From Tissierella sp. (GTDB taxonomy: Bacteria; Bacillota; Clostridia; Tissierellales; Tissierellaceae): DNA of 64,000 nucleotides. This document shows, in pieces, positions 1 through 64,000 of this stretch. The notes below the pieces were generated by a model. The model made no database searches, was not told the origin of the DNA, and saw nothing but the letters and a program-made list of their open reading frames with translations. The stretch covers positions 62,001 through 126,000 of the forward strand of contig NZ_JARIEF010000018.1 of assembly GCF_029266915.1 (NCBI RefSeq), written 5' to 3'. The stretch's first letter is position 1; each line of letters begins with the position of its first letter. A program made the translations under genes and the position numbers.

Positions 1-594
1 CTCTTTGCAAGTTTATTTTTTGATTTTTCAAGAATGGAATTTTTAATTCTTTTATTTGCAGTTACACTTGTAATAGTTATGGAACTTATGAATACTGCTA
101 TAGAAAAAACGGTTGATATGATAACGGTTGAATACCATCCTCTGGCAAGGCTTGTAAAAGATATTGCAGCAGGAGCGGTACTTATTTCTGCTATGAATGC
201 TTTTTTAGTAGGATATTTATTGTTTTTTGATAGATTGAATACTCTTAGTGGGTTGATAATATTTAAGATAAGAAGTTCAAGCATTCATTTAACATTTGTA
301 AGTCTTATCTTAGTAGTGCTCTTAACAATAGGTCTCAAGGCTAGATTTTACAGGGGTCATGGAACCCATTTTCAAGGAGGTACAGTAAGCGGTCACTCGG
401 CTGTATCCTTTTGTATAGCCACAATAGTGGCGGTCTTATCAGAAAATATGCTTGTTATTACAATGACTTTTGCGCTGGCCTTGCTTGTGGGTGAGAGTAG
501 GATAGAAGGCAGAATCCACACTTTATCAGAAGTAATATTGGGTGCAATACTAGGAACTATAGTAGGAATTCTTATATTTCAAATTATTGGGTAA
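1..594 (+). CDS. Diacylglycerol/undecaprenol kinase (DgkA) domain fused to PAP2-like phosphatase domain; 5' end lies outside the window
   Basis: Reading frame is open to base 1 (LFASLFFDFSRMEFLILLFAV...). DgkA motif VMELMNTAIEKTVD, then PAP2-like SGHSAVSF. Confidence 0.8.
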   Translation, partial: LFASLFFDFSRMEFLILLFAVTLVIVMELMNTAIEKTVDMITVEYHPLARLVKDIAAGAVLISAMNAFLVGYLLFFDRLNTLSGLIIFKIRSSSIHLTFVSLILVVLLTIGLKARFYRGHGTHFQGGTVSGHSAVSFCIATIVAVLSENMLVITMTFALALLVGESRIEGRIHTLSEVILGAILGTIVGILIFQIIG

Positions 595-606
595 GGGAGA
601 TTTAGT

Positions 607-1683
607 ATGATAAAAATAAAAGGAAAATATTTACTGGTCTTATTAACTATATTGATAGCTTTGTCTGGATGTAAAAAAGAAGAGGCAGTCATAGAAAAAA
701 CTCCTGCTAGAGAAGATATTAAAGAAGAAAAATCTCAAGAAGCAGAAGATGAAGAAGAAACTGAGAAAGAGACGGAGGATTTAAGGGGAAAATCTATATC
801 ACCTTTAAGTGGAATATATGTAGAAGACGAAAAACTAGATAGAAGAGTAATGGGTATTATGTTTGATAATCATCCAAGCGCTAGATGGCAGGCTGGACTT
901 AAAGATGCAGAAGTTGTTTATGAGTATCAAGTAGAAGCTCCATATACAAGATATTTAGCGTTCTTTCTAAGTAATGATCCCGAGTTACTTGGACCACTTA
1001 GAAGTGCAAGGCCGTATTTTGTTACAAATATACTAGAATATGACGCTTTATACGTAAGAGTTGGGGGAAGCAGAGAAGCAGATGCTGATATATTAAAATA
1101 TAATATAGATCAAATAGATGCTAGAACTAGCAGTTCAAGCATTTTCTGGAGAAAATCTCATAAAAAAGCTCCAAACAACTTATATTCCGATATGAAAACA
1201 CTTAGAAGTCTAGCTGATGGAAAAGGGTTAAATGAGGCTGGAGATATAAATATATTTGAGTTTAATCTTTATGACAAAGATATTCAAGGCTCGCCAGCAA
1301 GGGAAATAAATATTAACTACAATTCTCAAAATAAAACGGATTACTTATATAATGAAGAAGAAAAACAATATTATAGAAAAAAAGACGGTCAAGATCATAT
1401 AGATGAAATAGATAAAAGTTATATAAAAGCTAAAAATATAATTATAAGAGAAGTCGAAACTAGGCCGCTTTCAGATGGCAAAAAGTTAGAAATGGATTTA
1501 CTAGGCAATGGAAAGGGTAAGTACATTACAAATGGAAATATAATCGATATAAACTGGACTAAAAAATCTAGAGAAGAAAAGACTCGCTATACTCTTTTAA
1601 GCGGACAAGAGTTAAAGTTAAACCCAGGAGTTACATTTATTCAGGTAGTAAATCCTAAAATGGAGATATTGATTAAAGAATAA
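607..1683 (+). CDS. DUF3048 (YerB-like) lipoprotein
   Basis: Signal peptide with lipobox LSGC; YerB-like motifs (GIMFDNHPSARWQAGL, GPLRSARPYF). Confidence 0.85.
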   Translation: MIKIKGKYLLVLLTILIALSGCKKEEAVIEKTPAREDIKEEKSQEAEDEEETEKETEDLRGKSISPLSGIYVEDEKLDRRVMGIMFDNHPSARWQAGLKDAEVVYEYQVEAPYTRYLAFFLSNDPELLGPLRSARPYFVTNILEYDALYVRVGGSREADADILKYNIDQIDARTSSSSIFWRKSHKKAPNNLYSDMKTLRSLADGKGLNEAGDINIFEFNLYDKDIQGSPAREININYNSQNKTDYLYNEEEKQYYRKKDGQDHIDEIDKSYIKAKNIIIREVETRPLSDGKKLEMDLLGNGKGKYITNGNIIDINWTKKSREEKTRYTLLSGQELKLNPGVTFIQVVNPKMEILIKE

Positions 1684-1696
1684 TAGGAGGCATAAA

Positions 1697-2104
1697 ATGG
1701 ATGAAAAAGAATTAATAAAAAAAGCACTAGAAATTAAAGAACAAGCTTATGTACCTTATTCTAACTTTCATGTAGGAGCTGCCCTTCTTATGGAAGATGG
1801 AAAGGTTTATACGGGTTGCAATATAGAAATAGCATCCTATTCGCCCACTATATGTGCAGAGAGAACTGCTATCTTTAAAGCAGTATCAGAAGGGAGCAGG
1901 GATATAAAAGCTATAGCAATTGTAGGGGATGCAGGACTTACCTATCCTTGCGGAGTTTGCCGGCAGGTGATAAGAGAGTTTGGAAAAGATGCTAAGATAA
2001 TTATAGCAAAGACTGAAGATGACTATGAAACATACCAACTAGAAGACCTTCTTCCGCACAGTTTTGGGCCGGAAGATTTAAAAAAAATAGGAAGTGATAA
2101 ATAG
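1697..2104 (+). CDS. cdd: Cytidine deaminase
   Basis: CAERTAI and PCGVCRQV zinc-binding motifs; SD aggagg upstream. Confidence 0.95.
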   Translation: MDEKELIKKALEIKEQAYVPYSNFHVGAALLMEDGKVYTGCNIEIASYSPTICAERTAIFKAVSEGSRDIKAIAIVGDAGLTYPCGVCRQVIREFGKDAKIIIAKTEDDYETYQLEDLLPHSFGPEDLKKIGSDK

Positions 2105-2105
2105 A

Positions 2106-2990
2106 ATGTATAAATCAGGATTTATAAGCGTTATAGGAAGACCGAATGTAGGAAAATCTACTCTTTTAAATGAAGTTATAGGAGAGAAAATATCAATTAT
2201 ATCAGACAAGCCACAAACTACTAGAAACAAGATACAACTTGTATATACAGGAGATGAGTTCCAATTAGTATTCTTGGATACACCAGGAATGCAGATGCCA
2301 AAAAATAAGCTTGGCGAGTATATGTTAAGAGCATCTAAAAGCACTCTACAAGAAGTAGATGTAGTTACCTTTATGGTTGATGAGAGTATGGATATTGGAA
2401 GTTTAGACAGTTATATAATAGATATATTAAAAGATGTTGAGACTCCTATCGTTTTATTGATAAATAAAATAGACAAAATGGAAAAAGAAGATGTCGCAAA
2501 ACTTATTCAAAAATATGCTGAAATGGAAATTTTTGAAGAAATAATACCAATATCTGCATTAAACAATGATAATATAGAGAGATATATAGAAGTTTTAAAA
2601 GGCTTGATCCCAAATGGACCTCAATATTTCCCGGAGGATATGATAACAGATCAACCAGAGAGATTTATAATATCAGAACTTATAAGGGAAAAAGCTTTAA
2701 TAAATTTAAAAGAAGAAGTGCCTCACGGTATATATGTGCATATAGATGATGTGAAAACCAGAAAAGATGGAGATTTAATGGATGTTTTTGCAACTATTTA
2801 CACTGAAAAAGAGTCTCATAAGGGTATAGTAATAGGTAAAAAAGGGCAGATGCTCAAGCATATAGGACAAACTGCAAGAGAAGATATCGAAAGACTTATG
2901 GGAACTAAAATAAATCTTCAGCTATGGGTAAAAGTAGAGAAAAACTGGAGAGAAAAGGATAATAAGGTTAAATATTTCGGATATAAATAA
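2106..2990 (+). CDS. era: GTPase Era
   Basis: GRPNVGKSTLLN, DTPG, NKID and a C-terminal KH domain. ATG 2106 preferred over the upstream GTG at 2094. Confidence 0.95.
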   Translation: MYKSGFISVIGRPNVGKSTLLNEVIGEKISIISDKPQTTRNKIQLVYTGDEFQLVFLDTPGMQMPKNKLGEYMLRASKSTLQEVDVVTFMVDESMDIGSLDSYIIDILKDVETPIVLLINKIDKMEKEDVAKLIQKYAEMEIFEEIIPISALNNDNIERYIEVLKGLIPNGPQYFPEDMITDQPERFIISELIREKALINLKEEVPHGIYVHIDDVKTRKDGDLMDVFATIYTEKESHKGIVIGKKGQMLKHIGQTAREDIERLMGTKINLQLWVKVEKNWREKDNKVKYFGYK

Positions 2991-3067
2991 AAAGAGGTTT
3001 ATAAGTAAATAGTTAAATATAAGGATATGAGGAAAAATAAATTGATGCATATAAGTAGGGATAGAAT

Positions 3068-3814
3068 ATGATAAAAACAGAAGGTATTGTTTTAAGTGAG
3101 CTGAAGTTTAAAGATACCAGTAAAATTTTGAATATATATACAAAAGATTTAGGCAAAATACCTGTTATGGCCAAAGGAGCCTATAAGGCAAATTCTAAGC
3201 TGATGGCATCTACACAAGTGTTTTCTCAAAATGAATATATATTTCAAAAAGGTAAAACTTTCTACTATTTAAATCAGGGTAATATTATAGAATCTTATTA
3301 CAATATGAGAGAAAATGTAGAGAGATTTATCTATGGTTCTTATATCCTAGAGCTTATAGAAAAGTCTTCACCTGAAGAAGAAGCCAACTTAACACTTTTT
3401 TTGTTTTTAGAAAAAAGTTTGAGCACTCTATCTTCTCTTGAAGAAGGTTTTCTTAGGTTTATAGTAGCCTTTCAAGTTAAATTTGTTAGTTTTATAGGAT
3501 ACAAACCCTATCTAAATACCTGCGTTATCTGTAACAAAAAGCCAACTGACATTATAAGATGGAGTCATGCAGAGGGTGGGATTATCTGCAGTGATTGTTT
3601 TAACAGAGATATGAGTTCACAATATATAAGTCTAGAAGTATACAAGGCAATGGTAGAACTTCTCTATATATCTTATGAGGATTTAGAAGAAGTAGATATA
3701 AGTTTAGACAACCTAAAAAAGCTGCAAATATTATTAGAAAATTATATTCTATATAATATAGACAGAAAAGAATTTAATAGTTTTAAAATGATAGATATGT
3801 TGTTAGAAAGCTAA
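3068..3814 (+). CDS. recO: DNA repair protein RecO
   Basis: N-terminal MIKTEGIVLSELKFKDTSKILNIYT; CxxC zinc motif; position after era. Confidence 0.92.
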   Translation: MIKTEGIVLSELKFKDTSKILNIYTKDLGKIPVMAKGAYKANSKLMASTQVFSQNEYIFQKGKTFYYLNQGNIIESYYNMRENVERFIYGSYILELIEKSSPEEEANLTLFLFLEKSLSTLSSLEEGFLRFIVAFQVKFVSFIGYKPYLNTCVICNKKPTDIIRWSHAEGGIICSDCFNRDMSSQYISLEVYKAMVELLYISYEDLEEVDISLDNLKKLQILLENYILYNIDRKEFNSFKMIDMLLES

Positions 3815-3904
3815 AGATAGCCATTGAATATTGACATTGAATAAATAATTTGTTAAATTATAAAAAGAAAAGTATAAAAAATTAGGAAAAGATATTAGAA
3901 ATAT

Positions 3905-3942
3905 AAGCCTTTTATAGATTAAATGTAAAAGGTTTTGTTTTC
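3905..3942 (+). terminator. Terminator-like hairpin just upstream of glyQ
   Basis: AAGCCTTTTA (3905-3914) pairs with TAAAAGGTTT (3926-3935), followed by a T-rich tract; glyQ SD begins about 3949. Confidence 0.6.
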
Positions 3943-3960
3943 TAAATGAGGAGGATGTTT

Positions 3961-4848
3961 ATGTACTTTCAGGACATGATATTAAAGTTATATAATTATT
4001 GGGGTGAAAAAGGATGCACTATTATGGAGCCCTATGATATAGAAAAAGGTGCTGGAACGATGAGTCCTCATACTTTTTTAAGAGCGCTTGGACCGGAACC
4101 TTGGAAGATAATATATTTAGAGCCATCAAGAAGACCAGCAGACGCAAGGTATGGAGAAAACCCTAATAGGGTATATCAACATCATCAGATGCAGGTTATA
4201 TTAAAGCCATCACCTGAAGATGTACAGGACTTATATCTTGACAGTTTAAGAGCTATAGGAATAGATCCCCTAAAGCATGATATAAGATTTGTAGAAGATA
4301 ACTGGGAAGCACCTACCCTTGGAGCATGGGGACTAGGTTGGGAAGTGTGGCTTGATGGAATGGAGATTACACAATTTACTTATTTCCAGCAAGTAGGAGG
4401 AATAAACTGTGAGCTGGAGTCAGCAGAGCTTACTTACGGACTTGAAAGAATAGCTATGTACCTTCAAGACGTTGAAAATGTATTTGATATAAGATGGAAT
4501 GAAAACTTAACTTATGGTGATATATTCAACAAAGCAGAATACGAACATTCTGTATATAGTTTTGAACTTGCAAATATAGATACGCTCAAAGAACTATTTA
4601 CTATATATGAGGGAGAAGCTAAGGCTATATTGGAAAAAAGACTGGTAATGCCGGCTTATGATTATGTTTTAAAATGTTCACACGTCTTTAATGTACTCGA
4701 TGCAAGAGGTGCTCTTTCAGTTTCAGAAAGAACAAAGTATATCGGATGGGTAAGAGATCTGGCTAAAATTGTAGCCACCTGTTATGTGGAACAAAGGGAA
4801 GAATTAGGATTTCCCCTAATAAAGAAAGAAGGTGAAGTAAATGAATAA
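3961..4848 (+). CDS. glyQ: Glycyl-tRNA synthetase alpha subunit
   Basis: [50 protein letters not shown] aggagg before ATG 3961. Confidence 0.96.
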
Positions 4849-6913
4849 TACTTATTTACTTGAAATAGGAATAGAAGAAATTCCGGCCAGATATGTAAAA
4901 GATACCTTAATACAGCTGAAAGAGAAGTTTTCTAAACTTTTTAAAGAAGAAAAAATCAACTTTGAATCTATAGAAGTTTATTCTACTCCAAGAAGACTTG
5001 CAACTATTGTAAGAGGCCTTGAGGAAGAAAGAACTGAAAGTGTAGAAAAAGTAAAGGGACCTTCTAAAAAGATATCTCTCGATGAAGAGGGACAGCCTTC
5101 TAGGGCGCTTTCTGGATTTATGAAAGGACAAGGGCTGGAATTTAAAGATATATATTTTGAAGAATTTAAAGGCGAAGAATATGCCTATGCTGATATAACA
5201 AAACAAGGAAAAGAAATAAAAACAGTTATAGCAGATAGTGTATCAGACCTTATAAGAAGTATTAACTTTCCAAAGTCAATGAAATGGGGCGGAAAGAATA
5301 TTAGATTTGCGAGACCTATCAGATGGATAGTATCCCTTCTAGATAGTGAAATTATTCCATTTGAACTAGAGGGAATATCAGTAGGCAATAAGACTAGGGG
5401 ACATAGGTTTTTAGGAAGTTCAGATATAGTTTTAAAAGATGCTGAAGAATACCAAGAAGTTCTAAAAGAAAATTTTGTAATATTAGATCAGAAAGAAAGA
5501 AAAGAATTAATAAAATATGGAGCTGAAAGATTGGCTAAAGAAAAAGGCGGAAAACTTCTTCATGACGAAGCGCTTCTAGATGAAGTTACAAATCTAGTAG
5601 AGTATCCGACAGCAGTAATAGGAAGGATTAAAGAAGAATATCTGAAACTTCCAAAAGATGTTATAGTAACACCTATGAAAGAACATTTAAGATATTTCCC
5701 TGTGCTGGATACGAAAGACAGGCTTCTTCCGTATTTTATAACTGTTAGAAATGGAAATGATGAGCATATAGATATAGTTATAAAAGGAAATGAAAAAGTT
5801 TTAGGAGCAAGACTTGAAGATGCTAAATTCTTCTTTGAAGATGATATAAGTAAACCGTTAGAAGAATATGTTGAAGCACTTAAGAGTATAACTTTCCAAG
5901 AAAAGCTTGGAACTATATATGATAAAAGTGAGAGAATTGTAAAGTTAGGTGAAAAAATAGGAGAGTATTTAGAAGTTGGTGAACAAACAAATAAGAATAT
6001 CAGGCGAGCTGGATACTTATCAAAAGCTGATCTTACAACAAAAATGGTAACTGAATTTACTGAACTTCAGGGTAAGATTGGTATGGAATATGCAAAACAC
6101 TCTGGTGAAAACGAAGTGGTAAGTTTAGCCATATTTGAACAATACCTGCCAAGGTCCCTGGGCGACGATTTGCCTTCTACTACTGCAGGAGCGGTTCTAA
6201 GCATAGCTGACAAACTAGACTCTATATCAGGACTATTCGCTATTGGAATACATCCTACAGGTTCGCAAGATCCTTTTGCACTTAGAAGAAGTGCGAGAAT
6301 TATAAAGATTATACTAGATAAAAGATTGAATCTTTCACTTCAGGAATTAATACAATTTGCACTTTATATACAAGTTGAAGAAAATGGACTTACTTTTGAC
6401 TATGAAAAAGTTAAAAAAGAAATAACAGACTTCTTCTTAGGAAGAATAAAAAGCATGTTTGCCGATGACGGAATCAGATACGACATAATTGATGCTGTAA
6501 CTCAAGGTGAAATAGACGATATTTACGATATAAAAATCAAGGCAAACAAATTAAATGAATGGCTTGAGGACAAGGATACATCTGAAATTTTGTCTGCCTT
6601 TAATAGAGTGGCAACTTTAGCTAAAAACGCAGATTCTAGTGATGTACAAAGAGATTTGCTTTCCGAATATGGAAACAAGCTATTTGACAGCTATAATAGT
6701 ATTGAAGAGGAGACTTTAAACTCTATAGTCAAAAAAGAATATGATAGAGCGCTGGATCTTTTAACTAGCTTAAAAGAGCCAATAGATGGATTTTTAGACA
6801 ATACTATGATTATGGTAGAAGATGAAACTCTTAAGAATAATAGATTAGCTTTGTTGAAAAAAATATATGATACCATGATGAAAGTTTGTGACTTGTCTGT
6901 AATAGTTAACTGA
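4841..6913 (+). CDS. glyS: Glycyl-tRNA synthetase beta subunit
   Basis: [14 protein letters not shown]-terminus; full-length, overlaps glyQ. Confidence 0.96.
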
Positions 6914-6935
6914 GGGTAAATATATTTTAAAATAG

Positions 6936-7571
6936 GTGGTGAGTCCAATACAATTCAGTAAAAGACAAGAGAAGATAATTGATATTGTTAAAGAAAACGA
7001 ACCTATCACTGGAGAAGAAATAGCTGGTAAACTAAACTTATCAAGAGGTACCTTGAGAACGGACCTAGCCCTTTTAACTATGATGGAAGTCTTAGATGCT
7101 AAACCTAGAGTTGGATATTTTTATATTGGAAAAACAAGTTTTAATGATATATACAAAAACTTAAAAGATATACTTGTAGAAGAAATATATTCTGTTCCTA
7201 TTGTATTAGAAGACACTACACTTATATATGATGTAGTAGTTAGTATGTTTGTAGATGATGTAGGTTCTATATTTCTTTCTAACAAGGGAGCACTTTCAGG
7301 AATAGTCTCTAGAAAAGATGTTATAAAGTTTATTATGGGCGGGAAAGATCTCTACAGCGTTCCGGTAAGCATTATAATGACCAGGATGCCTCATGTGCTT
7401 TACACAACAGCAGAAAAAAGTGCCCTAAGTGCGGCTAAAAAATTAGTAGAGAGCGAAGTAGACAGTATTCCGGTAGTAGAAGTTATAGAAGATGATAAAC
7501 TTCATGTGATAGGGCGGATTACAAAGACTAATATAACCAGGCTATTTGTAGAGCTTGGAGAAGATTTATAA
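6936..7571 (+). CDS. CcpN-like transcriptional regulator (HTH plus paired CBS domains); start codon uncertain
   Basis: KRQEKIIDIVKENEPITGEEIAGKLNLSRGTLRTDLALLTM and CBS repeats; adjacent to PPDK regulatory protein as in other Firmicutes. Confidence 0.85.
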   Translation: MVSPIQFSKRQEKIIDIVKENEPITGEEIAGKLNLSRGTLRTDLALLTMMEVLDAKPRVGYFYIGKTSFNDIYKNLKDILVEEIYSVPIVLEDTTLIYDVVVSMFVDDVGSIFLSNKGALSGIVSRKDVIKFIMGGKDLYSVPVSIIMTRMPHVLYTTAEKSALSAAKKLVESEVDSIPVVEVIEDDKLHVIGRITKTNITRLFVELGEDL

Positions 7572-7582
7572 GGAGGATTTTA

Positions 7583-8392
7583 GTGGATAGAAAACTTGCT
7601 ATTTATGTTATATCAGACTCTATAGGAGAAACAGGAGAGCTAATTGCAAGAGCAGCAGTAAGACAGTTTACCGAAGACTATGAAATTAAAAGATATCCCT
7701 ATATCGTAAGCGAAGATCAAATAAAAGATATATTTGATGAAGCAGAGATAGGAAAAAGTCTTATTATTTATACAACTGTTTCGGAAAAAACAAGAGATTT
7801 TATAGAAGAAAAAGGCAAAGAAAGAGGAATACCAACTGTAGATGTTATGACTCCTCCTTTGGTTGCTTTAGAAAACACTTTAAAAATGTCTCCTAAAAGA
7901 GAATCTGGAATAATTAGAAGACTGGATGAAGATTATTTTAAAAAAGTAGAAGCAGTAGAGTTTGCCGTAAAGTATGATGATGGAAAAGACGCTAGAGGAG
8001 TAAAAAAAGCGGATATATGCTTAGTAGGTGTTTCTAGAACTTCTAAAACACCACTATCTATGTATTTGGCTCATAAAAATTATAAAGTAGCAAATGTTCC
8101 TCTGGTTCCTGAAGTTATGCCGCCTAAAGAGTTATTTGAAAAAGATAAAAGAAAAATAATAGGCCTAGTAGCAGACCCCTATAAATTAAATGAAATCAGA
8201 AAAGAAAGACTTAAGACACTTGGACTTAATTTTACAGCTAACTATGCTAATGTTGAGCGAATTAACCTTGAACTGGAATACTCCAGAGAAATAATGAAAA
8301 AATTAGATTGTATAGTTATAGATGTTTCAAGTCGCGCGATAGAAGAAACGGCAGGAATGATATTAGAATATATAGCAAGCGTAAAAGATTAA
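7583..8392 (+). CDS. Pyruvate, phosphate dikinase regulatory protein (DUF299 kinase/phosphotransferase)
   Basis: YVISDSIGETGELIARAAVRQF and GVSRTSKTPLSMYLA P-loop; GTG start after aaggagg. Confidence 0.93.
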   Translation: MDRKLAIYVISDSIGETGELIARAAVRQFTEDYEIKRYPYIVSEDQIKDIFDEAEIGKSLIIYTTVSEKTRDFIEEKGKERGIPTVDVMTPPLVALENTLKMSPKRESGIIRRLDEDYFKKVEAVEFAVKYDDGKDARGVKKADICLVGVSRTSKTPLSMYLAHKNYKVANVPLVPEVMPPKELFEKDKRKIIGLVADPYKLNEIRKERLKTLGLNFTANYANVERINLELEYSREIMKKLDCIVIDVSSRAIEETAGMILEYIASVKD

Positions 8393-8394
8393 CT

Positions 8395-8434
8395 CCTAAA
8401 AGAAGTGTTTTATAAAACACTTCTTTTAGTTTGT
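8395..8434 (+). terminator. Intrinsic terminator
   Basis: ctaaaagaagtgttttataaaacacttcttttag followed by tttgtt. Confidence 0.8.
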
Positions 8435-8541
8435 TAAAAAGTTTAAAAAATAAAGGAAATAAAGAATCTATGTAGAATATATAGATAAGAGGAAAATTTA
8501 AATACTCAAAAAAGATACTACTGATGAAAGAAGGAATAAAA

Positions 8542-9558
8542 ATGAAGATCAGAGAACAAATTGAACAAAGAGAAAAAGAAATTTTGTCTCCTTTCGCATC
8601 TCTCGCTTCGAATTCCAAAGGTAGAAAAGTATTTGAAGAAAAATGTGAAATAAGAACAGAATATCAAAGAGATCGAGATAGAATAATTCATTCTAAAGCT
8701 TTCAGGCGTTTAAAGCATAAGACACAAGTTTTTATAGCTCCAGAAGGAGACCATTTTAGAACCAGGTTAACCCATACTTTAGAAGTTGCTCAAATAGGAA
8801 GAACTATTGCAAGGGCTCTGAGATTAAATGAAGATTTAGTTGAAGCTATAAGTTTGGGTCATGACTTAGGGCATACTCCATTTGGACATACTGGGGAGGC
8901 TATACTTAACAAGCTGCATCCGGATGGATTCAAGCATTATAAGCAAAGTTTAAGGGTTGTAGATTTCCTGGAAAGCAATAAAAATAGACATGGCTTAAAC
9001 TTGACTTATGAAGTTAGAGAAGGTATAATAAACCATTCTGGAAAAAGACCAAGCAAGAGTTTAGAAGGACAAATAGTCAAGTTTTCAGATAGAATTGCCT
9101 ACATTAATCATGACATAGATGATGCTATAAGAGCTGGTATAATAGACGAAAAAGACTTGCCAAAAGATTGTATAAAAATCTTAGGCTCCTCGCATGGAGT
9201 CCGTATAAATAATATGATTGTTGACATAGTAGCTAATAGTCTGGATCAAGAAAAAATAAGTATGAGCTCTGAAATAGAAGAGAAAACAGAGAAGCTGAGA
9301 GAGTATATGTTTGAAAATGTATATTATAATGCGATAGCAAAATCAGAAGAGAAGAAGGCAGAATATATAATAAAAGAACTTTATAAATTTTACATTAACA
9401 ATCCTAAAGAGTTACCTATTGAATATCAATATTCTTATTTAGAAGAGAAGTTTTCTATAGAAGATAGAATATGTGATTATATAGCAGGTATGACTGATAG
9501 ATATGTAATACACATATTTACAAATCTGTTTGTTCCCAAACCCTGGGAGAAATATTAA
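8542..9558 (+). CDS. dgt: Deoxyguanosinetriphosphate triphosphohydrolase-like protein (HD domain)
   Basis: [21 protein letters not shown] and [14 protein letters not shown]. Confidence 0.92.
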
Positions 9559-9590
9559 ATAGTAGGTGAATATTAAGGTGATGATAGAAA

Positions 9591-11402
9591 ATGTATATAA
9601 ATGAAGAGATTATAGAAGAAATAAAAGAAAAAGCTGATATTGTAGATACAATATCATCTTATATTACTTTAAATAGAGCGGGCGCAAACCTAGTAGGGCT
9701 TTGTCCTTTTCATAGTGAAAAGACACCATCTTTTACAGTCTCTAGTTCAAAACAATTTTTTCACTGTTTTGGATGCGGTGAAAGTGGAGACAGCATTACC
9801 TTTATAATGAAAAAAGAAAACTTAGATTTTAAAGGTGCGGTGGAACATCTAGCTGATAAACTTGGAATTGAACTAGATGGAAAAGAAGTTGACATGGAGT
9901 TTATAGAGGAAAAAAGAACCCTATATGAAATCAACCGACAAACTGGTAAATTTTTTCATGAATTACTCCTAAAGGATCCAAAATCTTTACAATACTTAGA
10001 ACGCAGAGGTATGGGCATTTCTGATGTAAAAAGATTTGGTATAGGATTTATACCAGATGAATGGGAAAATCTATATAAGTTTTTAAGATCTAAAGGTTAC
10101 GAGGATGAAAAGATTGAAAAAGTAGGTCTCATAAGCAAAAGAAAAAATGGAAATGGTTATTATGATAGATTTAGAAATAGAATAATGTTTCCTATAATAG
10201 ATAGAAACAATCAGATAATAGGATTTGGCGGAAGAGTACTGGATGATTCTATGCCAAAATATTTAAATTCTAAAGAAAGTATCATATTTAATAAAGGAAA
10301 TAATCTTTATGGACTAAATTTAGTTAACAAGTACTCAGATAAAAAGAAAATATTGCTGGTAGAAGGATATATGGATGTTATAGCCTTGTTCTCTAAGGGC
10401 ATAAACTATTCAGTAGCAAGCCTTGGAACGGCTCTTACGCCAACTCAAGCTAAACTCTTAAAGAGGTATGGTGAAGAGATTTACATAGCTTATGACTCAG
10501 ATGCAGCGGGCAGCAAAGCTACTCTAAGAGCACTAGATATAATATCTGAAGAAGGGATAAAAGCTAAAGTTATTCAGCTTCCAAAAGGAATGGATCCAGA
10601 TGATTACATTCAAAAAGCTGGTAAAATTAGATTTGAAAGACTTCTAAAAGAAGCCTTAACTCCTATAGATTACAAGATAAAGATAAATAAAAAGAAATTT
10701 GACATCAGCAAAACAGAAGAAAAGATTATTTTTACTAAAGAAATATCTAAGGTTATAAGAGACTTAAAAAGTCCTATAGAAGAAGATGTATATATAGAAA
10801 AAATATCAAAAGATACTGGAATCTCTAAAGAAGCTATTGAAAGAGAAGTCAGGGGAGGCTATCAAAGTAGACCAAAACCAAAAACAAGTAATACCCAGCA
10901 GCAAATTTCCAATAGAGACTATCAAAACTCTAGAATCAAATCTGCCCATACAAGAGCAGAAGTTGATCTTATAAAAATTATGATTATGGATAAACAGTAT
11001 TTTAAAATTATAAACAGTAAGATTTTAAAAGAGGGTTTTTCCAACCTACAATGTAAAAAACTATATGATTTTATAAAATTAAGCTATGATAAGAAGGATG
11101 TTTTAGATATAAAAGAGATCCTGGAGGAAGCAGAATCTATGGAAATCGATAAATATATCTCCGAAGAATTAAAAGAAGGTTTTTTAGAATATAAACCTAC
11201 AAATATAGAAATAGTAATAGATGATTTGACGAGAACTTTAATGGTTAATAATCTGGAAGAGCAAAGAAAAGCAGTTATTAAAGAGATTGAAGATCTTGAT
11301 CAAAATCCCGAAAAGATGAAAGACAATGAAGCATATTCAAAAGAGTTATTTACAAAACTGACTAATTTAAATAAAGAAATTAAATCTATTAGATATAAGT
11401 AG
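9591..11402 (+). CDS. dnaG: DNA primase
   Basis: Zinc finger [41 protein letters not shown]. Confidence 0.97.
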
Positions 11403-11413
11403 GAGGTACAATA

Positions 11414-12535
11414 GTGAAAGATACAAAGAAGAAAAAGAATAAAGAAGTTGATGAACTCCAAGTTTTACTTAAAACTTTAACTAGCAAAGGTAAAAAGAAA
11501 GGAACTTTAACTTATAAGCAAGTTATGGATACTTTAGAAAAAGTTGAACTAGAAAGTGAAGATATAGATAAAATCTATGAACATTTAGAAGATGAAGGAA
11601 TAGAAATACTTGGAGAAAAAGAAGAAGATTTGCTTATTGATAATGAAGATTCAACTGAGACTGAAAAAATAATTAAAAGTGGAACTATAGAACCTCCAAA
11701 AGGTATAAGTGTAGATGACCCAGTGAGGATGTACTTAAAAGAAATAGGGAAAATACCCCTATTAACTGGTCCAGAAGAAGTAGCCCTAGCAAAGAGAATG
11801 GAAATTGGAGATGAATCAGCTAAAAGAGAACTAGCGGAGGCTAATTTAAGATTGGTTGTTAGTATTGCAAAGAGATACGTCGGACGTGGTATGCTCTTCT
11901 TAGACCTTATTCAAGAAGGAAACCTTGGACTTATGAAAGCAGTAGAGAAATTTGAATACAAAAAAGGTTTTAAATTCAGTACTTATGCTACTTGGTGGAT
12001 TAGACAAGCTATTACAAGAGCTATAGCTGACCAGGCTAGAACTATTAGAATCCCTGTTCATATGGTAGAAACTATAAACAAACTTGTAAGAATACAAAGA
12101 CAACTTGTTCAAGAACTGGGTCGAGATCCAAAACCTGAAGAAATAGCTAAAGAAATGGCTTTAGAAGTTGAAAAGGTTAGAGAAATCATGAAGATAGCTC
12201 AAGAACCTGTATCGTTAGAAACACCTATCGGTGAAGAAGAAGATAGTCACCTTGGAGACTTTATACCAGATGAAGATATCTTATCTCCAGCAGAAGCTGC
12301 TAACTTTACAATGTTAAGAGAACAGCTTATTGAAGTTTTGCAAGGTCTTACCCCTAGAGAGCAAAAAGTACTTAGACTGAGATTTGGACTTGATGATGGC
12401 AGAGCTAGGACGCTTGAAGAAGTGGGTAAAGAGTTTGATGTAACTCGTGAGAGAATAAGACAAATCGAAGCTAAAGCACTTAGAAAGCTTCGTCATCCAA
12501 GCAGAAGTAAAAAACTTAAAGACTTTTTAGAGTAA
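11414..12535 (+). CDS. rpoD: Primary sigma factor (sigma-70/SigA)
   Basis: [45 protein letters not shown], region 4.2 [20 protein letters not shown]. Confidence 0.98.
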
Positions 12536-12566
12536 AAAGATTCGCTATATGCGAATCTTTAATTTT
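12536..12566 (+). terminator. Intrinsic terminator after rpoD
   Basis: aaagattcgctatatgcgaatcttt followed by aatttt. Confidence 0.7.
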
Positions 12567-12588
12567 GCAAAAGTAAAGGAGTAGGAAT

Positions 12589-13296
12589 ATGGACTCAGAT
12601 AATAAACTGATTTTAAGTGATAGACTTATGAAAATAGCTGATTTTGTAAAAAAAGATTCATCCATTGTCGATGTGGGAACAGATCATGGCTATGTACCTA
12701 TATATTTGGTTGAAAACAATATATGTAAAAAGGTAATAGCATCAGATATAAGCCGGGACTCTCTGAGTAAAACGGTTGAAATGGTAGAAAAAAAGAAACT
12801 AGAAGAGTTTATAGAAAGTAGAGTTGGAGATGGACTCACAGTAATAAAACCTTTTGAAGTAAATGGTGCTATAATGGCCGGTATGGGAGGAATTTTGATA
12901 GAAAAGATTTTGAAGAAAGATAAAGAAATTACAGACTCGATAGACTATTTTATCTTTCAGCCCATGATAGCAGCTAAAGAGCTTAGGCAATATCTTATAG
13001 AAAACAATTTTACAATAGTAGATGAAGAACTTTCAAAAGATGGCAGTAAATTTTATGAAATAATATTGGCTAAAAAAGGAAAAGAAGCCTTAAGAGAAAA
13101 TATATATTATGAAATAAGTGAAAAGCTAATTGAGAAAAATCATCCTCTACTAGCAGAATTTATAGAAAATAAAATAAACTTTGTGCGATTAGTAATGAAG
13201 GATTTAAAAGATAAAAAAAGTTATAGAAGTTTGGAAAGATATGAACAATTAGAAGAACAATTAAAAGAATATATGGAGGTTTTAAAAAGTGTTTAA
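12589..13296 (+). CDS. trmK: tRNA (adenine22-N1)-methyltransferase
   Basis: IVDVGTDHGYVPIYL SAM motif; position after rpoD. Confidence 0.9.
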   Translation: MDSDNKLILSDRLMKIADFVKKDSSIVDVGTDHGYVPIYLVENNICKKVIASDISRDSLSKTVEMVEKKKLEEFIESRVGDGLTVIKPFEVNGAIMAGMGGILIEKILKKDKEITDSIDYFIFQPMIAAKELRQYLIENNFTIVDEELSKDGSKFYEIILAKKGKEALRENIYYEISEKLIEKNHPLLAEFIENKINFVRLVMKDLKDKKSYRSLERYEQLEEQLKEYMEVLKSV

Positions 13297-14092
13297 GCTT
13301 AAGGAAATAATTAATTTTATGGAAAACTGGGCTCCAAGTAACCTTATAGATTCTTGGGATAATACTGGATTTCAAATAGGAGATCCCCAAAAAGAAATAA
13401 ATAAGATTTTAATAGCTTTAGACTTAGATAACAATACATTAAAGAAAGCAATAGAAGGAAAATTTGATCTTATAATAACTCATCATCCTTTAATATTTAA
13501 ACCAGTAAATAAAATACTAACCGTAAATCCTGATGAAAAACTTATAATAGATATTATAAGAAATGATATTTCTGTTTACAATGCACATTCAAACCTGGAC
13601 CTAGCTAATGGAGGGGTAAGTGACGTATTAGCAGATAAATTAGGGCTCAAAAATACAAGTATTTTAAAAGAAACTTCGCAAAAAATAGAAAATGAAAAAA
13701 TATTAGCCTATGGATATGGTAGAATAGGATATAGAGATACTAAAGATTTTAAAACTTTTATAGAAGAGATAAAAGAATCTTTAGATATAGAGAGTCTAAT
13801 CTTCTATGGTAATATAGAAAAAGAAATAAGAAACGTCGCAGTATGTGGTGGAAGTGGCAGTGACTTTATAGAGGATGCTTCTCTTAAAGGAGCAGATGTA
13901 TATATAACAGGAGATATAAAATATCATGAAGCTCAATATGCCTACGAAAGAGGACTAAACCTGATCGATGTTGGACATTTTCACAGCGAAAAGTTTATAG
14001 TTCCAGTTATAAAAGGATATCTAGAAGAAAAATTCAAAACATTAAAGATAGAAGTTATTATGGAGCAAAGCTTACCTAGAAAAATATATTAG
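13289..14092 (+). CDS. Nif3-like dinuclear metal center protein
   Basis: SWDNTGFQIGDP, ITHHPLIFKP, DVGHFHSEKF. Confidence 0.93.
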   Translation: MFKLKEIINFMENWAPSNLIDSWDNTGFQIGDPQKEINKILIALDLDNNTLKKAIEGKFDLIITHHPLIFKPVNKILTVNPDEKLIIDIIRNDISVYNAHSNLDLANGGVSDVLADKLGLKNTSILKETSQKIENEKILAYGYGRIGYRDTKDFKTFIEEIKESLDIESLIFYGNIEKEIRNVAVCGGSGSDFIEDASLKGADVYITGDIKYHEAQYAYERGLNLIDVGHFHSEKFIVPVIKGYLEEKFKTLKIEVIMEQSLPRKIY

Positions 14093-14102
14093 GGGGAAAC
14101 AT

Positions 14103-14813
14103 ATGAAAAATATAAAACTACTATTGACATTAGAAGAAAACAATAAAAAACTGGATAAGGATTTTGAAAAACTAGATTCTTTAAAAGAAGAATTAAAACT
14201 CGAAGATGCAGAAAAACAACTTAAGCGAGTAAAGCGAAGACTGGAAATTTTAGAAAACAATAAGGAAATTATAAAAACTTGTATTTTAAAATATGAAAAT
14301 AGCTTAGCTCAGTTTGAGTATGAGATTAATACTTTAAATGAAAAATTATATAGTGATAACATCACAGATATAAAACAACTGGAATATTTAGGATTTGAAA
14401 AAGAGCAGATTAAAAAGAAGCTCAAAACAGTAGAAACAGAAATGATAGCTTATATGGAGGAAGATGAGTCCATAGAAGAAAAACATAAAGAAAACTCATC
14501 TTTGTTAAAAGAACTTAAAGAAAAATTAGATCAAAATGATTCTGATATAAAAAACAATATAGAATCTCTGGAGAAAAAATTATTAAAACAAGAAAAACTT
14601 ATAGAAGAAATTAGTGAGAAAATAGATGTGAATTTATTAAAAGATTATAATGGCTTAAGAGATAGAAAAGATAAACCTATAACCTATGTAATAGATAACA
14701 TATGCTCAGGATGTAATATGAAACTGCCATCATATCAATTAGAAGAATTAAAAGAAAAAAAAGCTATAAACTGTGAATCTTGCGGTCGTATTCTTTGCTT
14801 AAAGCAAGATTAG
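14103..14813 (+). CDS. Coiled-coil zinc-ribbon protein (DUF164-like)
   Basis: Long coiled coil with C-terminal CSGCNMKLPSYQ...CESCGRILC. Confidence 0.8.
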   Translation: MKNIKLLLTLEENNKKLDKDFEKLDSLKEELKLEDAEKQLKRVKRRLEILENNKEIIKTCILKYENSLAQFEYEINTLNEKLYSDNITDIKQLEYLGFEKEQIKKKLKTVETEMIAYMEEDESIEEKHKENSSLLKELKEKLDQNDSDIKNNIESLEKKLLKQEKLIEEISEKIDVNLLKDYNGLRDRKDKPITYVIDNICSGCNMKLPSYQLEELKEKKAINCESCGRILCLKQD

Positions 14814-14826
14814 AGCCGTGGAAAAT

Positions 14827-14855
14827 TTGCTAAAACAATTAAAACATGTTATAAT
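14827..14855 (+). promoter_or_regulatory. Sigma-A promoter for rnpB
   Basis: TTGCTA (14827-14832), 17-bp spacer, TATAAT (14850-14855). Confidence 0.75.
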
Positions 14856-14864
14856 TTAATTTCT

Positions 14865-15206
14865 ATTAGGAGTAAGTTGTTTGATCGGGTGCCTTGTAAG
14901 CATCAGGAAAGTCCGTGCTGCGCAGAGCAAGATGCTGGATAACGTCCAGTGAGGGTGACCTTAAGGATAGTGCAACAGAGAGATACCGCCTGTTTTTAAA
15001 TAGGTAAGGGTGGAAAGGCGAGGTAAGAGCTCACCAGCGCTTAGGTGACTAAGCGGCTATGTAAACCCCATTTGCAGCAAGACCAAAAAGGATAAGTACA
15101 AAGGGTAATTGCTCGTTACCTCTCCAAAGGTAGGTCGCATGAACCTATTGGCAACAATAGGTCTAGATAGATGATCAAATAAACAGAACACGGCTTATAG
15201 ATTTAC
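14865..15206 (+). ncRNA. rnpB: RNase P RNA
   Basis: Conserved AGGAAAGTCCGTGCT core, GATAGTGCAACAGAGAGATACCGCC, AAGGGTGGAAAGGCG, and terminal GAACACGGCTTATAGA. Ends approximate. Confidence 0.93.
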
Positions 15207-15216
15207 TCTTAAACAT

Positions 15217-15252
15217 GAAAGCTAAAGGGAGATACCCTTTAGCTTTCTTTTT
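15217..15252 (+). terminator. rnpB terminator
   Basis: gaaagctaaaggg/ccctttagctttc, 13-bp perfect stem followed by ttttt. Confidence 0.9.
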
Positions 15253-15347
15253 AATGAAATTTATAGCATTTATGGGAAGATAAATGATATACTTAGATTT
15301 GAAGCCAACAATCAATAGATTAATATCATATCAAAAGGGGTGCCATA

Positions 15348-18300
15348 ATGATCAAAAAAAGATTTAGAATAAGCCGAAAATTATTTGCAGGTTTTGCAAT
15401 TGTTACTTTACTCATGCTGTCAGTAATCTTATATTCATATTCTAGTTTTATACAGCAGGATAAGATTTTACAGCAAAATCTAAAAACATATAATATAATT
15501 AGTTATACAGATGATATTTTACAAAATATGTTGAATATGGAAACAGGTGTAAGGGGATACGCACTTACTGGCAATGAAAAATTTTTGGCACCTTATTACA
15601 TAGGAAAATTAGATTATGAAAAATCCTTCGATAAAGTTAAAAATTTAACAATGGAAGATGAAGTGCAGCAAGAACATTTAGTGGAACTAGATCTTAATAA
15701 GAAATTATGGCTTGATTATGTTAATTTAAATTTTATAGATGCTAGGGAAGACGTAAATTTAGGTAAGGTAGACCTCAATGATTATATATCTGTAGTCAAG
15801 CAAGGAAATGGGAAGAAATATATGGATATCATAAGAGATATTATATATGACATTAAAAATCAAGAGGAAAAAACACTTTATGACAGATCGATTTTATTTA
15901 ATAAATTAAAAACTAAGACATTTTTAATTATGTCTGTAGGAGGTTTAATAGCTACTATTTTATCTATAATAATAACCATGGTCATTGCCAGGCTCATAGT
16001 AAAACCTATCAATTCTGTTACAAAGACCTTTGATCAGCTTTCAATGGGAGATGCAGATTATAGGACTAGATTAGCATTTAAATCCAATGATGAATTAGGA
16101 CAACTAGCAAAAAACTTTAATAAATTTATGGATAAAATAGAAAAGATTATTATAGAAAACTTAAATGAAAGCTGGATTAAAACAGGACAAACTGATTTAA
16201 ATGAAAAGTTAAGAAACGCTAAGAATGTTGAAGAATTAACCGGAAATGCAATTGATTATATTGTGAAATATACAGATTCACAAATAGGAGCTATCTATAC
16301 TTGCACTGACAATAGCACCCTTAAATTGCTCAGCAGTTACGCCTATGAAAATAAAGCAAAAGAATCAGATGAGATTAAGTTTGGAGAGGGAGTAATAGGA
16401 CAAGCTGCTTTAGATAAGCAAACTATATTTTTAAAGAATATTCCCGATGACTATATCAATATAAGTACAGGAGTAGGACAAGCGCTGCCTAAGAATATCA
16501 TCGTCACACCTGGAATTTACAGCGAGGACATTAAATGTATAATAGAGATTGGTTCGTTTAATGAATTTACTCAACTGCATATTGAATTTATCGAAAGAGT
16601 AAGTGAAGGATTAGCTGTTGCTATTGGATCTGTAGAATCAAGAATAAAAATGCAGGAAATGTTGGAGACAACTTTAGAACAATCAGAAGAACTTAAGAAC
16701 CGACAAATAGAATTAAGTCATAGTAATGAGTATTTAGAAAAACAAACAATAGAACTAAAGCAATCGGAAGAAATACTCCAAGCTCAACAGGAGGAATTAA
16801 GACAAAGTAATGAAGAATTAGAAGAGCAGTCTAAATCATTAATGAATTCCGAATCCCAGCTCCAAACACAGCAAGAAGAGTTAAGAGTAACAAATGAAGA
16901 ACTGCAAGAGCGGACTAAAAGTTTAGAAATACAGAAAAATGATATAGCTGATAAAAATGAAACTCTAAGAAAAGCAAAATTAGAGATTGAAGAAAAGGTA
17001 AAAGCGATTGAGCTTGAAAGCAAGTATAAATCCGAATTTTTTGCAAATATGTCACATGAGCTAAGAACACCTTTAAATAGCATTTTAGTTTTATCTCAAA
17101 TTATTTCAGAAAGAGAGGTTAACTCGCTTATAACAACTAAGCATTTGGAATATGCAAATACTATTCATTCATCAGGAGAAAACTTATTGGGCTTAATTAA
17201 TGATGTATTAGATCTATCTAAGTTAGAAGCAGGTAAAATAGACATAGTATTAGAACCAGTAAACCTTTCGGATTTATTAGACTATACAGAGAGTTCGTTT
17301 ATGCATATAGCAGAAAAAAACAATGTATATTTAAAATTTGATATAGATGAAGAACTTCCAGAAACAATAATTTCAGATGAAGGAAAGATACATCAGATCT
17401 TAAATAATTTATTATCTAATGCTTTTAAATTTACTCATGAGGGAGGAGTAACTGTAAGCATACACAGACCTAAATCCGATGAGAAATCTATATGTATATC
17501 TATTAAGGATACAGGTATCGGAATCTTAGAGGAAACTCAGTCAGTTATATTTGATGCATTTAAACAATCTGATGGAACTATAAGCAGAAAATATGGAGGA
17601 ACCGGACTGGGATTATCTATTTCAAAGGGATTGGCAAATAACCTTGGAGGAGACATATTACTCCAAAGTGAAGAGGGAAAAGGAAGTACCTTCACCTTAG
17701 TTTTACCTCAAAATTCAGAGGGTGAAAAGTCTGACTTTGAAGAGATAATAGACACTTTAGAGATTGATAAATTAGAAAGCAGTGAAGTTAGATTAAAAGA
17801 TCACGCTCTTGTCAATACAAGTATAAATGATGATAGGCAAAATATTAAAGAATCAGATAAAGTAGTCTTAATAATTGAAGATGATCACAACTTTTCAAGA
17901 ATTTTAAACGATATAGCCCATGAAAAAGGATATAAATCAATAATTGCTCAAGATGCTAAATCGGGAATACAGTTAGCCAATAGATTCCTGCCGGACGCTA
18001 TTTTAATTGATATCGGGCTTCCAGATATGAATGGATGGAAGGTAGTTGAACATTTGGAAAAAAATAGTAATACAAAAAGTATTCCTATACATGTCATCTC
18101 AGGAAAAAATAATAAAGATGATGAATATATGGAAAAATATAAAAATAGTGTAGTGGAATATATAAATAAACCTGTGGGTCTGGATGAACTTAATAAAGTA
18201 TTCTCAGGAATTGAAGGTTTCACATCTAAGAAGTTAAAAAAATTACTGGTACTTGATGAAAGTGGGCAGGATAATAAAAACATACGAGACTTGCTGGGTT

Positions 18301-19034
18301 ATAAAGATATTCAAATTTCTTTTTTAGCTTCGGGAGAAGACGCATTAGAAGCTATAAAAGAAGAGGTCTATGACTGTATTGTACTTGATCTGAATTTAAA
18401 AGATATGACGGGTCTTCAATTCTTACAAAGCTTAAGTCAAAATCAAATATCAAATATTCCAATTATAGTTTATACTGAGGATATTCTAGAGCAGGAAGAT
18501 GAAATTAAATTAAAAGAATATGCAGAAAGTATAATAATAAAAGGCAGTAGGTCTTCAGAAAGACTTATTGCAGAGGTCAATCTTTTTCTTCACCATATAG
18601 ATAAGCTTAATAAGAGTGAAATTAAGTCAATCAAATCAGTTCATGAAAAGGAAAATTCATTAAAAGATAAAAAAATAATCATAGTAGATGACGATATGAG
18701 AAATGTTTTTGCACTATCGAATTTATTGGAAGATAAAGGTATGAAAGTGATAGTAGGAAGAAATGGAAAAGAAGGTATTGAAAAATTAAAGGAAAACACA
18801 GATGCTGACTTAATCTTAATGGATATAATGATGCCGGTAATGGATGGTTATACTGCAATGAGTGAGATCAGAAATGAACCGGGATTTTCTGAAATTCCTA
18901 TAATAGCTTTAACAGCTAAATCGATGAAAGATGATAGGGAAAAATCCATCGCTGCAGGAGCAAATGATTATTTAACAAAACCAATCGATACAGAAAAATT
19001 AATATCACTTTTAAGGGTGTGGCTATATAAATGA
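15348..19034 (+). CDS. Hybrid histidine kinase: TM-CHASE3-TM-HAMP-GAF-coiled coil-HisKA-HATPase-REC-REC-REC
   Basis: HisKA FFANMSHELRTPLNS; HATPase N/G boxes; three receiver modules (IEDD...LIDIGLPDMNG; VLDE...VLDLNLKDMTG; VDDD...LMDIMMPVMDG). Confidence 0.92.
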   Translation: MIKKRFRISRKLFAGFAIVTLLMLSVILYSYSSFIQQDKILQQNLKTYNIISYTDDILQNMLNMETGVRGYALTGNEKFLAPYYIGKLDYEKSFDKVKNLTMEDEVQQEHLVELDLNKKLWLDYVNLNFIDAREDVNLGKVDLNDYISVVKQGNGKKYMDIIRDIIYDIKNQEEKTLYDRSILFNKLKTKTFLIMSVGGLIATILSIIITMVIARLIVKPINSVTKTFDQLSMGDADYRTRLAFKSNDELGQLAKNFNKFMDKIEKIIIENLNESWIKTGQTDLNEKLRNAKNVEELTGNAIDYIVKYTDSQIGAIYTCTDNSTLKLLSSYAYENKAKESDEIKFGEGVIGQAALDKQTIFLKNIPDDYINISTGVGQALPKNIIVTPGIYSEDIKCIIEIGSFNEFTQLHIEFIERVSEGLAVAIGSVESRIKMQEMLETTLEQSEELKNRQIELSHSNEYLEKQTIELKQSEEILQAQQEELRQSNEELEEQSKSLMNSESQLQTQQEELRVTNEELQERTKSLEIQKNDIADKNETLRKAKLEIEEKVKAIELESKYKSEFFANMSHELRTPLNSILVLSQIISEREVNSLITTKHLEYANTIHSSGENLLGLINDVLDLSKLEAGKIDIVLEPVNLSDLLDYTESSFMHIAEKNNVYLKFDIDEELPETIISDEGKIHQILNNLLSNAFKFTHEGGVTVSIHRPKSDEKSICISIKDTGIGILEETQSVIFDAFKQSDGTISRKYGGTGLGLSISKGLANNLGGDILLQSEEGKGSTFTLVLPQNSEGEKSDFEEIIDTLEIDKLESSEVRLKDHALVNTSINDDRQNIKESDKVVLIIEDDHNFSRILNDIAHEKGYKSIIAQDAKSGIQLANRFLPDAILIDIGLPDMNGWKVVEHLEKNSNTKSIPIHVISGKNNKDDEYMEKYKNSVVEYINKPVGLDELNKVFSGIEGFTSKKLKKLLVLDESGQDNKNIRDLLGYKDIQISFLASGEDALEAIKEEVYDCIVLDLNLKDMTGLQFLQSLSQNQISNIPIIVYTEDILEQEDEIKLKEYAESIIIKGSRSSERLIAEVNLFLHHIDKLNKSEIKSIKSVHEKENSLKDKKIIIVDDDMRNVFALSNLLEDKGMKVIVGRNGKEGIEKLKENTDADLILMDIMMPVMDGYTAMSEIRNEPGFSEIPIIALTAKSMKDDREKSIAAGANDYLTKPIDTEKLISLLRVWLYK

Positions 19035-19882
19035 CTAGGAATGAAATAAAAGAAAATATACAAAATGAAGATATAGAAATCCATTTATTATTGGAAGTTA
19101 TGTTGTTGAAATATGGTTATGATTTCAAAAACTATTCAAAGGCTCATATAAAAAGACGTATTCTAAGAAGAGTAGAAATGTTAGGATTAAACAGCGTTAC
19201 AGAATTACAATACAAGATTCTTCATGATGAAAGTATATTTAAAATGCTCTTGGCAGATTTCTCTATAAATGTTACTGAAATGTTTAGGGATCCCAGTTTT
19301 TATAAGGCATTTAGAACTGAAGTAGTACCTGTTTTAAAAACATACCCCTTCATTAAAATATGGCATGCTGGCTGTTCAACCGGTGAAGAAGTTTACTCCA
19401 TGGCAATTCTCTTAAAAGAAGAGGGGCTTTATGATAGAACACAGATATATGCAACTGATTTTAATGAGCTGGTTTTGCAAAAAGCAAAAGCCGGAATCTA
19501 TAATATTGATGCTATCAAAACATATACGAAAAATTACCAATTATCCGGTGGCAGAGCATCATTTGGAGACTACTATACTGCTAAATATGATTCTGTTATA
19601 CTAGATGAATCTCTTAAACAAAAAATAATATTTGCAGATCATAACTTAGTAACTGATGGAGTTTTTGGTGAGATGCATGTTATAATCTGTAGAAATGTAA
19701 TTATCTATTTCAATAAAGATTTAAAAGATAAGACTTTGGACCTATTTTATAAGAGTTTAAATAATGGATGTTTTCTTTGTCTGGGATCAAAAGAAGGGAT
19801 TAAATTCTCAAGCAGTCAAGATAAGTTTATAAAGTATGTATCAAATGAAAATATTTTTCAAAGAAAATTCACCTTGGATTAA
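19031..19882 (+). CDS. CheR-type protein-glutamate methyltransferase
   Basis: HAGCSTGEEVYSMAILL and VIICRNVIIYFNKDLK; ATGA overlap with the kinase stop codon. Confidence 0.92.
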   Translation: MTRNEIKENIQNEDIEIHLLLEVMLLKYGYDFKNYSKAHIKRRILRRVEMLGLNSVTELQYKILHDESIFKMLLADFSINVTEMFRDPSFYKAFRTEVVPVLKTYPFIKIWHAGCSTGEEVYSMAILLKEEGLYDRTQIYATDFNELVLQKAKAGIYNIDAIKTYTKNYQLSGGRASFGDYYTAKYDSVILDESLKQKIIFADHNLVTDGVFGEMHVIICRNVIIYFNKDLKDKTLDLFYKSLNNGCFLCLGSKEGIKFSSSQDKFIKYVSNENIFQRKFTLD

Positions 19883-19916
19883 ATTAAAGGTTTTAATAGG
19901 AAGGAGAAAATTCTAT

Positions 19917-20501
19917 ATGACTTATAAGGCAGTGGTAGTAGGTGCATCTGCAGGAGGAATGCAAGCATTAAGGGATTTATTGATCAAGCTGCCTAAGAAT
20001 TTTGCAGCTCCAATAATGATAGTACAGCATTTAAGCCCTGAATCTGACGGCTATATGGCAAAGTATTTGAATGAACAATCCTCAATGGAGGTAAAGGAGG
20101 CAGATGATAAGGAAGAGATCCTCTTTGGAAGAGTTTATATTGCCCCTCCTAATTATCATTTGTTAGTTGAAAAAGATCAAACACTATCATTTACAGTAGG
20201 AAACAAGGTAAATTATGCAAGACCCTCTATAGATGTATTATTTGAAACTGCAGCAGACTTATATCAGGAAACTTTGATAGGGATTATTTTAACAGGAGCA
20301 AATAGTGATGGAAGCAAAGGATTGAAGGTTATTAAAGATAAGGGAGGCATAACAATAGTTCAAGATCCTGATACTGCTTTAATTGATTCTATGCCTAAGG
20401 CTGCAATAAATGCTACATCAGTGGACTATGTATTATCAGTTGATCAAATAAGCGATAAATTAATTGAATTGGTGGGATTAAAAAATGAAACAGCAGTATA
20501 A
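19917..20501 (+). CDS. CheB-type methylesterase catalytic domain (no receiver domain)
   Basis: VVGASAGGMQALRDLL (Ser), IVQHLSPESDGYM (His), ILTGANSDGSKGL (Asp); ATG 19917 after aaggag. Confidence 0.92.
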   Translation: MTYKAVVVGASAGGMQALRDLLIKLPKNFAAPIMIVQHLSPESDGYMAKYLNEQSSMEVKEADDKEEILFGRVYIAPPNYHLLVEKDQTLSFTVGNKVNYARPSIDVLFETAADLYQETLIGIILTGANSDGSKGLKVIKDKGGITIVQDPDTALIDSMPKAAINATSVDYVLSVDQISDKLIELVGLKNETAV

Positions 20502-21480
20502 TAATCATGTGCTTATAGTAGATGATAAGCCAGAAAATCTTATGGTTTTAGAAGTGTTATTAGAAGATATGAATTGCAATGTAGTTAAAGCACACTCGGG
20601 AAATGAGGCATTAGGACTATTATTTGAATATGAATTTGCATTAGTTCTCTTAGATGTTCAGATGCCGGAGATGGATGGATTTGAAACAGCAGAATTAATG
20701 AGGGGCAGTGAGAGAACAAGATATATTCCAATCATATTTGTAACAGCAATCAGCAAAGAGAAAATATCTATATTTAAAGGTTATGAAGTAGGAGCAGTAG
20801 ATTATCTTTTTAAACCTATTGAACCTATGATTTTAAAAAGTAAAGTAAAAGTATTTATTGAACTTAACAATCAAAAAAGATTATTGGAGCAGCAGTCTGA
20901 ACTCCTTGAACTGAAGGTAAAAGAATTGGTAGAATTAAAAAATGATAACTTCAGATTACATAATCTTTCATTCAGTGATGGACTTACAGGAATAGCAAAC
21001 AGAAGAAGTTTTGATGAATATATGGATAAAGCATGGAAAAATTCTATAAGATCAAATACACCTATCTCACTCATTATGATAGATATTGATTTCTTCAAAA
21101 TGTACAACGATAATTACGGTCATCTTCAGGGAGATGATTGCCTTATAAAAGTAGCCCATGCACTTTCTTTAAGTATAAGAAGACCCATGGATTTTGTAGC
21201 AAGATACGGCGGAGAGGAGTTTATATTTATATTACCCGATACGGACTCTTTTGGAGCTCTAAAGCTCGCTGAAGATATAAAGAGAAATATAAAAGATATG
21301 GAAATTCCTCATGAATACTCACCTGTATCACCACACGTGACAATTAGTCAGGGAATAGCAACATCTTATCCTGACAGAGGAGATCAGTTAGAAGATTTTA
21401 TTAACTTAGCAGATAAGGCCATGTATAACTCAAAAGAGTCTGGAAGAAATATGATAACTTCGCTTGATGATGGGGAGTAA
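20485..21480 (+). CDS. Response regulator diguanylate cyclase (REC-GGDEF)
   Basis: REC VDDKPENL...LLDVQMPEMDG; GGEEF active site with RPMD I-site five residues upstream. Confidence 0.94.
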   Translation: MKQQYNNHVLIVDDKPENLMVLEVLLEDMNCNVVKAHSGNEALGLLFEYEFALVLLDVQMPEMDGFETAELMRGSERTRYIPIIFVTAISKEKISIFKGYEVGAVDYLFKPIEPMILKSKVKVFIELNNQKRLLEQQSELLELKVKELVELKNDNFRLHNLSFSDGLTGIANRRSFDEYMDKAWKNSIRSNTPISLIMIDIDFFKMYNDNYGHLQGDDCLIKVAHALSLSIRRPMDFVARYGGEEFIFILPDTDSFGALKLAEDIKRNIKDMEIPHEYSPVSPHVTISQGIATSYPDRGDQLEDFINLADKAMYNSKESGRNMITSLDDGE

Positions 21481-21576
21481 ATATATGTATAATAATCATC
21501 CTTAATGTTTAGAATGCCAATATTTATGGTATGATAATAGAGAGAGTATTTATAAATTAAATTGGAGGAGATTTTT

Positions 21577-22425
21577 TTGGCTGAAATTTTAAGAGGTAAA
21601 GATGTAGCGGACAAGATAAAAGAAAAGATGGTAAAGCGAATTGAAAAATTAAATGAAAAGGGATTAGAACCAACTCTTGCAATAGTAAGACTGGGAGAGG
21701 ATCCAAGTGATCTATCTTATGAAAGAGGTATAATAAATAATTCTGAAAAATTAGGTATAAAAACTGTTATAAAAGAAGAAGCGCGTGATTTAAAAACTGA
21801 AGATCTTGTAAAAATTATTGAAGAACTTAACAATGATGATAAAATATCCGGGATTTTAATTTTCAGACCGCTTCCTAAACAAATAGATGAAGAACTTATA
21901 AGCAAAACTATTAGTCCAGATAAGGATGTAGACTGTATGAATCCTTTAAACTTGGCTAAGATATTTGAAGGTGATATGAGCGGGTTTGCACCAGGAACAC
22001 CAAAAGCTGCTATAGAGATTTTATTAAATAACAATATAGAATTGGAAGGAAAAAATATTGTAGTAATAAACAGATCACTAGTAGTTGGTAAACCTCTTGC
22101 TATGATGCTTTTAGAGGAAAATGCTACAGTAACTATCTGCCATTCAAGAACTAAAGACTTAGATAAGATAACTAGAAATGCAGATATAGTAATGACAGCT
22201 CTTGGAAGAGCAAAAATGCTAGATGAAAAATACTTTAATGAAGATTCTATAATAATTGATATTGGAGTAAGTATGGATGATGAAGGTAAAATGAGCGGAG
22301 ACGTAGATTTTGAAAATGTAGAAGGAAAAGTAGCAAAAATAACACCAGTTCCTAGAGGTGTTGGAAGTGTTACAAATACAATTTTATTAGACAATATTGT
22401 AAAAGCATGTGAAAAAAGAGCTTAG
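21577..22425 (+). CDS. folD: Bifunctional methylene-THF dehydrogenase/cyclohydrolase
   Basis: PLPKQ, NRSLVVGKPLAMMLL, VPRGVGSVTNTILL; TTG 21577 fits SD ggaggag. Confidence 0.93.
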   Translation: MAEILRGKDVADKIKEKMVKRIEKLNEKGLEPTLAIVRLGEDPSDLSYERGIINNSEKLGIKTVIKEEARDLKTEDLVKIIEELNNDDKISGILIFRPLPKQIDEELISKTISPDKDVDCMNPLNLAKIFEGDMSGFAPGTPKAAIEILLNNNIELEGKNIVVINRSLVVGKPLAMMLLEENATVTICHSRTKDLDKITRNADIVMTALGRAKMLDEKYFNEDSIIIDIGVSMDDEGKMSGDVDFENVEGKVAKITPVPRGVGSVTNTILLDNIVKACEKRA

Positions 22426-22441
22426 TATATTTTTATAAATA

Positions 22442-22490
22442 AAAAAGGAAGCTGGGTTAAGAGATTCTCTTAATCTAGTTTCCTTTTTAT
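22442..22490. terminator. Terminator between the convergent genes folD and PBP1A
   Basis: aaaaggaagctgggttaagagattctcttaatctagtttcctttttatt hairpin with T tract. Confidence 0.75.
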
Positions 22491-22528
22491 TGTCTGTAAG
22501 TTACTTCTAAACCATAAAAGTTTATTGA

Positions 22529-25500
22529 TTATGGTTTAGGTTTATTTTCTCCTTCACCAGGCTTAGGATCTTCCGGTTTAGGTTCTTCTGGTTTAGTGTT
22601 GTCAGGCTTAGGATCTTTTGGCTTATTATCGTCTGGCTTAGTATTATCTGGTTTTGTTTCATCAGGCTTAGGATCTTTTGGTTTATTGATGTCGGGTTTA
22701 GGTTCTTCTGGTTTTTCTTCATCAGGTTTAGTATCCGGTTTAGGATCTGGCTGAGAAGGCTGTACTGTATTTGGTCCATGATCTTTACATGTCCAGTGTG
22801 GTGCATTATAAGCATAATCTCTAGGTATTATACCATTATTTTCACTTGGAATGTAAGGAGGGGTTCTTTGAACATATACCCTGCTTGTTACAAGATAGGA
22901 TGGACAATACTGATTTGCTATCCTATTGTTGCTAGTATCTACTCTAACTAAAGTATGAACATCACAATAATCTGTAGGAACTGTTCCCTTAGCAAATATT
23001 TCAGTTTTTACAACATGTCTGGGATCGCTGCTACATAGAGATGTAGGCAGTTTGCCAGATTGAGTACATACTTGTGCCGACACTATACCATCGGGCTTTT
23101 CAAATGACTTTATCGGCTCCAATCCATCATGGACTTTTGTCATAATATGCTGCCAAAATGATGCAGCAGTCAAACTATTTCTGTTTAATCTAATGCTTGG
23201 AGAGTCGTTTCCTATCCATACTCCAGTTACATAGTATGGTGTATAACCTACAAACCATATATCAGCTTTTTCTTGAGTTGTTCCTGTTTTACCTCCTGAG
23301 ACCATATTTTGAAGTCTTGATCTCTTAGCCCCGCTTGTACCGTCAGTTACGTTGCTTCTTAGAACATCTCCCATTATATAGGCAATTTGAGGAGAAACTA
23401 CTGTAGTTTTCCTAGGTTCATTTTCAAGTAAAACATTTCCGTCTTTGTCTAATATCTTTGTAAATGCGATGGGTTCAATATAGACACCATCATTTGCTAT
23501 AGCTCCGTAAGCTGCTGTTACTTCTAGAGGGGTCAAACCATTTCTCATTCCTCCAAGAGCAAGAGGAGCTAGATTTTTATCATGCTCTTTACTAAAGTTA
23601 TCTTTTTCTCCATTTGGCTTGTTTACTATACCAAGTTTTTCTAAATAAGAAACTGATGTATCTATTCCAATATCTTCTACAGTTCTAAGTGCAGTCATGT
23701 TTCCGGATTCTTCAACAGATTGTCTTAAAGTTCTTATTCCCTTATAGCCACTATAACTATTTATTGCTGGTTCATCTTTGCCATCATAGAAATATGGAAT
23801 ATCATCTATAGCTGAAGCGGCGGTATATCCATTGTCAAGAGCTGGCAGATAAGCTGCAAGAGTCTTCATAGTAGAACCTGGCTGTCTTGGAGAGTTAGTA
23901 GCTCTGTTTAATATTCTTTGTCCTTCGACGTCTCGGCCACCTACAATAGCTTTTATATTACCAGTTCTATAATCTAAAATTACAGTCGCAGATTGAGGCT
24001 GCACTATTCCTTCAGACTCACTGTAAAAGTATTTGTCACTTATAAGCAGAGTTCCCTTATCGTTTATTGTATAAAAATCTTTCTTTGAGTCTAGGAAAGA
24101 TTTTGTAATTACTATTTGTCCGTTTTCATTAACACTAAATGATTCTTCCTTCATATCAAAAGATCCAACAGTATAAGTTACTAGGTTGTTTCTTTCATCT
24201 ATTGTATAATAATCAATTATATCAACATGTTTTGGATAAGGTGTTAATTTAGTAGTTTTATTTATAACTATATCGCCATTTTCAGATAAAGAATATTCTC
24301 CTTTAGTTATTATTAGATTATCTTCTTCATCTAATAAGCTGCTTTTTTTGTAGAAAAGTACTTTTCCTTTATCATCTATTATATTGCCGTCTTTTAACTT
24401 CCAATCTATTAAAGCTGGACCGTTAAAGCCGGAACTATTTCCTTCTAAAACTTCAGTGAAGTTATCATATATTGCTTCAAGTTCTTTTTGAAGTTTTAAG
24501 TCTACAGTAGAGTAAATCTTCAGTCCACCCTTATAAAGGGCTTCTTCAGCGTCATCTCTGGTATAGTCAAGTTTAGTCATTAAAGCTGTTACGACTTGAG
24601 TTTTTACATAGTCAGTAAAATAAGATGTTATATCTTCTAACTTCTTTTGACCAGGAGTTAGAGTTTCTCTTATATCTTCTTTTAATGCTTCATCATACTG
24701 AGTTTGTGTTATATTGTTTAGTTCTAACATTTTCTTTAAAACTAGTTTTTGTCTTTTTATAGATTCTTCATTAAATACCAGGATATACTTTTCACCTTGA
24801 ACATTCATCTCGCCTACTGCAGCTTGCTTTTCAGCATCATACTCTTGAGGCTTAACTCTGGTAAAGGGTTGATATTTTGTAGGACTCTTTACAATACCTG
24901 CAAATAGAGCAGATTCTGCAAGGGTAAGATCTTCAACATTTTTAGAAAAATATGTTTGTGAAGCTTCCTGTACTCCCCATGAATTTTGACCAAAAAATAT
25001 TCTATTTAAGTAAGCTTCTAATATTTGATCTTTATGGAGTATTTTTTCTACCTTCAAGGATAGATATGCTTCATTAATCTTTCTGCTTAAAGTCTGTTCA
25101 TTAGTTAAGTAGACGTTCTTTACTAACTGCTGGGTAATGGTACTTGCACCTCTTACAACGTCGCCGTATCTTATGTTTTCAATAAGTGAGCCGACTATTC
25201 CTTTAGGGTCGACTCCTTTGTGCTCTGCAAATCTTTCATCCTCAATCGCTATGAAAGCATTTTGAAGATCTTTAGGAATCTTATTCAAGCTTACAAATGT
25301 CCTATATTCTCCAGTGTCTATTTTTTCTAACAATTTTTCATTTGCATAAATTGTAGACGTCTGACTTAATGAAGAATTTATTTTGGTGGGATCAATTTCT
25401 GGTGCATCTTGAAGAATAGAGATGACTGCTCCACCGAGAACACCTCCTCCGACTACTAATAATAATAGTATAAGTACTAAGAATATCTTAAAAGATTTAA

Positions 25501-25567
25501 AGAATCCGCCTTTTTTAACTTTCTTATTTTTTCTATTTTTCTTGTTTTTATTATTTTCTTTAGACAT
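22529..25567 (-). CDS. Class A penicillin-binding protein (PBP1A-like) with interdomain insert and repetitive KPD/KPE-rich C-terminal tail
   Basis: GT51 IAIEDERFAEHKGVDPKGI; transpeptidase SPRQPGSTMKTLAAY and SGGKTGTTQ; start at MSKENNK after aggagg. Confidence 0.93.
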   Translation of the reverse strand: MSKENNKNKKNRKNKKVKKGGFFKSFKIFLVLILLLLVVGGGVLGGAVISILQDAPEIDPTKINSSLSQTSTIYANEKLLEKIDTGEYRTFVSLNKIPKDLQNAFIAIEDERFAEHKGVDPKGIVGSLIENIRYGDVVRGASTITQQLVKNVYLTNEQTLSRKINEAYLSLKVEKILHKDQILEAYLNRIFFGQNSWGVQEASQTYFSKNVEDLTLAESALFAGIVKSPTKYQPFTRVKPQEYDAEKQAAVGEMNVQGEKYILVFNEESIKRQKLVLKKMLELNNITQTQYDEALKEDIRETLTPGQKKLEDITSYFTDYVKTQVVTALMTKLDYTRDDAEEALYKGGLKIYSTVDLKLQKELEAIYDNFTEVLEGNSSGFNGPALIDWKLKDGNIIDDKGKVLFYKKSSLLDEEDNLIITKGEYSLSENGDIVINKTTKLTPYPKHVDIIDYYTIDERNNLVTYTVGSFDMKEESFSVNENGQIVITKSFLDSKKDFYTINDKGTLLISDKYFYSESEGIVQPQSATVILDYRTGNIKAIVGGRDVEGQRILNRATNSPRQPGSTMKTLAAYLPALDNGYTAASAIDDIPYFYDGKDEPAINSYSGYKGIRTLRQSVEESGNMTALRTVEDIGIDTSVSYLEKLGIVNKPNGEKDNFSKEHDKNLAPLALGGMRNGLTPLEVTAAYGAIANDGVYIEPIAFTKILDKDGNVLLENEPRKTTVVSPQIAYIMGDVLRSNVTDGTSGAKRSRLQNMVSGGKTGTTQEKADIWFVGYTPYYVTGVWIGNDSPSIRLNRNSLTAASFWQHIMTKVHDGLEPIKSFEKPDGIVSAQVCTQSGKLPTSLCSSDPRHVVKTEIFAKGTVPTDYCDVHTLVRVDTSNNRIANQYCPSYLVTSRVYVQRTPPYIPSENNGIIPRDYAYNAPHWTCKDHGPNTVQPSQPDPKPDTKPDEEKPEEPKPDINKPKDPKPDETKPDNTKPDDNKPKDPKPDNTKPEEPKPEDPKPGEGENKPKP

Positions 25568-25752
25568 ATTTTCCTCCTTTATTTTTAAATGTATAATAGT
25601 TCTATTATAACACAATGCTATTAGATTGTTAATAATCTATATACTTATATAAAAATTTATACAAGACTTTAATCAATCTTTAAAATCCTTAAAAATCTTC
25701 ATATTATTTAATATTGATTATTATGGTATAATAGTAATATTAAATAGATTAA

Positions 25753-27051
25753 ATGGATGGTGAGAGATTGAAAGAAGAACATTTTAATAAAGAGAAAGCT
25801 GTTATTGTAGGAGTTCAGTTAGATAGTGACAGAAGTGATATCAATAATTCACTGGATGAACTAGAAGAGCTAGTAAAAGCAGCCGGAGGTAGTGTGGAAG
25901 CTAGATTAAGTCAGAAAAGGGATAAAATAAGTGCATCTCTTTATATAGGAAAAGGAAAAGCTCAAGAGATAAAAATGTATTGCGATGAGTTTGATATTGA
26001 CACTGTTGTATTTGACAATGAACTATCTGGTGCACAAACTAGAAACTTAGAAGAGCTCATTGGAAGGAAAATAATAGATAGAACAAACTTAATCCTAGAT
26101 ATATTTGCTGAGCGTGCTACATCTAGCGAAGGTAAATTGCAGGTAAAACTAGCACAACTTAGATACAGACTGCCAAGACTTGTAGGTTACAGCGACTATC
26201 TTTCAAGAGAAGGTGGAGGGATAGGTACTAGGGGTCCTGGAGAGCAAAAACTTGAAACTGACAGAAGACATATCCTTAAAGAGGTAAATAACATTGAAAA
26301 ACAGATAGAGCAGGTAGAAGATAACAGAAAGGTACAAAGACAGCAAAGACTGGATTCAAATCTTCCTATTATTGCTTTGGTAGGCTATACAAATGCTGGA
26401 AAATCAACGCTTTTAAATAAGCTTACAAGGATGTATGACAATGATTCGGAACTTAAGGATGTTTTTGTAAAAGATATGCTTTTTGCAACACTTGATACAT
26501 CACTTAGAAAAGCAAAACTTCCAAATGGACAAAATTACCTTATTACAGATACTGTAGGTTTTGTTTCCAAGCTTCCAACAGCCCTAGTTGAAGCTTTTAA
26601 AGGCACACTGGAAGAAGTTAAATACGCAGATCTTCTGCTCCACGTAGTTGATGTATCCAATGAAGATTTAGATATACAGATTAAAACTACTATGAGTATA
26701 TTAAAGGATATGGATATACTAGATAAGCCTATAATAACTGTGTTTAACAAGATGGACAAAGCAGATACCACTGATGTTTTTTATGAGGATAAACTAATAG
26801 GAGAAAAGATATTTATTTCGGCTGAAAAAGAAATCAACTTAAATGAGTTGATGGAACTTGTAGAAGCTAGTCTTCCATTTAAATATGAAAAGGTAGAAGT
26901 TAGAATACCTTTTGATCAGCACAATATACTAAATTATTTTATGGAAAACTATAATATAATAAAATTAGATCATAAAGAGGATGGAAGTTATATAGAAGTT
27001 ATGATCAATGAAATAGATAAAGGTAAGTATAAAGAATTTATATGCAATTAG
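25753..27051 (+). CDS. hflX: GTPase HflX
   Basis: GGGIGTRGPGEQKLETDRR, LVGYTNAGKSTLLN, DTVGFVSKLP; start codon uncertain. Confidence 0.95.
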   Translation: MDGERLKEEHFNKEKAVIVGVQLDSDRSDINNSLDELEELVKAAGGSVEARLSQKRDKISASLYIGKGKAQEIKMYCDEFDIDTVVFDNELSGAQTRNLEELIGRKIIDRTNLILDIFAERATSSEGKLQVKLAQLRYRLPRLVGYSDYLSREGGGIGTRGPGEQKLETDRRHILKEVNNIEKQIEQVEDNRKVQRQQRLDSNLPIIALVGYTNAGKSTLLNKLTRMYDNDSELKDVFVKDMLFATLDTSLRKAKLPNGQNYLITDTVGFVSKLPTALVEAFKGTLEEVKYADLLLHVVDVSNEDLDIQIKTTMSILKDMDILDKPIITVFNKMDKADTTDVFYEDKLIGEKIFISAEKEINLNELMELVEASLPFKYEKVEVRIPFDQHNILNYFMENYNIIKLDHKEDGSYIEVMINEIDKGKYKEFICN

Positions 27052-27083
27052 ATCCTTTATAGTATTTAGAAGGAAGTGTAAAG

Positions 27084-27731
27084 ATGGACTGTGATTATAG
27101 AACTGTTCTAAGATATAAAGAGAGCGAGATAATTATAAATAAATCTAGATTTATTGGATCGGCAAAAACTGTGGATAGTGAAGAGGAAGCTTTAGAATTT
27201 GTAGAGATGGTAAGCAGTAAGTATAAGGATGCAACTCACAATGTATATGCCTATGTTATAGGAGAGACTTCCAATATTCAAAGATTTAATGACGATGGCG
27301 AACCTTCAGGAACAGCTGGAATTCCGATATTGGAACTTATGAAAAAAGAAAATCTTAGAAATACTGTCATAGTAAGCACTAGATATTTTGGCGGTATAAA
27401 GCTGGGCGGCGGAGGGTTGATCCGGGCCTATACCCAAAGCGGAAAGTCGGCTCTGGATGCGGGTAAAATTATAAAGATGACCAGATTTGATCAGCTCCTT
27501 CTTAAGGTAGACTATAACTCATATGGTAAAATAGAAAACTACCTTTTAAATGAGGGGCACCCAATAGAAGAAACTACTTTCACTAGTGAAGTAAATATAA
27601 ATCTATATATAGAACTTAAAAGACGTCAGAAGTTTATTGGTGATATAATGGATTTTACTAGCGGTGGTGGGGTAATAAATGAAATAGGAAGAATTCACCT
27701 TCCTATGAGTGAAGGAAAGATATTAATTTAA
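27084..27731 (+). CDS. IMPACT/YigZ family protein
   Basis: DDGEPSGTAGIPIL and STRYFGGIKLGGGGLIRAY. Confidence 0.93.
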   Translation: MDCDYRTVLRYKESEIIINKSRFIGSAKTVDSEEEALEFVEMVSSKYKDATHNVYAYVIGETSNIQRFNDDGEPSGTAGIPILELMKKENLRNTVIVSTRYFGGIKLGGGGLIRAYTQSGKSALDAGKIIKMTRFDQLLLKVDYNSYGKIENYLLNEGHPIEETTFTSEVNINLYIELKRRQKFIGDIMDFTSGGGVINEIGRIHLPMSEGKILI

Positions 27732-27761
27732 AAATAAAATGAATATGGGAGAGATGTATAG

Positions 27762-28160
27762 ATGGATTTTGAAAAAATAAAACAAGAAATGTTAGATAAA
27801 AAGAAATGGGCAGTAGTAGGAGTTACAGAAAAAAAGGATAGATTTGGATATAAAATTTGGAAAACTCTAAAAGAACATAATTATGAAACTTATGGAGTTA
27901 GCCCAAACTATGAAGAACTAGAAGGCGAAAAAATCTACGCAACTCTAAGTGAGCTTCCAGAGCCTATAGATGTTATAGATATGGTAGTTTCACCTAAGAT
28001 TACAATGAATATATTAGATGAGGCAAAGGCTAACAATATAGAGTATATATTCTTTCAGCCTGGAAGCTATAATGAAAAGGTAATAGAAAAAGCTTCTGCA
28101 CTTGGATTTAAATATCTTATAGATGATTGTATATATGCTATATTGAAGTCAAAAGAATAG
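27762..28160 (+). CDS. CoA-binding domain protein (YccU-like)
   Basis: WAVVGVTEKKDRFGYKIWKTLKEHNYETYGVSPN. Confidence 0.85.
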   Translation: MDFEKIKQEMLDKKKWAVVGVTEKKDRFGYKIWKTLKEHNYETYGVSPNYEELEGEKIYATLSELPEPIDVIDMVVSPKITMNILDEAKANNIEYIFFQPGSYNEKVIEKASALGFKYLIDDCIYAILKSKE

Positions 28161-28165
28161 AAACA

Positions 28166-28200
28166 GTAAGTAGGCTGAAATAGCCTACTTATTGTTTGTT
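28166..28200 (+). terminator. Intrinsic terminator
   Basis: aagtaggctgaaatagcctactt followed by attgtttgttt. Confidence 0.7.
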
Positions 28201-28282
28201 TAAAAATAGAAAAATTATATATGAAAAATCAGCTTATATATGTTAGAATAAAAAGGTAAAATCTTAAGGAGAGTGAAGCGAA

Positions 28283-29005
28283 ATGGCAGGACATTCCAAA
28301 TGGAATAATATTAAAAATAAAAAAGGTAAAGAAGATGCTAAAAGAGGTAAAGTCTTTACAAAACTAGGTAGATATATAATGGTAGCAGCAAGAGAAGGTG
28401 GAGGAGATCCGGAGTATAACCCTTCGCTAAAAGCAGCTATAGAAAAAGCTAAAGCAGAAAATATGCCTAATGATAATATTGATAGAGCAGTTAAAAAAGG
28501 TTCTGGAGAAGGAGCCATGGATAACTATGAAGAAATTACTTATGAAGGATATGGCCCAGGTGGAGTTGCTATATTTGCAAATTGTCTTACTGATAATAGA
28601 AACAGAACAGCGCCAGATATTAGACATGCATTTGATAAAAATGGTGGTAATCTAGGTCAAGCAGGTTCAGTTACCTTTATGTTCGATAAGAAGGGCATAA
28701 TTGCTATTGAGAGAGCGGATTCTGTAGATGAGGATGAACTGACTATGCTTGCTATAGAACTTGGTGCAGAAGATTTTGAAGTATCTGAAGAGGGGTATGA
28801 GATAGTTATAGCACAAGAGGAGTTTGATACTGTAAAAGAAGGTTTAGCAGGAGAAGGATATGAATTTGTAATGGCTGAAGTAACTTACGTTCCTCAGACA
28901 ACAGTTGAATTAAACGAAATTGACGCAAAAAATATGGAAAAATTAATAGATATGCTTGAAGACAGTGATGATGTGCAAGAGGTTCATCATAACTGGGAAA
29001 ATTAG
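28283..29005 (+). CDS. YebC/PmpR family DNA-binding regulator or translation factor
   Basis: [30 protein letters not shown]. Confidence 0.96.
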
Positions 29006-29230
29006 ACAAGTTTAATGATAGAATTTTTTATATGCTTTTATCTACTGTAAAAACAGGTAAATCAATTTGAGATTTAATATACCTATACAAATTTAATCTT
29101 AGAATATCTATATTCCATCACTTCAGTAGATATATTATGAAAAACATATATGGTTTATTAAATTAAAAATAAGATCTTGAAGTATTCTAACTAATAATAT
29201 TATAAAAATTAATAAGACAAAAATACTCTT

Positions 29231-29266
29231 AAATAGGATGAAGATCACTTCATCCTATTTTTAAAA
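29231..29266 (+). terminator. Terminator-like hairpin immediately upstream of the lit-like gene
   Basis: aaataggatgaag-atca-cttcatcctattt followed by tt; 13-bp perfect stem. Confidence 0.75.
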
Positions 29267-29287
29267 TCTTTTATAAAGGAGAAAACT

Positions 29288-29950
29288 ATGAAGAGATTGC
29301 TTGCAATTATAATGGTTATAGCAGTATCCCTGACCCTATTGGTGCTGAGTATAGAAATAGGCAGCTATAATAAAGAATTTTTTATGGATAAATATAAAGA
29401 GTATAGGATAACCGAAGTTACAGGAAAGAGTCTAGATGAGCTCGAGCCTATAACAGAAAATTTAATTCTCTATCTAAAGGGCGGAGACAATAGCTTGCTG
29501 ATGCCTCACTTTAATGAAAGAGAAATCCTGCACATGGAGGATGTAAGAGATCTTTTTGATTTAGCTCGAATGATAAAGTATATTTCTATTGCTCTTATAA
29601 TTGGAGGATTTGTATACTTTTGGAAGAAGAAGGATTTTTTACTGCCGGCAAAAACTCTTCTTTATGGTCTATTTTCAAATCACCTGCTATTTATACTAAT
29701 GGGAATTTTAGCCTATAAGGATTTTAACAAATATTTCACTTATTTCCACAAGATTTTTTTTACAAACGATCTTTGGATACTGGATCCAAGCACTGATTTA
29801 ATGATTCAAATGCTTCCTGAAGAGTTTTTTAGTTCAATGGCAGTTACTATTATGGTCACTTTTTTAGTAACGCTAGGTTTAGCACAGATTATTTGCTATA
29901 TTTATATCATTAAAAAAAAGAAAAATTATAAGACTCTTAAAAGTAAGTAA
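29288..29950 (+). CDS. DUF1461/TIGR01906 membrane protein, Lit-like lipoprotein intramolecular transacylase
   Basis: FNEREILHMEDVRDLF and YFHKIFFTNDLWILDPSTDLMIQMLPEEFF with several TM segments. Confidence 0.75.
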   Translation: MKRLLAIIMVIAVSLTLLVLSIEIGSYNKEFFMDKYKEYRITEVTGKSLDELEPITENLILYLKGGDNSLLMPHFNEREILHMEDVRDLFDLARMIKYISIALIIGGFVYFWKKKDFLLPAKTLLYGLFSNHLLFILMGILAYKDFNKYFTYFHKIFFTNDLWILDPSTDLMIQMLPEEFFSSMAVTIMVTFLVTLGLAQIICYIYIIKKKKNYKTLKSK

Positions 29951-30118
29951 TATTATTTATAGTAAAAATTAAAGATGTAAATGAGAAATATTAATCTAAT
30001 AAAAGTATGGATTTAAACAAAACATGCATATCAACTATAAATATTTAAGATTAATCTTGATGAATTTGTGAATATTACTATATTTAAAGATAAATCACCA
30101 TTTATTAGAAATATATGC

Positions 30119-30124
30119 TATAAT
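30119..30124 (+). promoter_or_regulatory. Extended -10 element upstream of the THF riboswitch
   Basis: TGCTATAAT; TSS would be just 5' of the aptamer; no clear -35. Confidence 0.45.
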
Positions 30125-30140
30125 GAATCTAATCGTTAGA

Positions 30141-30233
30141 AGACAGAGTAGGTAAAAGGCGTCAAGTGTTAAGGGATGGGAAGTTGCCCTTAAACGAAGA
30201 TGTTTCTGCGTCCATTTACCGCATCCGCTGTCC
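30141..30233 (+). promoter_or_regulatory. Tetrahydrofolate (THF) riboswitch aptamer
   Basis: GACAGAGTAGG...GGCGTCAAGTG...GGGATGGGAAGTTGCCC...ACGAAG...ACCGCATCCGCTGTC; P1 GACAG/CTGTC. Matches recalled THF-I consensus. Confidence 0.85.
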
Positions 30234-30293
30234 TTTAGAAACCTCTTTTCTTTTAGGACTAACTGTCACTAGCACAAAGAAGGAGGTATTTTT

Positions 30294-30866
30294 ATGCAAA
30301 AAAGTAATAAAATAACAACACAGGTATTGGTAAGAGCGGCTTTTTTAACTGCTTTATCAATTGTATTAACAAGATTTTTATCAATAATTGCTCCCGTAGG
30401 AGGAGCAGGAACTATCCGGATAGGTTTTGGAGGTATTCCAGTATTTATTTCGGGAATGCTCTTTGGACCAACTGTCGGAGGAATAACAGGTATTGCAGCT
30501 GATCTTATAGGAGTTTTAATAAATCCTATGGGAAGTTTCCATCCTGGTTTTACATTTACTTCATTTTTAGGTGGATTTATACCAGGACTATTTGCTCTTT
30601 ATTTTAGAAAAAGACCTATAGATGGAAACTATATAACTTTATCAAGAGTTGTAATTGCTAAAGTTGTTGTAAGTGTTATAACTGGTCTTATACTAAACCC
30701 TATATGGCTTATAGGACTATATGGTAAAGCATCAGTAATAGCTTCATATCCTTTTAGAGTTTTAAATACTGCTATAAATATGGTTATAGGAGCTATAGTT
30801 TCATATAATATTTTAAAAATGTTTAAAAAAGAAACTAGGGTTGATGAAAAAGATATTAGAGTTTAG
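30294..30866 (+). CDS. ECF transporter S component, probable folate-specific (FolT-like)
   Basis: Hydrophobic ECF S protein (GGIPVFISGMLFGPTVGGITGIAADLIG); downstream of THF riboswitch. Confidence 0.88.
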   Translation: MQKSNKITTQVLVRAAFLTALSIVLTRFLSIIAPVGGAGTIRIGFGGIPVFISGMLFGPTVGGITGIAADLIGVLINPMGSFHPGFTFTSFLGGFIPGLFALYFRKRPIDGNYITLSRVVIAKVVVSVITGLILNPIWLIGLYGKASVIASYPFRVLNTAINMVIGAIVSYNILKMFKKETRVDEKDIRV

Positions 30867-30877
30867 GTGGGTGTAAT

Positions 30878-31471
30878 ATGAAAAAAGTAGTAGCGTTGAT
30901 GGGAAGTCCCAGAGGATCTAAAAATACTAATGCAGCATTAGACTTAGTAATAGATAATATGGACAAAGATGAAAATATGATTAAAAAGATTTATTTAGGA
31001 AATTTAACCATCAATCCTTGTACAGGCTGTGACTATTGTGGTCATAAAGAGGGCTGCGTACAAAAGGATGATATGAAAGAACTTTATGAAGATTTTGATA
31101 GTGCAGATATTATAATATTGGCTGCTCCCTTATATTTTAATTCTTTTAATGGACTAACTAAAAATATAATAGATAGATGCCAAAAATATTGGTCTCTTAA
31201 ATATTCTCATGGACAAAATTATATGAGAAACAAGGGTAGACGAGGAATATGTATTTGTGTAGGAGGAGCTCCTTTTGCATTTGATCAGTTTATAGGTATA
31301 AACCCTATATCAGATTATTTCTTTAAGTCTCTGAATGTAGAGCAGGTAGGAAATTATTTTATATCCAATACAGATAAGGTTCCAGTAGAAAGCAATGTTT
31401 TAGTAAATGAAGAATTAAAGACAATAGGAAAAAAATTCGACAACTTAGACAACTTCCATATTCAAAGGTAA
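30878..31471 (+). CDS. Flavodoxin-fold NAD(P)H-dependent oxidoreductase
   Basis: ALMGSPRGSKNTNAAL; PCTGCDYCGHKEGC; APLYFNSFNGLTKNIIDR. Confidence 0.88.
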   Translation: MKKVVALMGSPRGSKNTNAALDLVIDNMDKDENMIKKIYLGNLTINPCTGCDYCGHKEGCVQKDDMKELYEDFDSADIIILAAPLYFNSFNGLTKNIIDRCQKYWSLKYSHGQNYMRNKGRRGICICVGGAPFAFDQFIGINPISDYFFKSLNVEQVGNYFISNTDKVPVESNVLVNEELKTIGKKFDNLDNFHIQR

Positions 31472-31490
31472 TATGGAAGTTGATTTTTTT
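31450..31490 (+). terminator. Intrinsic terminator overlapping the stop codon of the oxidoreductase gene
   Basis: caacttccatatt/aatatggaagttg followed by attttttt. Confidence 0.8.
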
Positions 31491-31672
31491 ATTTTTAGTT
31501 ATATAATAGATATTAGAGTGTTAGTTAAACTATAATTATCAGGAGTTGGTTAAAACTAGCAAGAAGTCGATATATCAAAACTTTAAGTCAATAAGATTAA
31601 GATTTTAACAAAGTAAGTTGGGTAATAAATGAATAAATTTATAAAATAATCTAATAAAACTAGGAGGATACA

Positions 31673-32338
31673 ATGGAAAATATAATATCAATGGTAGATC
31701 ATACAATATTAAAACCAGAAGCTAAAAAAGAAGAGATTGAAGTTTTATGCCAGGAGGCAATAGAATATAAATTTGCGGCGGTATGTATAAATCCTTATTA
31801 TGTAAGTCTTTGCAAGGACTTGCTAAAAGATACAGATGTTAAGGTTGCAACTGTAATAGGATTTCCTCTGGGAGCTAATACAAGTGAAGTAAAAGCTTTT
31901 GAAACTGAAGATGCGATTAAAAATGGAGCAAATGAAATAGATATGGTAATAAACATAGGTGCTCTTAAAGACAAAGACTATAAAACAGTTAAAGAAGATA
32001 TAGAAAAAGTTGTTAAAGTAGCTCATGCTCATGAGGGAGTTATAGTTAAAGTTATAATTGAAACTGCTCTTTTAGAAAAAGAAGAGAAAATAAAAGCTTG
32101 TGAACTTTCAATGGATGCAAAGGCTGACTTTGTTAAGACTTCTACTGGTTTTAGCACCGCCGGGGCAACTGTTGAAGATATCGAACTTATGAAATCTGTT
32201 GTTGGTGACCATCTTGAAATAAAAGCATCTGGTGGAGTAAGAGATGTTGAAAGTGCTAGAGCTATGATAGAAAAAGGAGCTACTAGACTTGGAACAAGTT
32301 CAGGAGTTAAGATAGCTAAGGAATTGTTAGGTAGATAG
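31673..32338 (+). CDS. deoC: Deoxyribose-phosphate aldolase
   Basis: MVDHTILKPEA, VIGFPLGAN, VKTSTGFSTAGAT, IKASGGVRD. Confidence 0.96.
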   Translation: MENIISMVDHTILKPEAKKEEIEVLCQEAIEYKFAAVCINPYYVSLCKDLLKDTDVKVATVIGFPLGANTSEVKAFETEDAIKNGANEIDMVINIGALKDKDYKTVKEDIEKVVKVAHAHEGVIVKVIIETALLEKEEKIKACELSMDAKADFVKTSTGFSTAGATVEDIELMKSVVGDHLEIKASGGVRDVESARAMIEKGATRLGTSSGVKIAKELLGR

Positions 32339-32360
32339 ACAAGAGAATAATTTCAAATAA

Positions 32361-32463
32361 ATAATAATATGCTCCCTGCAATTTATCCTAAAGATACAAA
32401 CTGCAGTATTGACTCATGGGAGAGTATATTATTATTTTTTGTTATCTAGCTTTAGATAACTTT
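32361..32463 (+). terminator. Elaborate terminator-like structure between deoC and lgt
   Basis: CTCCC/GGGAG plus an 11-bp A/T stem (1x3 internal loop), inner CTGCA/TGCAG hairpin, T tract, then GTTATCTA/TAGATAAC hairpin. Confidence 0.6.
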
Positions 32464-32540
32464 TAAAATAAGTATAATTTGTTAGATTAAAAGTGATATG
32501 TTATACTTTTAAATATTAATATATTTTGAGGAGGAGTTTA

Positions 32541-33278
32541 ATGGATCCAGTAGCTTTTGAATTGTTTGGACTGCCTATTAGATGGTATGGTATCTTTATA
32601 GCCACTGCTGTTTTTTTAGGTACTATTATAGCCTTAAAGCAGGCAAAATTATATGGCATAAAGGAAAATGACTTTTTAGATCTTCTTCTATATGCAATAC
32701 CAATTTCTATTATAGGAGCTAGGGCATACTATGTAATATTCAGCTGGGATTTATACAGAGATAATCCTATAGAAGCCTTAAACTTTAGAGGCGGAGGCTT
32801 GGCAATACACGGAGTATTGATAGGAGCAGTTTTAACTACTTTTATATTTACTAAAAAACGGAAAATTCCATTTTGGAAATTATTAGACTCCGCAGCTCCA
32901 AGTCTTATACTAGGTCAGGCTATAGGAAGATGGGGCAACTTTGCAAATCAAGAAGCTCATGGCGGCCCAACTGATCTGCCTTGGGGAATTATGATTGATG
33001 GAGTTAAAGTGCATCCTACCTTTTTATATGAATCTATATGGAATTTGGGAGTATTTATATTTTTGATGTGGTATAGCAGAAATAAAAAACATGTAGATGG
33101 AGCGGTATTCTTATGGTATATCATACTCTATTCTTTTATAAGGTTTTTCATCGAAGCACTTAGAACAGATAGTTTAATGTGGGGAGATTTTAGAGTAGCT
33201 CAGCTTATAAGTGTTGCACTAATTATAGTTTCTTCTTATATCTTATATACTAAGAAAAAAGCTAGAGCGGCATTATAA
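32541..33278 (+). CDS. lgt: Prolipoprotein diacylglyceryl transferase
   Basis: GGGLAIHGVLIGA, AIGRWGNFANQEAHGGPTDLPWG; ATG 32541 after aggagg. Confidence 0.96.
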   Translation: MDPVAFELFGLPIRWYGIFIATAVFLGTIIALKQAKLYGIKENDFLDLLLYAIPISIIGARAYYVIFSWDLYRDNPIEALNFRGGGLAIHGVLIGAVLTTFIFTKKRKIPFWKLLDSAAPSLILGQAIGRWGNFANQEAHGGPTDLPWGIMIDGVKVHPTFLYESIWNLGVFIFLMWYSRNKKHVDGAVFLWYIILYSFIRFFIEALRTDSLMWGDFRVAQLISVALIIVSSYILYTKKKARAAL

Positions 33279-33387
33279 AAAGTAATAAAAAAGCCTTAAG
33301 TTTATTTTTTGTCTTTTGATATTTTTAAAAAAAATCTTATAGAAAGAGCATGAACACTAGTTTGTAAACGTATGTTTGAAAAATTTT

Positions 33388-33428
33388 AAATAGGGATTTG
33401 ACTAAAAAAGGTCGAATCCCTATTTTTT
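33388..33428 (+). terminator. Intrinsic terminator
   Basis: aaatagggattTgac...gtCgaatccctattttttt. Confidence 0.75.
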
Positions 33429-33550
33429 TATGCCCAAATTTAAGAAAAAAAGTTTAAAATTGAAAAAATATACCATATATGGTAGAAATATCAAAAAAAA
33501 TCAATATAATAGTGGAAGAATCCATAAAAATAGTATAGAATATAAGGTGT

Positions 33551-33575
33551 AGTGGGTTAAAGTGGTGTGAAGTGG
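33551..33575 (+). promoter_or_regulatory. MraZ-box-like repeat array (3 x AGTGG at 10-bp spacing)
   Basis: AGTGG starts at 33551, 33561 and 33571, directly upstream of TATAAT (33579) and mraZ. Confidence 0.75.
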
Positions 33576-33600
33576 AAATATAATGATGAGGTGGAAAAGA

Positions 33601-34032
33601 ATGTTTATTGGAGAACATAACCATACCTTAGATGATAAGGGAAGAATTACAATTCCATCTAAATTTAGAGAAGACCTGGGTGATGAATTTGTTATCACAA
33701 AGGGACTTGATAGTTGTCTTTTTGTTTATCCAAAAGCAGAATGGACAATATTTGAAGATAAGTTAAAAACACTGCCACTTACCAATAAAGATGCTAGAGC
33801 TTTTGTAAGATTTTTCTTTGCAGGAGCAAGTCAATGTAGTTTAGACAAGCAGGGAAGAGTTTTGATTCCTCCTAACTTAAGAAAACATGGAAGCTTAGAA
33901 AAAGATGCAGTCATAATAGGAGTATCTACTAGAATAGAAATTTGGAGCGATAGTAATTGGAATGAATATACAGCAGATGATAATTTGAGTTATGAAAATA
34001 TAGCTGAAAACATGGCGGAATTAGGAATATAA
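33601..34032 (+). CDS. mraZ: Transcriptional regulator/division protein MraZ
   Basis: [24 protein letters not shown]; second SpoVT/AbrB-like half [16 protein letters not shown]. Confidence 0.96.
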
Positions 34033-34046
34033 ATTGGAGTGGTTTA

Positions 34047-34979
34047 ATGGAGTTTAATCATGTACCTATATTAATGGACGAGGTAATAAAGGGTTTAGCA
34101 ATAAAAAAAGATGGAATATATGTCGATGGTACTCTTGGAGGGGCGGGTCATTCAAGTGAAATAGTTAAAAGACTTGAAGGGGGTAAGCTTATCGGGATAG
34201 ATCAAGACACTGATGCACTTAAAAAAGCTAGTGAAGTATTAAGGGATTATAAAGACAAGACCATACTTGTCCATGATAATTATAAAAACATAGATCTAGT
34301 ACTAAAAGAACTTAATATAGAACAAGTAGACGGAATTTTTATAGATATTGGAGTATCTTCCTATCAGTTAGACGAAGCCTCAAGAGGATTTTCCTACCAC
34401 CAGGATGCACCCTTAGATATGAGAATGGACAGAAGTAAGAATTTTACTGCAAGAGATATAGTAAATACTTATAGCCATGAAGAGTTAACAGAGCTTATAT
34501 TAAACTATGGTGAAGACTCATGGGCTAAGAGAATTGCTGAGTTTATTGTAGAAGAGAGAAAAATCTCTCCTATAAACACTACTTTAGAACTTGTAGATGT
34601 TATAAAAAAAGCCATACCGAAGAGAGTAAGGATGGAAGGTTCTCATCCGGCCAAGCAAACTTTTCAAGCACTTAGGATTGAAGTAAATGGTGAACTAGAT
34701 GTACTTAAAGATTCAATTGATAAAATGGTGGGCCTCTTAAAACCAGGAGGCAGACTGGGTATTATAACATTTCACTCTTTAGAAGATAGGATAGTCAAAC
34801 AAAAGTTTCAGTATCTCTTTAAAGATTGTATTTGTCCAAGTGAGCTTCCTATATGCGCTTGTGATAAAAAAAGAGAAATAAAAATAATCACGAGAAAACC
34901 AATAGTTCCTAGAAAAGAGGAAATTGAGGTTAATTCTAGATCAAGATCAGCAAAACTTAGGATTGCTGAAAAAATATAA
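34047..34979 (+). CDS. rsmH: 16S rRNA (cytosine1402-N4)-methyltransferase
   Basis: FNHVPILMDEVIKGL, VDGTLGGAGHS, SHPAKQTFQALRIEVN. Confidence 0.97.
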   Translation: MEFNHVPILMDEVIKGLAIKKDGIYVDGTLGGAGHSSEIVKRLEGGKLIGIDQDTDALKKASEVLRDYKDKTILVHDNYKNIDLVLKELNIEQVDGIFIDIGVSSYQLDEASRGFSYHQDAPLDMRMDRSKNFTARDIVNTYSHEELTELILNYGEDSWAKRIAEFIVEERKISPINTTLELVDVIKKAIPKRVRMEGSHPAKQTFQALRIEVNGELDVLKDSIDKMVGLLKPGGRLGIITFHSLEDRIVKQKFQYLFKDCICPSELPICACDKKREIKIITRKPIVPRKEEIEVNSRSRSAKLRIAEKI

Positions 34980-34999
34980 AAACCAAGGGGGAGAACAAA

Positions 35000-35416
35000 A
35001 TGTTAGCAGCTAAATCGGAAATGAATAATTATGCAGCGATTCCTTTATATGATGAAGTCATTGTAGAACAAGAAAAACTCAGGAAAAAAAGAGAATTAAA
35101 AAGAAGAAAAAAACAAAAGATGCTCTTTAAAGTTTCATGTATTACAGCAATAGCATTGTTTACTATGGTTTCTTTTTTTATACTTAGAGGTTATTCTAAT
35201 ATATCATCTAGCAGAATGAACATAACTAATTTAGAAAAGAGAAAAAGTGAGTTAGAACAAACTCGATTTGCAATGGCTTCAGAACTTGAAGAGGCTAAAA
35301 GTTCTGTAAAAATAAGTGAAGAGGCAATGTATAAATTAAGCATGGATTATCCAAGCTATGATCAGGTTGTTTATCTTTCTTTAGGAGAGACTGAAAAAAT
35401 GGTCAAAGGAAATTAA
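35000..35416 (+). CDS. FtsL-like division protein
   Basis: Small bitopic protein with coiled coil, between rsmH and the division PBP. Confidence 0.7.
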   Translation: MLAAKSEMNNYAAIPLYDEVIVEQEKLRKKRELKRRKKQKMLFKVSCITAIALFTMVSFFILRGYSNISSSRMNITNLEKRKSELEQTRFAMASELEEAKSSVKISEEAMYKLSMDYPSYDQVVYLSLGETEKMVKGN

Positions 35417-35439
35417 AAGAGTATTTGTTTTAGGAGGTT

Positions 35440-37602
35440 ATGAGTTTGAAATCAACAAACAAGCAAGTAAAAAATAGACTAAAGGTAACCTTGGGAATTT
35501 CCTTTATACTAGTAGTAATCTTAATTTTTAATCTTGTTAAGATCCAAATCGTCAGGAATCATGAACTTAAAAAGGGCGCATTGGAACAATGGACAAAGTC
35601 GATAGCTATAAGACCTAAAAGAGGTATTATATATGACAGAAGAGGAAAAAAATTAGCTGTAAGTGTTAACGCATCTACAGTGTGGGCAACTACTGACTAT
35701 ATAGATGAAAAAGATGCTAGAACAACTGCTAAAAGCTTGTCTGATATCTTAGAAATAGATGAAGAAGAAATATACCAAAAACTTATAAAAGAAAAGAGCA
35801 ATGAAAAAATAAAACAGTGGATAAGTAGAGATCAATCTAACTCAATTAAATCCTTAAACTTAAATGGAATAAGTATAGTAGATGATAATAAAAGACTTTA
35901 TCCAAATGGTAATTTTGCTTCTTATGTTTTAGGCTTTACTGATATTGATAATGATGGACTTGATGGTATAGAATATATCTATAATGATTACTTAACAGGT
36001 GTGCCAGGCAGATGGATGAAGATGACTGATGGATCAAATAGACAGCTTCCCTATGATGGAGAAAAAATACATAATCCAAAAGATGGTTCATCGCTTGTAC
36101 TTACAATTGATGAAACTATACAGCATTTTGCTGAAAAAGCAGCCGAGAGAGCTATGATTGATACAAAGGCTGAGGGCGTTTCCGTTATTATGATGGAAGT
36201 TGACACTGGAGAAGTACTTGCCATGGTAAATAAACCTGACTTTGACCCAAATAATCCTAGAGAACCAATGGATAAAAACCTTAAGAAACAATGGGACAAA
36301 CTATCACCCGATGACTTGCAAAACAAGTGGTATGATCTTTGGAGAAATGCAAGTGTAAGTGATGTATATGAACCAGGATCGACATTTAAGATTATAACTG
36401 CCGCAGCTGCTTTAGAGGAAAAGAAAACTTCTCTTGATAGTCAGTACTATTGTAAGGGAACTATAAATGTTCAGGGACGTATTTTAAAGTGTGCAAACTG
36501 GTATGATCCTCATAAAGATCAAGACCTTAGAAAAGCTATGAATAACTCTTGTAATGTTGCCTTTGTAAATATAGGAAAAGATCTTGGTAAAGTTGACTTA
36601 TATAAGTATATAAAAGCTTTTGGATTTGGTGAAAAAACTGGAATTGATCTCTTAGGAGAGCAAGTAGGAATTATTCCAAATAGTGCTGAAGGTATAAAAG
36701 AAATAAAGTTGGCTACTCTTTCTTACGGACATGGAATAGCAGTAACACCGATACAGCTTGTAACCGCTATCTCAGCTATAGCAAATGGGGGAGACCTGCT
36801 AGAGCCTAAAATATTAAAACAAGTTTTAAACAGTGATGGAGATATAATAGAAGAGTTTAAAACTGAAACTGTTAGAAAAGTTATATCCAAAGAAACCTCT
36901 GATACTATGCTGAGCCTTTTAGAGTCTGTAGTAAGTGATGGATCGGGTTCAAAAGCTTATATACCAGGATACAGAATTGGTGGAAAAACAGGTACTGCTG
37001 AGAAAACTGAAGGACCTATATATAAAAAAGGAGCCTATATAGGATCCTTTGTAGCAGTAGCTCCGATTGATAATCCAAAGATAGCTATGCTTGTCATAGT
37101 AGATGAGCCTAAGGGAACTTTTTATGGTGGATCCGTAGCAGCTCCGGTTGCAAAATCTATATTCGAAGATACATTTAAATATCTTGAGATACCACCTAAG
37201 TTTACAAAGGAAGAGGAAAAATCTTTAGAAGAAATGATAGAAGTTCCTGATGTAAGAAATCTAAAAATAGACGAAGCTGGCAAGATACTTACAGATGCAG
37301 GGTTAAAACATATAACAGAGTATCCAGAGCTTACCAATGATTCTATTATCATAGATCAAGTTCCACTTCCTGGAGTTAAAATAAAAAAAGGTACTATAGT
37401 AGACCTTTTCATCGATTTTAAACCTAATGAGCAGATTTCTATTCCGGATTTAAAGGGAAAAAATAAAGAAGAAGTAAAAAAAATCTTAGATAAATTAGGA
37501 TTGAAATATGATTTTTTAGGCAAGGGAAAAGTGGTAAAACAAAGTCTAAAAGCTGGAGATAAAGTTGCAATGGGTACTAAGCTGGCAGTAGAATTTAAAT
37601 AG
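35440..37602 (+). CDS. Class B PBP with C-terminal PASTA domains (FtsI/SpoVD family)
   Basis: YEPGSTFKIITAAAAL, RIGGKTGTAEK; two C-terminal PASTA-like modules. Confidence 0.93.
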   Translation: MSLKSTNKQVKNRLKVTLGISFILVVILIFNLVKIQIVRNHELKKGALEQWTKSIAIRPKRGIIYDRRGKKLAVSVNASTVWATTDYIDEKDARTTAKSLSDILEIDEEEIYQKLIKEKSNEKIKQWISRDQSNSIKSLNLNGISIVDDNKRLYPNGNFASYVLGFTDIDNDGLDGIEYIYNDYLTGVPGRWMKMTDGSNRQLPYDGEKIHNPKDGSSLVLTIDETIQHFAEKAAERAMIDTKAEGVSVIMMEVDTGEVLAMVNKPDFDPNNPREPMDKNLKKQWDKLSPDDLQNKWYDLWRNASVSDVYEPGSTFKIITAAAALEEKKTSLDSQYYCKGTINVQGRILKCANWYDPHKDQDLRKAMNNSCNVAFVNIGKDLGKVDLYKYIKAFGFGEKTGIDLLGEQVGIIPNSAEGIKEIKLATLSYGHGIAVTPIQLVTAISAIANGGDLLEPKILKQVLNSDGDIIEEFKTETVRKVISKETSDTMLSLLESVVSDGSGSKAYIPGYRIGGKTGTAEKTEGPIYKKGAYIGSFVAVAPIDNPKIAMLVIVDEPKGTFYGGSVAAPVAKSIFEDTFKYLEIPPKFTKEEEKSLEEMIEVPDVRNLKIDEAGKILTDAGLKHITEYPELTNDSIIIDQVPLPGVKIKKGTIVDLFIDFKPNEQISIPDLKGKNKEEVKKILDKLGLKYDFLGKGKVVKQSLKAGDKVAMGTKLAVEFK

Positions 37603-37611
37603 CTAATATAT

Positions 37612-37657
37612 AAAATTGATTATAAGGCAACCTTAAAGTTGCCTTATAATTAATTTT
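37612..37657. terminator. Intrinsic terminator between the PBP and mraY
   Basis: ataaggcaac-cttaaa-gttgccttat with flanking A/T arms. Confidence 0.75.
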
Positions 37658-37750
37658 AAACTATCTCTTTTACTAAAGTTTAGTATAATGAATAAGAACT
37701 AGATTTTAATAGCTTTGATAAAAGAAATACTTATTTAAAAGGAGAAAAAG

Positions 37751-38716
37751 ATGTTAGAATATAAACAGGTATTTATAAGCATGGCAATTTCACTTATAGC
37801 AGGATTGATTATAGGCCCTATCGTAATATCAAGGCTAAAGAAGTTACATATTAAGCAGAGTATTAGAGAGGAAGGTCCAGAGTCTCATCTTTCTAAAGAA
37901 GGAACTCCCACCATGGGAGGAATTATTATATTTTTGGCCCTTTTAATAGGCGTCTTAACTTCAGGAGCTCTAAATAGAGATATGTATGTTATTCTCCTTT
38001 CCACACTAGGATTTGGACTTATAGGTTTTGTAGATGACTATATAATAGTAGCTAAGGAAAGAAATCTAGGTTTAAAAGCCTATCAAAAGATTATAGGACA
38101 AGTAATTCTTGCAGTTCTGCTAGCTCTTTATCAGTCAAAGACTTCAGACATTGGAACCCAGATCATCGTTCCTTTTTTAAAGGGAGTCTATCTTGATTTA
38201 GGATTTCTTTATGTTCCTTTAATTGCATTTGTAATAGTGGGAACAGTAAACAGTGTAAATTTAACTGATGGATTGGACGGATTATCAACAGGCGTAACTG
38301 TCATAGTGCTAGCATTTTTTGCAATAGTATCTATGCAGATGGGTTACTCTAGTGTATCAGTTTTTTCAGGTGCTTTGATTGGAGCCTGTCTTGGATTTTT
38401 AAGGTACAATGCCTTCCCCGCTAAGATATTTATGGGAGACACTGGTTCCTTGGGTCTTGGAGGAGCCGTTTCTGCGATTGCTATACTTCTAAATTTACCT
38501 CTTATAATACCGATTGTCGGAGGAATATATTTTGCAGAAGCCATGTCTGTTATTATACAAGTTTTATCATTTAAGCTCAGAGGCAAAAGAGTATTTTTGA
38601 TGAGTCCTCTTCATCATCATTTTGAATATAAGGGTTGGAAAGAGACGAAAGTAGTTGTAGTTTTTTGGTCAGTTACAATAGTGCTTTGCTTTATAGGACT
38701 ATTAGCTTTAAGATAA
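37751..38716 (+). CDS. mraY: Phospho-N-acetylmuramoyl-pentapeptide transferase
   Basis: GTPTMGGIIIF, NLTDGLDGLSTG, MSPLHHHFEYKGWKE. Confidence 0.97.
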   Translation: MLEYKQVFISMAISLIAGLIIGPIVISRLKKLHIKQSIREEGPESHLSKEGTPTMGGIIIFLALLIGVLTSGALNRDMYVILLSTLGFGLIGFVDDYIIVAKERNLGLKAYQKIIGQVILAVLLALYQSKTSDIGTQIIVPFLKGVYLDLGFLYVPLIAFVIVGTVNSVNLTDGLDGLSTGVTVIVLAFFAIVSMQMGYSSVSVFSGALIGACLGFLRYNAFPAKIFMGDTGSLGLGGAVSAIAILLNLPLIIPIVGGIYFAEAMSVIIQVLSFKLRGKRVFLMSPLHHHFEYKGWKETKVVVVFWSVTIVLCFIGLLALR

Positions 38717-38731
38717 AGGGTTGGTGAAACT

Positions 38732-40102
38732 ATGGATTTAAACGGAAAAAATATACTTGTTATGGGCCTTGGAATATCTGGTATTTCAACTATAAGAGCC
38801 CTAGATAGATTGGGAGCTCATATATCTATAAGTGATTCAAAAACTGAAAATGAATTAGGGGAGATATTAGATAGAGTTTCTGATATTGCTTTAGAAAAGT
38901 TTCTGGGAAAAGAGGAGTTAAATCTTTCTAGGATAGATTTAATAGTAAAGAGTCCTGGAATACCATTAAGCAATAAGACTATAGAAGAAGCTATAGAAAG
39001 AAAAATTCCTATAACTAATGATATTGAGATTGGAAGCCTTCTTTCTAAATCTAAGAATATTATAGCTATAACTGGAACTAATGGAAAAACCACTACCACA
39101 ACTCTTACGGGAGAGATATTTAAAAATGAAGGACTCAATGCTTTTATAGGCGGAAATATAGGAAAGTCTGTAATCCAAGAAATGATAGATGCAAAAGTGG
39201 GAGATGTTTTTATTCTTGAAACCAGCAGCTTTCAGCTGGAAAACACACTAAATTTTAAACCGAAAATAAGTCTTATAATAAATATTACTCCAGACCATTT
39301 AGATTGGCATGGAAGTTTTGAAAATTATATAGAGTCAAAAAAGAAGATATTTAAAAATCAAGATAAATCTGATTTTACTATCTTAAACTATGATGATCCT
39401 TTACTTAAAACTTTTGAATCTGAAGTCCATTCAAATATAATATACTTTAGCGTGAAGGAAAAACTAGAGCGAGGTGTTTTTATAGAAGATGGAAATATTG
39501 TTATAAAACTAGATAAAACAAGAATAGGGCTTCTTCCTATAGATCAACTCCTCTTAAAAGGAAAACACAACTTGGAAAATGTGCTCGGGAGTGTCGCGAT
39601 TTCTTTCGTAAATGGAGTAAAGATAGAAACTATAAGAGATACAATCTTAAGTTTTAAAGGAGTAGAACATAGACTAGAGTTTGTTGAAGAAAAAAACGGC
39701 CGTAAGTTTTTTAATGACTCCAAAGGTACAAATACAGATTCCAGTATAAAAGCTATAGAAGCAATAGAAGAGAATATAGTTTTGATAGCTGGAGGTTATG
39801 ATAAGAGGATAGAATTTGATGAATTTATCAAATCTTTTAAGAACAGAGTTAAGAGCTTGGTTCTTTTAGGACAAACATCTCAACAGATAAAAGAGACAGC
39901 TTTAGCGTATGGATTTAAGGAAATCTTCCTGGCGGGGGATATGAAAGAGGCAGTAAATCTAGCCTATAAACTATCAAAAAGTGGAGATAATATCCTTCTT
40001 TCTCCTGCATGTGCAAGCTGGGGGATGTTTAAAAACTTTGAAGAAAGAGGAAAAGTTTTTAAATCTATAGTAGCTAGTCTGGGGGATGATGGAATTGAAT
40101 AA
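38732..40102 (+). CDS. murD: UDP-N-acetylmuramoylalanine--D-glutamate ligase
   Basis: ITGTNGKTTTTTL, FNDSKGTNTDSS, SPACASWGMFKNFEERG. Confidence 0.97.
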   Translation: MDLNGKNILVMGLGISGISTIRALDRLGAHISISDSKTENELGEILDRVSDIALEKFLGKEELNLSRIDLIVKSPGIPLSNKTIEEAIERKIPITNDIEIGSLLSKSKNIIAITGTNGKTTTTTLTGEIFKNEGLNAFIGGNIGKSVIQEMIDAKVGDVFILETSSFQLENTLNFKPKISLIINITPDHLDWHGSFENYIESKKKIFKNQDKSDFTILNYDDPLLKTFESEVHSNIIYFSVKEKLERGVFIEDGNIVIKLDKTRIGLLPIDQLLLKGKHNLENVLGSVAISFVNGVKIETIRDTILSFKGVEHRLEFVEEKNGRKFFNDSKGTNTDSSIKAIEAIEENIVLIAGGYDKRIEFDEFIKSFKNRVKSLVLLGQTSQQIKETALAYGFKEIFLAGDMKEAVNLAYKLSKSGDNILLSPACASWGMFKNFEERGKVFKSIVASLGDDGIE

Positions 40103-41231
40103 GATCAAGGAAGAAACTGATAAAAAAGCAGTTGATTTTATGCTCCTGATCTCCATAACCATCTTAGTTTTAATTGGTATTATAATGGTATTTAGTGCAA
40201 GTTGGCCTGTAGGGATGTCAAAATTTGGTAATGGATATTATTTTTTGAAAAAACATATAGGTTGGGCAGTTTTTGGCTTTTTAGGTTTGTTTTTTGCCAT
40301 GAATTTTGACTATATAAAACTTAAAAAGTGGGCGCCTTATATCTTTTTACTATCTCTTATATTAGGATTGTTGGTATTTACTCCTATGGGAGCAGATATA
40401 AAAGGTGCTACAAGATGGCTTAAGATAGGTACTTCTTCAAGACACATTAAAATAATGCCTTCGGATGCAATAAAGTTTGGAAGTATATTATTTTTTGCTC
40501 ATTTTTTAGCAAATAAGAGAGAAAGAATATCTACACTACTTCAGGGAACTCTTCCTGCTCTTATTATTATAGGACTTCCCACTTTAATCGTAATCAAAGA
40601 AGATTTGGGGACTGGTTCAACTATCGCTATAACACTTATGGCTATGTTTTTTGTCGGAGGAATGAATCTTCTACACATGGTTCCTGTGGCAGCTTTAGCA
40701 GGAGGAGCCTTTACAGTAGTTCTTAAAGACCCTGCTAACAAGTATAGACTTGCAAGAATGGTAGCCTTTAAAGATCCCTTTGCAGATAGACTCGATACTG
40801 GCTGGCAGTTGGTTCAATCCCTATACTCACTCGGATCTGGCGGATTGTTTGGTCTAGGACTTGGAAAGAGTAGGCAAAAGTTTTTCTATCTATCTGAAGC
40901 ATATAATGACTTTATATTTGCTATAATAGGAGAAGAACTGGGACTTATTGGTACGGTATTGGTTACTTTATTAATTCTTATAGTTATTTGGAGAGGTATA
41001 ATAATAGCTTCCAAAGTAGACGACTTGTTTGGATCTTTATTGGCAACTGGAATAACGGCTCTTATAGCAGTACAGTCTTTAGTTCATATAGGGGTAGTTA
41101 CATCAACAATCCCAACTACCGGTATAACACTTCCATTTATAAGTTATGGAGGTACATCACTAGTAATGTTTATGACACTGGTAGGAATATTATTAAATAT
41201 TTCTAGACATGTAAATTTTGAAAGGGGTTAA
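40086..41231 (+). CDS. ftsW: FtsW/RodA/SpoVE family glycosyltransferase
   Basis: SEDS motifs (KEDLGTGSTIAITL, GLGLGKSRQKFFYLSEAYNDFIFAIIGEELG, GITLPFISYGGTSL). Confidence 0.93.
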   Translation: MMELNKIKEETDKKAVDFMLLISITILVLIGIIMVFSASWPVGMSKFGNGYYFLKKHIGWAVFGFLGLFFAMNFDYIKLKKWAPYIFLLSLILGLLVFTPMGADIKGATRWLKIGTSSRHIKIMPSDAIKFGSILFFAHFLANKRERISTLLQGTLPALIIIGLPTLIVIKEDLGTGSTIAITLMAMFFVGGMNLLHMVPVAALAGGAFTVVLKDPANKYRLARMVAFKDPFADRLDTGWQLVQSLYSLGSGGLFGLGLGKSRQKFFYLSEAYNDFIFAIIGEELGLIGTVLVTLLILIVIWRGIIIASKVDDLFGSLLATGITALIAVQSLVHIGVVTSTIPTTGITLPFISYGGTSLVMFMTLVGILLNISRHVNFERG

Positions 41232-41234
41232 AGA

Positions 41235-42329
41235 ATGCGATACTTAATATCTGGCGGGGGAACAGGGGGACATATTTATCCGGCTCTTGCTATTTTAAAC
41301 GAAATAAAACTTCACGATAAGGATGCAGTTATACTCTATGTAGGAACTGAACAAGGACTAGAAGCTAAATTAGTACCAAAGGAAGAGATTGATTTTAAAA
41401 CTATAAGGGTTGAAGGAATACCAAGGAGTATAAGTAAGGATTCCTTAATTGCTCTTAGAGAGCTGCTGTATGGCTTAAAAGAATCGGGGAGGATAATAGA
41501 TGATTTTAAACCAGATATTGTTATAGGTACAGGCGGATATGTGTGTGGGCCGGTAGTTTTTAAAGCGGCAAGAAAAAAAATTCCGACTCTCATACATGAA
41601 CAAAATGCCTTTCCAGGAATAACAAATAAGATTCTTTCAAGATTTGTAGATAGAGTTGCAGTAACTTTCGAAGAATCAATTGCATACTTTAAGTTTCCAG
41701 AGCGAGTTATAAAAGTAGGAAATCCTATAAGATCTGAAATCTTAAATATAGATAAAAAACAAGCTTATGAAAAACTAGGATTAAGTCCTGATAAAGCTAC
41801 TGTACTATGTTTTGGTGGAAGCGGAGGGCAGAGAAGCCTTAATGAATCTATGAGAGATATGTTAAAATCTTTAGATTCAGTTGATTTTCAAGTAATCCAT
41901 GTAACAGGTGAGAGATTTTATGAAGAGTTTATGGAAGATATAAAAGATTTAAACTTAAATAAAGATAGGATAAAAATACTTCCCTACCTTTACGAGATGG
42001 CCGAAGCTCTCAATATAGCAGATCTTATGATTACAAGCGCAGGAGCTATAACACTTGCTGAAGTTTCAAGTATCGGAATACCAAGTATACTAATTCCAAA
42101 GGCCTATACAGCTGAAAACCATCAAGAGTATAATGCTAGAAGTTTTGAAAAGAAAGAAGCAGCTATTGTGATACTTGAAAAGGATTTAAATGGTGAAAAG
42201 TTAAAAGATGTATTGATTCCTCTTTTAAATAATCCAGAAAAACTTAAAAAAATGTCCCAAAACAGTAAGAGTTTAGGTCAAACAGATTCAGCAGGTAAAA
42301 TATATGATATAATAAAAACAATAATTTAA
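41235..42329 (+). CDS. murG: UDP-GlcNAc transferase MurG
   Basis: SGGGTGGHIYPALAI; HEQNAFPG; FGGSGGQRSLN. Confidence 0.97.
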   Translation: MRYLISGGGTGGHIYPALAILNEIKLHDKDAVILYVGTEQGLEAKLVPKEEIDFKTIRVEGIPRSISKDSLIALRELLYGLKESGRIIDDFKPDIVIGTGGYVCGPVVFKAARKKIPTLIHEQNAFPGITNKILSRFVDRVAVTFEESIAYFKFPERVIKVGNPIRSEILNIDKKQAYEKLGLSPDKATVLCFGGSGGQRSLNESMRDMLKSLDSVDFQVIHVTGERFYEEFMEDIKDLNLNKDRIKILPYLYEMAEALNIADLMITSAGAITLAEVSSIGIPSILIPKAYTAENHQEYNARSFEKKEAAIVILEKDLNGEKLKDVLIPLLNNPEKLKKMSQNSKSLGQTDSAGKIYDIIKTII

Positions 42330-42396
42330 TAAAGATTCTATTTAAATAGATAAAAGTTTATATTATATAAGGATATATTAAGAAGAGGCGGAAAAA

Positions 42397-43146
42397 ATGA
42401 AAAATATAACTTCCAATAGAAAATTACATAAAACAAGAAAAAAGAGCTTTAAAGTAATAATAGCTATCCTATTATTGCTTGCTATGTTTATATTTTGGGC
42501 GTTTAATTCTAGCTTTTTCAATATTAAAAAGATAAATATAAGTAATAATAAGCTCTTGAAAAAGGAGAGTATATTAAAAGAATCCAAGCTTGAACAAGGC
42601 CAAAATATCTTTAAGTTTAAGATTGGAGATGTAGAGTCGAATTTAGTTAAAAACCCCTTTATAAAATCTTTAGAAGTAAAAAGGGAACTTCCAGATATTG
42701 TCAATATTGCTATAAAAGAAAGAGAAAGAACTTTTATCCTCGAGTATATGACAATGTATTTTGTTGTGGATGAAGAGGGAGTTATAATGGAAGTTTTAGA
42801 AAAGCCTAATAAAAGTTTTACAATTGTAAATGGTTTTAAAACAAATTCTATTAAAATCGGTGAAAATATATTTATAGAAGAAAATGAAAATTTAAAAACA
42901 TTTATAAATGAAGCTAAAACTCTAAAAATACTCAGTAAAATTGAGAAAATAGATAAAGATTTTGCTAATGATATAAATATTAAATTAAAAAATGGTATTT
43001 ATGTTGCCTTTGGTACACTAAGTAATGTAAAATATAAGTTAAGCTTATTAAAAGAGATAATGATTGATATAGAAGAGAAGGATATAAAGGCTAAAAAGAT
43101 TATAATGGACAAAGGGAGTCATCCGATTTTAATCCTGGATGATTAG
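42397..43146 (+). CDS. Division protein FtsQ/DivIB (POTRA)
   Basis: N-terminal TM plus POTRA-like region (FFNIKKINISNNKLL...); position after murG. Confidence 0.82.
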   Translation: MKNITSNRKLHKTRKKSFKVIIAILLLLAMFIFWAFNSSFFNIKKINISNNKLLKKESILKESKLEQGQNIFKFKIGDVESNLVKNPFIKSLEVKRELPDIVNIAIKERERTFILEYMTMYFVVDEEGVIMEVLEKPNKSFTIVNGFKTNSIKIGENIFIEENENLKTFINEAKTLKILSKIEKIDKDFANDINIKLKNGIYVAFGTLSNVKYKLSLLKEIMIDIEEKDIKAKKIIMDKGSHPILILDD

Positions 43147-43160
43147 AGAAGAGGTGTATT

Positions 43161-43886
43161 ATGAAGAAAAAATCAGAAATGGCATCACTTGTGTTAGTAT
43201 CTGTTATATTAGGTTTGATTTTAACTATTCAATTTAAAACTGTAAGTAAAACAGTTGGCGAAGGAGTACTTCCTACTCAAAGAGCTCAAGAGCTTGCAGC
43301 TGATTTAAAAAAAGTTAAAGATGAGAGAGATATACAAATAGATAGAATAGCAGAACTTGAGGCTGAAATAGATAAGTATGAAAAAGAAGGAATAGATGGA
43401 GATACTTTTGCTAAGGGAGTATATGAAGAAACTATGAAGTATAGAATCTTAGCTGGGTATTTAGATATGGAGGGTCCAGGAATCATACTGGAGATAAATG
43501 ATCCCTCGAGTGATTTAGACTTCAGCGGAGGCATTGGAGTAGTAGACCAGCTTGATTTGATACTTCAAATAATTAGTATACTAAATTCTGCTGATGCAGA
43601 AGCTATATCCATAAATGATCAAAGGTATACAGCTTTTACGGAAATCGTAAGGGCGGGAGATCATATTGAAATAAATGGTGTATCTACTAACTCGCCTCTA
43701 GTTATAAAAGCTATAGGAAATCCTAGTACATTGGAATCTGCTTTAGCTATTAAAAGGGGTATAGTATGGGAGCTTAAGAGTTACAACTACTCAGTAGTAC
43801 TAACTCAAGATAAGGACATTACAATTCCTAAATATAGAAAGGTTAAAGATCTTAAATACAGTGAACCTGCGGAAGGAAATAATTAG
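43161..43886 (+). CDS. DUF881 protein, copy 1
   Basis: GPGIILEINDPSS, ADAEAISINDQRYT, DHIEINGVSTNSPLVIKAIG. Confidence 0.85.
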   Translation: MKKKSEMASLVLVSVILGLILTIQFKTVSKTVGEGVLPTQRAQELAADLKKVKDERDIQIDRIAELEAEIDKYEKEGIDGDTFAKGVYEETMKYRILAGYLDMEGPGIILEINDPSSDLDFSGGIGVVDQLDLILQIISILNSADAEAISINDQRYTAFTEIVRAGDHIEINGVSTNSPLVIKAIGNPSTLESALAIKRGIVWELKSYNYSVVLTQDKDITIPKYRKVKDLKYSEPAEGNN

Positions 43887-43894
43887 GTGATGAG

Positions 43895-44620
43895 ATGAAG
43901 ATAAACCGAGGAAAAATCTTAATTTTAATTTCAAGTATATCACTTGGCATACTAATTAGTACAGTTATGAAATCTAATTTAGAATCATATGCACCTGTAA
44001 CTTTAGCATCATTGCAGATAACTCAGGAAGAAATAAGAGCTTTAAAAGATGAAATCAATGATTTTAAAAGAATACATGATGAAAAAGAAGAAGAACTGGA
44101 ATTACTTCGGGATATATTTTATAATGATACTACGGTAGTAGATAAATTAAGTATAGATTTAGCTTTAAATAAAGCGGTTTCAGGTCATCAGGCATTGGAA
44201 GGACCTGGAATAACTATAAAAATGTATGATAATCCTGCAGATGATATAATAGGTGGAAATGTAAATGATGATGTTATTCATGATGTAGATATGATGAATA
44301 TAATAAATGATCTAAGGATTGCAGGCGCTGAAGCTATAAGTATAAACGGAGAAAGAGTTGTAACTTCTTCTGAAATGAAATGTGGAGGACCTATTATAAG
44401 AATAAATGGTACAAGTATAGGTACACCATTTATAATAAGTGCTATAGGAGATCCCAAGCTGCTTATGGCAGCTGTAAATGCTCCCGATACTTATGGAGAT
44501 GCATTGAAAAACATCTGGAAGATAGGCTTTGAGCCGAAAGAAAAAGATGATTTATTCGTTCCGGCTTATTCTGGTGATTTTAGTTTTAAATACGCCAAGC
44601 CTAAAGGAGATGAGAATTGA
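43895..44620 (+). CDS. DUF881 protein, copy 2
   Basis: GPGITIKMYDNPAD, AGAEAISINGERVV, IIRINGTSIGTPFIISAIG; paralogous to 43161-43886. Confidence 0.85.
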   Translation: MKINRGKILILISSISLGILISTVMKSNLESYAPVTLASLQITQEEIRALKDEINDFKRIHDEKEEELELLRDIFYNDTTVVDKLSIDLALNKAVSGHQALEGPGITIKMYDNPADDIIGGNVNDDVIHDVDMMNIINDLRIAGAEAISINGERVVTSSEMKCGGPIIRINGTSIGTPFIISAIGDPKLLMAAVNAPDTYGDALKNIWKIGFEPKEKDDLFVPAYSGDFSFKYAKPKGDEN

Positions 44621-45030
44621 TGATTTTTGCTTTAATAGGTATACTAGTAGGAGCTGTCATTGGACTATTGCTACCGTATACTTATAACACAGCTTATTCT
44701 TTATATATTACAGTGGCAATACTTGCCAGTCTTGACTCTGTTTTTGGAGGAATAAGATCTAATTTAGAAGAAAGATTTGATATAAAAGTCTTCTTATCAG
44801 GTTTCTTTGGAAATGCAATTCTAGCAGCATTTTTAGCGTATATTGGAGACATCTTAGGGGTTCCATTATACTTTGCTGCAATATTTACATTTGGAGGAAG
44901 AATATTTGATAACTTCGCGTCAATAAGAAGATTGTTATTATATAAAACAAGCCAATATAGAAAAAGCAAAAAAAAATTAAATAACCAAGATGACTTAGAA
45001 GATGAAGATGACTTAACAACTATAAAATAA
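44617..45030 (+). CDS. sbp: Small basic protein (Sbp, DUF1290)
   Basis: Membrane protein with LLPYTYNTAYSLYITVAILASLDSVFGGIRSNLEE; upstream of ftsZ. Confidence 0.85.
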   Translation: MMIFALIGILVGAVIGLLLPYTYNTAYSLYITVAILASLDSVFGGIRSNLEERFDIKVFLSGFFGNAILAAFLAYIGDILGVPLYFAAIFTFGGRIFDNFASIRRLLLYKTSQYRKSKKKLNNQDDLEDEDDLTTIK

Positions 45031-45044
45031 GGGGGAAATAAATA

Positions 45045-46136
45045 ATGTTTGATTTTGATATTGAAGTAGAGCAGTTTGCTAAAATCAAAGTAATTGGAGT
45101 TGGTGGAGGTGGCAACAACGCTGTAAACAGGATGATAGATCATGGGGTAAGAGGAGTAGATTTTATTGCTCTTAATACAGACAGACAATCACTTTTTTCA
45201 TCAAAAGCTGAAAACAAGATACAATTAGGTGAAAAAATTACAAGAGGACTAGGAGCGGGTGCTAATCCTGATATAGGAGCAAAATCTGCTGAAGAAAATA
45301 GAGAAGAAATACTTCAAGCTCTCAAAGGTGCAGACATGATATTTATAACTGCTGGAATGGGTGGAGGAACAGGTACTGGAGCAGCTCCAATAGTTGCGGA
45401 AATTGCTAAAGAACTTGGAATACTTACAGTTGGAGTTGTTACGAAACCATTTGGTTTTGAAGGAAGAAAGAGACTTCTTCAGGCAGAACAAGGAATAAAC
45501 AACTTAAAAACCAGAGTTGATACTTTAGTTATAATACCCAACGACAGACTTCTACAGATAGCTGATAAAAAGACCACTATATCAGATGCTTTTTCTATGG
45601 CAGATGATGTACTAAAACAAGGTATACAAGGTATATCTGATCTTATATCAGTTCCAAATCTTATAAATCTGGACTTTGCAGATGTTAAGACTATAATGCA
45701 TGACAAAGGCATAGCACATATGGGTATAGGAGAAGCTGATGGAGATAACAGAGCTACAGAAGCAGCTCAAAAAGCTATTCAAAGTCCGCTTCTTGAAACT
45801 TCTATTCAAGGTGCTAAATCAGTTCTTTTAAATATAACAGGCGGATCGGATCTGGGAATATTTGAAGTAAATGAAGCAGCTGATATTATTAGAGAATCTG
45901 TTGACGAAGATGCAAATATAATCTTTGGTGCAGGCATAGACGAGAGTTTAGGAGAGTCCATTAAAATAACTGTAATAGCTACAGGATTTGGAGATGCACC
46001 TTCAGCTAGTTCTAAAAAAGCAGAGAAAAAAGTTTTTGATGAACCAGCAGTAGAAAAGGAAAAGGAAAATATCTTTGAAGATTCAGTTGAAGACTTAGAT
46101 ATACCAGTTTTCTTAAGAAGAAGAGATAAAAAATAA
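45045..46136 (+). CDS. ftsZ: Cell division protein FtsZ
   Basis: [26 protein letters not shown]-terminal [11 protein letters not shown]. Confidence 0.99.
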
Positions 46137-46219
46137 AACTATTAAAATTAAAAGTTTTAAAAGACAAGAAAAGATATAAGAATAAAATATAAGAAACATA
46201 TAAAATCCTATAATAGGGC

Positions 46220-46266
46220 ATAAAATCCACCCAAAAGTTATTAAATTTCTTTAGGTGGATTTTTTA
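46220..46266 (+). terminator. Intrinsic terminator after ftsZ
   Basis: aaaatccacc...ggtggattttttat. Confidence 0.75.
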
Positions 46267-46377
46267 TAAGAAAATTACTTTCTTACTTTCTGGAAAATTT
46301 CTTATTATAAGCATAAATACTTAACTAGTTTACAATGTAGAATTCTTGAGAATATTCTTAATTTTGCAGAGGGATTC

Positions 46378-46406
46378 TAGACAAGACGCCTATATTAGCT
46401 TATAAT
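46378..46406 (+). promoter_or_regulatory. Sigma-A promoter for nrdR
   Basis: TAGACA (46378-46383), 17-bp spacer, TATAAT (46401-46406). Confidence 0.6.
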
Positions 46407-46440
46407 AGATATATGTACAAATAAAAAGAGGTGAAAACTT

Positions 46441-46893
46441 ATGAAATGCCCTTATTGTGAATTTTTAGATTCAAAAGTTATAGACTCTAGACCTACTGAT
46501 GAAGGTCAAGCTATAAGAAGAAGACGTGAGTGCATATCTTGCGCAAAAAGATTTACAACTTATGAAAAATTTGAAGAAATTCCTATAATTGTAGTGAAGA
46601 AAGATGGTAACAGACAAAGCTACAATAGAAATAAGCTTTTAAACGGAATAATAAAATCCTGCGAAAAAAGACCAGTATCTATTGATACGATAGAGAAAAT
46701 AGTTGACGATATAGAAAAAAAACTTTCTAACTCTTTAGACAAGGAGGTAACTTCTATAGAACTTGGAGAGATGGTTATGAAGGAGTTAAAAGATATAGAT
46801 GAAGTTTCTTATGTTAGATTTGCCTCAGTATATAGACAGTTTAAAGATTTAAATACATTTATGGAAGAACTTAAAAAGCTCTTGGATGAATAA
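46441..46893 (+). CDS. nrdR: Transcriptional repressor NrdR
   Basis: [42 protein letters not shown]. Confidence 0.98.
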
Positions 46894-46912
46894 ATCGCTG
46901 GAGGTCTCTATA

Positions 46913-46972
46913 TGAAAAAACTTATAGAAAATCTAAAAAATAATTTAATAATAACAAACAATAATATATGAG
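46913..46972 (+). CDS. Candidate 19-aa leader peptide MKKLIENLKNNLIITNNNI ahead of the ord terminator
   Basis: SD-like ggagg upstream of ATG; stop codon abuts the terminator stem. Very short, so tentative. Confidence 0.3.
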
Positions 46973-47016
46973 TAAATATATTTGTATTTCAATGCAAATA
47001 TATTTACTCTTTTTTT
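46971..47016 (+). terminator. Strong intrinsic terminator immediately upstream of ord
   Basis: gagtaaatatatttg-tatttcaatg-caaatatatttactc, 15-bp perfect stem, then ttttttt. Confidence 0.85.
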
Positions 47017-47037
47017 AAATAATTTGGAGGTGTGTTT

Positions 47038-48087
47038 ATGACAAAGAAGAATGTACGAGTAATAGTTTGGGGACTTGGATCTATGGGCAAGGGAATTGTA
47101 GAAATGCTTCTTGATAAAAAAGGAGTAGAAATCTCAGGAGTGGTAGTCAGAGGAGATAAAATAGGAAAGAGTATGTATGAAATATTAGAAATAGATAGGG
47201 GAAACCGAGATGATATAATTGCCGGAAGTTTTGAAGATATAATAATAGAAGGATCGGCAGATGTGGTAATACTTTGTACTGACTCCTTTGTAAAAGATAG
47301 TTTTGATAAGATGAAATATATCTTAAACAACAAGATAAATGTAATCTCAACCGCTGAAGAAATGGCCTATCCTAAGGTATCTAATAAAAAGTTGTCTGAG
47401 GAGTTAGACACTCTTGCTAAGGAAAATAAAGTGAGTATATTGGGAACTGGAATAAATCCTGGATTTATCATGGATCTTTTAGTTATAGCACTTACAGGTA
47501 CAGCTATTGATGTAGAAAGTATAAAGGCCGAGAGAATAAATGATCTTTCTCCTTTTGGACCAGCAGTTATGAAAGAACAGGGAGTTGGAATAAGCTTAGA
47601 AGAATTTAATAAAAGACTGGATGAGGAAAGCTTAGCAGGACATGTTGGATTTCCTGAGTCTATAAATATGATAGCAGATGCTATAGGTATTGATATAGAT
47701 TCAGAAATAAAACTCACAAGATCACCAATAGTTTCCAAAGTAGATAGAAGTACAAACTTTGTAAAGGTAGCCAAAGGAGAAGTTGCAGGATGTAATATGA
47801 AAGGTTATGGCTATAGCGAGGGTAAACTTAAGATAGAAATGCTCCATCCCCAGCAAATTAAGCCAGAACTTGAAGGGATAAAAACTGGTGATTATATTGA
47901 AATAAAAGGCACGCCAGATATAAACTTGAGTATAATACCTGAAATACCTGGTGGCATAGGCACTATAGCTATGGCAGTCAATATGATTCCGCACATAATT
48001 AATGCCCGTCCCGGTTTAAAAACCATGATAGACCTACCCGTTCCTCGTGCAATAATGGGAGATATGCGAGAGTTGATAGAAAAATAA
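47038..48087 (+). CDS. ord: 2,4-diaminopentanoate dehydrogenase
   Basis: Dihydrodipicolinate-reductase-like fold (VIVWGLGSMGKGIVEML); first gene of the ornithine operon. Confidence 0.93.
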   Translation: MTKKNVRVIVWGLGSMGKGIVEMLLDKKGVEISGVVVRGDKIGKSMYEILEIDRGNRDDIIAGSFEDIIIEGSADVVILCTDSFVKDSFDKMKYILNNKINVISTAEEMAYPKVSNKKLSEELDTLAKENKVSILGTGINPGFIMDLLVIALTGTAIDVESIKAERINDLSPFGPAVMKEQGVGISLEEFNKRLDEESLAGHVGFPESINMIADAIGIDIDSEIKLTRSPIVSKVDRSTNFVKVAKGEVAGCNMKGYGYSEGKLKIEMLHPQQIKPELEGIKTGDYIEIKGTPDINLSIIPEIPGGIGTIAMAVNMIPHIINARPGLKTMIDLPVPRAIMGDMRELIEK

Positions 48088-48098
48088 GGAGGTAAACT

Positions 48099-48410
48099 AT
48101 GCAAGCTAAATCTGGTGATTGGGTTAGGATTTATAGTATCGTGTTAGACAAAAGAGAAAGAGCAGAAAATATTCCTCTTGATACTAAAGAGTTTCCTTTA
48201 GAGATGTGGTCCAAGGGATTTTTAGAAGACAATGAAGCAAATATTGGAGACTTTGTAGAAATTGAAACTTATATAGGAAGAAAGACAAAAGGAATATTAG
48301 TAGAAATAAATCCTTATTTTAAACATACTTATGGAAAAACGGTTCCTCAGATTCTTTATATTGGTAGACAGGCTCGAAACTTGTTGGATGGAGGTGAAAT
48401 AGATGGATAA
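48099..48410 (+). CDS. ortA: 2-amino-4-ketopentanoate thiolase alpha subunit
   Basis: Small protein (AKSGDWVRIYSIVLDKRERAENIPLDTK) between ord and ortB. Confidence 0.92.
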   Translation: MQAKSGDWVRIYSIVLDKRERAENIPLDTKEFPLEMWSKGFLEDNEANIGDFVEIETYIGRKTKGILVEINPYFKHTYGKTVPQILYIGRQARNLLDGGEIDG

Positions 48411-49821
48411 TCTTTATCAGGAAGTTATGAAGAGGAGAAACTCTATAATACAAAACTCCATAGATATAGACTACAAAACTTATGAAAAAGATATAATATC
48501 TTTTGATTATGAAAAGATGATGGCAGACGTAGGATATAGCATTGAAGACGTAGAGATGATTCAGGCTGAAACAAGTGTCGGAAGTACACCTTTATATGAA
48601 CTTAAAAACCTGACAAAACTAGCCAGACTTTATGCCTCAGAGGGTAAAGGAGCTAGAATATTTTTAAAAGATGAGGCTGTAAATCCATCTGGAAGTTTTA
48701 AGGCTAGGCGTGCATCGATCAATTGCTACCATGCAAAGAAGATGGGATACAAAGGCGTTATAGCTGCTACATCAGGCAATTATGGAGCAGCAGTGGCATC
48801 TCAGGCTGCTATACAGGGACTTAAGTGCATAATAGTTCAGGAGTGTTATGACTCAAATGGACTGGGTCAGCCGGAGATAATAGAAAAAGCAAGAAAATGT
48901 GAAGCGTATGGAGCAGAGGTAATTCAGCTTACAGTAGGACCGGAATTGTTTTTTAAATTTCTTTCTCTTTTAGAAGAGACGGGATATTTTAATGCGTCTC
49001 TCTATACACCATATAGTATTTTAGGAGTTGAAACTTTAGGCATGGAAATATCCAGGCAGATGATAGAAAAAACTGGAAAAAACCCAGACTGCGTGGTAGT
49101 TACAAATGCAGGAGGAGGCAATTTAACTGGTACTGCTAGGGGACTTATTAAAAGTGGATCCAAGGAGACTGAGATTATAGCTGCAAGTGTAGATTTAGAA
49201 GGCCTGCATATGGCTTCAGATACAGATTTTAATAAAAAATCATTTACTACAGGACACACTGGTTTTGGAATACCTTTTGCAACTTTTCCAGATAGGTCTG
49301 ATGTGCCTAGATCTGCAGCTAGACCTCTTAGATATACAGACAAATATGTAGTAGTTAGCCAGGGAACTGTATTTTATATGACAGAACTCTTAGCCCAGAT
49401 TGAAGGACTTGAAAGAGGGCCGGCAGGTAATGTTTCTTTGGCTGGGGCATTTAAACTGGCCCAGGAAATGCAAAGTGATCAAACTATAGTAGTTCAAGAA
49501 ACAGAATATACGGGAGCTGGAAAACACATAAATGCTCAGCTATCTTTTGCCACTGAAAATGGCATTGAGCTTTTAATAGGAGATCCAAGGGATGAAATAC
49601 CAGGACAAAATATAATCCTTCCTAAGGATCCAAGTTTTGTAGACTTATCAGAGTTAGATCTGGATAAGATTAAAAATTCGCTTATAAGAAATAGTGTAAA
49701 AGATTTAAATGAAAAAGTTTTGAAGCTCGAAGATTTAAACTTCCTAGTAGAAGAGACAAAATCAGACTTAGAATTTGTTAAAGCTGCTTTAGATAATCTG
49801 AAAATAAATTATAAGGAGTGA
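48403..49821 (+). CDS. ortB: 2-amino-4-ketopentanoate thiolase beta subunit (PLP-dependent)
   Basis: Threonine-synthase-like fold (NPSGSFKARRASINCYHAKKMGYKGVIAATSGNYGAAVASQAA). Confidence 0.93.
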   Translation: MDNLYQEVMKRRNSIIQNSIDIDYKTYEKDIISFDYEKMMADVGYSIEDVEMIQAETSVGSTPLYELKNLTKLARLYASEGKGARIFLKDEAVNPSGSFKARRASINCYHAKKMGYKGVIAATSGNYGAAVASQAAIQGLKCIIVQECYDSNGLGQPEIIEKARKCEAYGAEVIQLTVGPELFFKFLSLLEETGYFNASLYTPYSILGVETLGMEISRQMIEKTGKNPDCVVVTNAGGGNLTGTARGLIKSGSKETEIIAASVDLEGLHMASDTDFNKKSFTTGHTGFGIPFATFPDRSDVPRSAARPLRYTDKYVVVSQGTVFYMTELLAQIEGLERGPAGNVSLAGAFKLAQEMQSDQTIVVQETEYTGAGKHINAQLSFATENGIELLIGDPRDEIPGQNIILPKDPSFVDLSELDLDKIKNSLIRNSVKDLNEKVLKLEDLNFLVEETKSDLEFVKAALDNLKINYKE

Positions 49822-49827
49822 TAGTAG

Positions 49828-50178
49828 ATGGAAAGAGAAGATGACTTTCAAAGCCGAAGAAAACATCTAAATGATCTTAGTGAAAAAGAGCTAGAAGCTA
49901 GATTTTGGAGTTTATCAGAAAAACTTGTAGACCCTTTAATAACTTTAGCCCACTCTCATTCATCACCATCAATAGAAAGGTCAGTTCTTCTTAGAATGGG
50001 TTTTTCTAGTATTGAAGCAAAAAAGATAGTAGATATAGCAATAGAGCGTAATATAGTGGCAAAGGGAGCTGGTAATTTAGTATATAGATTGGCTCAAGCT
50101 GAAAATATAAGTATAAGAGATGCAGGACTTCATCTCTATCGAGAAGAGATGTGGGAAAATGTAATATCTTTATTTTAA
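49828..50178 (+). CDS. oraS: D-ornithine 4,5-aminomutase S subunit
   Basis: Small helical protein directly upstream of oraE (LVDPLITLAHSHSSPSIERSVLLRMGFSSIEAK). Confidence 0.93.
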   Translation: MEREDDFQSRRKHLNDLSEKELEARFWSLSEKLVDPLITLAHSHSSPSIERSVLLRMGFSSIEAKKIVDIAIERNIVAKGAGNLVYRLAQAENISIRDAGLHLYREEMWENVISLF

Positions 50179-50189
50179 GGAGGTAGACA

Positions 50190-52418
50190 ATGGAACTAAA
50201 ACCGAATGAGAAATTAGATATAAGTAATATATTAATGAATATAGAGCACTATAGACCAAGAAGAAGAGGATGGCACTGGAGGGAAGAACTCGACGGCGGT
50301 GAAAGGTTAGGGGAGTTTTTCTACCAGGACATTTCAAAGTCTTTAGAAAATTCTCAGCCCCTACCAGCTGCTAAATATTTTCAAAACATAGATCCCCAGC
50401 CTCGGGAAGTTATAACCACTGAAATAGCATCTGGACGCTTTGAAGATGATATAAGACGAATGAGAATGGCTGCGTGGCATGGAGCCGATCACATAATGGT
50501 AATCAGGACTGCAGGGCAGTCTCATTTTGACAGCCTCTTAGAAGGGACACCTCAAGGTATAGGAGGTATACCTATAACTCGAAAACAAATCAGATGTCAA
50601 AGAAAAGCACTTGATCTTATAGAAGATGAAGTAGGAAGAGAGATAAACTATCATTCCTATATCTCGGGTGTAGCAGGGCCTGAAATAGCAGTTATGTTTG
50701 CAGAAGAAGGAGTAAACGGAGCACATCAAGATCCCCAGTACAATATCCTCTATAGAAACATAAATATGATAAGATCCTTTGTAGACGCAGCTGAAGCCAA
50801 AAAAATTATGGCTTTTGCTGATATCTGCCAAATAGATGGAGCCCATAATGCAAATGCAACTGCTAGCAAGGCCTGGAAGGTTACTCCGGAACTTATGGTT
50901 CAGCATGCTATAAATTCTATGTTTTCGGTAAAGGTGGGTATGAAAAAGTCTAATATTTGTTTATCTACAGTTCCGCCAACTGCGCCTCCAGCTCCTTGCC
51001 TAAAATTAGATCTTCCCTATGCCATTTGCCTGAGGGAAGTATTTAAAGATTATAAGATGAGAGCTCAGATGAATACAAAATATATGGAATCTTCAACCAG
51101 AGAAGCCACTGTCACACATGTATTAAATCTCCTAATATCCAAGCTAACACGAGCTGACATTCAATCTACCATAACTCCGGATGAAGGTAGAAACGTGCCT
51201 TGGCATATTTATAATATAGAAGCAGTTGACACTGCAAAACAGGCTCTAATAGGTATGGATGGTTTAAATGATATGATTGAAATAAAAAGAGACAGTAAGG
51301 AACTAGCTAAAACTATTAGAGAATTAAAGGAAAGAGCTATACTTTTTATGGAAGAGATGCTAGAAGAAGGTGGGTATTTCCAGGCAGTTGAAAAAGGATT
51401 CTTTGTAGATTCTGGATTTTATCCAGAGAGAAACAGCGATGGAATTATCAGAAAAATAGATGGTGGTGTTGGAAGCGATAGCATCTTTGAACGCGATAAA
51501 GACTATTGCGCACCTGTAGGTGCACATTTTGGCTATAACAACCTAGCACAGTATGGAGAAGAAATTCAAGACAATCCATCTTTACTGATAGGCGGAGATA
51601 CTTTTAAAGATCCATCTAAGATAGTATTTATTGATGAATTAGATGAAACTGATAATGTAAATATAAGATTAGATGAACATCTTGATCTTAGAAACTCTCT
51701 TCTAGTAAAGCCGGAAATGGAATGGTTGGGAGACGGAACAGTTTTACTGACGATTTTCCTGCCAACTGATGCTAGAAGAGCAGAATTTGCAGCAATTGAA
51801 ATTGGAAAAAAGATGAATCTTAAGGATGTAGAAGTTATCCATAGAGAAATTATGCAGGAAGCAGAGGGAACTCGTATTGAATTAAAGGGAAGAGTAGATT
51901 TTTCAATAGACCTTGAAAAACTAACTATACCTCCTATTCCCAAGGTAATGAGTGAAGAAGAATTAAAAGCATCAATAAAAGAGAGACCTTTAAAAATTGT
52001 TGCCGGAACAATAGGTGAAGATGAGCATTCTGTTGGACTTAGGGAGATTATAGATATAAAACATGGCGGTATTGAAAAATATGGTATAGAATGCCATGTA
52101 CTTGGAACATCAGTTGATATAGAAAAACTGATTGATGCTGCTATTGAGTTAGATGCAGATGCGGTTCTCTCTTCTATGATAATTTCTCACGATGATATTC
52201 ATTATAAAAATATGAAAAAAATTGAAGAGCTATCAATAGAAAAAGGTGTAAGAGATGATCTAATCTTAATAGCAGGAGGAACTCAGGTAACTGATGAGAT
52301 AGCAAGGAGAAATGGTATGGATAAAGGATTTGGAAGAGGAACACAGGGAGTCCATGTTGCCACTTTTTTAGTTGAAAAAAGAGACAGTAAAAGAAAGGAA
52401 AAGCGCGATGAGAGTTGA
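50190..52418 (+). CDS. oraE: D-ornithine 4,5-aminomutase E subunit (AdoCbl- and PLP-dependent)
   Basis: Large aminomutase; cobalamin motif DxHxxG seen as DEHSVG; LGTSVDIEKL and AGGTQ in the Rossmann domain. Confidence 0.95.
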   Translation: MELKPNEKLDISNILMNIEHYRPRRRGWHWREELDGGERLGEFFYQDISKSLENSQPLPAAKYFQNIDPQPREVITTEIASGRFEDDIRRMRMAAWHGADHIMVIRTAGQSHFDSLLEGTPQGIGGIPITRKQIRCQRKALDLIEDEVGREINYHSYISGVAGPEIAVMFAEEGVNGAHQDPQYNILYRNINMIRSFVDAAEAKKIMAFADICQIDGAHNANATASKAWKVTPELMVQHAINSMFSVKVGMKKSNICLSTVPPTAPPAPCLKLDLPYAICLREVFKDYKMRAQMNTKYMESSTREATVTHVLNLLISKLTRADIQSTITPDEGRNVPWHIYNIEAVDTAKQALIGMDGLNDMIEIKRDSKELAKTIRELKERAILFMEEMLEEGGYFQAVEKGFFVDSGFYPERNSDGIIRKIDGGVGSDSIFERDKDYCAPVGAHFGYNNLAQYGEEIQDNPSLLIGGDTFKDPSKIVFIDELDETDNVNIRLDEHLDLRNSLLVKPEMEWLGDGTVLLTIFLPTDARRAEFAAIEIGKKMNLKDVEVIHREIMQEAEGTRIELKGRVDFSIDLEKLTIPPIPKVMSEEELKASIKERPLKIVAGTIGEDEHSVGLREIIDIKHGGIEKYGIECHVLGTSVDIEKLIDAAIELDADAVLSSMIISHDDIHYKNMKKIEELSIEKGVRDDLILIAGGTQVTDEIARRNGMDKGFGRGTQGVHVATFLVEKRDSKRKEKRDES

Positions 52419-53766
52419 TCTTTTAATAGCTGAAATAGGCAGCACTACAACTGTTATCAATGCTTTTAATATAGGAGTTGATAATACAGGATTTGTAGGT
52501 GAAGGTCACAGTCAGACAAGTGTTATGGAAGGTGATGTAAACATAGGTCTAGAAGCTGCAATTAAGGATTTGTGCAGAAATCTAGACATAAGCTCTATAG
52601 AGTACGATGAGTTTATGGCAAGCTCTTCAGCCGCTGGAGGATTAAAGATGACAGTTCATGGGCTTGTTCACGATATGACAGTAAGGGCTGCAAAGGAATC
52701 AGCCCTTGGAGCTGGTGCTAATATAAAGTTTATAACATCGGGGAAACTAAGAAGATCTGATCTTAAAAAGATACAGGATATTGAGCCTAATATAATCCTG
52801 CTTGCAGGAGGGGTAGATCATGGAGAGCGTGATACTGCTATCTATAACAGCCAGCTTATAGCTGAATTAAAATTAGATATTCCCATAATATATGCTGGAA
52901 ACGCTGAAAATGATGAAGAAATTCGAAGTATATTTGAGTCTGAAAATATAGAAATCTATATAGTAGAAAATGTTTATCCTCGAATTGATACTTTAAATAT
53001 CAAACCTACAAGGCTCGCAATCCAGGAAGTTTTTGAAAAGCATATAATCCATGCAAAAGGCATGGATAAGATCAGAGAAATGGTTGATGGTCCTATAATG
53101 CCTACTCCCGGAGCTGTTATGGAAGCTACTATACTTTTATATGAGAGTATAGGAAATATTTTAACTATAGATGTTGGAGGAGCTACTACAGATATACACT
53201 CTATTTCACAGGAAACAGAAGAAGTTGGAAAAATACTCATAAGACCAGAGCCTCATGAGAAAAGAACTGTTGAAGGAGACCTAGGAGTATATATTAATTC
53301 TAGAAATTTATTTAAAATATTAGAAGAAGAAAACCTTCTTGATAGATTTGAAATCACTCAAGAAGAACTTACTGGCTATATGGATAAGATCAAAGCAATA
53401 CCAAAATCTCAGGAGGAGATAAATTCAACAAGAATTCTAACAAGTATATCCAGCCAAGCAGCATTATACAGGCATGCAGGCATGATAAAAGAGATATATG
53501 GGCCAACAGGCAAAAAAACCATAGCTGAGGGAAAAGACCTTTCGGCTGTAAAAACTTTAATAGCAACTGGAGGAGCTCTTACAAAACTTCCTGCCATGAA
53601 AGAAGAACTTGAGAGAATAATAAGAGAGAAAAAGCCTCTATATCTTCTTCCAAGTGAAGTAGAGATCCTCATAGATAAAGATTATATTATGGCATCTATA
53701 GGAGTTATGTCTACGAGATATCCTCAGGCTGCTTTAAAAATCATGGAGAATAGTTTGAAAAAATAG
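52408..53766 (+). CDS. GlmL/MutL-like ASKHA-family protein, putative aminomutase reactivase
   Basis: LIAEIGSTTTVINAF, LAGGVDHGERDTA, TIDVGGATTDIHS; overlaps the oraE 3' end. Confidence 0.88.
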   Translation: MRVDLLIAEIGSTTTVINAFNIGVDNTGFVGEGHSQTSVMEGDVNIGLEAAIKDLCRNLDISSIEYDEFMASSSAAGGLKMTVHGLVHDMTVRAAKESALGAGANIKFITSGKLRRSDLKKIQDIEPNIILLAGGVDHGERDTAIYNSQLIAELKLDIPIIYAGNAENDEEIRSIFESENIEIYIVENVYPRIDTLNIKPTRLAIQEVFEKHIIHAKGMDKIREMVDGPIMPTPGAVMEATILLYESIGNILTIDVGGATTDIHSISQETEEVGKILIRPEPHEKRTVEGDLGVYINSRNLFKILEEENLLDRFEITQEELTGYMDKIKAIPKSQEEINSTRILTSISSQAALYRHAGMIKEIYGPTGKKTIAEGKDLSAVKTLIATGGALTKLPAMKEELERIIREKKPLYLLPSEVEILIDKDYIMASIGVMSTRYPQAALKIMENSLKK

Positions 53767-53776
53767 GAGGAAAAAA

Positions 53777-54838
53777 ATGCAGTATCCAAGACTGATTATC
53801 AATACTGATGTAATAAGAAACAATACAAAGCTAATAGTAGATAAATGCAGTCAAAATGGAATAGCAGTAGTAGGAGTTACCAAGGGAGTTTGTGCACAGA
53901 AAGAGATAGTAGAGAGCTTTATAAAGGGTGGTGTTAAGTTTCTAGGGGATTCAAGAATAGAAAACTTAATAAGCTTAGCCAAGTATGATATCCCTAAAAT
54001 GATGCTTAGACTTCCTATGATATCTGAAGCAGATAAAATAGTAAAGTATACAGATTTATCGCTAAACTCAGAGATAGATACTATAAGAGCACTAGATAAA
54101 GCTGCTCTAAGAGCTGGAAAGATACATGGAATTATACTCATGATAGACCTTGGAGATCTCCGGGAAGGATATTATTATGAAAAAAACTTACTTAGAACGG
54201 TTGAACTTGTATGCCAGATGGAAAATGTCAAAGTTACTGGCCTAGGTACAAACCTTACATGTTTTGGAGCCGTTATTCCAGAGGACTCTTCCATGATTAC
54301 CCTAGAGAGATTGTCTCGTGAGATAAATGACAAACTTAATCTCGATATAGAGATAATTTCTGGTGGAAACTCCAGCACTTTGCATCTTCTGGAAAAAGGA
54401 AAAATAAAGGGAATCAATAATTTAAGACTAGGAGAATCGCTACTTCTGGGAAAAGAAACAGCCTATAATACCCAAATAAATGGAACCAGTTCTGCTGGAT
54501 TTATCCTAGAAGCAGAAATAATAGAGAGAAAATCTAAACCATCAATGCCTGTTGGAAAAATAGGACTTGATGCTTTTGGAGATGTTCCTGTGTTTATAGA
54601 TAAGGGCTTAAGAACCAAATTGATATGCGCTATAGGAAAACAAGATGTAAAGGTAGAATCTCTTATAGCTATGGACAAGGACTTGAAAATACTTGGAGCA
54701 AGCTCAGACCATCTGATAATAGATTCGACAGATTCAAGCTTGGAATATAAGGTTGGAGATATAGTATCATTTCATTTAGGTTATAGTGGAATCTTGAGTT
54801 CTATGACTTCAAAGTATATTAAAAAGATTATTATATGA
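53777..54838 (+). CDS. orr: Ornithine racemase (alanine racemase-like fold)
   Basis: PRLIINTDVIRNNTKLIVDKCSQNGIAVVGVTKGVCA; end of the ornithine operon. Confidence 0.9.
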   Translation: MQYPRLIINTDVIRNNTKLIVDKCSQNGIAVVGVTKGVCAQKEIVESFIKGGVKFLGDSRIENLISLAKYDIPKMMLRLPMISEADKIVKYTDLSLNSEIDTIRALDKAALRAGKIHGIILMIDLGDLREGYYYEKNLLRTVELVCQMENVKVTGLGTNLTCFGAVIPEDSSMITLERLSREINDKLNLDIEIISGGNSSTLHLLEKGKIKGINNLRLGESLLLGKETAYNTQINGTSSAGFILEAEIIERKSKPSMPVGKIGLDAFGDVPVFIDKGLRTKLICAIGKQDVKVESLIAMDKDLKILGASSDHLIIDSTDSSLEYKVGDIVSFHLGYSGILSSMTSKYIKKIII

Positions 54839-54857
54839 TATAATAGAGTTAAAGCAG

Positions 54858-56192
54858 GTGATAGAAATGGATTTATTTACAATGTCAATGGAAAAACAAC
54901 TAGAAACAAATGCCCCTTTGGCGGATAGACTCAGGCCTAGAAAGTTAGATGAATTTGTAGGGCAAGAGCACCTCTTAGGAGCTGATAAGTTTTTAAGTAG
55001 GTCTATTAAAGCAGATAGAATAACGTCAATGATTTTTTACGGACCGCCGGGTATCGGAAAAACTACACTAGCTATGATAATTGCAAATACTACTGAAATG
55101 AAATTTGAAAAGCTATCTGCAGTAACTTCAGGCGTAAAAGATATAAGAGAAGTTATAAAAAATGCAGAAGAATACCTTAAAATATATAATAAAAGAACTA
55201 TACTTTTTATAGATGAGATTCATAGATTTAATAAAGCTCAGCAGGATGCACTCCTTCCATTTGTAGAAAGAGGAATTATAATTCTAATAGGTGCTACAAC
55301 GGAGAATCCATATTTTGAAATAAATAAAGCTTTGCTTTCAAGAGCTATGGTTTTAACCTTAAAAGCACTTTTAAATGAAGATCTTTCAAATCTATTGAAG
55401 ATTGCCTTAAAAGATAAAGAAAGAGGACTTGGAAAGTATAAGGTAGAAATAGATAAAGAAGCAAGAAATTATTTAATAGGTGTTTCTGAAGGTGACGGAA
55501 GAGTGCTCCTAAACTCTTTGGAGATAGGAGTTTTATCAACTCCTGAGGATCAAGATGGTATAAAGAGGATAGACCTTGAAGCTATAAAAAACTCAATTCT
55601 TATAAAAACTGCCAAATATGATAAGGGTGGAGACGAGCACTATAATACAATTTCAGCCTTTATAAAAAGCATGAGAGGATCAGATCCGGATGCTTCCCTC
55701 TATTATCTGGCCAAGATGATAAACGCAGGAGAAGATCCTAAATTTATAGCCAGAAGAGTTATAATAGCTGCTTCAGAAGATGTGGGAAATGCAGATCCCA
55801 ATGCACTAGTCATAGCAAATGCTGCATTTGAAGCAGTGAGAAATATCGGAATGCCTGAAGGTAGAATAATATTAGCCCAGGCAGTAACTTATATAGCCTC
55901 AGCTCCAAAATCTAATGCAAGTTATGTGGCAATTGATGAAGCTCTCAAAGATATAAGAGAAAAAAGAATAGGAGAAACACCTCCTCACTTAAGAGATACT
56001 CACTACGCAGGAGCTAAAGAACTTGGCTCTGGTGAAGGCTACAAGTATCCTCACAACTATGAAGATTCATTTGTAAAACAGGATTATCTTCCAGAAGAAT
56101 TCAAGGGAAGAAGGTATTATATTCCAACTGAAAACGGACATGAACTAGAAATAAAGAAAAGACTAGACAAATTATTTGACAATAAAGATTAA
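54858..56192 (+). CDS. rarA: Replication-associated recombination ATPase RarA/MgsA
   Basis: PLADRLRPRKLDEFVGQEHLL; FYGPPGIGKTTLA; FIDEIHRFNKAQQDALLP. Confidence 0.95.
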   Translation: MIEMDLFTMSMEKQLETNAPLADRLRPRKLDEFVGQEHLLGADKFLSRSIKADRITSMIFYGPPGIGKTTLAMIIANTTEMKFEKLSAVTSGVKDIREVIKNAEEYLKIYNKRTILFIDEIHRFNKAQQDALLPFVERGIIILIGATTENPYFEINKALLSRAMVLTLKALLNEDLSNLLKIALKDKERGLGKYKVEIDKEARNYLIGVSEGDGRVLLNSLEIGVLSTPEDQDGIKRIDLEAIKNSILIKTAKYDKGGDEHYNTISAFIKSMRGSDPDASLYYLAKMINAGEDPKFIARRVIIAASEDVGNADPNALVIANAAFEAVRNIGMPEGRIILAQAVTYIASAPKSNASYVAIDEALKDIREKRIGETPPHLRDTHYAGAKELGSGEGYKYPHNYEDSFVKQDYLPEEFKGRRYYIPTENGHELEIKKRLDKLFDNKD

Positions 56193-56429
56193 AAAAACTA
56201 TAATAATAAGAAGTATAAGAAAATAGTAATATAAGAAAATAGTAAGATAAGAAAAAAATTAAAGATCAAAGATTAAATAATATTATAAGTTAGTAAGCAT
56301 AAAAAGTATCAATAGACTAAACAATCTATAAGATGAGAAGTATAAAAAAATAAAATCTTTAATTTATATAAAATGATAAATAATTAATAATCATAAGAAA
56401 TATAATTTAAAAATAAAACAATAATAACA

Positions 56430-56657
56430 ATGATGGGAAGAGTAGATATAAGGCCTGGTCAAAGGGAGTCGATGATAGTGAGACATCGATACTAAGCTTA
56501 TCTTGAAGAACAGCCCGGAGTTTCTGATCTGAAAGTAATAATAGGATCGGACGTCCTTGTAGCGTTAATGCAATCGAGTGGCTATATTTAGCAACTAGGG
56601 TGGTACCACGGAAATCAAAACTTTCGTCCTTATTTTAGGACGGGGGTTTTTTTGTTA
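56430..56657 (+). promoter_or_regulatory. T-box leader of asnS with terminator
   Basis: AGTA box, stem I agatataag/cttatct, candidate AAC specifier at 56509-56511, AGGGTGGTACCACGG antiterminator, cgtcctta...taggacg-T7 terminator. Confidence 0.93.
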
Positions 56658-56689
56658 TATATTAAAACTATGATAGATGGAGGAATAAG

Positions 56690-58078
56690 ATGAAAACTTT
56701 TGTAAAAGAAATTTATAAAAACAGTGAAGAATATTTAGAAAAAGAAATTGTTCTAGAGGGCTGGATAAGAAATATTAGAGCGCTGAAGAACTTTGGATTT
56801 ATTGAATTAAATGATGGTACATTTTTCAAGGGTATTCAGGTAGTATATTCAGATGAACTCTCTAACTTCGCTGAAGTTGAAAAATTACATTTAAGTAGTT
56901 CCTTAAAGGTTAGGGGAATCTTAAAGCCAACACCTAAAGGCAAACAGCCATTTGAGATACAGGCAAAAGAAATAGAAGTAGAGGGAGCATCAACTAGTGA
57001 CTATCCTCTTCAAAAGAAGAAGCACAGTATGGAATATCTTAGAACTATAGCGCACTTAAGACCTAGAAGCAATACTTTTAGTGCGGTTTATAGGATTAGA
57101 TCAATTGCATCCTTTGCTATTCACAAGTTCTTTCAAGAGAGAGACTTTGTATATGTTCACGCTCCTATAATAACTTCAAGTGATGCTGAAGGAGCGGGCG
57201 AGATGTTTAAAGTAAGCACACTTGACTACAAAAACCCTCCTTTAACAGATGAAGGTGATGTAAACTACAAAGAAGATTTCTTTGGTAAGGGAACTTTTCT
57301 TACAGTAAGCGGACAGTTAGAAGCTGAAGCTTATGCACTTGCCTTTAAAAATGTATATACTTTTGGTCCTACATTTAGGGCGGAGAACTCTAACACTTCA
57401 AGACATGCTGCTGAATTTTGGATGATGGAGCCGGAGATAGCTTTTGCAGACCTTGAAGATGATATGAACCTAGCAGAAGATATGATGAGATATGTTATCA
57501 AATATGTTATGGAAGAAGCACCAGAAGAAATGGAATTCTTCAATAACTTTATAGATAAAGAACTCTTAGAGCGATTAGAAAATATAGTAAACTCAGACTT
57601 TGAAAGAATCACTTACACTCGCGCGGTAGAAATCTTACAAGAATCTAAAAAGAAATTTAACTACCCAGTAGAGTGGGGAATTGATCTTCAAACAGAACAT
57701 GAAAGATATATAACAGAAGAAGTATTTAAAAAGCCGGTATTTGTAACCGACTATCCAAAAGAGATAAAAGCTTTCTATATGAGAGAAAATGATGATGGAA
57801 AAACTGTAGCGGCTATGGACCTTTTGGTTCCAGGAGTTGGAGAAATAATCGGCGGAAGTCAAAGAGAAGAAAGACTTGAAGTATTAGAACAAAAAATAAT
57901 AGATAATGGAATGAACCCTTCAGATTACTGGTGGTATTTAGAACTTAGAAAATACGGCGGAACAAAGCATGCAGGATTTGGTCTAGGTTTTGAAAGATTG
58001 ATCATGTATATTACAGGTATAACAAACATAAGAGACGTTATACCATTTCCAAGAACTGTTAATTCAGCAGAATTCTAA
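56690..58078 (+). CDS. asnS: Asparaginyl-tRNA synthetase
   Basis: [47 protein letters not shown]-terminal [26 protein letters not shown]. Confidence 0.96.
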
Positions 58079-58237
58079 AATAAATGAATATTATTTAAAA
58101 TATAAAAACTAGATTTTTATAAGAAGCTATAAATAATTTTAATAAAGTATAATACCATTAAGAACTTTTACAAGCATAGAGAGCTTAATAGATATATAAT
58201 CTATCAAAAGATATAGATTAAATGAGGAGGAGAAAAT

Positions 58238-60649
58238 TTGAAAGAATATGCAGCTGGCAAGATTGAAAAGAAATGGCAAGAGATTTGGGATAAAGAAGAG
58301 CCATTTAAAGCTTTAAACGATTCAGATAAAGAAAAGTTTTATGCGCTTGTAGAATTTCCTTATCCATCTGGAGAAGGACTTCATGTAGGCCATCCAAGAC
58401 CTTATACTGCTCTAGATATAGTTTCAAGAAAGAGAAGACTAGAAGGATACAATGTTTTATTTCCTATGGGATGGGATGCCTTTGGTCTTCCTACAGAAAA
58501 CTTTGCTATAAAAAATAAAATTCATCCGGCTATTGTTACAAAAAATAATATAGCAAGATTTAAAGCACAACTTAAATCAATTGGATTTTCATTTGACTGG
58601 TCAAGAGAGATCAATACAACTGATCCAGAGTATTATAAGTGGACTCAGTGGATATTTTTAAAGCTCTTTGAAAGAGGATTAGCCTACAAAAATGAAATGC
58701 CTATAAATTGGTGTACATCTTGTAAGGTGGGGCTTGCAAATGAAGAAGTTGTTCAGGGAACTTGTGAAAGATGCGGATCTGAAGTAATAAGAAAAGTAAA
58801 AAATCAGTGGATGCTTAAGATAACAGAGTATGCTGATAGATTGATCGATGACCTTGAAGATCTTGACTATATAGATAGAGTAAAAGCTCAGCAGGTAAAC
58901 TGGATAGGAAAGTCAGTTGGAGCTGAGATAGATTTTAAAATCAAGGATAAAGAAGACAAGATAAGAGTATTTACTACTAGAGCAGACACCTTATTTGGAT
59001 CAACTTATATGGTTGTAGCAGCTGAACACCCTTTGATTGAAAAATATAAGAGTGATATAGAAAACTTAGATGAAATAGCAGCCTACCAAGAAGAAGTAAG
59101 TAAAAAATCTGATTTTGAAAGAACTGAGCTATCAAAAAATAAAACTGGTGTAGAAATAAAAGGATTAAAAGCTATAAATCCAGCCAATAATAAAGAAATG
59201 CCTATATGGATATCAGATTATGTGCTTATGACTTATGGTACAGGAGCTATAATGTCTGTTCCAGGGCATGATACTCGTGACTATGAGTTTGCTACTAAGT
59301 TCAATCTTCCGATTGTTGAAGTTGTAAGGGGAGGAGATATCGAAAAGGAAGCTTTTATAGATATAGACCAAGGTACTATTATAAATTCAGACTTTATAAA
59401 TGGTATGAATGTAAATGAGGCTGGAGAATACATGATAGAGTGGCTTGAAAAAAACCAGCTTGGCACTCGGAAAGTTAACTTTAAACTAAGAGACTGGGTA
59501 TTTTCAAGACAAAGATACTGGGGAGAGCCTATACCTCTAGTTCATTGCGAAGAATGTGGATGGGTACCAGTTCCAGAGAGTGAACTTCCAATAGTTCTTC
59601 CAGAGATTGAAGATTTTGAACCAACAGAAAATGGAGAGTCACCACTTTCTAAGATACCAGAGTGGGTGAATACTACTTGTCCTAAATGTGGAGGACCAGG
59701 TAAGAGAGAAACAGATACTATGCCTCAATGGGCAGGATCTTCCTGGTATTACTTGAGATATATAGATCCTCAAAACAGCGAGGCGCTGGCGTCTCCTGAA
59801 GCATTAAAATACTGGATGCCGGTAGACTGGTATAATGGAGGAATGGAGCATACAACTCTTCATCTTCTTTATTCAAGATTTTGGCACAAAGTTTTATATG
59901 ATATAGGAGTAGTAGAAGAGAAAGAGCCTTATGCTAAAAGAACATCCCATGGAATGATCCTTGGAGATAATAATGAAAAAATGTCTAAGTCCAGAGGAAA
60001 TGTAATAAATCCAGATGAGATAGTAGAAGAGTTTGGAGCAGATACCCTTAGAAGCTATGAAATGTTTATAGGAGATTTTGAAAAATCAGCTCCTTGGTCA
60101 GAAAATGGAGTTAAAGGCTGCCGAAGATTCTTAGATAGAGTTTGGAAACTACAAGAAATCTTAGTGGGTGGGGAAGGCTATACTAAAGAGCTTGAAACCA
60201 TCATTCACAAAACTATAAAAAAAGTATCAGAGGACTTTGAGCACCTTAAGTTTAATACTGGAATAGCAGCTCTTATGAGTCTTTCAAATGAATTTAATGA
60301 CCTTGGAAAGATTACAAAAGATGATTTAAAAACATTTATTATTTTATTAAACCCAGTAGCTCCTCATATAACAGAAGAAATGTGGGAGAACTTAGGACTA
60401 GAAGGATACCTTCACGATACTACTTGGCCAGAATTTGACGAGGAGAAGACTCATGATAAGGTTATAACTCTACCGGTTCAAGTTAACGGTAAGGTAAGGG
60501 GAACCATAGAAGTAGATGCAGATATAACAAAAGAAGACGCAATGGAGAAAGCTAAACTTGATGAAAATATTAAAAAATTCCTAGAAGATAAAACTATTGT
60601 AAAAGAGATATTTATTCCAGGAAGAATATTTAATATCGTAGTAAAGTAA
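58238..60649 (+). CDS. leuS: Leucyl-tRNA synthetase
   Basis: [30 protein letters not shown] after KMSKSR. Confidence 0.98.
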
Positions 60650-60781
60650 ACTATTAAGTAGCTAATCTTTTAAAATAAAAAGGATTTAAATATAAAAGTT
60701 TAAGAATTTAACAATAATTATTTAGAATTATTAGTGGTTTATTCTTAAAAAAAAGTAGAAATAAGTGATAGGTTTTCTTTG

Positions 60782-60843
60782 AAAAGTACCTTAACATTAA
60801 ATTCGGGATATAAAACCTGGAAAATGTAGGGTACTTTTTTTGC
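60782..60843 (+). terminator. Long intrinsic terminator after leuS
   Basis: AAAAGTACC/GGTACTTTT with inner ACATT/AATGT and TTCGGG/CCTGGA pairings, then T tract. Confidence 0.75.
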
Positions 60844-61003
60844 ACTTAATATTTAAAATCATCATAATAAATCTTATCATAAATGATAAATAAGGAGTAT
60901 AGACAAAATATTTATAAAAACTAGCAAATAACCTAGAAATTAAAAAATATTATGTTATAATCAATATGTGAAGTATTTTACAAACAATTTTGGAGGTGCA
61001 CTA

Positions 61004-61957
61004 ATGAGAAAAGTTTTAGTTACAGGAGCATTAGGACAAATAGGATCAGAGCTTACAAATAAGCTTAGAGAATTGTACGGAGCTAATAATATTATAGCTA
61101 GTAGCAGAAGTGAAAAGGCCGGCTTCGAAGAGTTGATACAAGCAGGACCATTTGAAACTTTGGACATAAACAATGGGGAAGATTTATTAAGAGTTACTGA
61201 AAAGCATAATGTAAATACTATTATAAATTTAGCAGCAATACTTTCAGCAGTAGGAGAAGAAAGATGCTTAGATTGTTGGGATGTAAATATGAATGGTCTT
61301 ATAAATGTATTGGAAGTAGGAAAACAAACAGGATCTCAAATATACACTCCTAGTTCTATAGCAGCATTTGGACCTAGCACACCACCTGACCAAACTCCGC
61401 AGGATACTATTCAAAGACCTACTACAATGTATGGTATTACAAAAGTAGCTGGAGAGTTAATGTGTGATTATTACTTTAAAAAATTTGGAGTAGATACAAG
61501 AGGAGTTCGTTTCCCTGGTCTTATTTCTTATAAAACTCTTCCTGGAGGAGGAACAACAGATTACGCAGTTCATATATACTATGATGCTATAAGAAAGAAA
61601 GAGTACACTTCTTTTATAGATAGAGGAACTAAGATGGATATGATGTACATGCCAGATGCACTTGATGCTATAATAGATTTGATGGAAGCTGATGGTTCAA
61701 AATTAATCCATAGAAACGCATTTAATGTATCTGCAATGAGTTTTGACCCGGAAAAACTTGCAGCTTCAATTAGAAAAGAAATACCAGAGTTTAAACTTAA
61801 TTATGATGTTGATCCAGCTAGACAGGCAATTGCAGACTCATGGCCAAATTCTCTAGACGATACAGCAGCTAGAGAAGAATGGGGATGGAATCCAAAGTAT
61901 GATCTAGATGCTATGACTCATGACATGTTAGAAAAACTAAAAATAAAGTTAAAATAA
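61004..61957 (+). CDS. L-threonine 3-dehydrogenase, SDR/epimerase type
   Basis: VLVTGALGQIGSELTNKLRE; YGITKVAGEL; RFPGLISYKTLPGGGTTDYAVHIYYDA. Confidence 0.85.
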   Translation: MRKVLVTGALGQIGSELTNKLRELYGANNIIASSRSEKAGFEELIQAGPFETLDINNGEDLLRVTEKHNVNTIINLAAILSAVGEERCLDCWDVNMNGLINVLEVGKQTGSQIYTPSSIAAFGPSTPPDQTPQDTIQRPTTMYGITKVAGELMCDYYFKKFGVDTRGVRFPGLISYKTLPGGGTTDYAVHIYYDAIRKKEYTSFIDRGTKMDMMYMPDALDAIIDLMEADGSKLIHRNAFNVSAMSFDPEKLAASIRKEIPEFKLNYDVDPARQAIADSWPNSLDDTAAREEWGWNPKYDLDAMTHDMLEKLKIKLK

Positions 61958-61992
61958 ATCAATCAGCAATAGTTTAATAAATAAGGAAACCA

Positions 61993-62032
61993 ACCCAATC
62001 TTTCAGCTTAAAAAAGATTGGGTTTTCTTTGT
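61993..62032 (+). terminator. Intrinsic terminator
   Basis: aacccaatcttt...aaagattgggttttcttt. Confidence 0.8.
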
Positions 62033-62039
62033 TTTAATC

Positions 62040-62068
62040 TTGACAAGATTACTAGGCTATTATATACT
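62040..62068 (+). promoter_or_regulatory. Promoter of the isc operon
   Basis: TTGACA (62040-62045), 17-bp spacer, TATACT (62063-62068). Confidence 0.8.
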
Positions 62069-62109
62069 AATCTTGTAATACTCTAGTAAACTAGTAGGAA
62101 TTAAAAGAG

Positions 62110-62529
62110 GTGATTAAGATTAAACTATCAACTAAAGGAAGATACGGGCTCATGGCTATGTTTGAACTTGCTCTTGCTCATGGAGAGGGACCAATTTCTT
62201 TAAAGAAAATTGCTAAAAACCAAGACCTTTCAGACAATTATTTGGAACAACTTGTTTCTGTTCTTAGAAAAGATGGACTATTAGATAGTGTCAGAGGTTC
62301 TCAAGGTGGGTATATGTTATCTAGAGCACCTAAAGAGATAACCGTAGGAGATATCCTAAGAAGTTTAGAGGGTAATCTTGCTCCTGCAGAATGCGTATCA
62401 GATGATGATGGAGAATGCTGCAAGGATGAAGGATGCGCTACAAAATTGGTCTTAATGAAGATTAAAACGAGTATAGATGATGTAGTAGACTCTATTACTC
62501 TTGAAGATATGATAAACGATATTAAATAA
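62110..62529 (+). CDS. Rrf2-family regulator, IscR-like (true start may be ATT at 62119)
   Basis: KLSTKGRYGLMAMFELA; C-terminal cysteine cluster ECVSDDDGECCKDEGC; upstream of iscS-iscU. Confidence 0.93.
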   Translation: MIKIKLSTKGRYGLMAMFELALAHGEGPISLKKIAKNQDLSDNYLEQLVSVLRKDGLLDSVRGSQGGYMLSRAPKEITVGDILRSLEGNLAPAECVSDDDGECCKDEGCATKLVLMKIKTSIDDVVDSITLEDMINDIK

Positions 62530-62568
62530 AAATGAAAAGATTATTAAAATATTATTAGGAGGATGGTT

Positions 62569-63747
62569 ATGAGAGAATATATATACATGGACAATGCAGC
62601 CACAACACCTGTCAAAGAAGAAGTTTTAGAAGAGATGCTACCTTTTTTCACCGAAAAATATGGTAATCCTTCTAGCATATATAGCGTGGCACAAAATTCT
62701 AAAGTGGCAGTAGAAAAAGCAAGAGAAAAAGTTGCAAAAGCTATAGGTGCAAAAAAAGAAGAGATATTTTTCACCGCCGGAGGATCAGAAGCTGACAACT
62801 GGGCTATAAAAGGTATAGCATATAAAAACAAGAATAAAGGAAATCACATAATCACATCAAAGATAGAACATCATGCAGTGCTTCATGTATGTGAATATCT
62901 AGAGAAAAAAGGTTTTGAAGTAACATACCTTGATGTAGATGAAGATGGAATAGTTGATCTTGAGCAACTCAAATCTTCTATAAAGGATACTACAATACTT
63001 ATAACTATTATGACTGCCAACAATGAAATAGGAACTATAGAACCTATAGAAGAAATTGGTAAGATTGCAAAAGAACATGGAGTGCTATTTCACACTGATG
63101 CAGTTCAAGCTATGGGAAGCATACAGATGGATGTAAAAGCAATGAACATAGATCTTCTATCCATGTCTGCTCATAAAATTTACGGCCCAAAAGGCGTAGG
63201 TGCCTTGTATATAAGACGAGGAGTGCAACTAGACTCTCTTGTGACAGGTGGAGGACAAGAAAGAAATAAAAGAGCTGGGACTGAAAATGTTCCTGGAATA
63301 GTAGGCATGGGAAAAGCAATAGAACTTGCTTATGAAAATCTTGAAGAACACAATGAAAGGCTTACAAAACTTAGAGATCGGTTGATGGAAAAGATAGAAG
63401 AAAATATTGAAGAGATAAAACTTAACGGTCATAGAACTAAAAGACTTGCTAACAACGTAAACTTTTCTTTTAAATATATAGAAGGAGAATCACTACTTCT
63501 TAGTTTAGATATGGTGGGCATAGCGGGTTCTAGCGGATCGGCTTGTACATCTGGAGCGCTTGATCCATCACATGTATTACTTGCTATAGGTCTTAGCCAC
63601 GAAATAGCACACGGATCACTTAGACTTAGTCTGGGAGATTTTAATACGGAAGAAGAAATAGATTATGTAGTAAAAGAGCTTAAAACAATAGTTCAAAGAC
63701 TTAGAATGATGTCGCCTTTGTATGATAAACTTGAGGAGGAAAAATAA
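62569..63747 (+). CDS. Cysteine desulfurase (IscS/NifS)
   Basis: YMDNAATTPVKEEV; SMSAHKIYGPKGVGALYIRRG; GSSGSACTSGALDPSHVL. Confidence 0.96.
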   Translation: MREYIYMDNAATTPVKEEVLEEMLPFFTEKYGNPSSIYSVAQNSKVAVEKAREKVAKAIGAKKEEIFFTAGGSEADNWAIKGIAYKNKNKGNHIITSKIEHHAVLHVCEYLEKKGFEVTYLDVDEDGIVDLEQLKSSIKDTTILITIMTANNEIGTIEPIEEIGKIAKEHGVLFHTDAVQAMGSIQMDVKAMNIDLLSMSAHKIYGPKGVGALYIRRGVQLDSLVTGGGQERNKRAGTENVPGIVGMGKAIELAYENLEEHNERLTKLRDRLMEKIEENIEEIKLNGHRTKRLANNVNFSFKYIEGESLLLSLDMVGIAGSSGSACTSGALDPSHVLLAIGLSHEIAHGSLRLSLGDFNTEEEIDYVVKELKTIVQRLRMMSPLYDKLEEEK

Positions 63748-64000
63748 TGTATTCAGAAAAAGTTATGGAACACTTCACAAACCCAAGAAATGTAGGAGAA
63801 ATTAAAGATGCAGATGGTATAGGAGAAGTAGGGAACGTAAAATGCGGGGATATAATGCGTATGTATTTAAAGATAGAAGACAATGTAATAGAAGATGTTA
63901 AGTTTAAAACCTTTGGATGCGGATCAGCTATAGCATCATCTAGTATGGCTACTGAGCTTATAAAAGGAAAGACAATAGAAGAGACTATGGCACTTACAAA
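63747..64000 (+). CDS. Fe-S cluster scaffold IscU/NifU, 3' end outside window
   Basis: TAATG overlap with iscS stop; MYSEKVMEHFTNPRNVGEIKDADGIGEVGNVKCGD, FGCGSAIASSSMATELIKGKT. Confidence 0.95.
   Translation, partial: MYSEKVMEHFTNPRNVGEIKDADGIGEVGNVKCGDIMRMYLKIEDNVIEDVKFKTFGCGSAIASSSMATELIKGKTIEETMALT

Follow-up and report, generated by a model that had tools for sequence, protein, structure and literature searches.

A Cfc-type hybrid kinase operon in a Tissierellaceae genome, with CheR and CheB as candidate modifiers of the kinase coiled coil

CheR and CheB are generally taught as chemoreceptor enzymes, and their occurrence in a tandem array with a hybrid histidine kinase and a diguanylate cyclase raises the question of which protein they act upon in such a setting. 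The four genes (Table 1) were found in a window of 64,000 nucleotides, the whole stretch of DNA analysed here, from a Tissierellaceae MAG with a completeness of 89% and a contamination of 6.8%.

The coordinates of the open reading frames agree with the preliminary description of four consecutive forward-strand genes. The kinase stop and the CheR start are combined in the ATGA at 19031-19034, CheB begins with ATG 19917 after a gap of 34 bp (19883-19916) and the ORFs of CheB and the cyclase overlap by 17 bp (20485-20501); an alternative reading of CheB from 19836 would have 221 aa and overlap CheR. RNase P RNA (14869-15213) lies upstream of the operon. Matches to MCP, CheW and FliM/N domains were absent from the window, in agreement with the claim that it holds no chemotaxis genes, and all five MCPs of the assembly are located on other contigs. 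The assembly (89% complete) shows no CheR or CheB besides the island pair, no FliM/N and no CheW-domain protein, and therefore no canonical CheA. Base composition was also considered as an indicator of foreign origin and was uninformative, the G+C content being 31.1% in the island and 30.4-32.3% in its flanks.

Table 1. Features of the four-gene operon and its upstream border (positions within the window)
Feature	Position	Strand	Remarks
Intrinsic terminator of RNase P RNA	15217..15247	+	Upstream border of operon
CfcA-type hybrid histidine kinase gene	15348..19034	+	1228 aa; ORF and Pfam
Q/E-rich coiled coil between GAF and HisKA	16650..17042	+	Kinase coding stretch
Coil block 1, kinase residues 480-493, QQEELRQSNEELEE	16785..16826	+	Tends to occur in CheR-linked kinases; putative site of CheR/CheB action
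Coil block 2, kinase residues 508-521, QQEELRVTNEELQE	16869..16910	+	Kept with or without CheR
CheR methyltransferase gene	19031..19882	+	283 aa; ORF and Pfam CheR_N and CheR
CheB methylesterase gene	19917..20501	+	194 aa; ORF and Pfam CheB_methylest only
WspR-like REC-GGDEF diguanylate cyclase gene	20485..21480	+	331 aa; Pfam Response_reg and GGDEF

Pfam assigns CHASE3, HAMP, GAF_2, HisKA, HATPase_c and three Response_reg domains to the kinase, with CHASE3 at residues 46-180, HAMP at 212-265, GAF at 292-426 and a repeat coiled coil at 435-565. Key residues are intact by sequence in the kinase (phosphoacceptor His570 in HisKA; receiver residues Asp888, Asp1014 and Asp1159), in CheB (triad Ser11-His38-Asp131) and in the cyclase (REC Asp57; GGEEF at 242-246), which also carries the inhibitory I-site R233xxD236. 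An N-terminal receiver domain was absent from CheB in the Pfam search, in keeping with its earlier description as a methylesterase domain only; REC-less CheB is also found in the chemosensory class F3 (PMC9239204). A CheR-tethering pentapeptide was sought at the C terminus of the kinase and rejected: the tail LLRVWLYK is common to linked and unlinked kinases and therefore carries no CheR signal.

A precedent for the kinase and its target is provided by Pseudomonas putida, in which CfcA, a CHASE3/GAF hybrid kinase, activates the diguanylate cyclase CfcR (PMC4951495), c-di-GMP requiring CfcA His496 and CfcR Asp65 (PMC4951495, PMC6849547); the CfcA/CfcR system is reported to respond to salt (Tagua 2022, as cited in PMC12421958). 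CfcR is an orphan in KT2440 and adjoins cfcA in P. resinovorans. The island cyclase has only REC and GGDEF in Pfam, with no PAS and no EAL, and in the absence of the REC-PAS-GGDEF-EAL architecture it is therefore not a CfcR orthologue. The domains, the intact residues and the CfcA-CfcR precedent nevertheless make it very likely that the island kinase signals to the cyclase and hence to c-di-GMP, the output that had been ascribed to this operon. The membrane-bound CHASE3/HAMP/GAF kinase would sense a signal and autophosphorylate at His570, Asp57 of the cyclase would receive the phosphate, either directly or via the receivers of the kinase, and the phosphorylated REC-GGDEF protein would then produce c-di-GMP.

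The part played by CheR and CheB was approached through the recurrence of the arrangement. A second Tissierellaceae genome has the identical four-gene order between different flanks (53, 68, 64 and 70% identity) and the linkage of kinase and CheR recurs in several phyla; the four-gene arrangement therefore exceeds chance. Among the full-coil kinases counted (at least 185 bits, n=51, from four groups of genomes), 44 adjoin CheR and 29 adjoin CheB, and six Paenibacillus-like operons are without CheB. Since a GGDEF regulator is encoded near only 12 of the 51, the c-di-GMP output of the module is, as judged from gene content, interchangeable. The conserved linkage that had been anticipated for all four genes thus holds for kinase and CheR, and the full set is not general. 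The CheRs themselves split into kinase-linked and chemotaxis types with 4 label changes on the tree (shuffled mean 30.5), the kinase-linked sequences being about 55-70% identical across phyla versus 24-35% to the chemotaxis CheRs, and the island CheR belongs to the kinase-linked branch. The retention of the linkage and the separate CheR branch bear out the proposal that CheR and CheB are functionally tied to the kinase, and it is probable that they act on the island kinase.

Attention is thereby drawn to the coiled coil, which is built of 28-residue blocks with Leu at each seventh residue and Glu pairs at heptad positions b/c. Its conservation equals that of the catalytic boxes; the GAF domain has almost no invariant columns. 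The resemblance to an MCP helix claimed in the preliminary description does not hold in a defining way: Pfam gave no MCPsignal match in the kinase, and an MCP-like methylation consensus in the coil was rejected, as a scan with the enteric CheR consensus, strict or loose, found none there, the same scan finding two strict sites in one of the genome's own MCPs (L040). Block 1 was present in 61/67 CheR-linked versus 5/31 unlinked kinases (Fisher p 2.6e-13), a trait that was defined post hoc by means of a model derived from the linked kinases. With correction for kinship, about 5.1 pairs speak for the association and 1.0 against it (median p 0.2), so that the tracking of CheR linkage by block 1, which like the block itself is new in this analysis of sequences, is only a trend. 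The number of coil motifs was likewise tried as a CheR marker (two or more motifs in 59/67 versus 9/31) and was not significant after kinship correction. Block 2 is probably a general signalling coil, because it is conserved irrespective of CheR. An AlphaFold2 model of the GAF-coil-kinase region (11 sequences, pLDDT 76.5, pTM 0.42) predicts long helices with a low-confidence break at model residues 204-216, corresponding to block 1, which in a monomer model may represent either a real hinge or an artefact. When plasmids were searched for the coil at the DNA level, no match was obtained. Block 1 is put forward, tentatively, as the best candidate methylation site.

Methylation of the kinase by CheR/CheB is the likeliest reading of the island. 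Glutamates in the coil that links GAF to HisKA would be methylated by CheR and demethylated by a constitutively active REC-less CheB, and methylation would set the gain of the kinase, as in chemoreceptors. There is fair confidence in the overall picture of a Cfc-type operon, in which the kinase would signal to the cyclase with CheR/CheB methylating its coil to set the gain. The chances are about even for the general form of the proposal, that in several phyla, with no MCP, CheW or CheA, CheR/CheB reversibly methylate the coil of a hybrid kinase at the CheR-tracking block and adjust an exchangeable output, which in the island would be c-di-GMP.

The alternative that survives best, although unlikely, is that CheR and CheB merely travel with the kinase and act on MCPs encoded elsewhere in the genome. 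Five MCP-domain proteins are available, including the one with two strict CheR consensus sites, and, at a MAG completeness of 89%, a che cluster like that of the sister species (L037) may have escaped assembly; however, the assembly is without CheW, the island CheR stands apart from the chemotaxis CheRs, another genome (G013) has, besides the island, a CheB whose 314 aa are typical of REC-CheB proteins, and the P. putida CheR/CheB pair, CfcB/CfcC, is without a chemotaxis role, according to the statement in PMC4951495 that cites Garcia-Fontana 2013. Slightly less probable is the modification of some other partner, for instance the coil of the cyclase itself or a protein from an unlinked gene. 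The output protein differs among operons, hence partners are exchangeable, and non-MCP substrates of CheR are an unexplored field, but no neighbour of this CheR type is as constant as the kinase and a 1790-aa single protein (L217) fuses CheB, CheR, coil and kinase. It is more doubtful still that the pathway simply runs from kinase to diguanylate cyclase, with CheR and CheB as dispensable or structural passengers: P. putida mutants in other cfc genes retain the crinkle phenotype (an unpublished statement of the authors) and the Paenibacillus-like operons dispense with CheB, whereas the catalytic residues of the island CheB appear intact and CheR has been kept, co-diversifying with the kinase, in several phyla. 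It is very improbable that the island stems from misassembly or contamination, for which the 6.8% MAG contamination and the absence of a second CheB from the sister species might speak: the surrounding 64 kb carry housekeeping genes in an order common to the family, the base composition is flank-like and the island occurs intact in a second Tissierellaceae genome.

The preferred reading, methylation of the kinase, is of wider significance. That hybrid kinases of several phyla are accompanied by this CheR branch suggests an extension of adaptation by methylation to ordinary two-component signalling; if true, chemoreceptor-style adaptation would operate inside a classical two-component system that has no MCP, CheW or CheA. 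For CfcA, the one studied case, the kinase-to-cyclase step is established and CheR/CheB have been left unexplained. The coil block offers a specific peptide on which non-MCP methylation becomes testable.

In its sequence features, the island represents, within the Clostridia, a module of the Pseudomonas CfcA type that is widespread and has received little study. As in cfcABCDE of P. putida KT2440, a CHASE3/GAF hybrid kinase comes first and is followed by CheR/CheB, an order shared by the Pseudomonadales loci recognised by cfcA primers; the kinases are homologous along almost their entire length (33% identity across 1184 aa with L190, a Pseudomonadales kinase called Pseudomonas cfc-like from cfcA primer matches and gene order), and the phosphorylation target, predicted for the island from REC Asp57 and GGEEF, is a diguanylate cyclase whose receiver can be phosphorylated. 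Unlike the Cfc system, the island encodes its target within the operon as a REC-GGDEF protein, is without CfcD/CfcE and resides in a member of the Bacillota. The existence of cfcABCDE rules out an unprecedented system, and the earlier label of a poorly described system is half right, CfcA/CfcR with CfcB/CfcC being of the same kind. Wsp is an alternative-function chemosensory pathway. Its components (WspA-F, WspR) likewise combine adaptation enzymes of the CheR/CheB type with a REC-GGDEF output for c-di-GMP, but Wsp employs an MCP, CheW and CheA where the island has one hybrid kinase, and its CheB, WspF, has a receiver; of the components by which chemosensory (Che/Wsp/ACF) systems are recognised, CheA and CheW were not found in the 89% complete assembly and an MCP is not in the operon. 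CdgK/CdgS of Anabaena PCC 7120 also join a multisensor hybrid kinase and a REC-GGDEF protein in one operon, the cyclase activity rising on phosphorylation, but CdgK has CHASE, five PAS and Hpt domains and no CheR/CheB is mentioned there (PMC9927289). CheB-CheR-PAS fusions resemble the island in combining both enzymes with an EEL-rich coil similar to its own (in L035, 35% across the kinase coil) but, unlike it, are single polypeptides without the CHASE3/HAMP sensor.

The four island genes lie in tandem where the preliminary description had placed them, with overlaps of 4 and 17 bp and a gap of 34 bp, and its account of CheB as a methylesterase domain only agrees with the Pfam assignment. Sequence analysis indicates intact active-site residues in the kinase (His570; receiver Asp888, Asp1014 and Asp1159), the CheB triad (Ser11/His38/Asp131) and the cyclase (GGEEF, inhibitory site R233xxD236 and receiver Asp57). 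The frequency of promoter-like matches in the island region does not exceed that in shuffled sequence, and no promoter is therefore claimed.

Features of the island and the adjoining upstream region (window positions)
Feature	Position	Strand	Evidence or context
RNase P RNA	14869-15213		upstream of island
Intrinsic terminator of RNase P RNA	15217-15247		upstream of island
Hybrid histidine kinase, 1228 aa	15348-19034	+	ORF; Pfam CHASE3, HAMP, GAF, HisKA, HATPase, three receivers
CheR, 283 aa	19031-19882	+	ORF; Pfam CheR_N + CheR
CheB, 194 aa	19917-20501	+	ORF; Pfam CheB_methylest alone
REC-GGDEF, 331 aa	20485-21480	+	ORF; Pfam receiver + GGDEF

Relatives carry different genes, or next to nothing, from the Zn-ribbon protein/RNase P region up to folD, so this insertion slot is variable in the Tissierellaceae (window 14814-21573) and the island is accessory to it. 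Its base composition gives no sign of foreign origin. A complete second copy with different neighbours occurs in G013, another Tissierellaceae genome (53, 68, 64 and 70% identity for the kinase, CheR, CheB and REC-GGDEF, respectively), which additionally encodes a protein fusing CheB with CheR, and a 314-aa CheB as is typical for REC-CheB. Downstream of folD, the relatives (L046-L052) carry genes resembling spoIIAA, spoIIAB and sigF and spoVA-type genes, whereas a penicillin-binding protein directly follows folD in the window (22425-22529), which suggests loss of sporulation genes at this site. On the sequence alone, the genes at 47032-54838 look like a set for ornithine degradation, with aminomutase subunits and proteins resembling thiolase and racemase.

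The host genome is a 2.15-Mb MAG of 122 contigs (89% complete, 6.8% contamination), with its single CheB and single CheR both inside the island operon. It encodes five MCP-domain proteins (L039-L043, on contigs C122, C95, C67, C93 and C51); neither CheW nor FliM/N was found in this 89% complete assembly, and the five are either orphan receptors or reflect a gap in the MAG. As the one CheB of the sister species G022 is sited within a complete che/fli-type cluster (L037), the absence of chemotaxis genes here may be due to loss or to an assembly gap. The chemotaxis cheB of a further family member, G020 (L036:9642-10692), is interrupted by an in-frame stop or frameshift that leaves two ORFs, with a TAG reported inside.

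A CheB-pair scan over 85,000 species genomes yielded 68 loci, the nearest 14 of which stand sharply apart from the rest. These 14 have short CheBs (45-66% identity), all adjoining a CheR of 54-72% identity and nearly all, contig permitting, with a large hybrid kinase upstream; the other 54 are chiefly receiver-bearing chemotaxis CheBs. Those with the kinase come from Bacillota, Bacteroidota, Spirochaetales and Desulfamplus; a Thiotrichales genome has the CheR-CheB pair without an adjacent kinase. An alignment of the coil and H-box from eleven kinases (A2) was used to search 399 Bacillota, 297 Bacteroidota and 297 Actinomycetota genomes and 295 of the Thalassolituus-containing order, which we take to be Pseudomonadales in GTDB, and 100 gene neighbourhoods were inspected. 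Of the kinases that score at least 185 bits, 9/9 from Bacillota, 4/6 from Bacteroidota, 28/33 from Pseudomonadales and 3/3 from Actinomycetota have a CheR no more than a few genes away, although the search model was itself built from CheR-linked kinases. The gene order noted earlier thus recurs as kinase-CheR linkage (44/51 pooled) and not as a constant four-gene set, with CheB near 29 of the 51 and a GGDEF protein near 12; the core is therefore kinase-CheR, with CheB common and the output exchangeable (GGDEF, GGDEF-EAL, REC-kinase or single receivers). Six Paenibacillus-like operons (L131-L136) have kinase and CheR without CheB, and instead a second kinase/receiver protein of ~557 aa. Actinomycetota loci L160-L162 have kinases of the island type with a same-strand CheB nearby and no close CheR.

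In a tree of 113 CheR sequences, the 77 kinase-linked ones stand apart from those of chemotaxis and of fusion proteins: the tree shows 4 label changes, where shuffling gives 30.5. The kinase of one exception, L059, is truncated by a contig end. This separation indicates a CheR specialised on the kinase-linked setting. The kinase coil, unlike the GAF domain, equals the catalytic boxes in invariance. It has Leu at every seventh residue and paired Glu at heptad positions b and c, where MCP methylation sites also lie. Block 1 of the coil (residues 480-493) is present in 61/67 CheR-linked against 5/31 other kinases, its second Glu being 95% conserved among the former, whereas block 2 (508-521) is equally conserved in linked and unlinked kinases (A2 columns). 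At locus L217, a single 1790-aa ORF (2681-8053) joins CheB, CheR, HAMP-like repeats, GAF, coil, kinase and three receivers. Linkage, the CheR branch, this fusion, coil invariance and block 1 make the kinase a candidate CheR/CheB substrate, and block 1 of its coil would supply a defined target for methylation of a non-MCP kinase. Counted against it are the refinement of the block 1 trait after the data were seen, the small number of supported independent contrasts on the kinase-core tree (only ~nine, ~five for and one against, p ~0.2) and the absence from the coil of the enteric CheR consensus, which is present in one MCP of the same genome. The L217 ORF adjoins a second, separate CheR gene. 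The window kinase has three 28-residue coil blocks (452-521, ~16701-16910), the first degenerate, and the G013 homologue two, so block number differs between close relatives. In an AlphaFold2 monomer model, the long helix is interrupted by a low-confidence stretch that coincides exactly with block 1 (480-492, 16785-16823).

The earlier proposal of a poorly described module, in which CheR/CheB act on the kinase and feed a c-di-GMP output, was right in part and in part overtaken by the literature, cfcABCDE of Pseudomonas putida being a known relative; the island belongs to an already known but under-studied kind. Activation of CfcR, a diguanylate cyclase (Asp65), depends on His496 of the hybrid kinase CfcA (PMC4951495), which is described as a CHASE3/GAF kinase (PMC6849547) and cited as a salt sensor (PMC12421958). 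In the first of these papers, cfcB/cfcC is one of three CheR/CheB pairs in that strain and a chemotaxis role is excluded; the crinkle phenotype is reportedly retained in mutants of the other cfc genes (unpublished statement of its authors). The published cfcA primers match kinases of the Pseudomonadales set in the expected order and spacing (for example at L204, four of five with 4, 1, 2 and 3 mismatches), locus L190 has a five-gene order, and five kinase-CheR-CheB loci with a ~710-aa GGDEF protein resemble the cfcA-cfcR pairing of P. resinovorans. On these primer matches and gene orders, and on 33% identity between the window and L190 kinases over 1184 aligned residues, the island is filed as a Cfc-type module, whose predicted output, unlike that of the Cfc system with CfcR as its cyclase, is a simple REC-GGDEF protein and not a CfcR orthologue.
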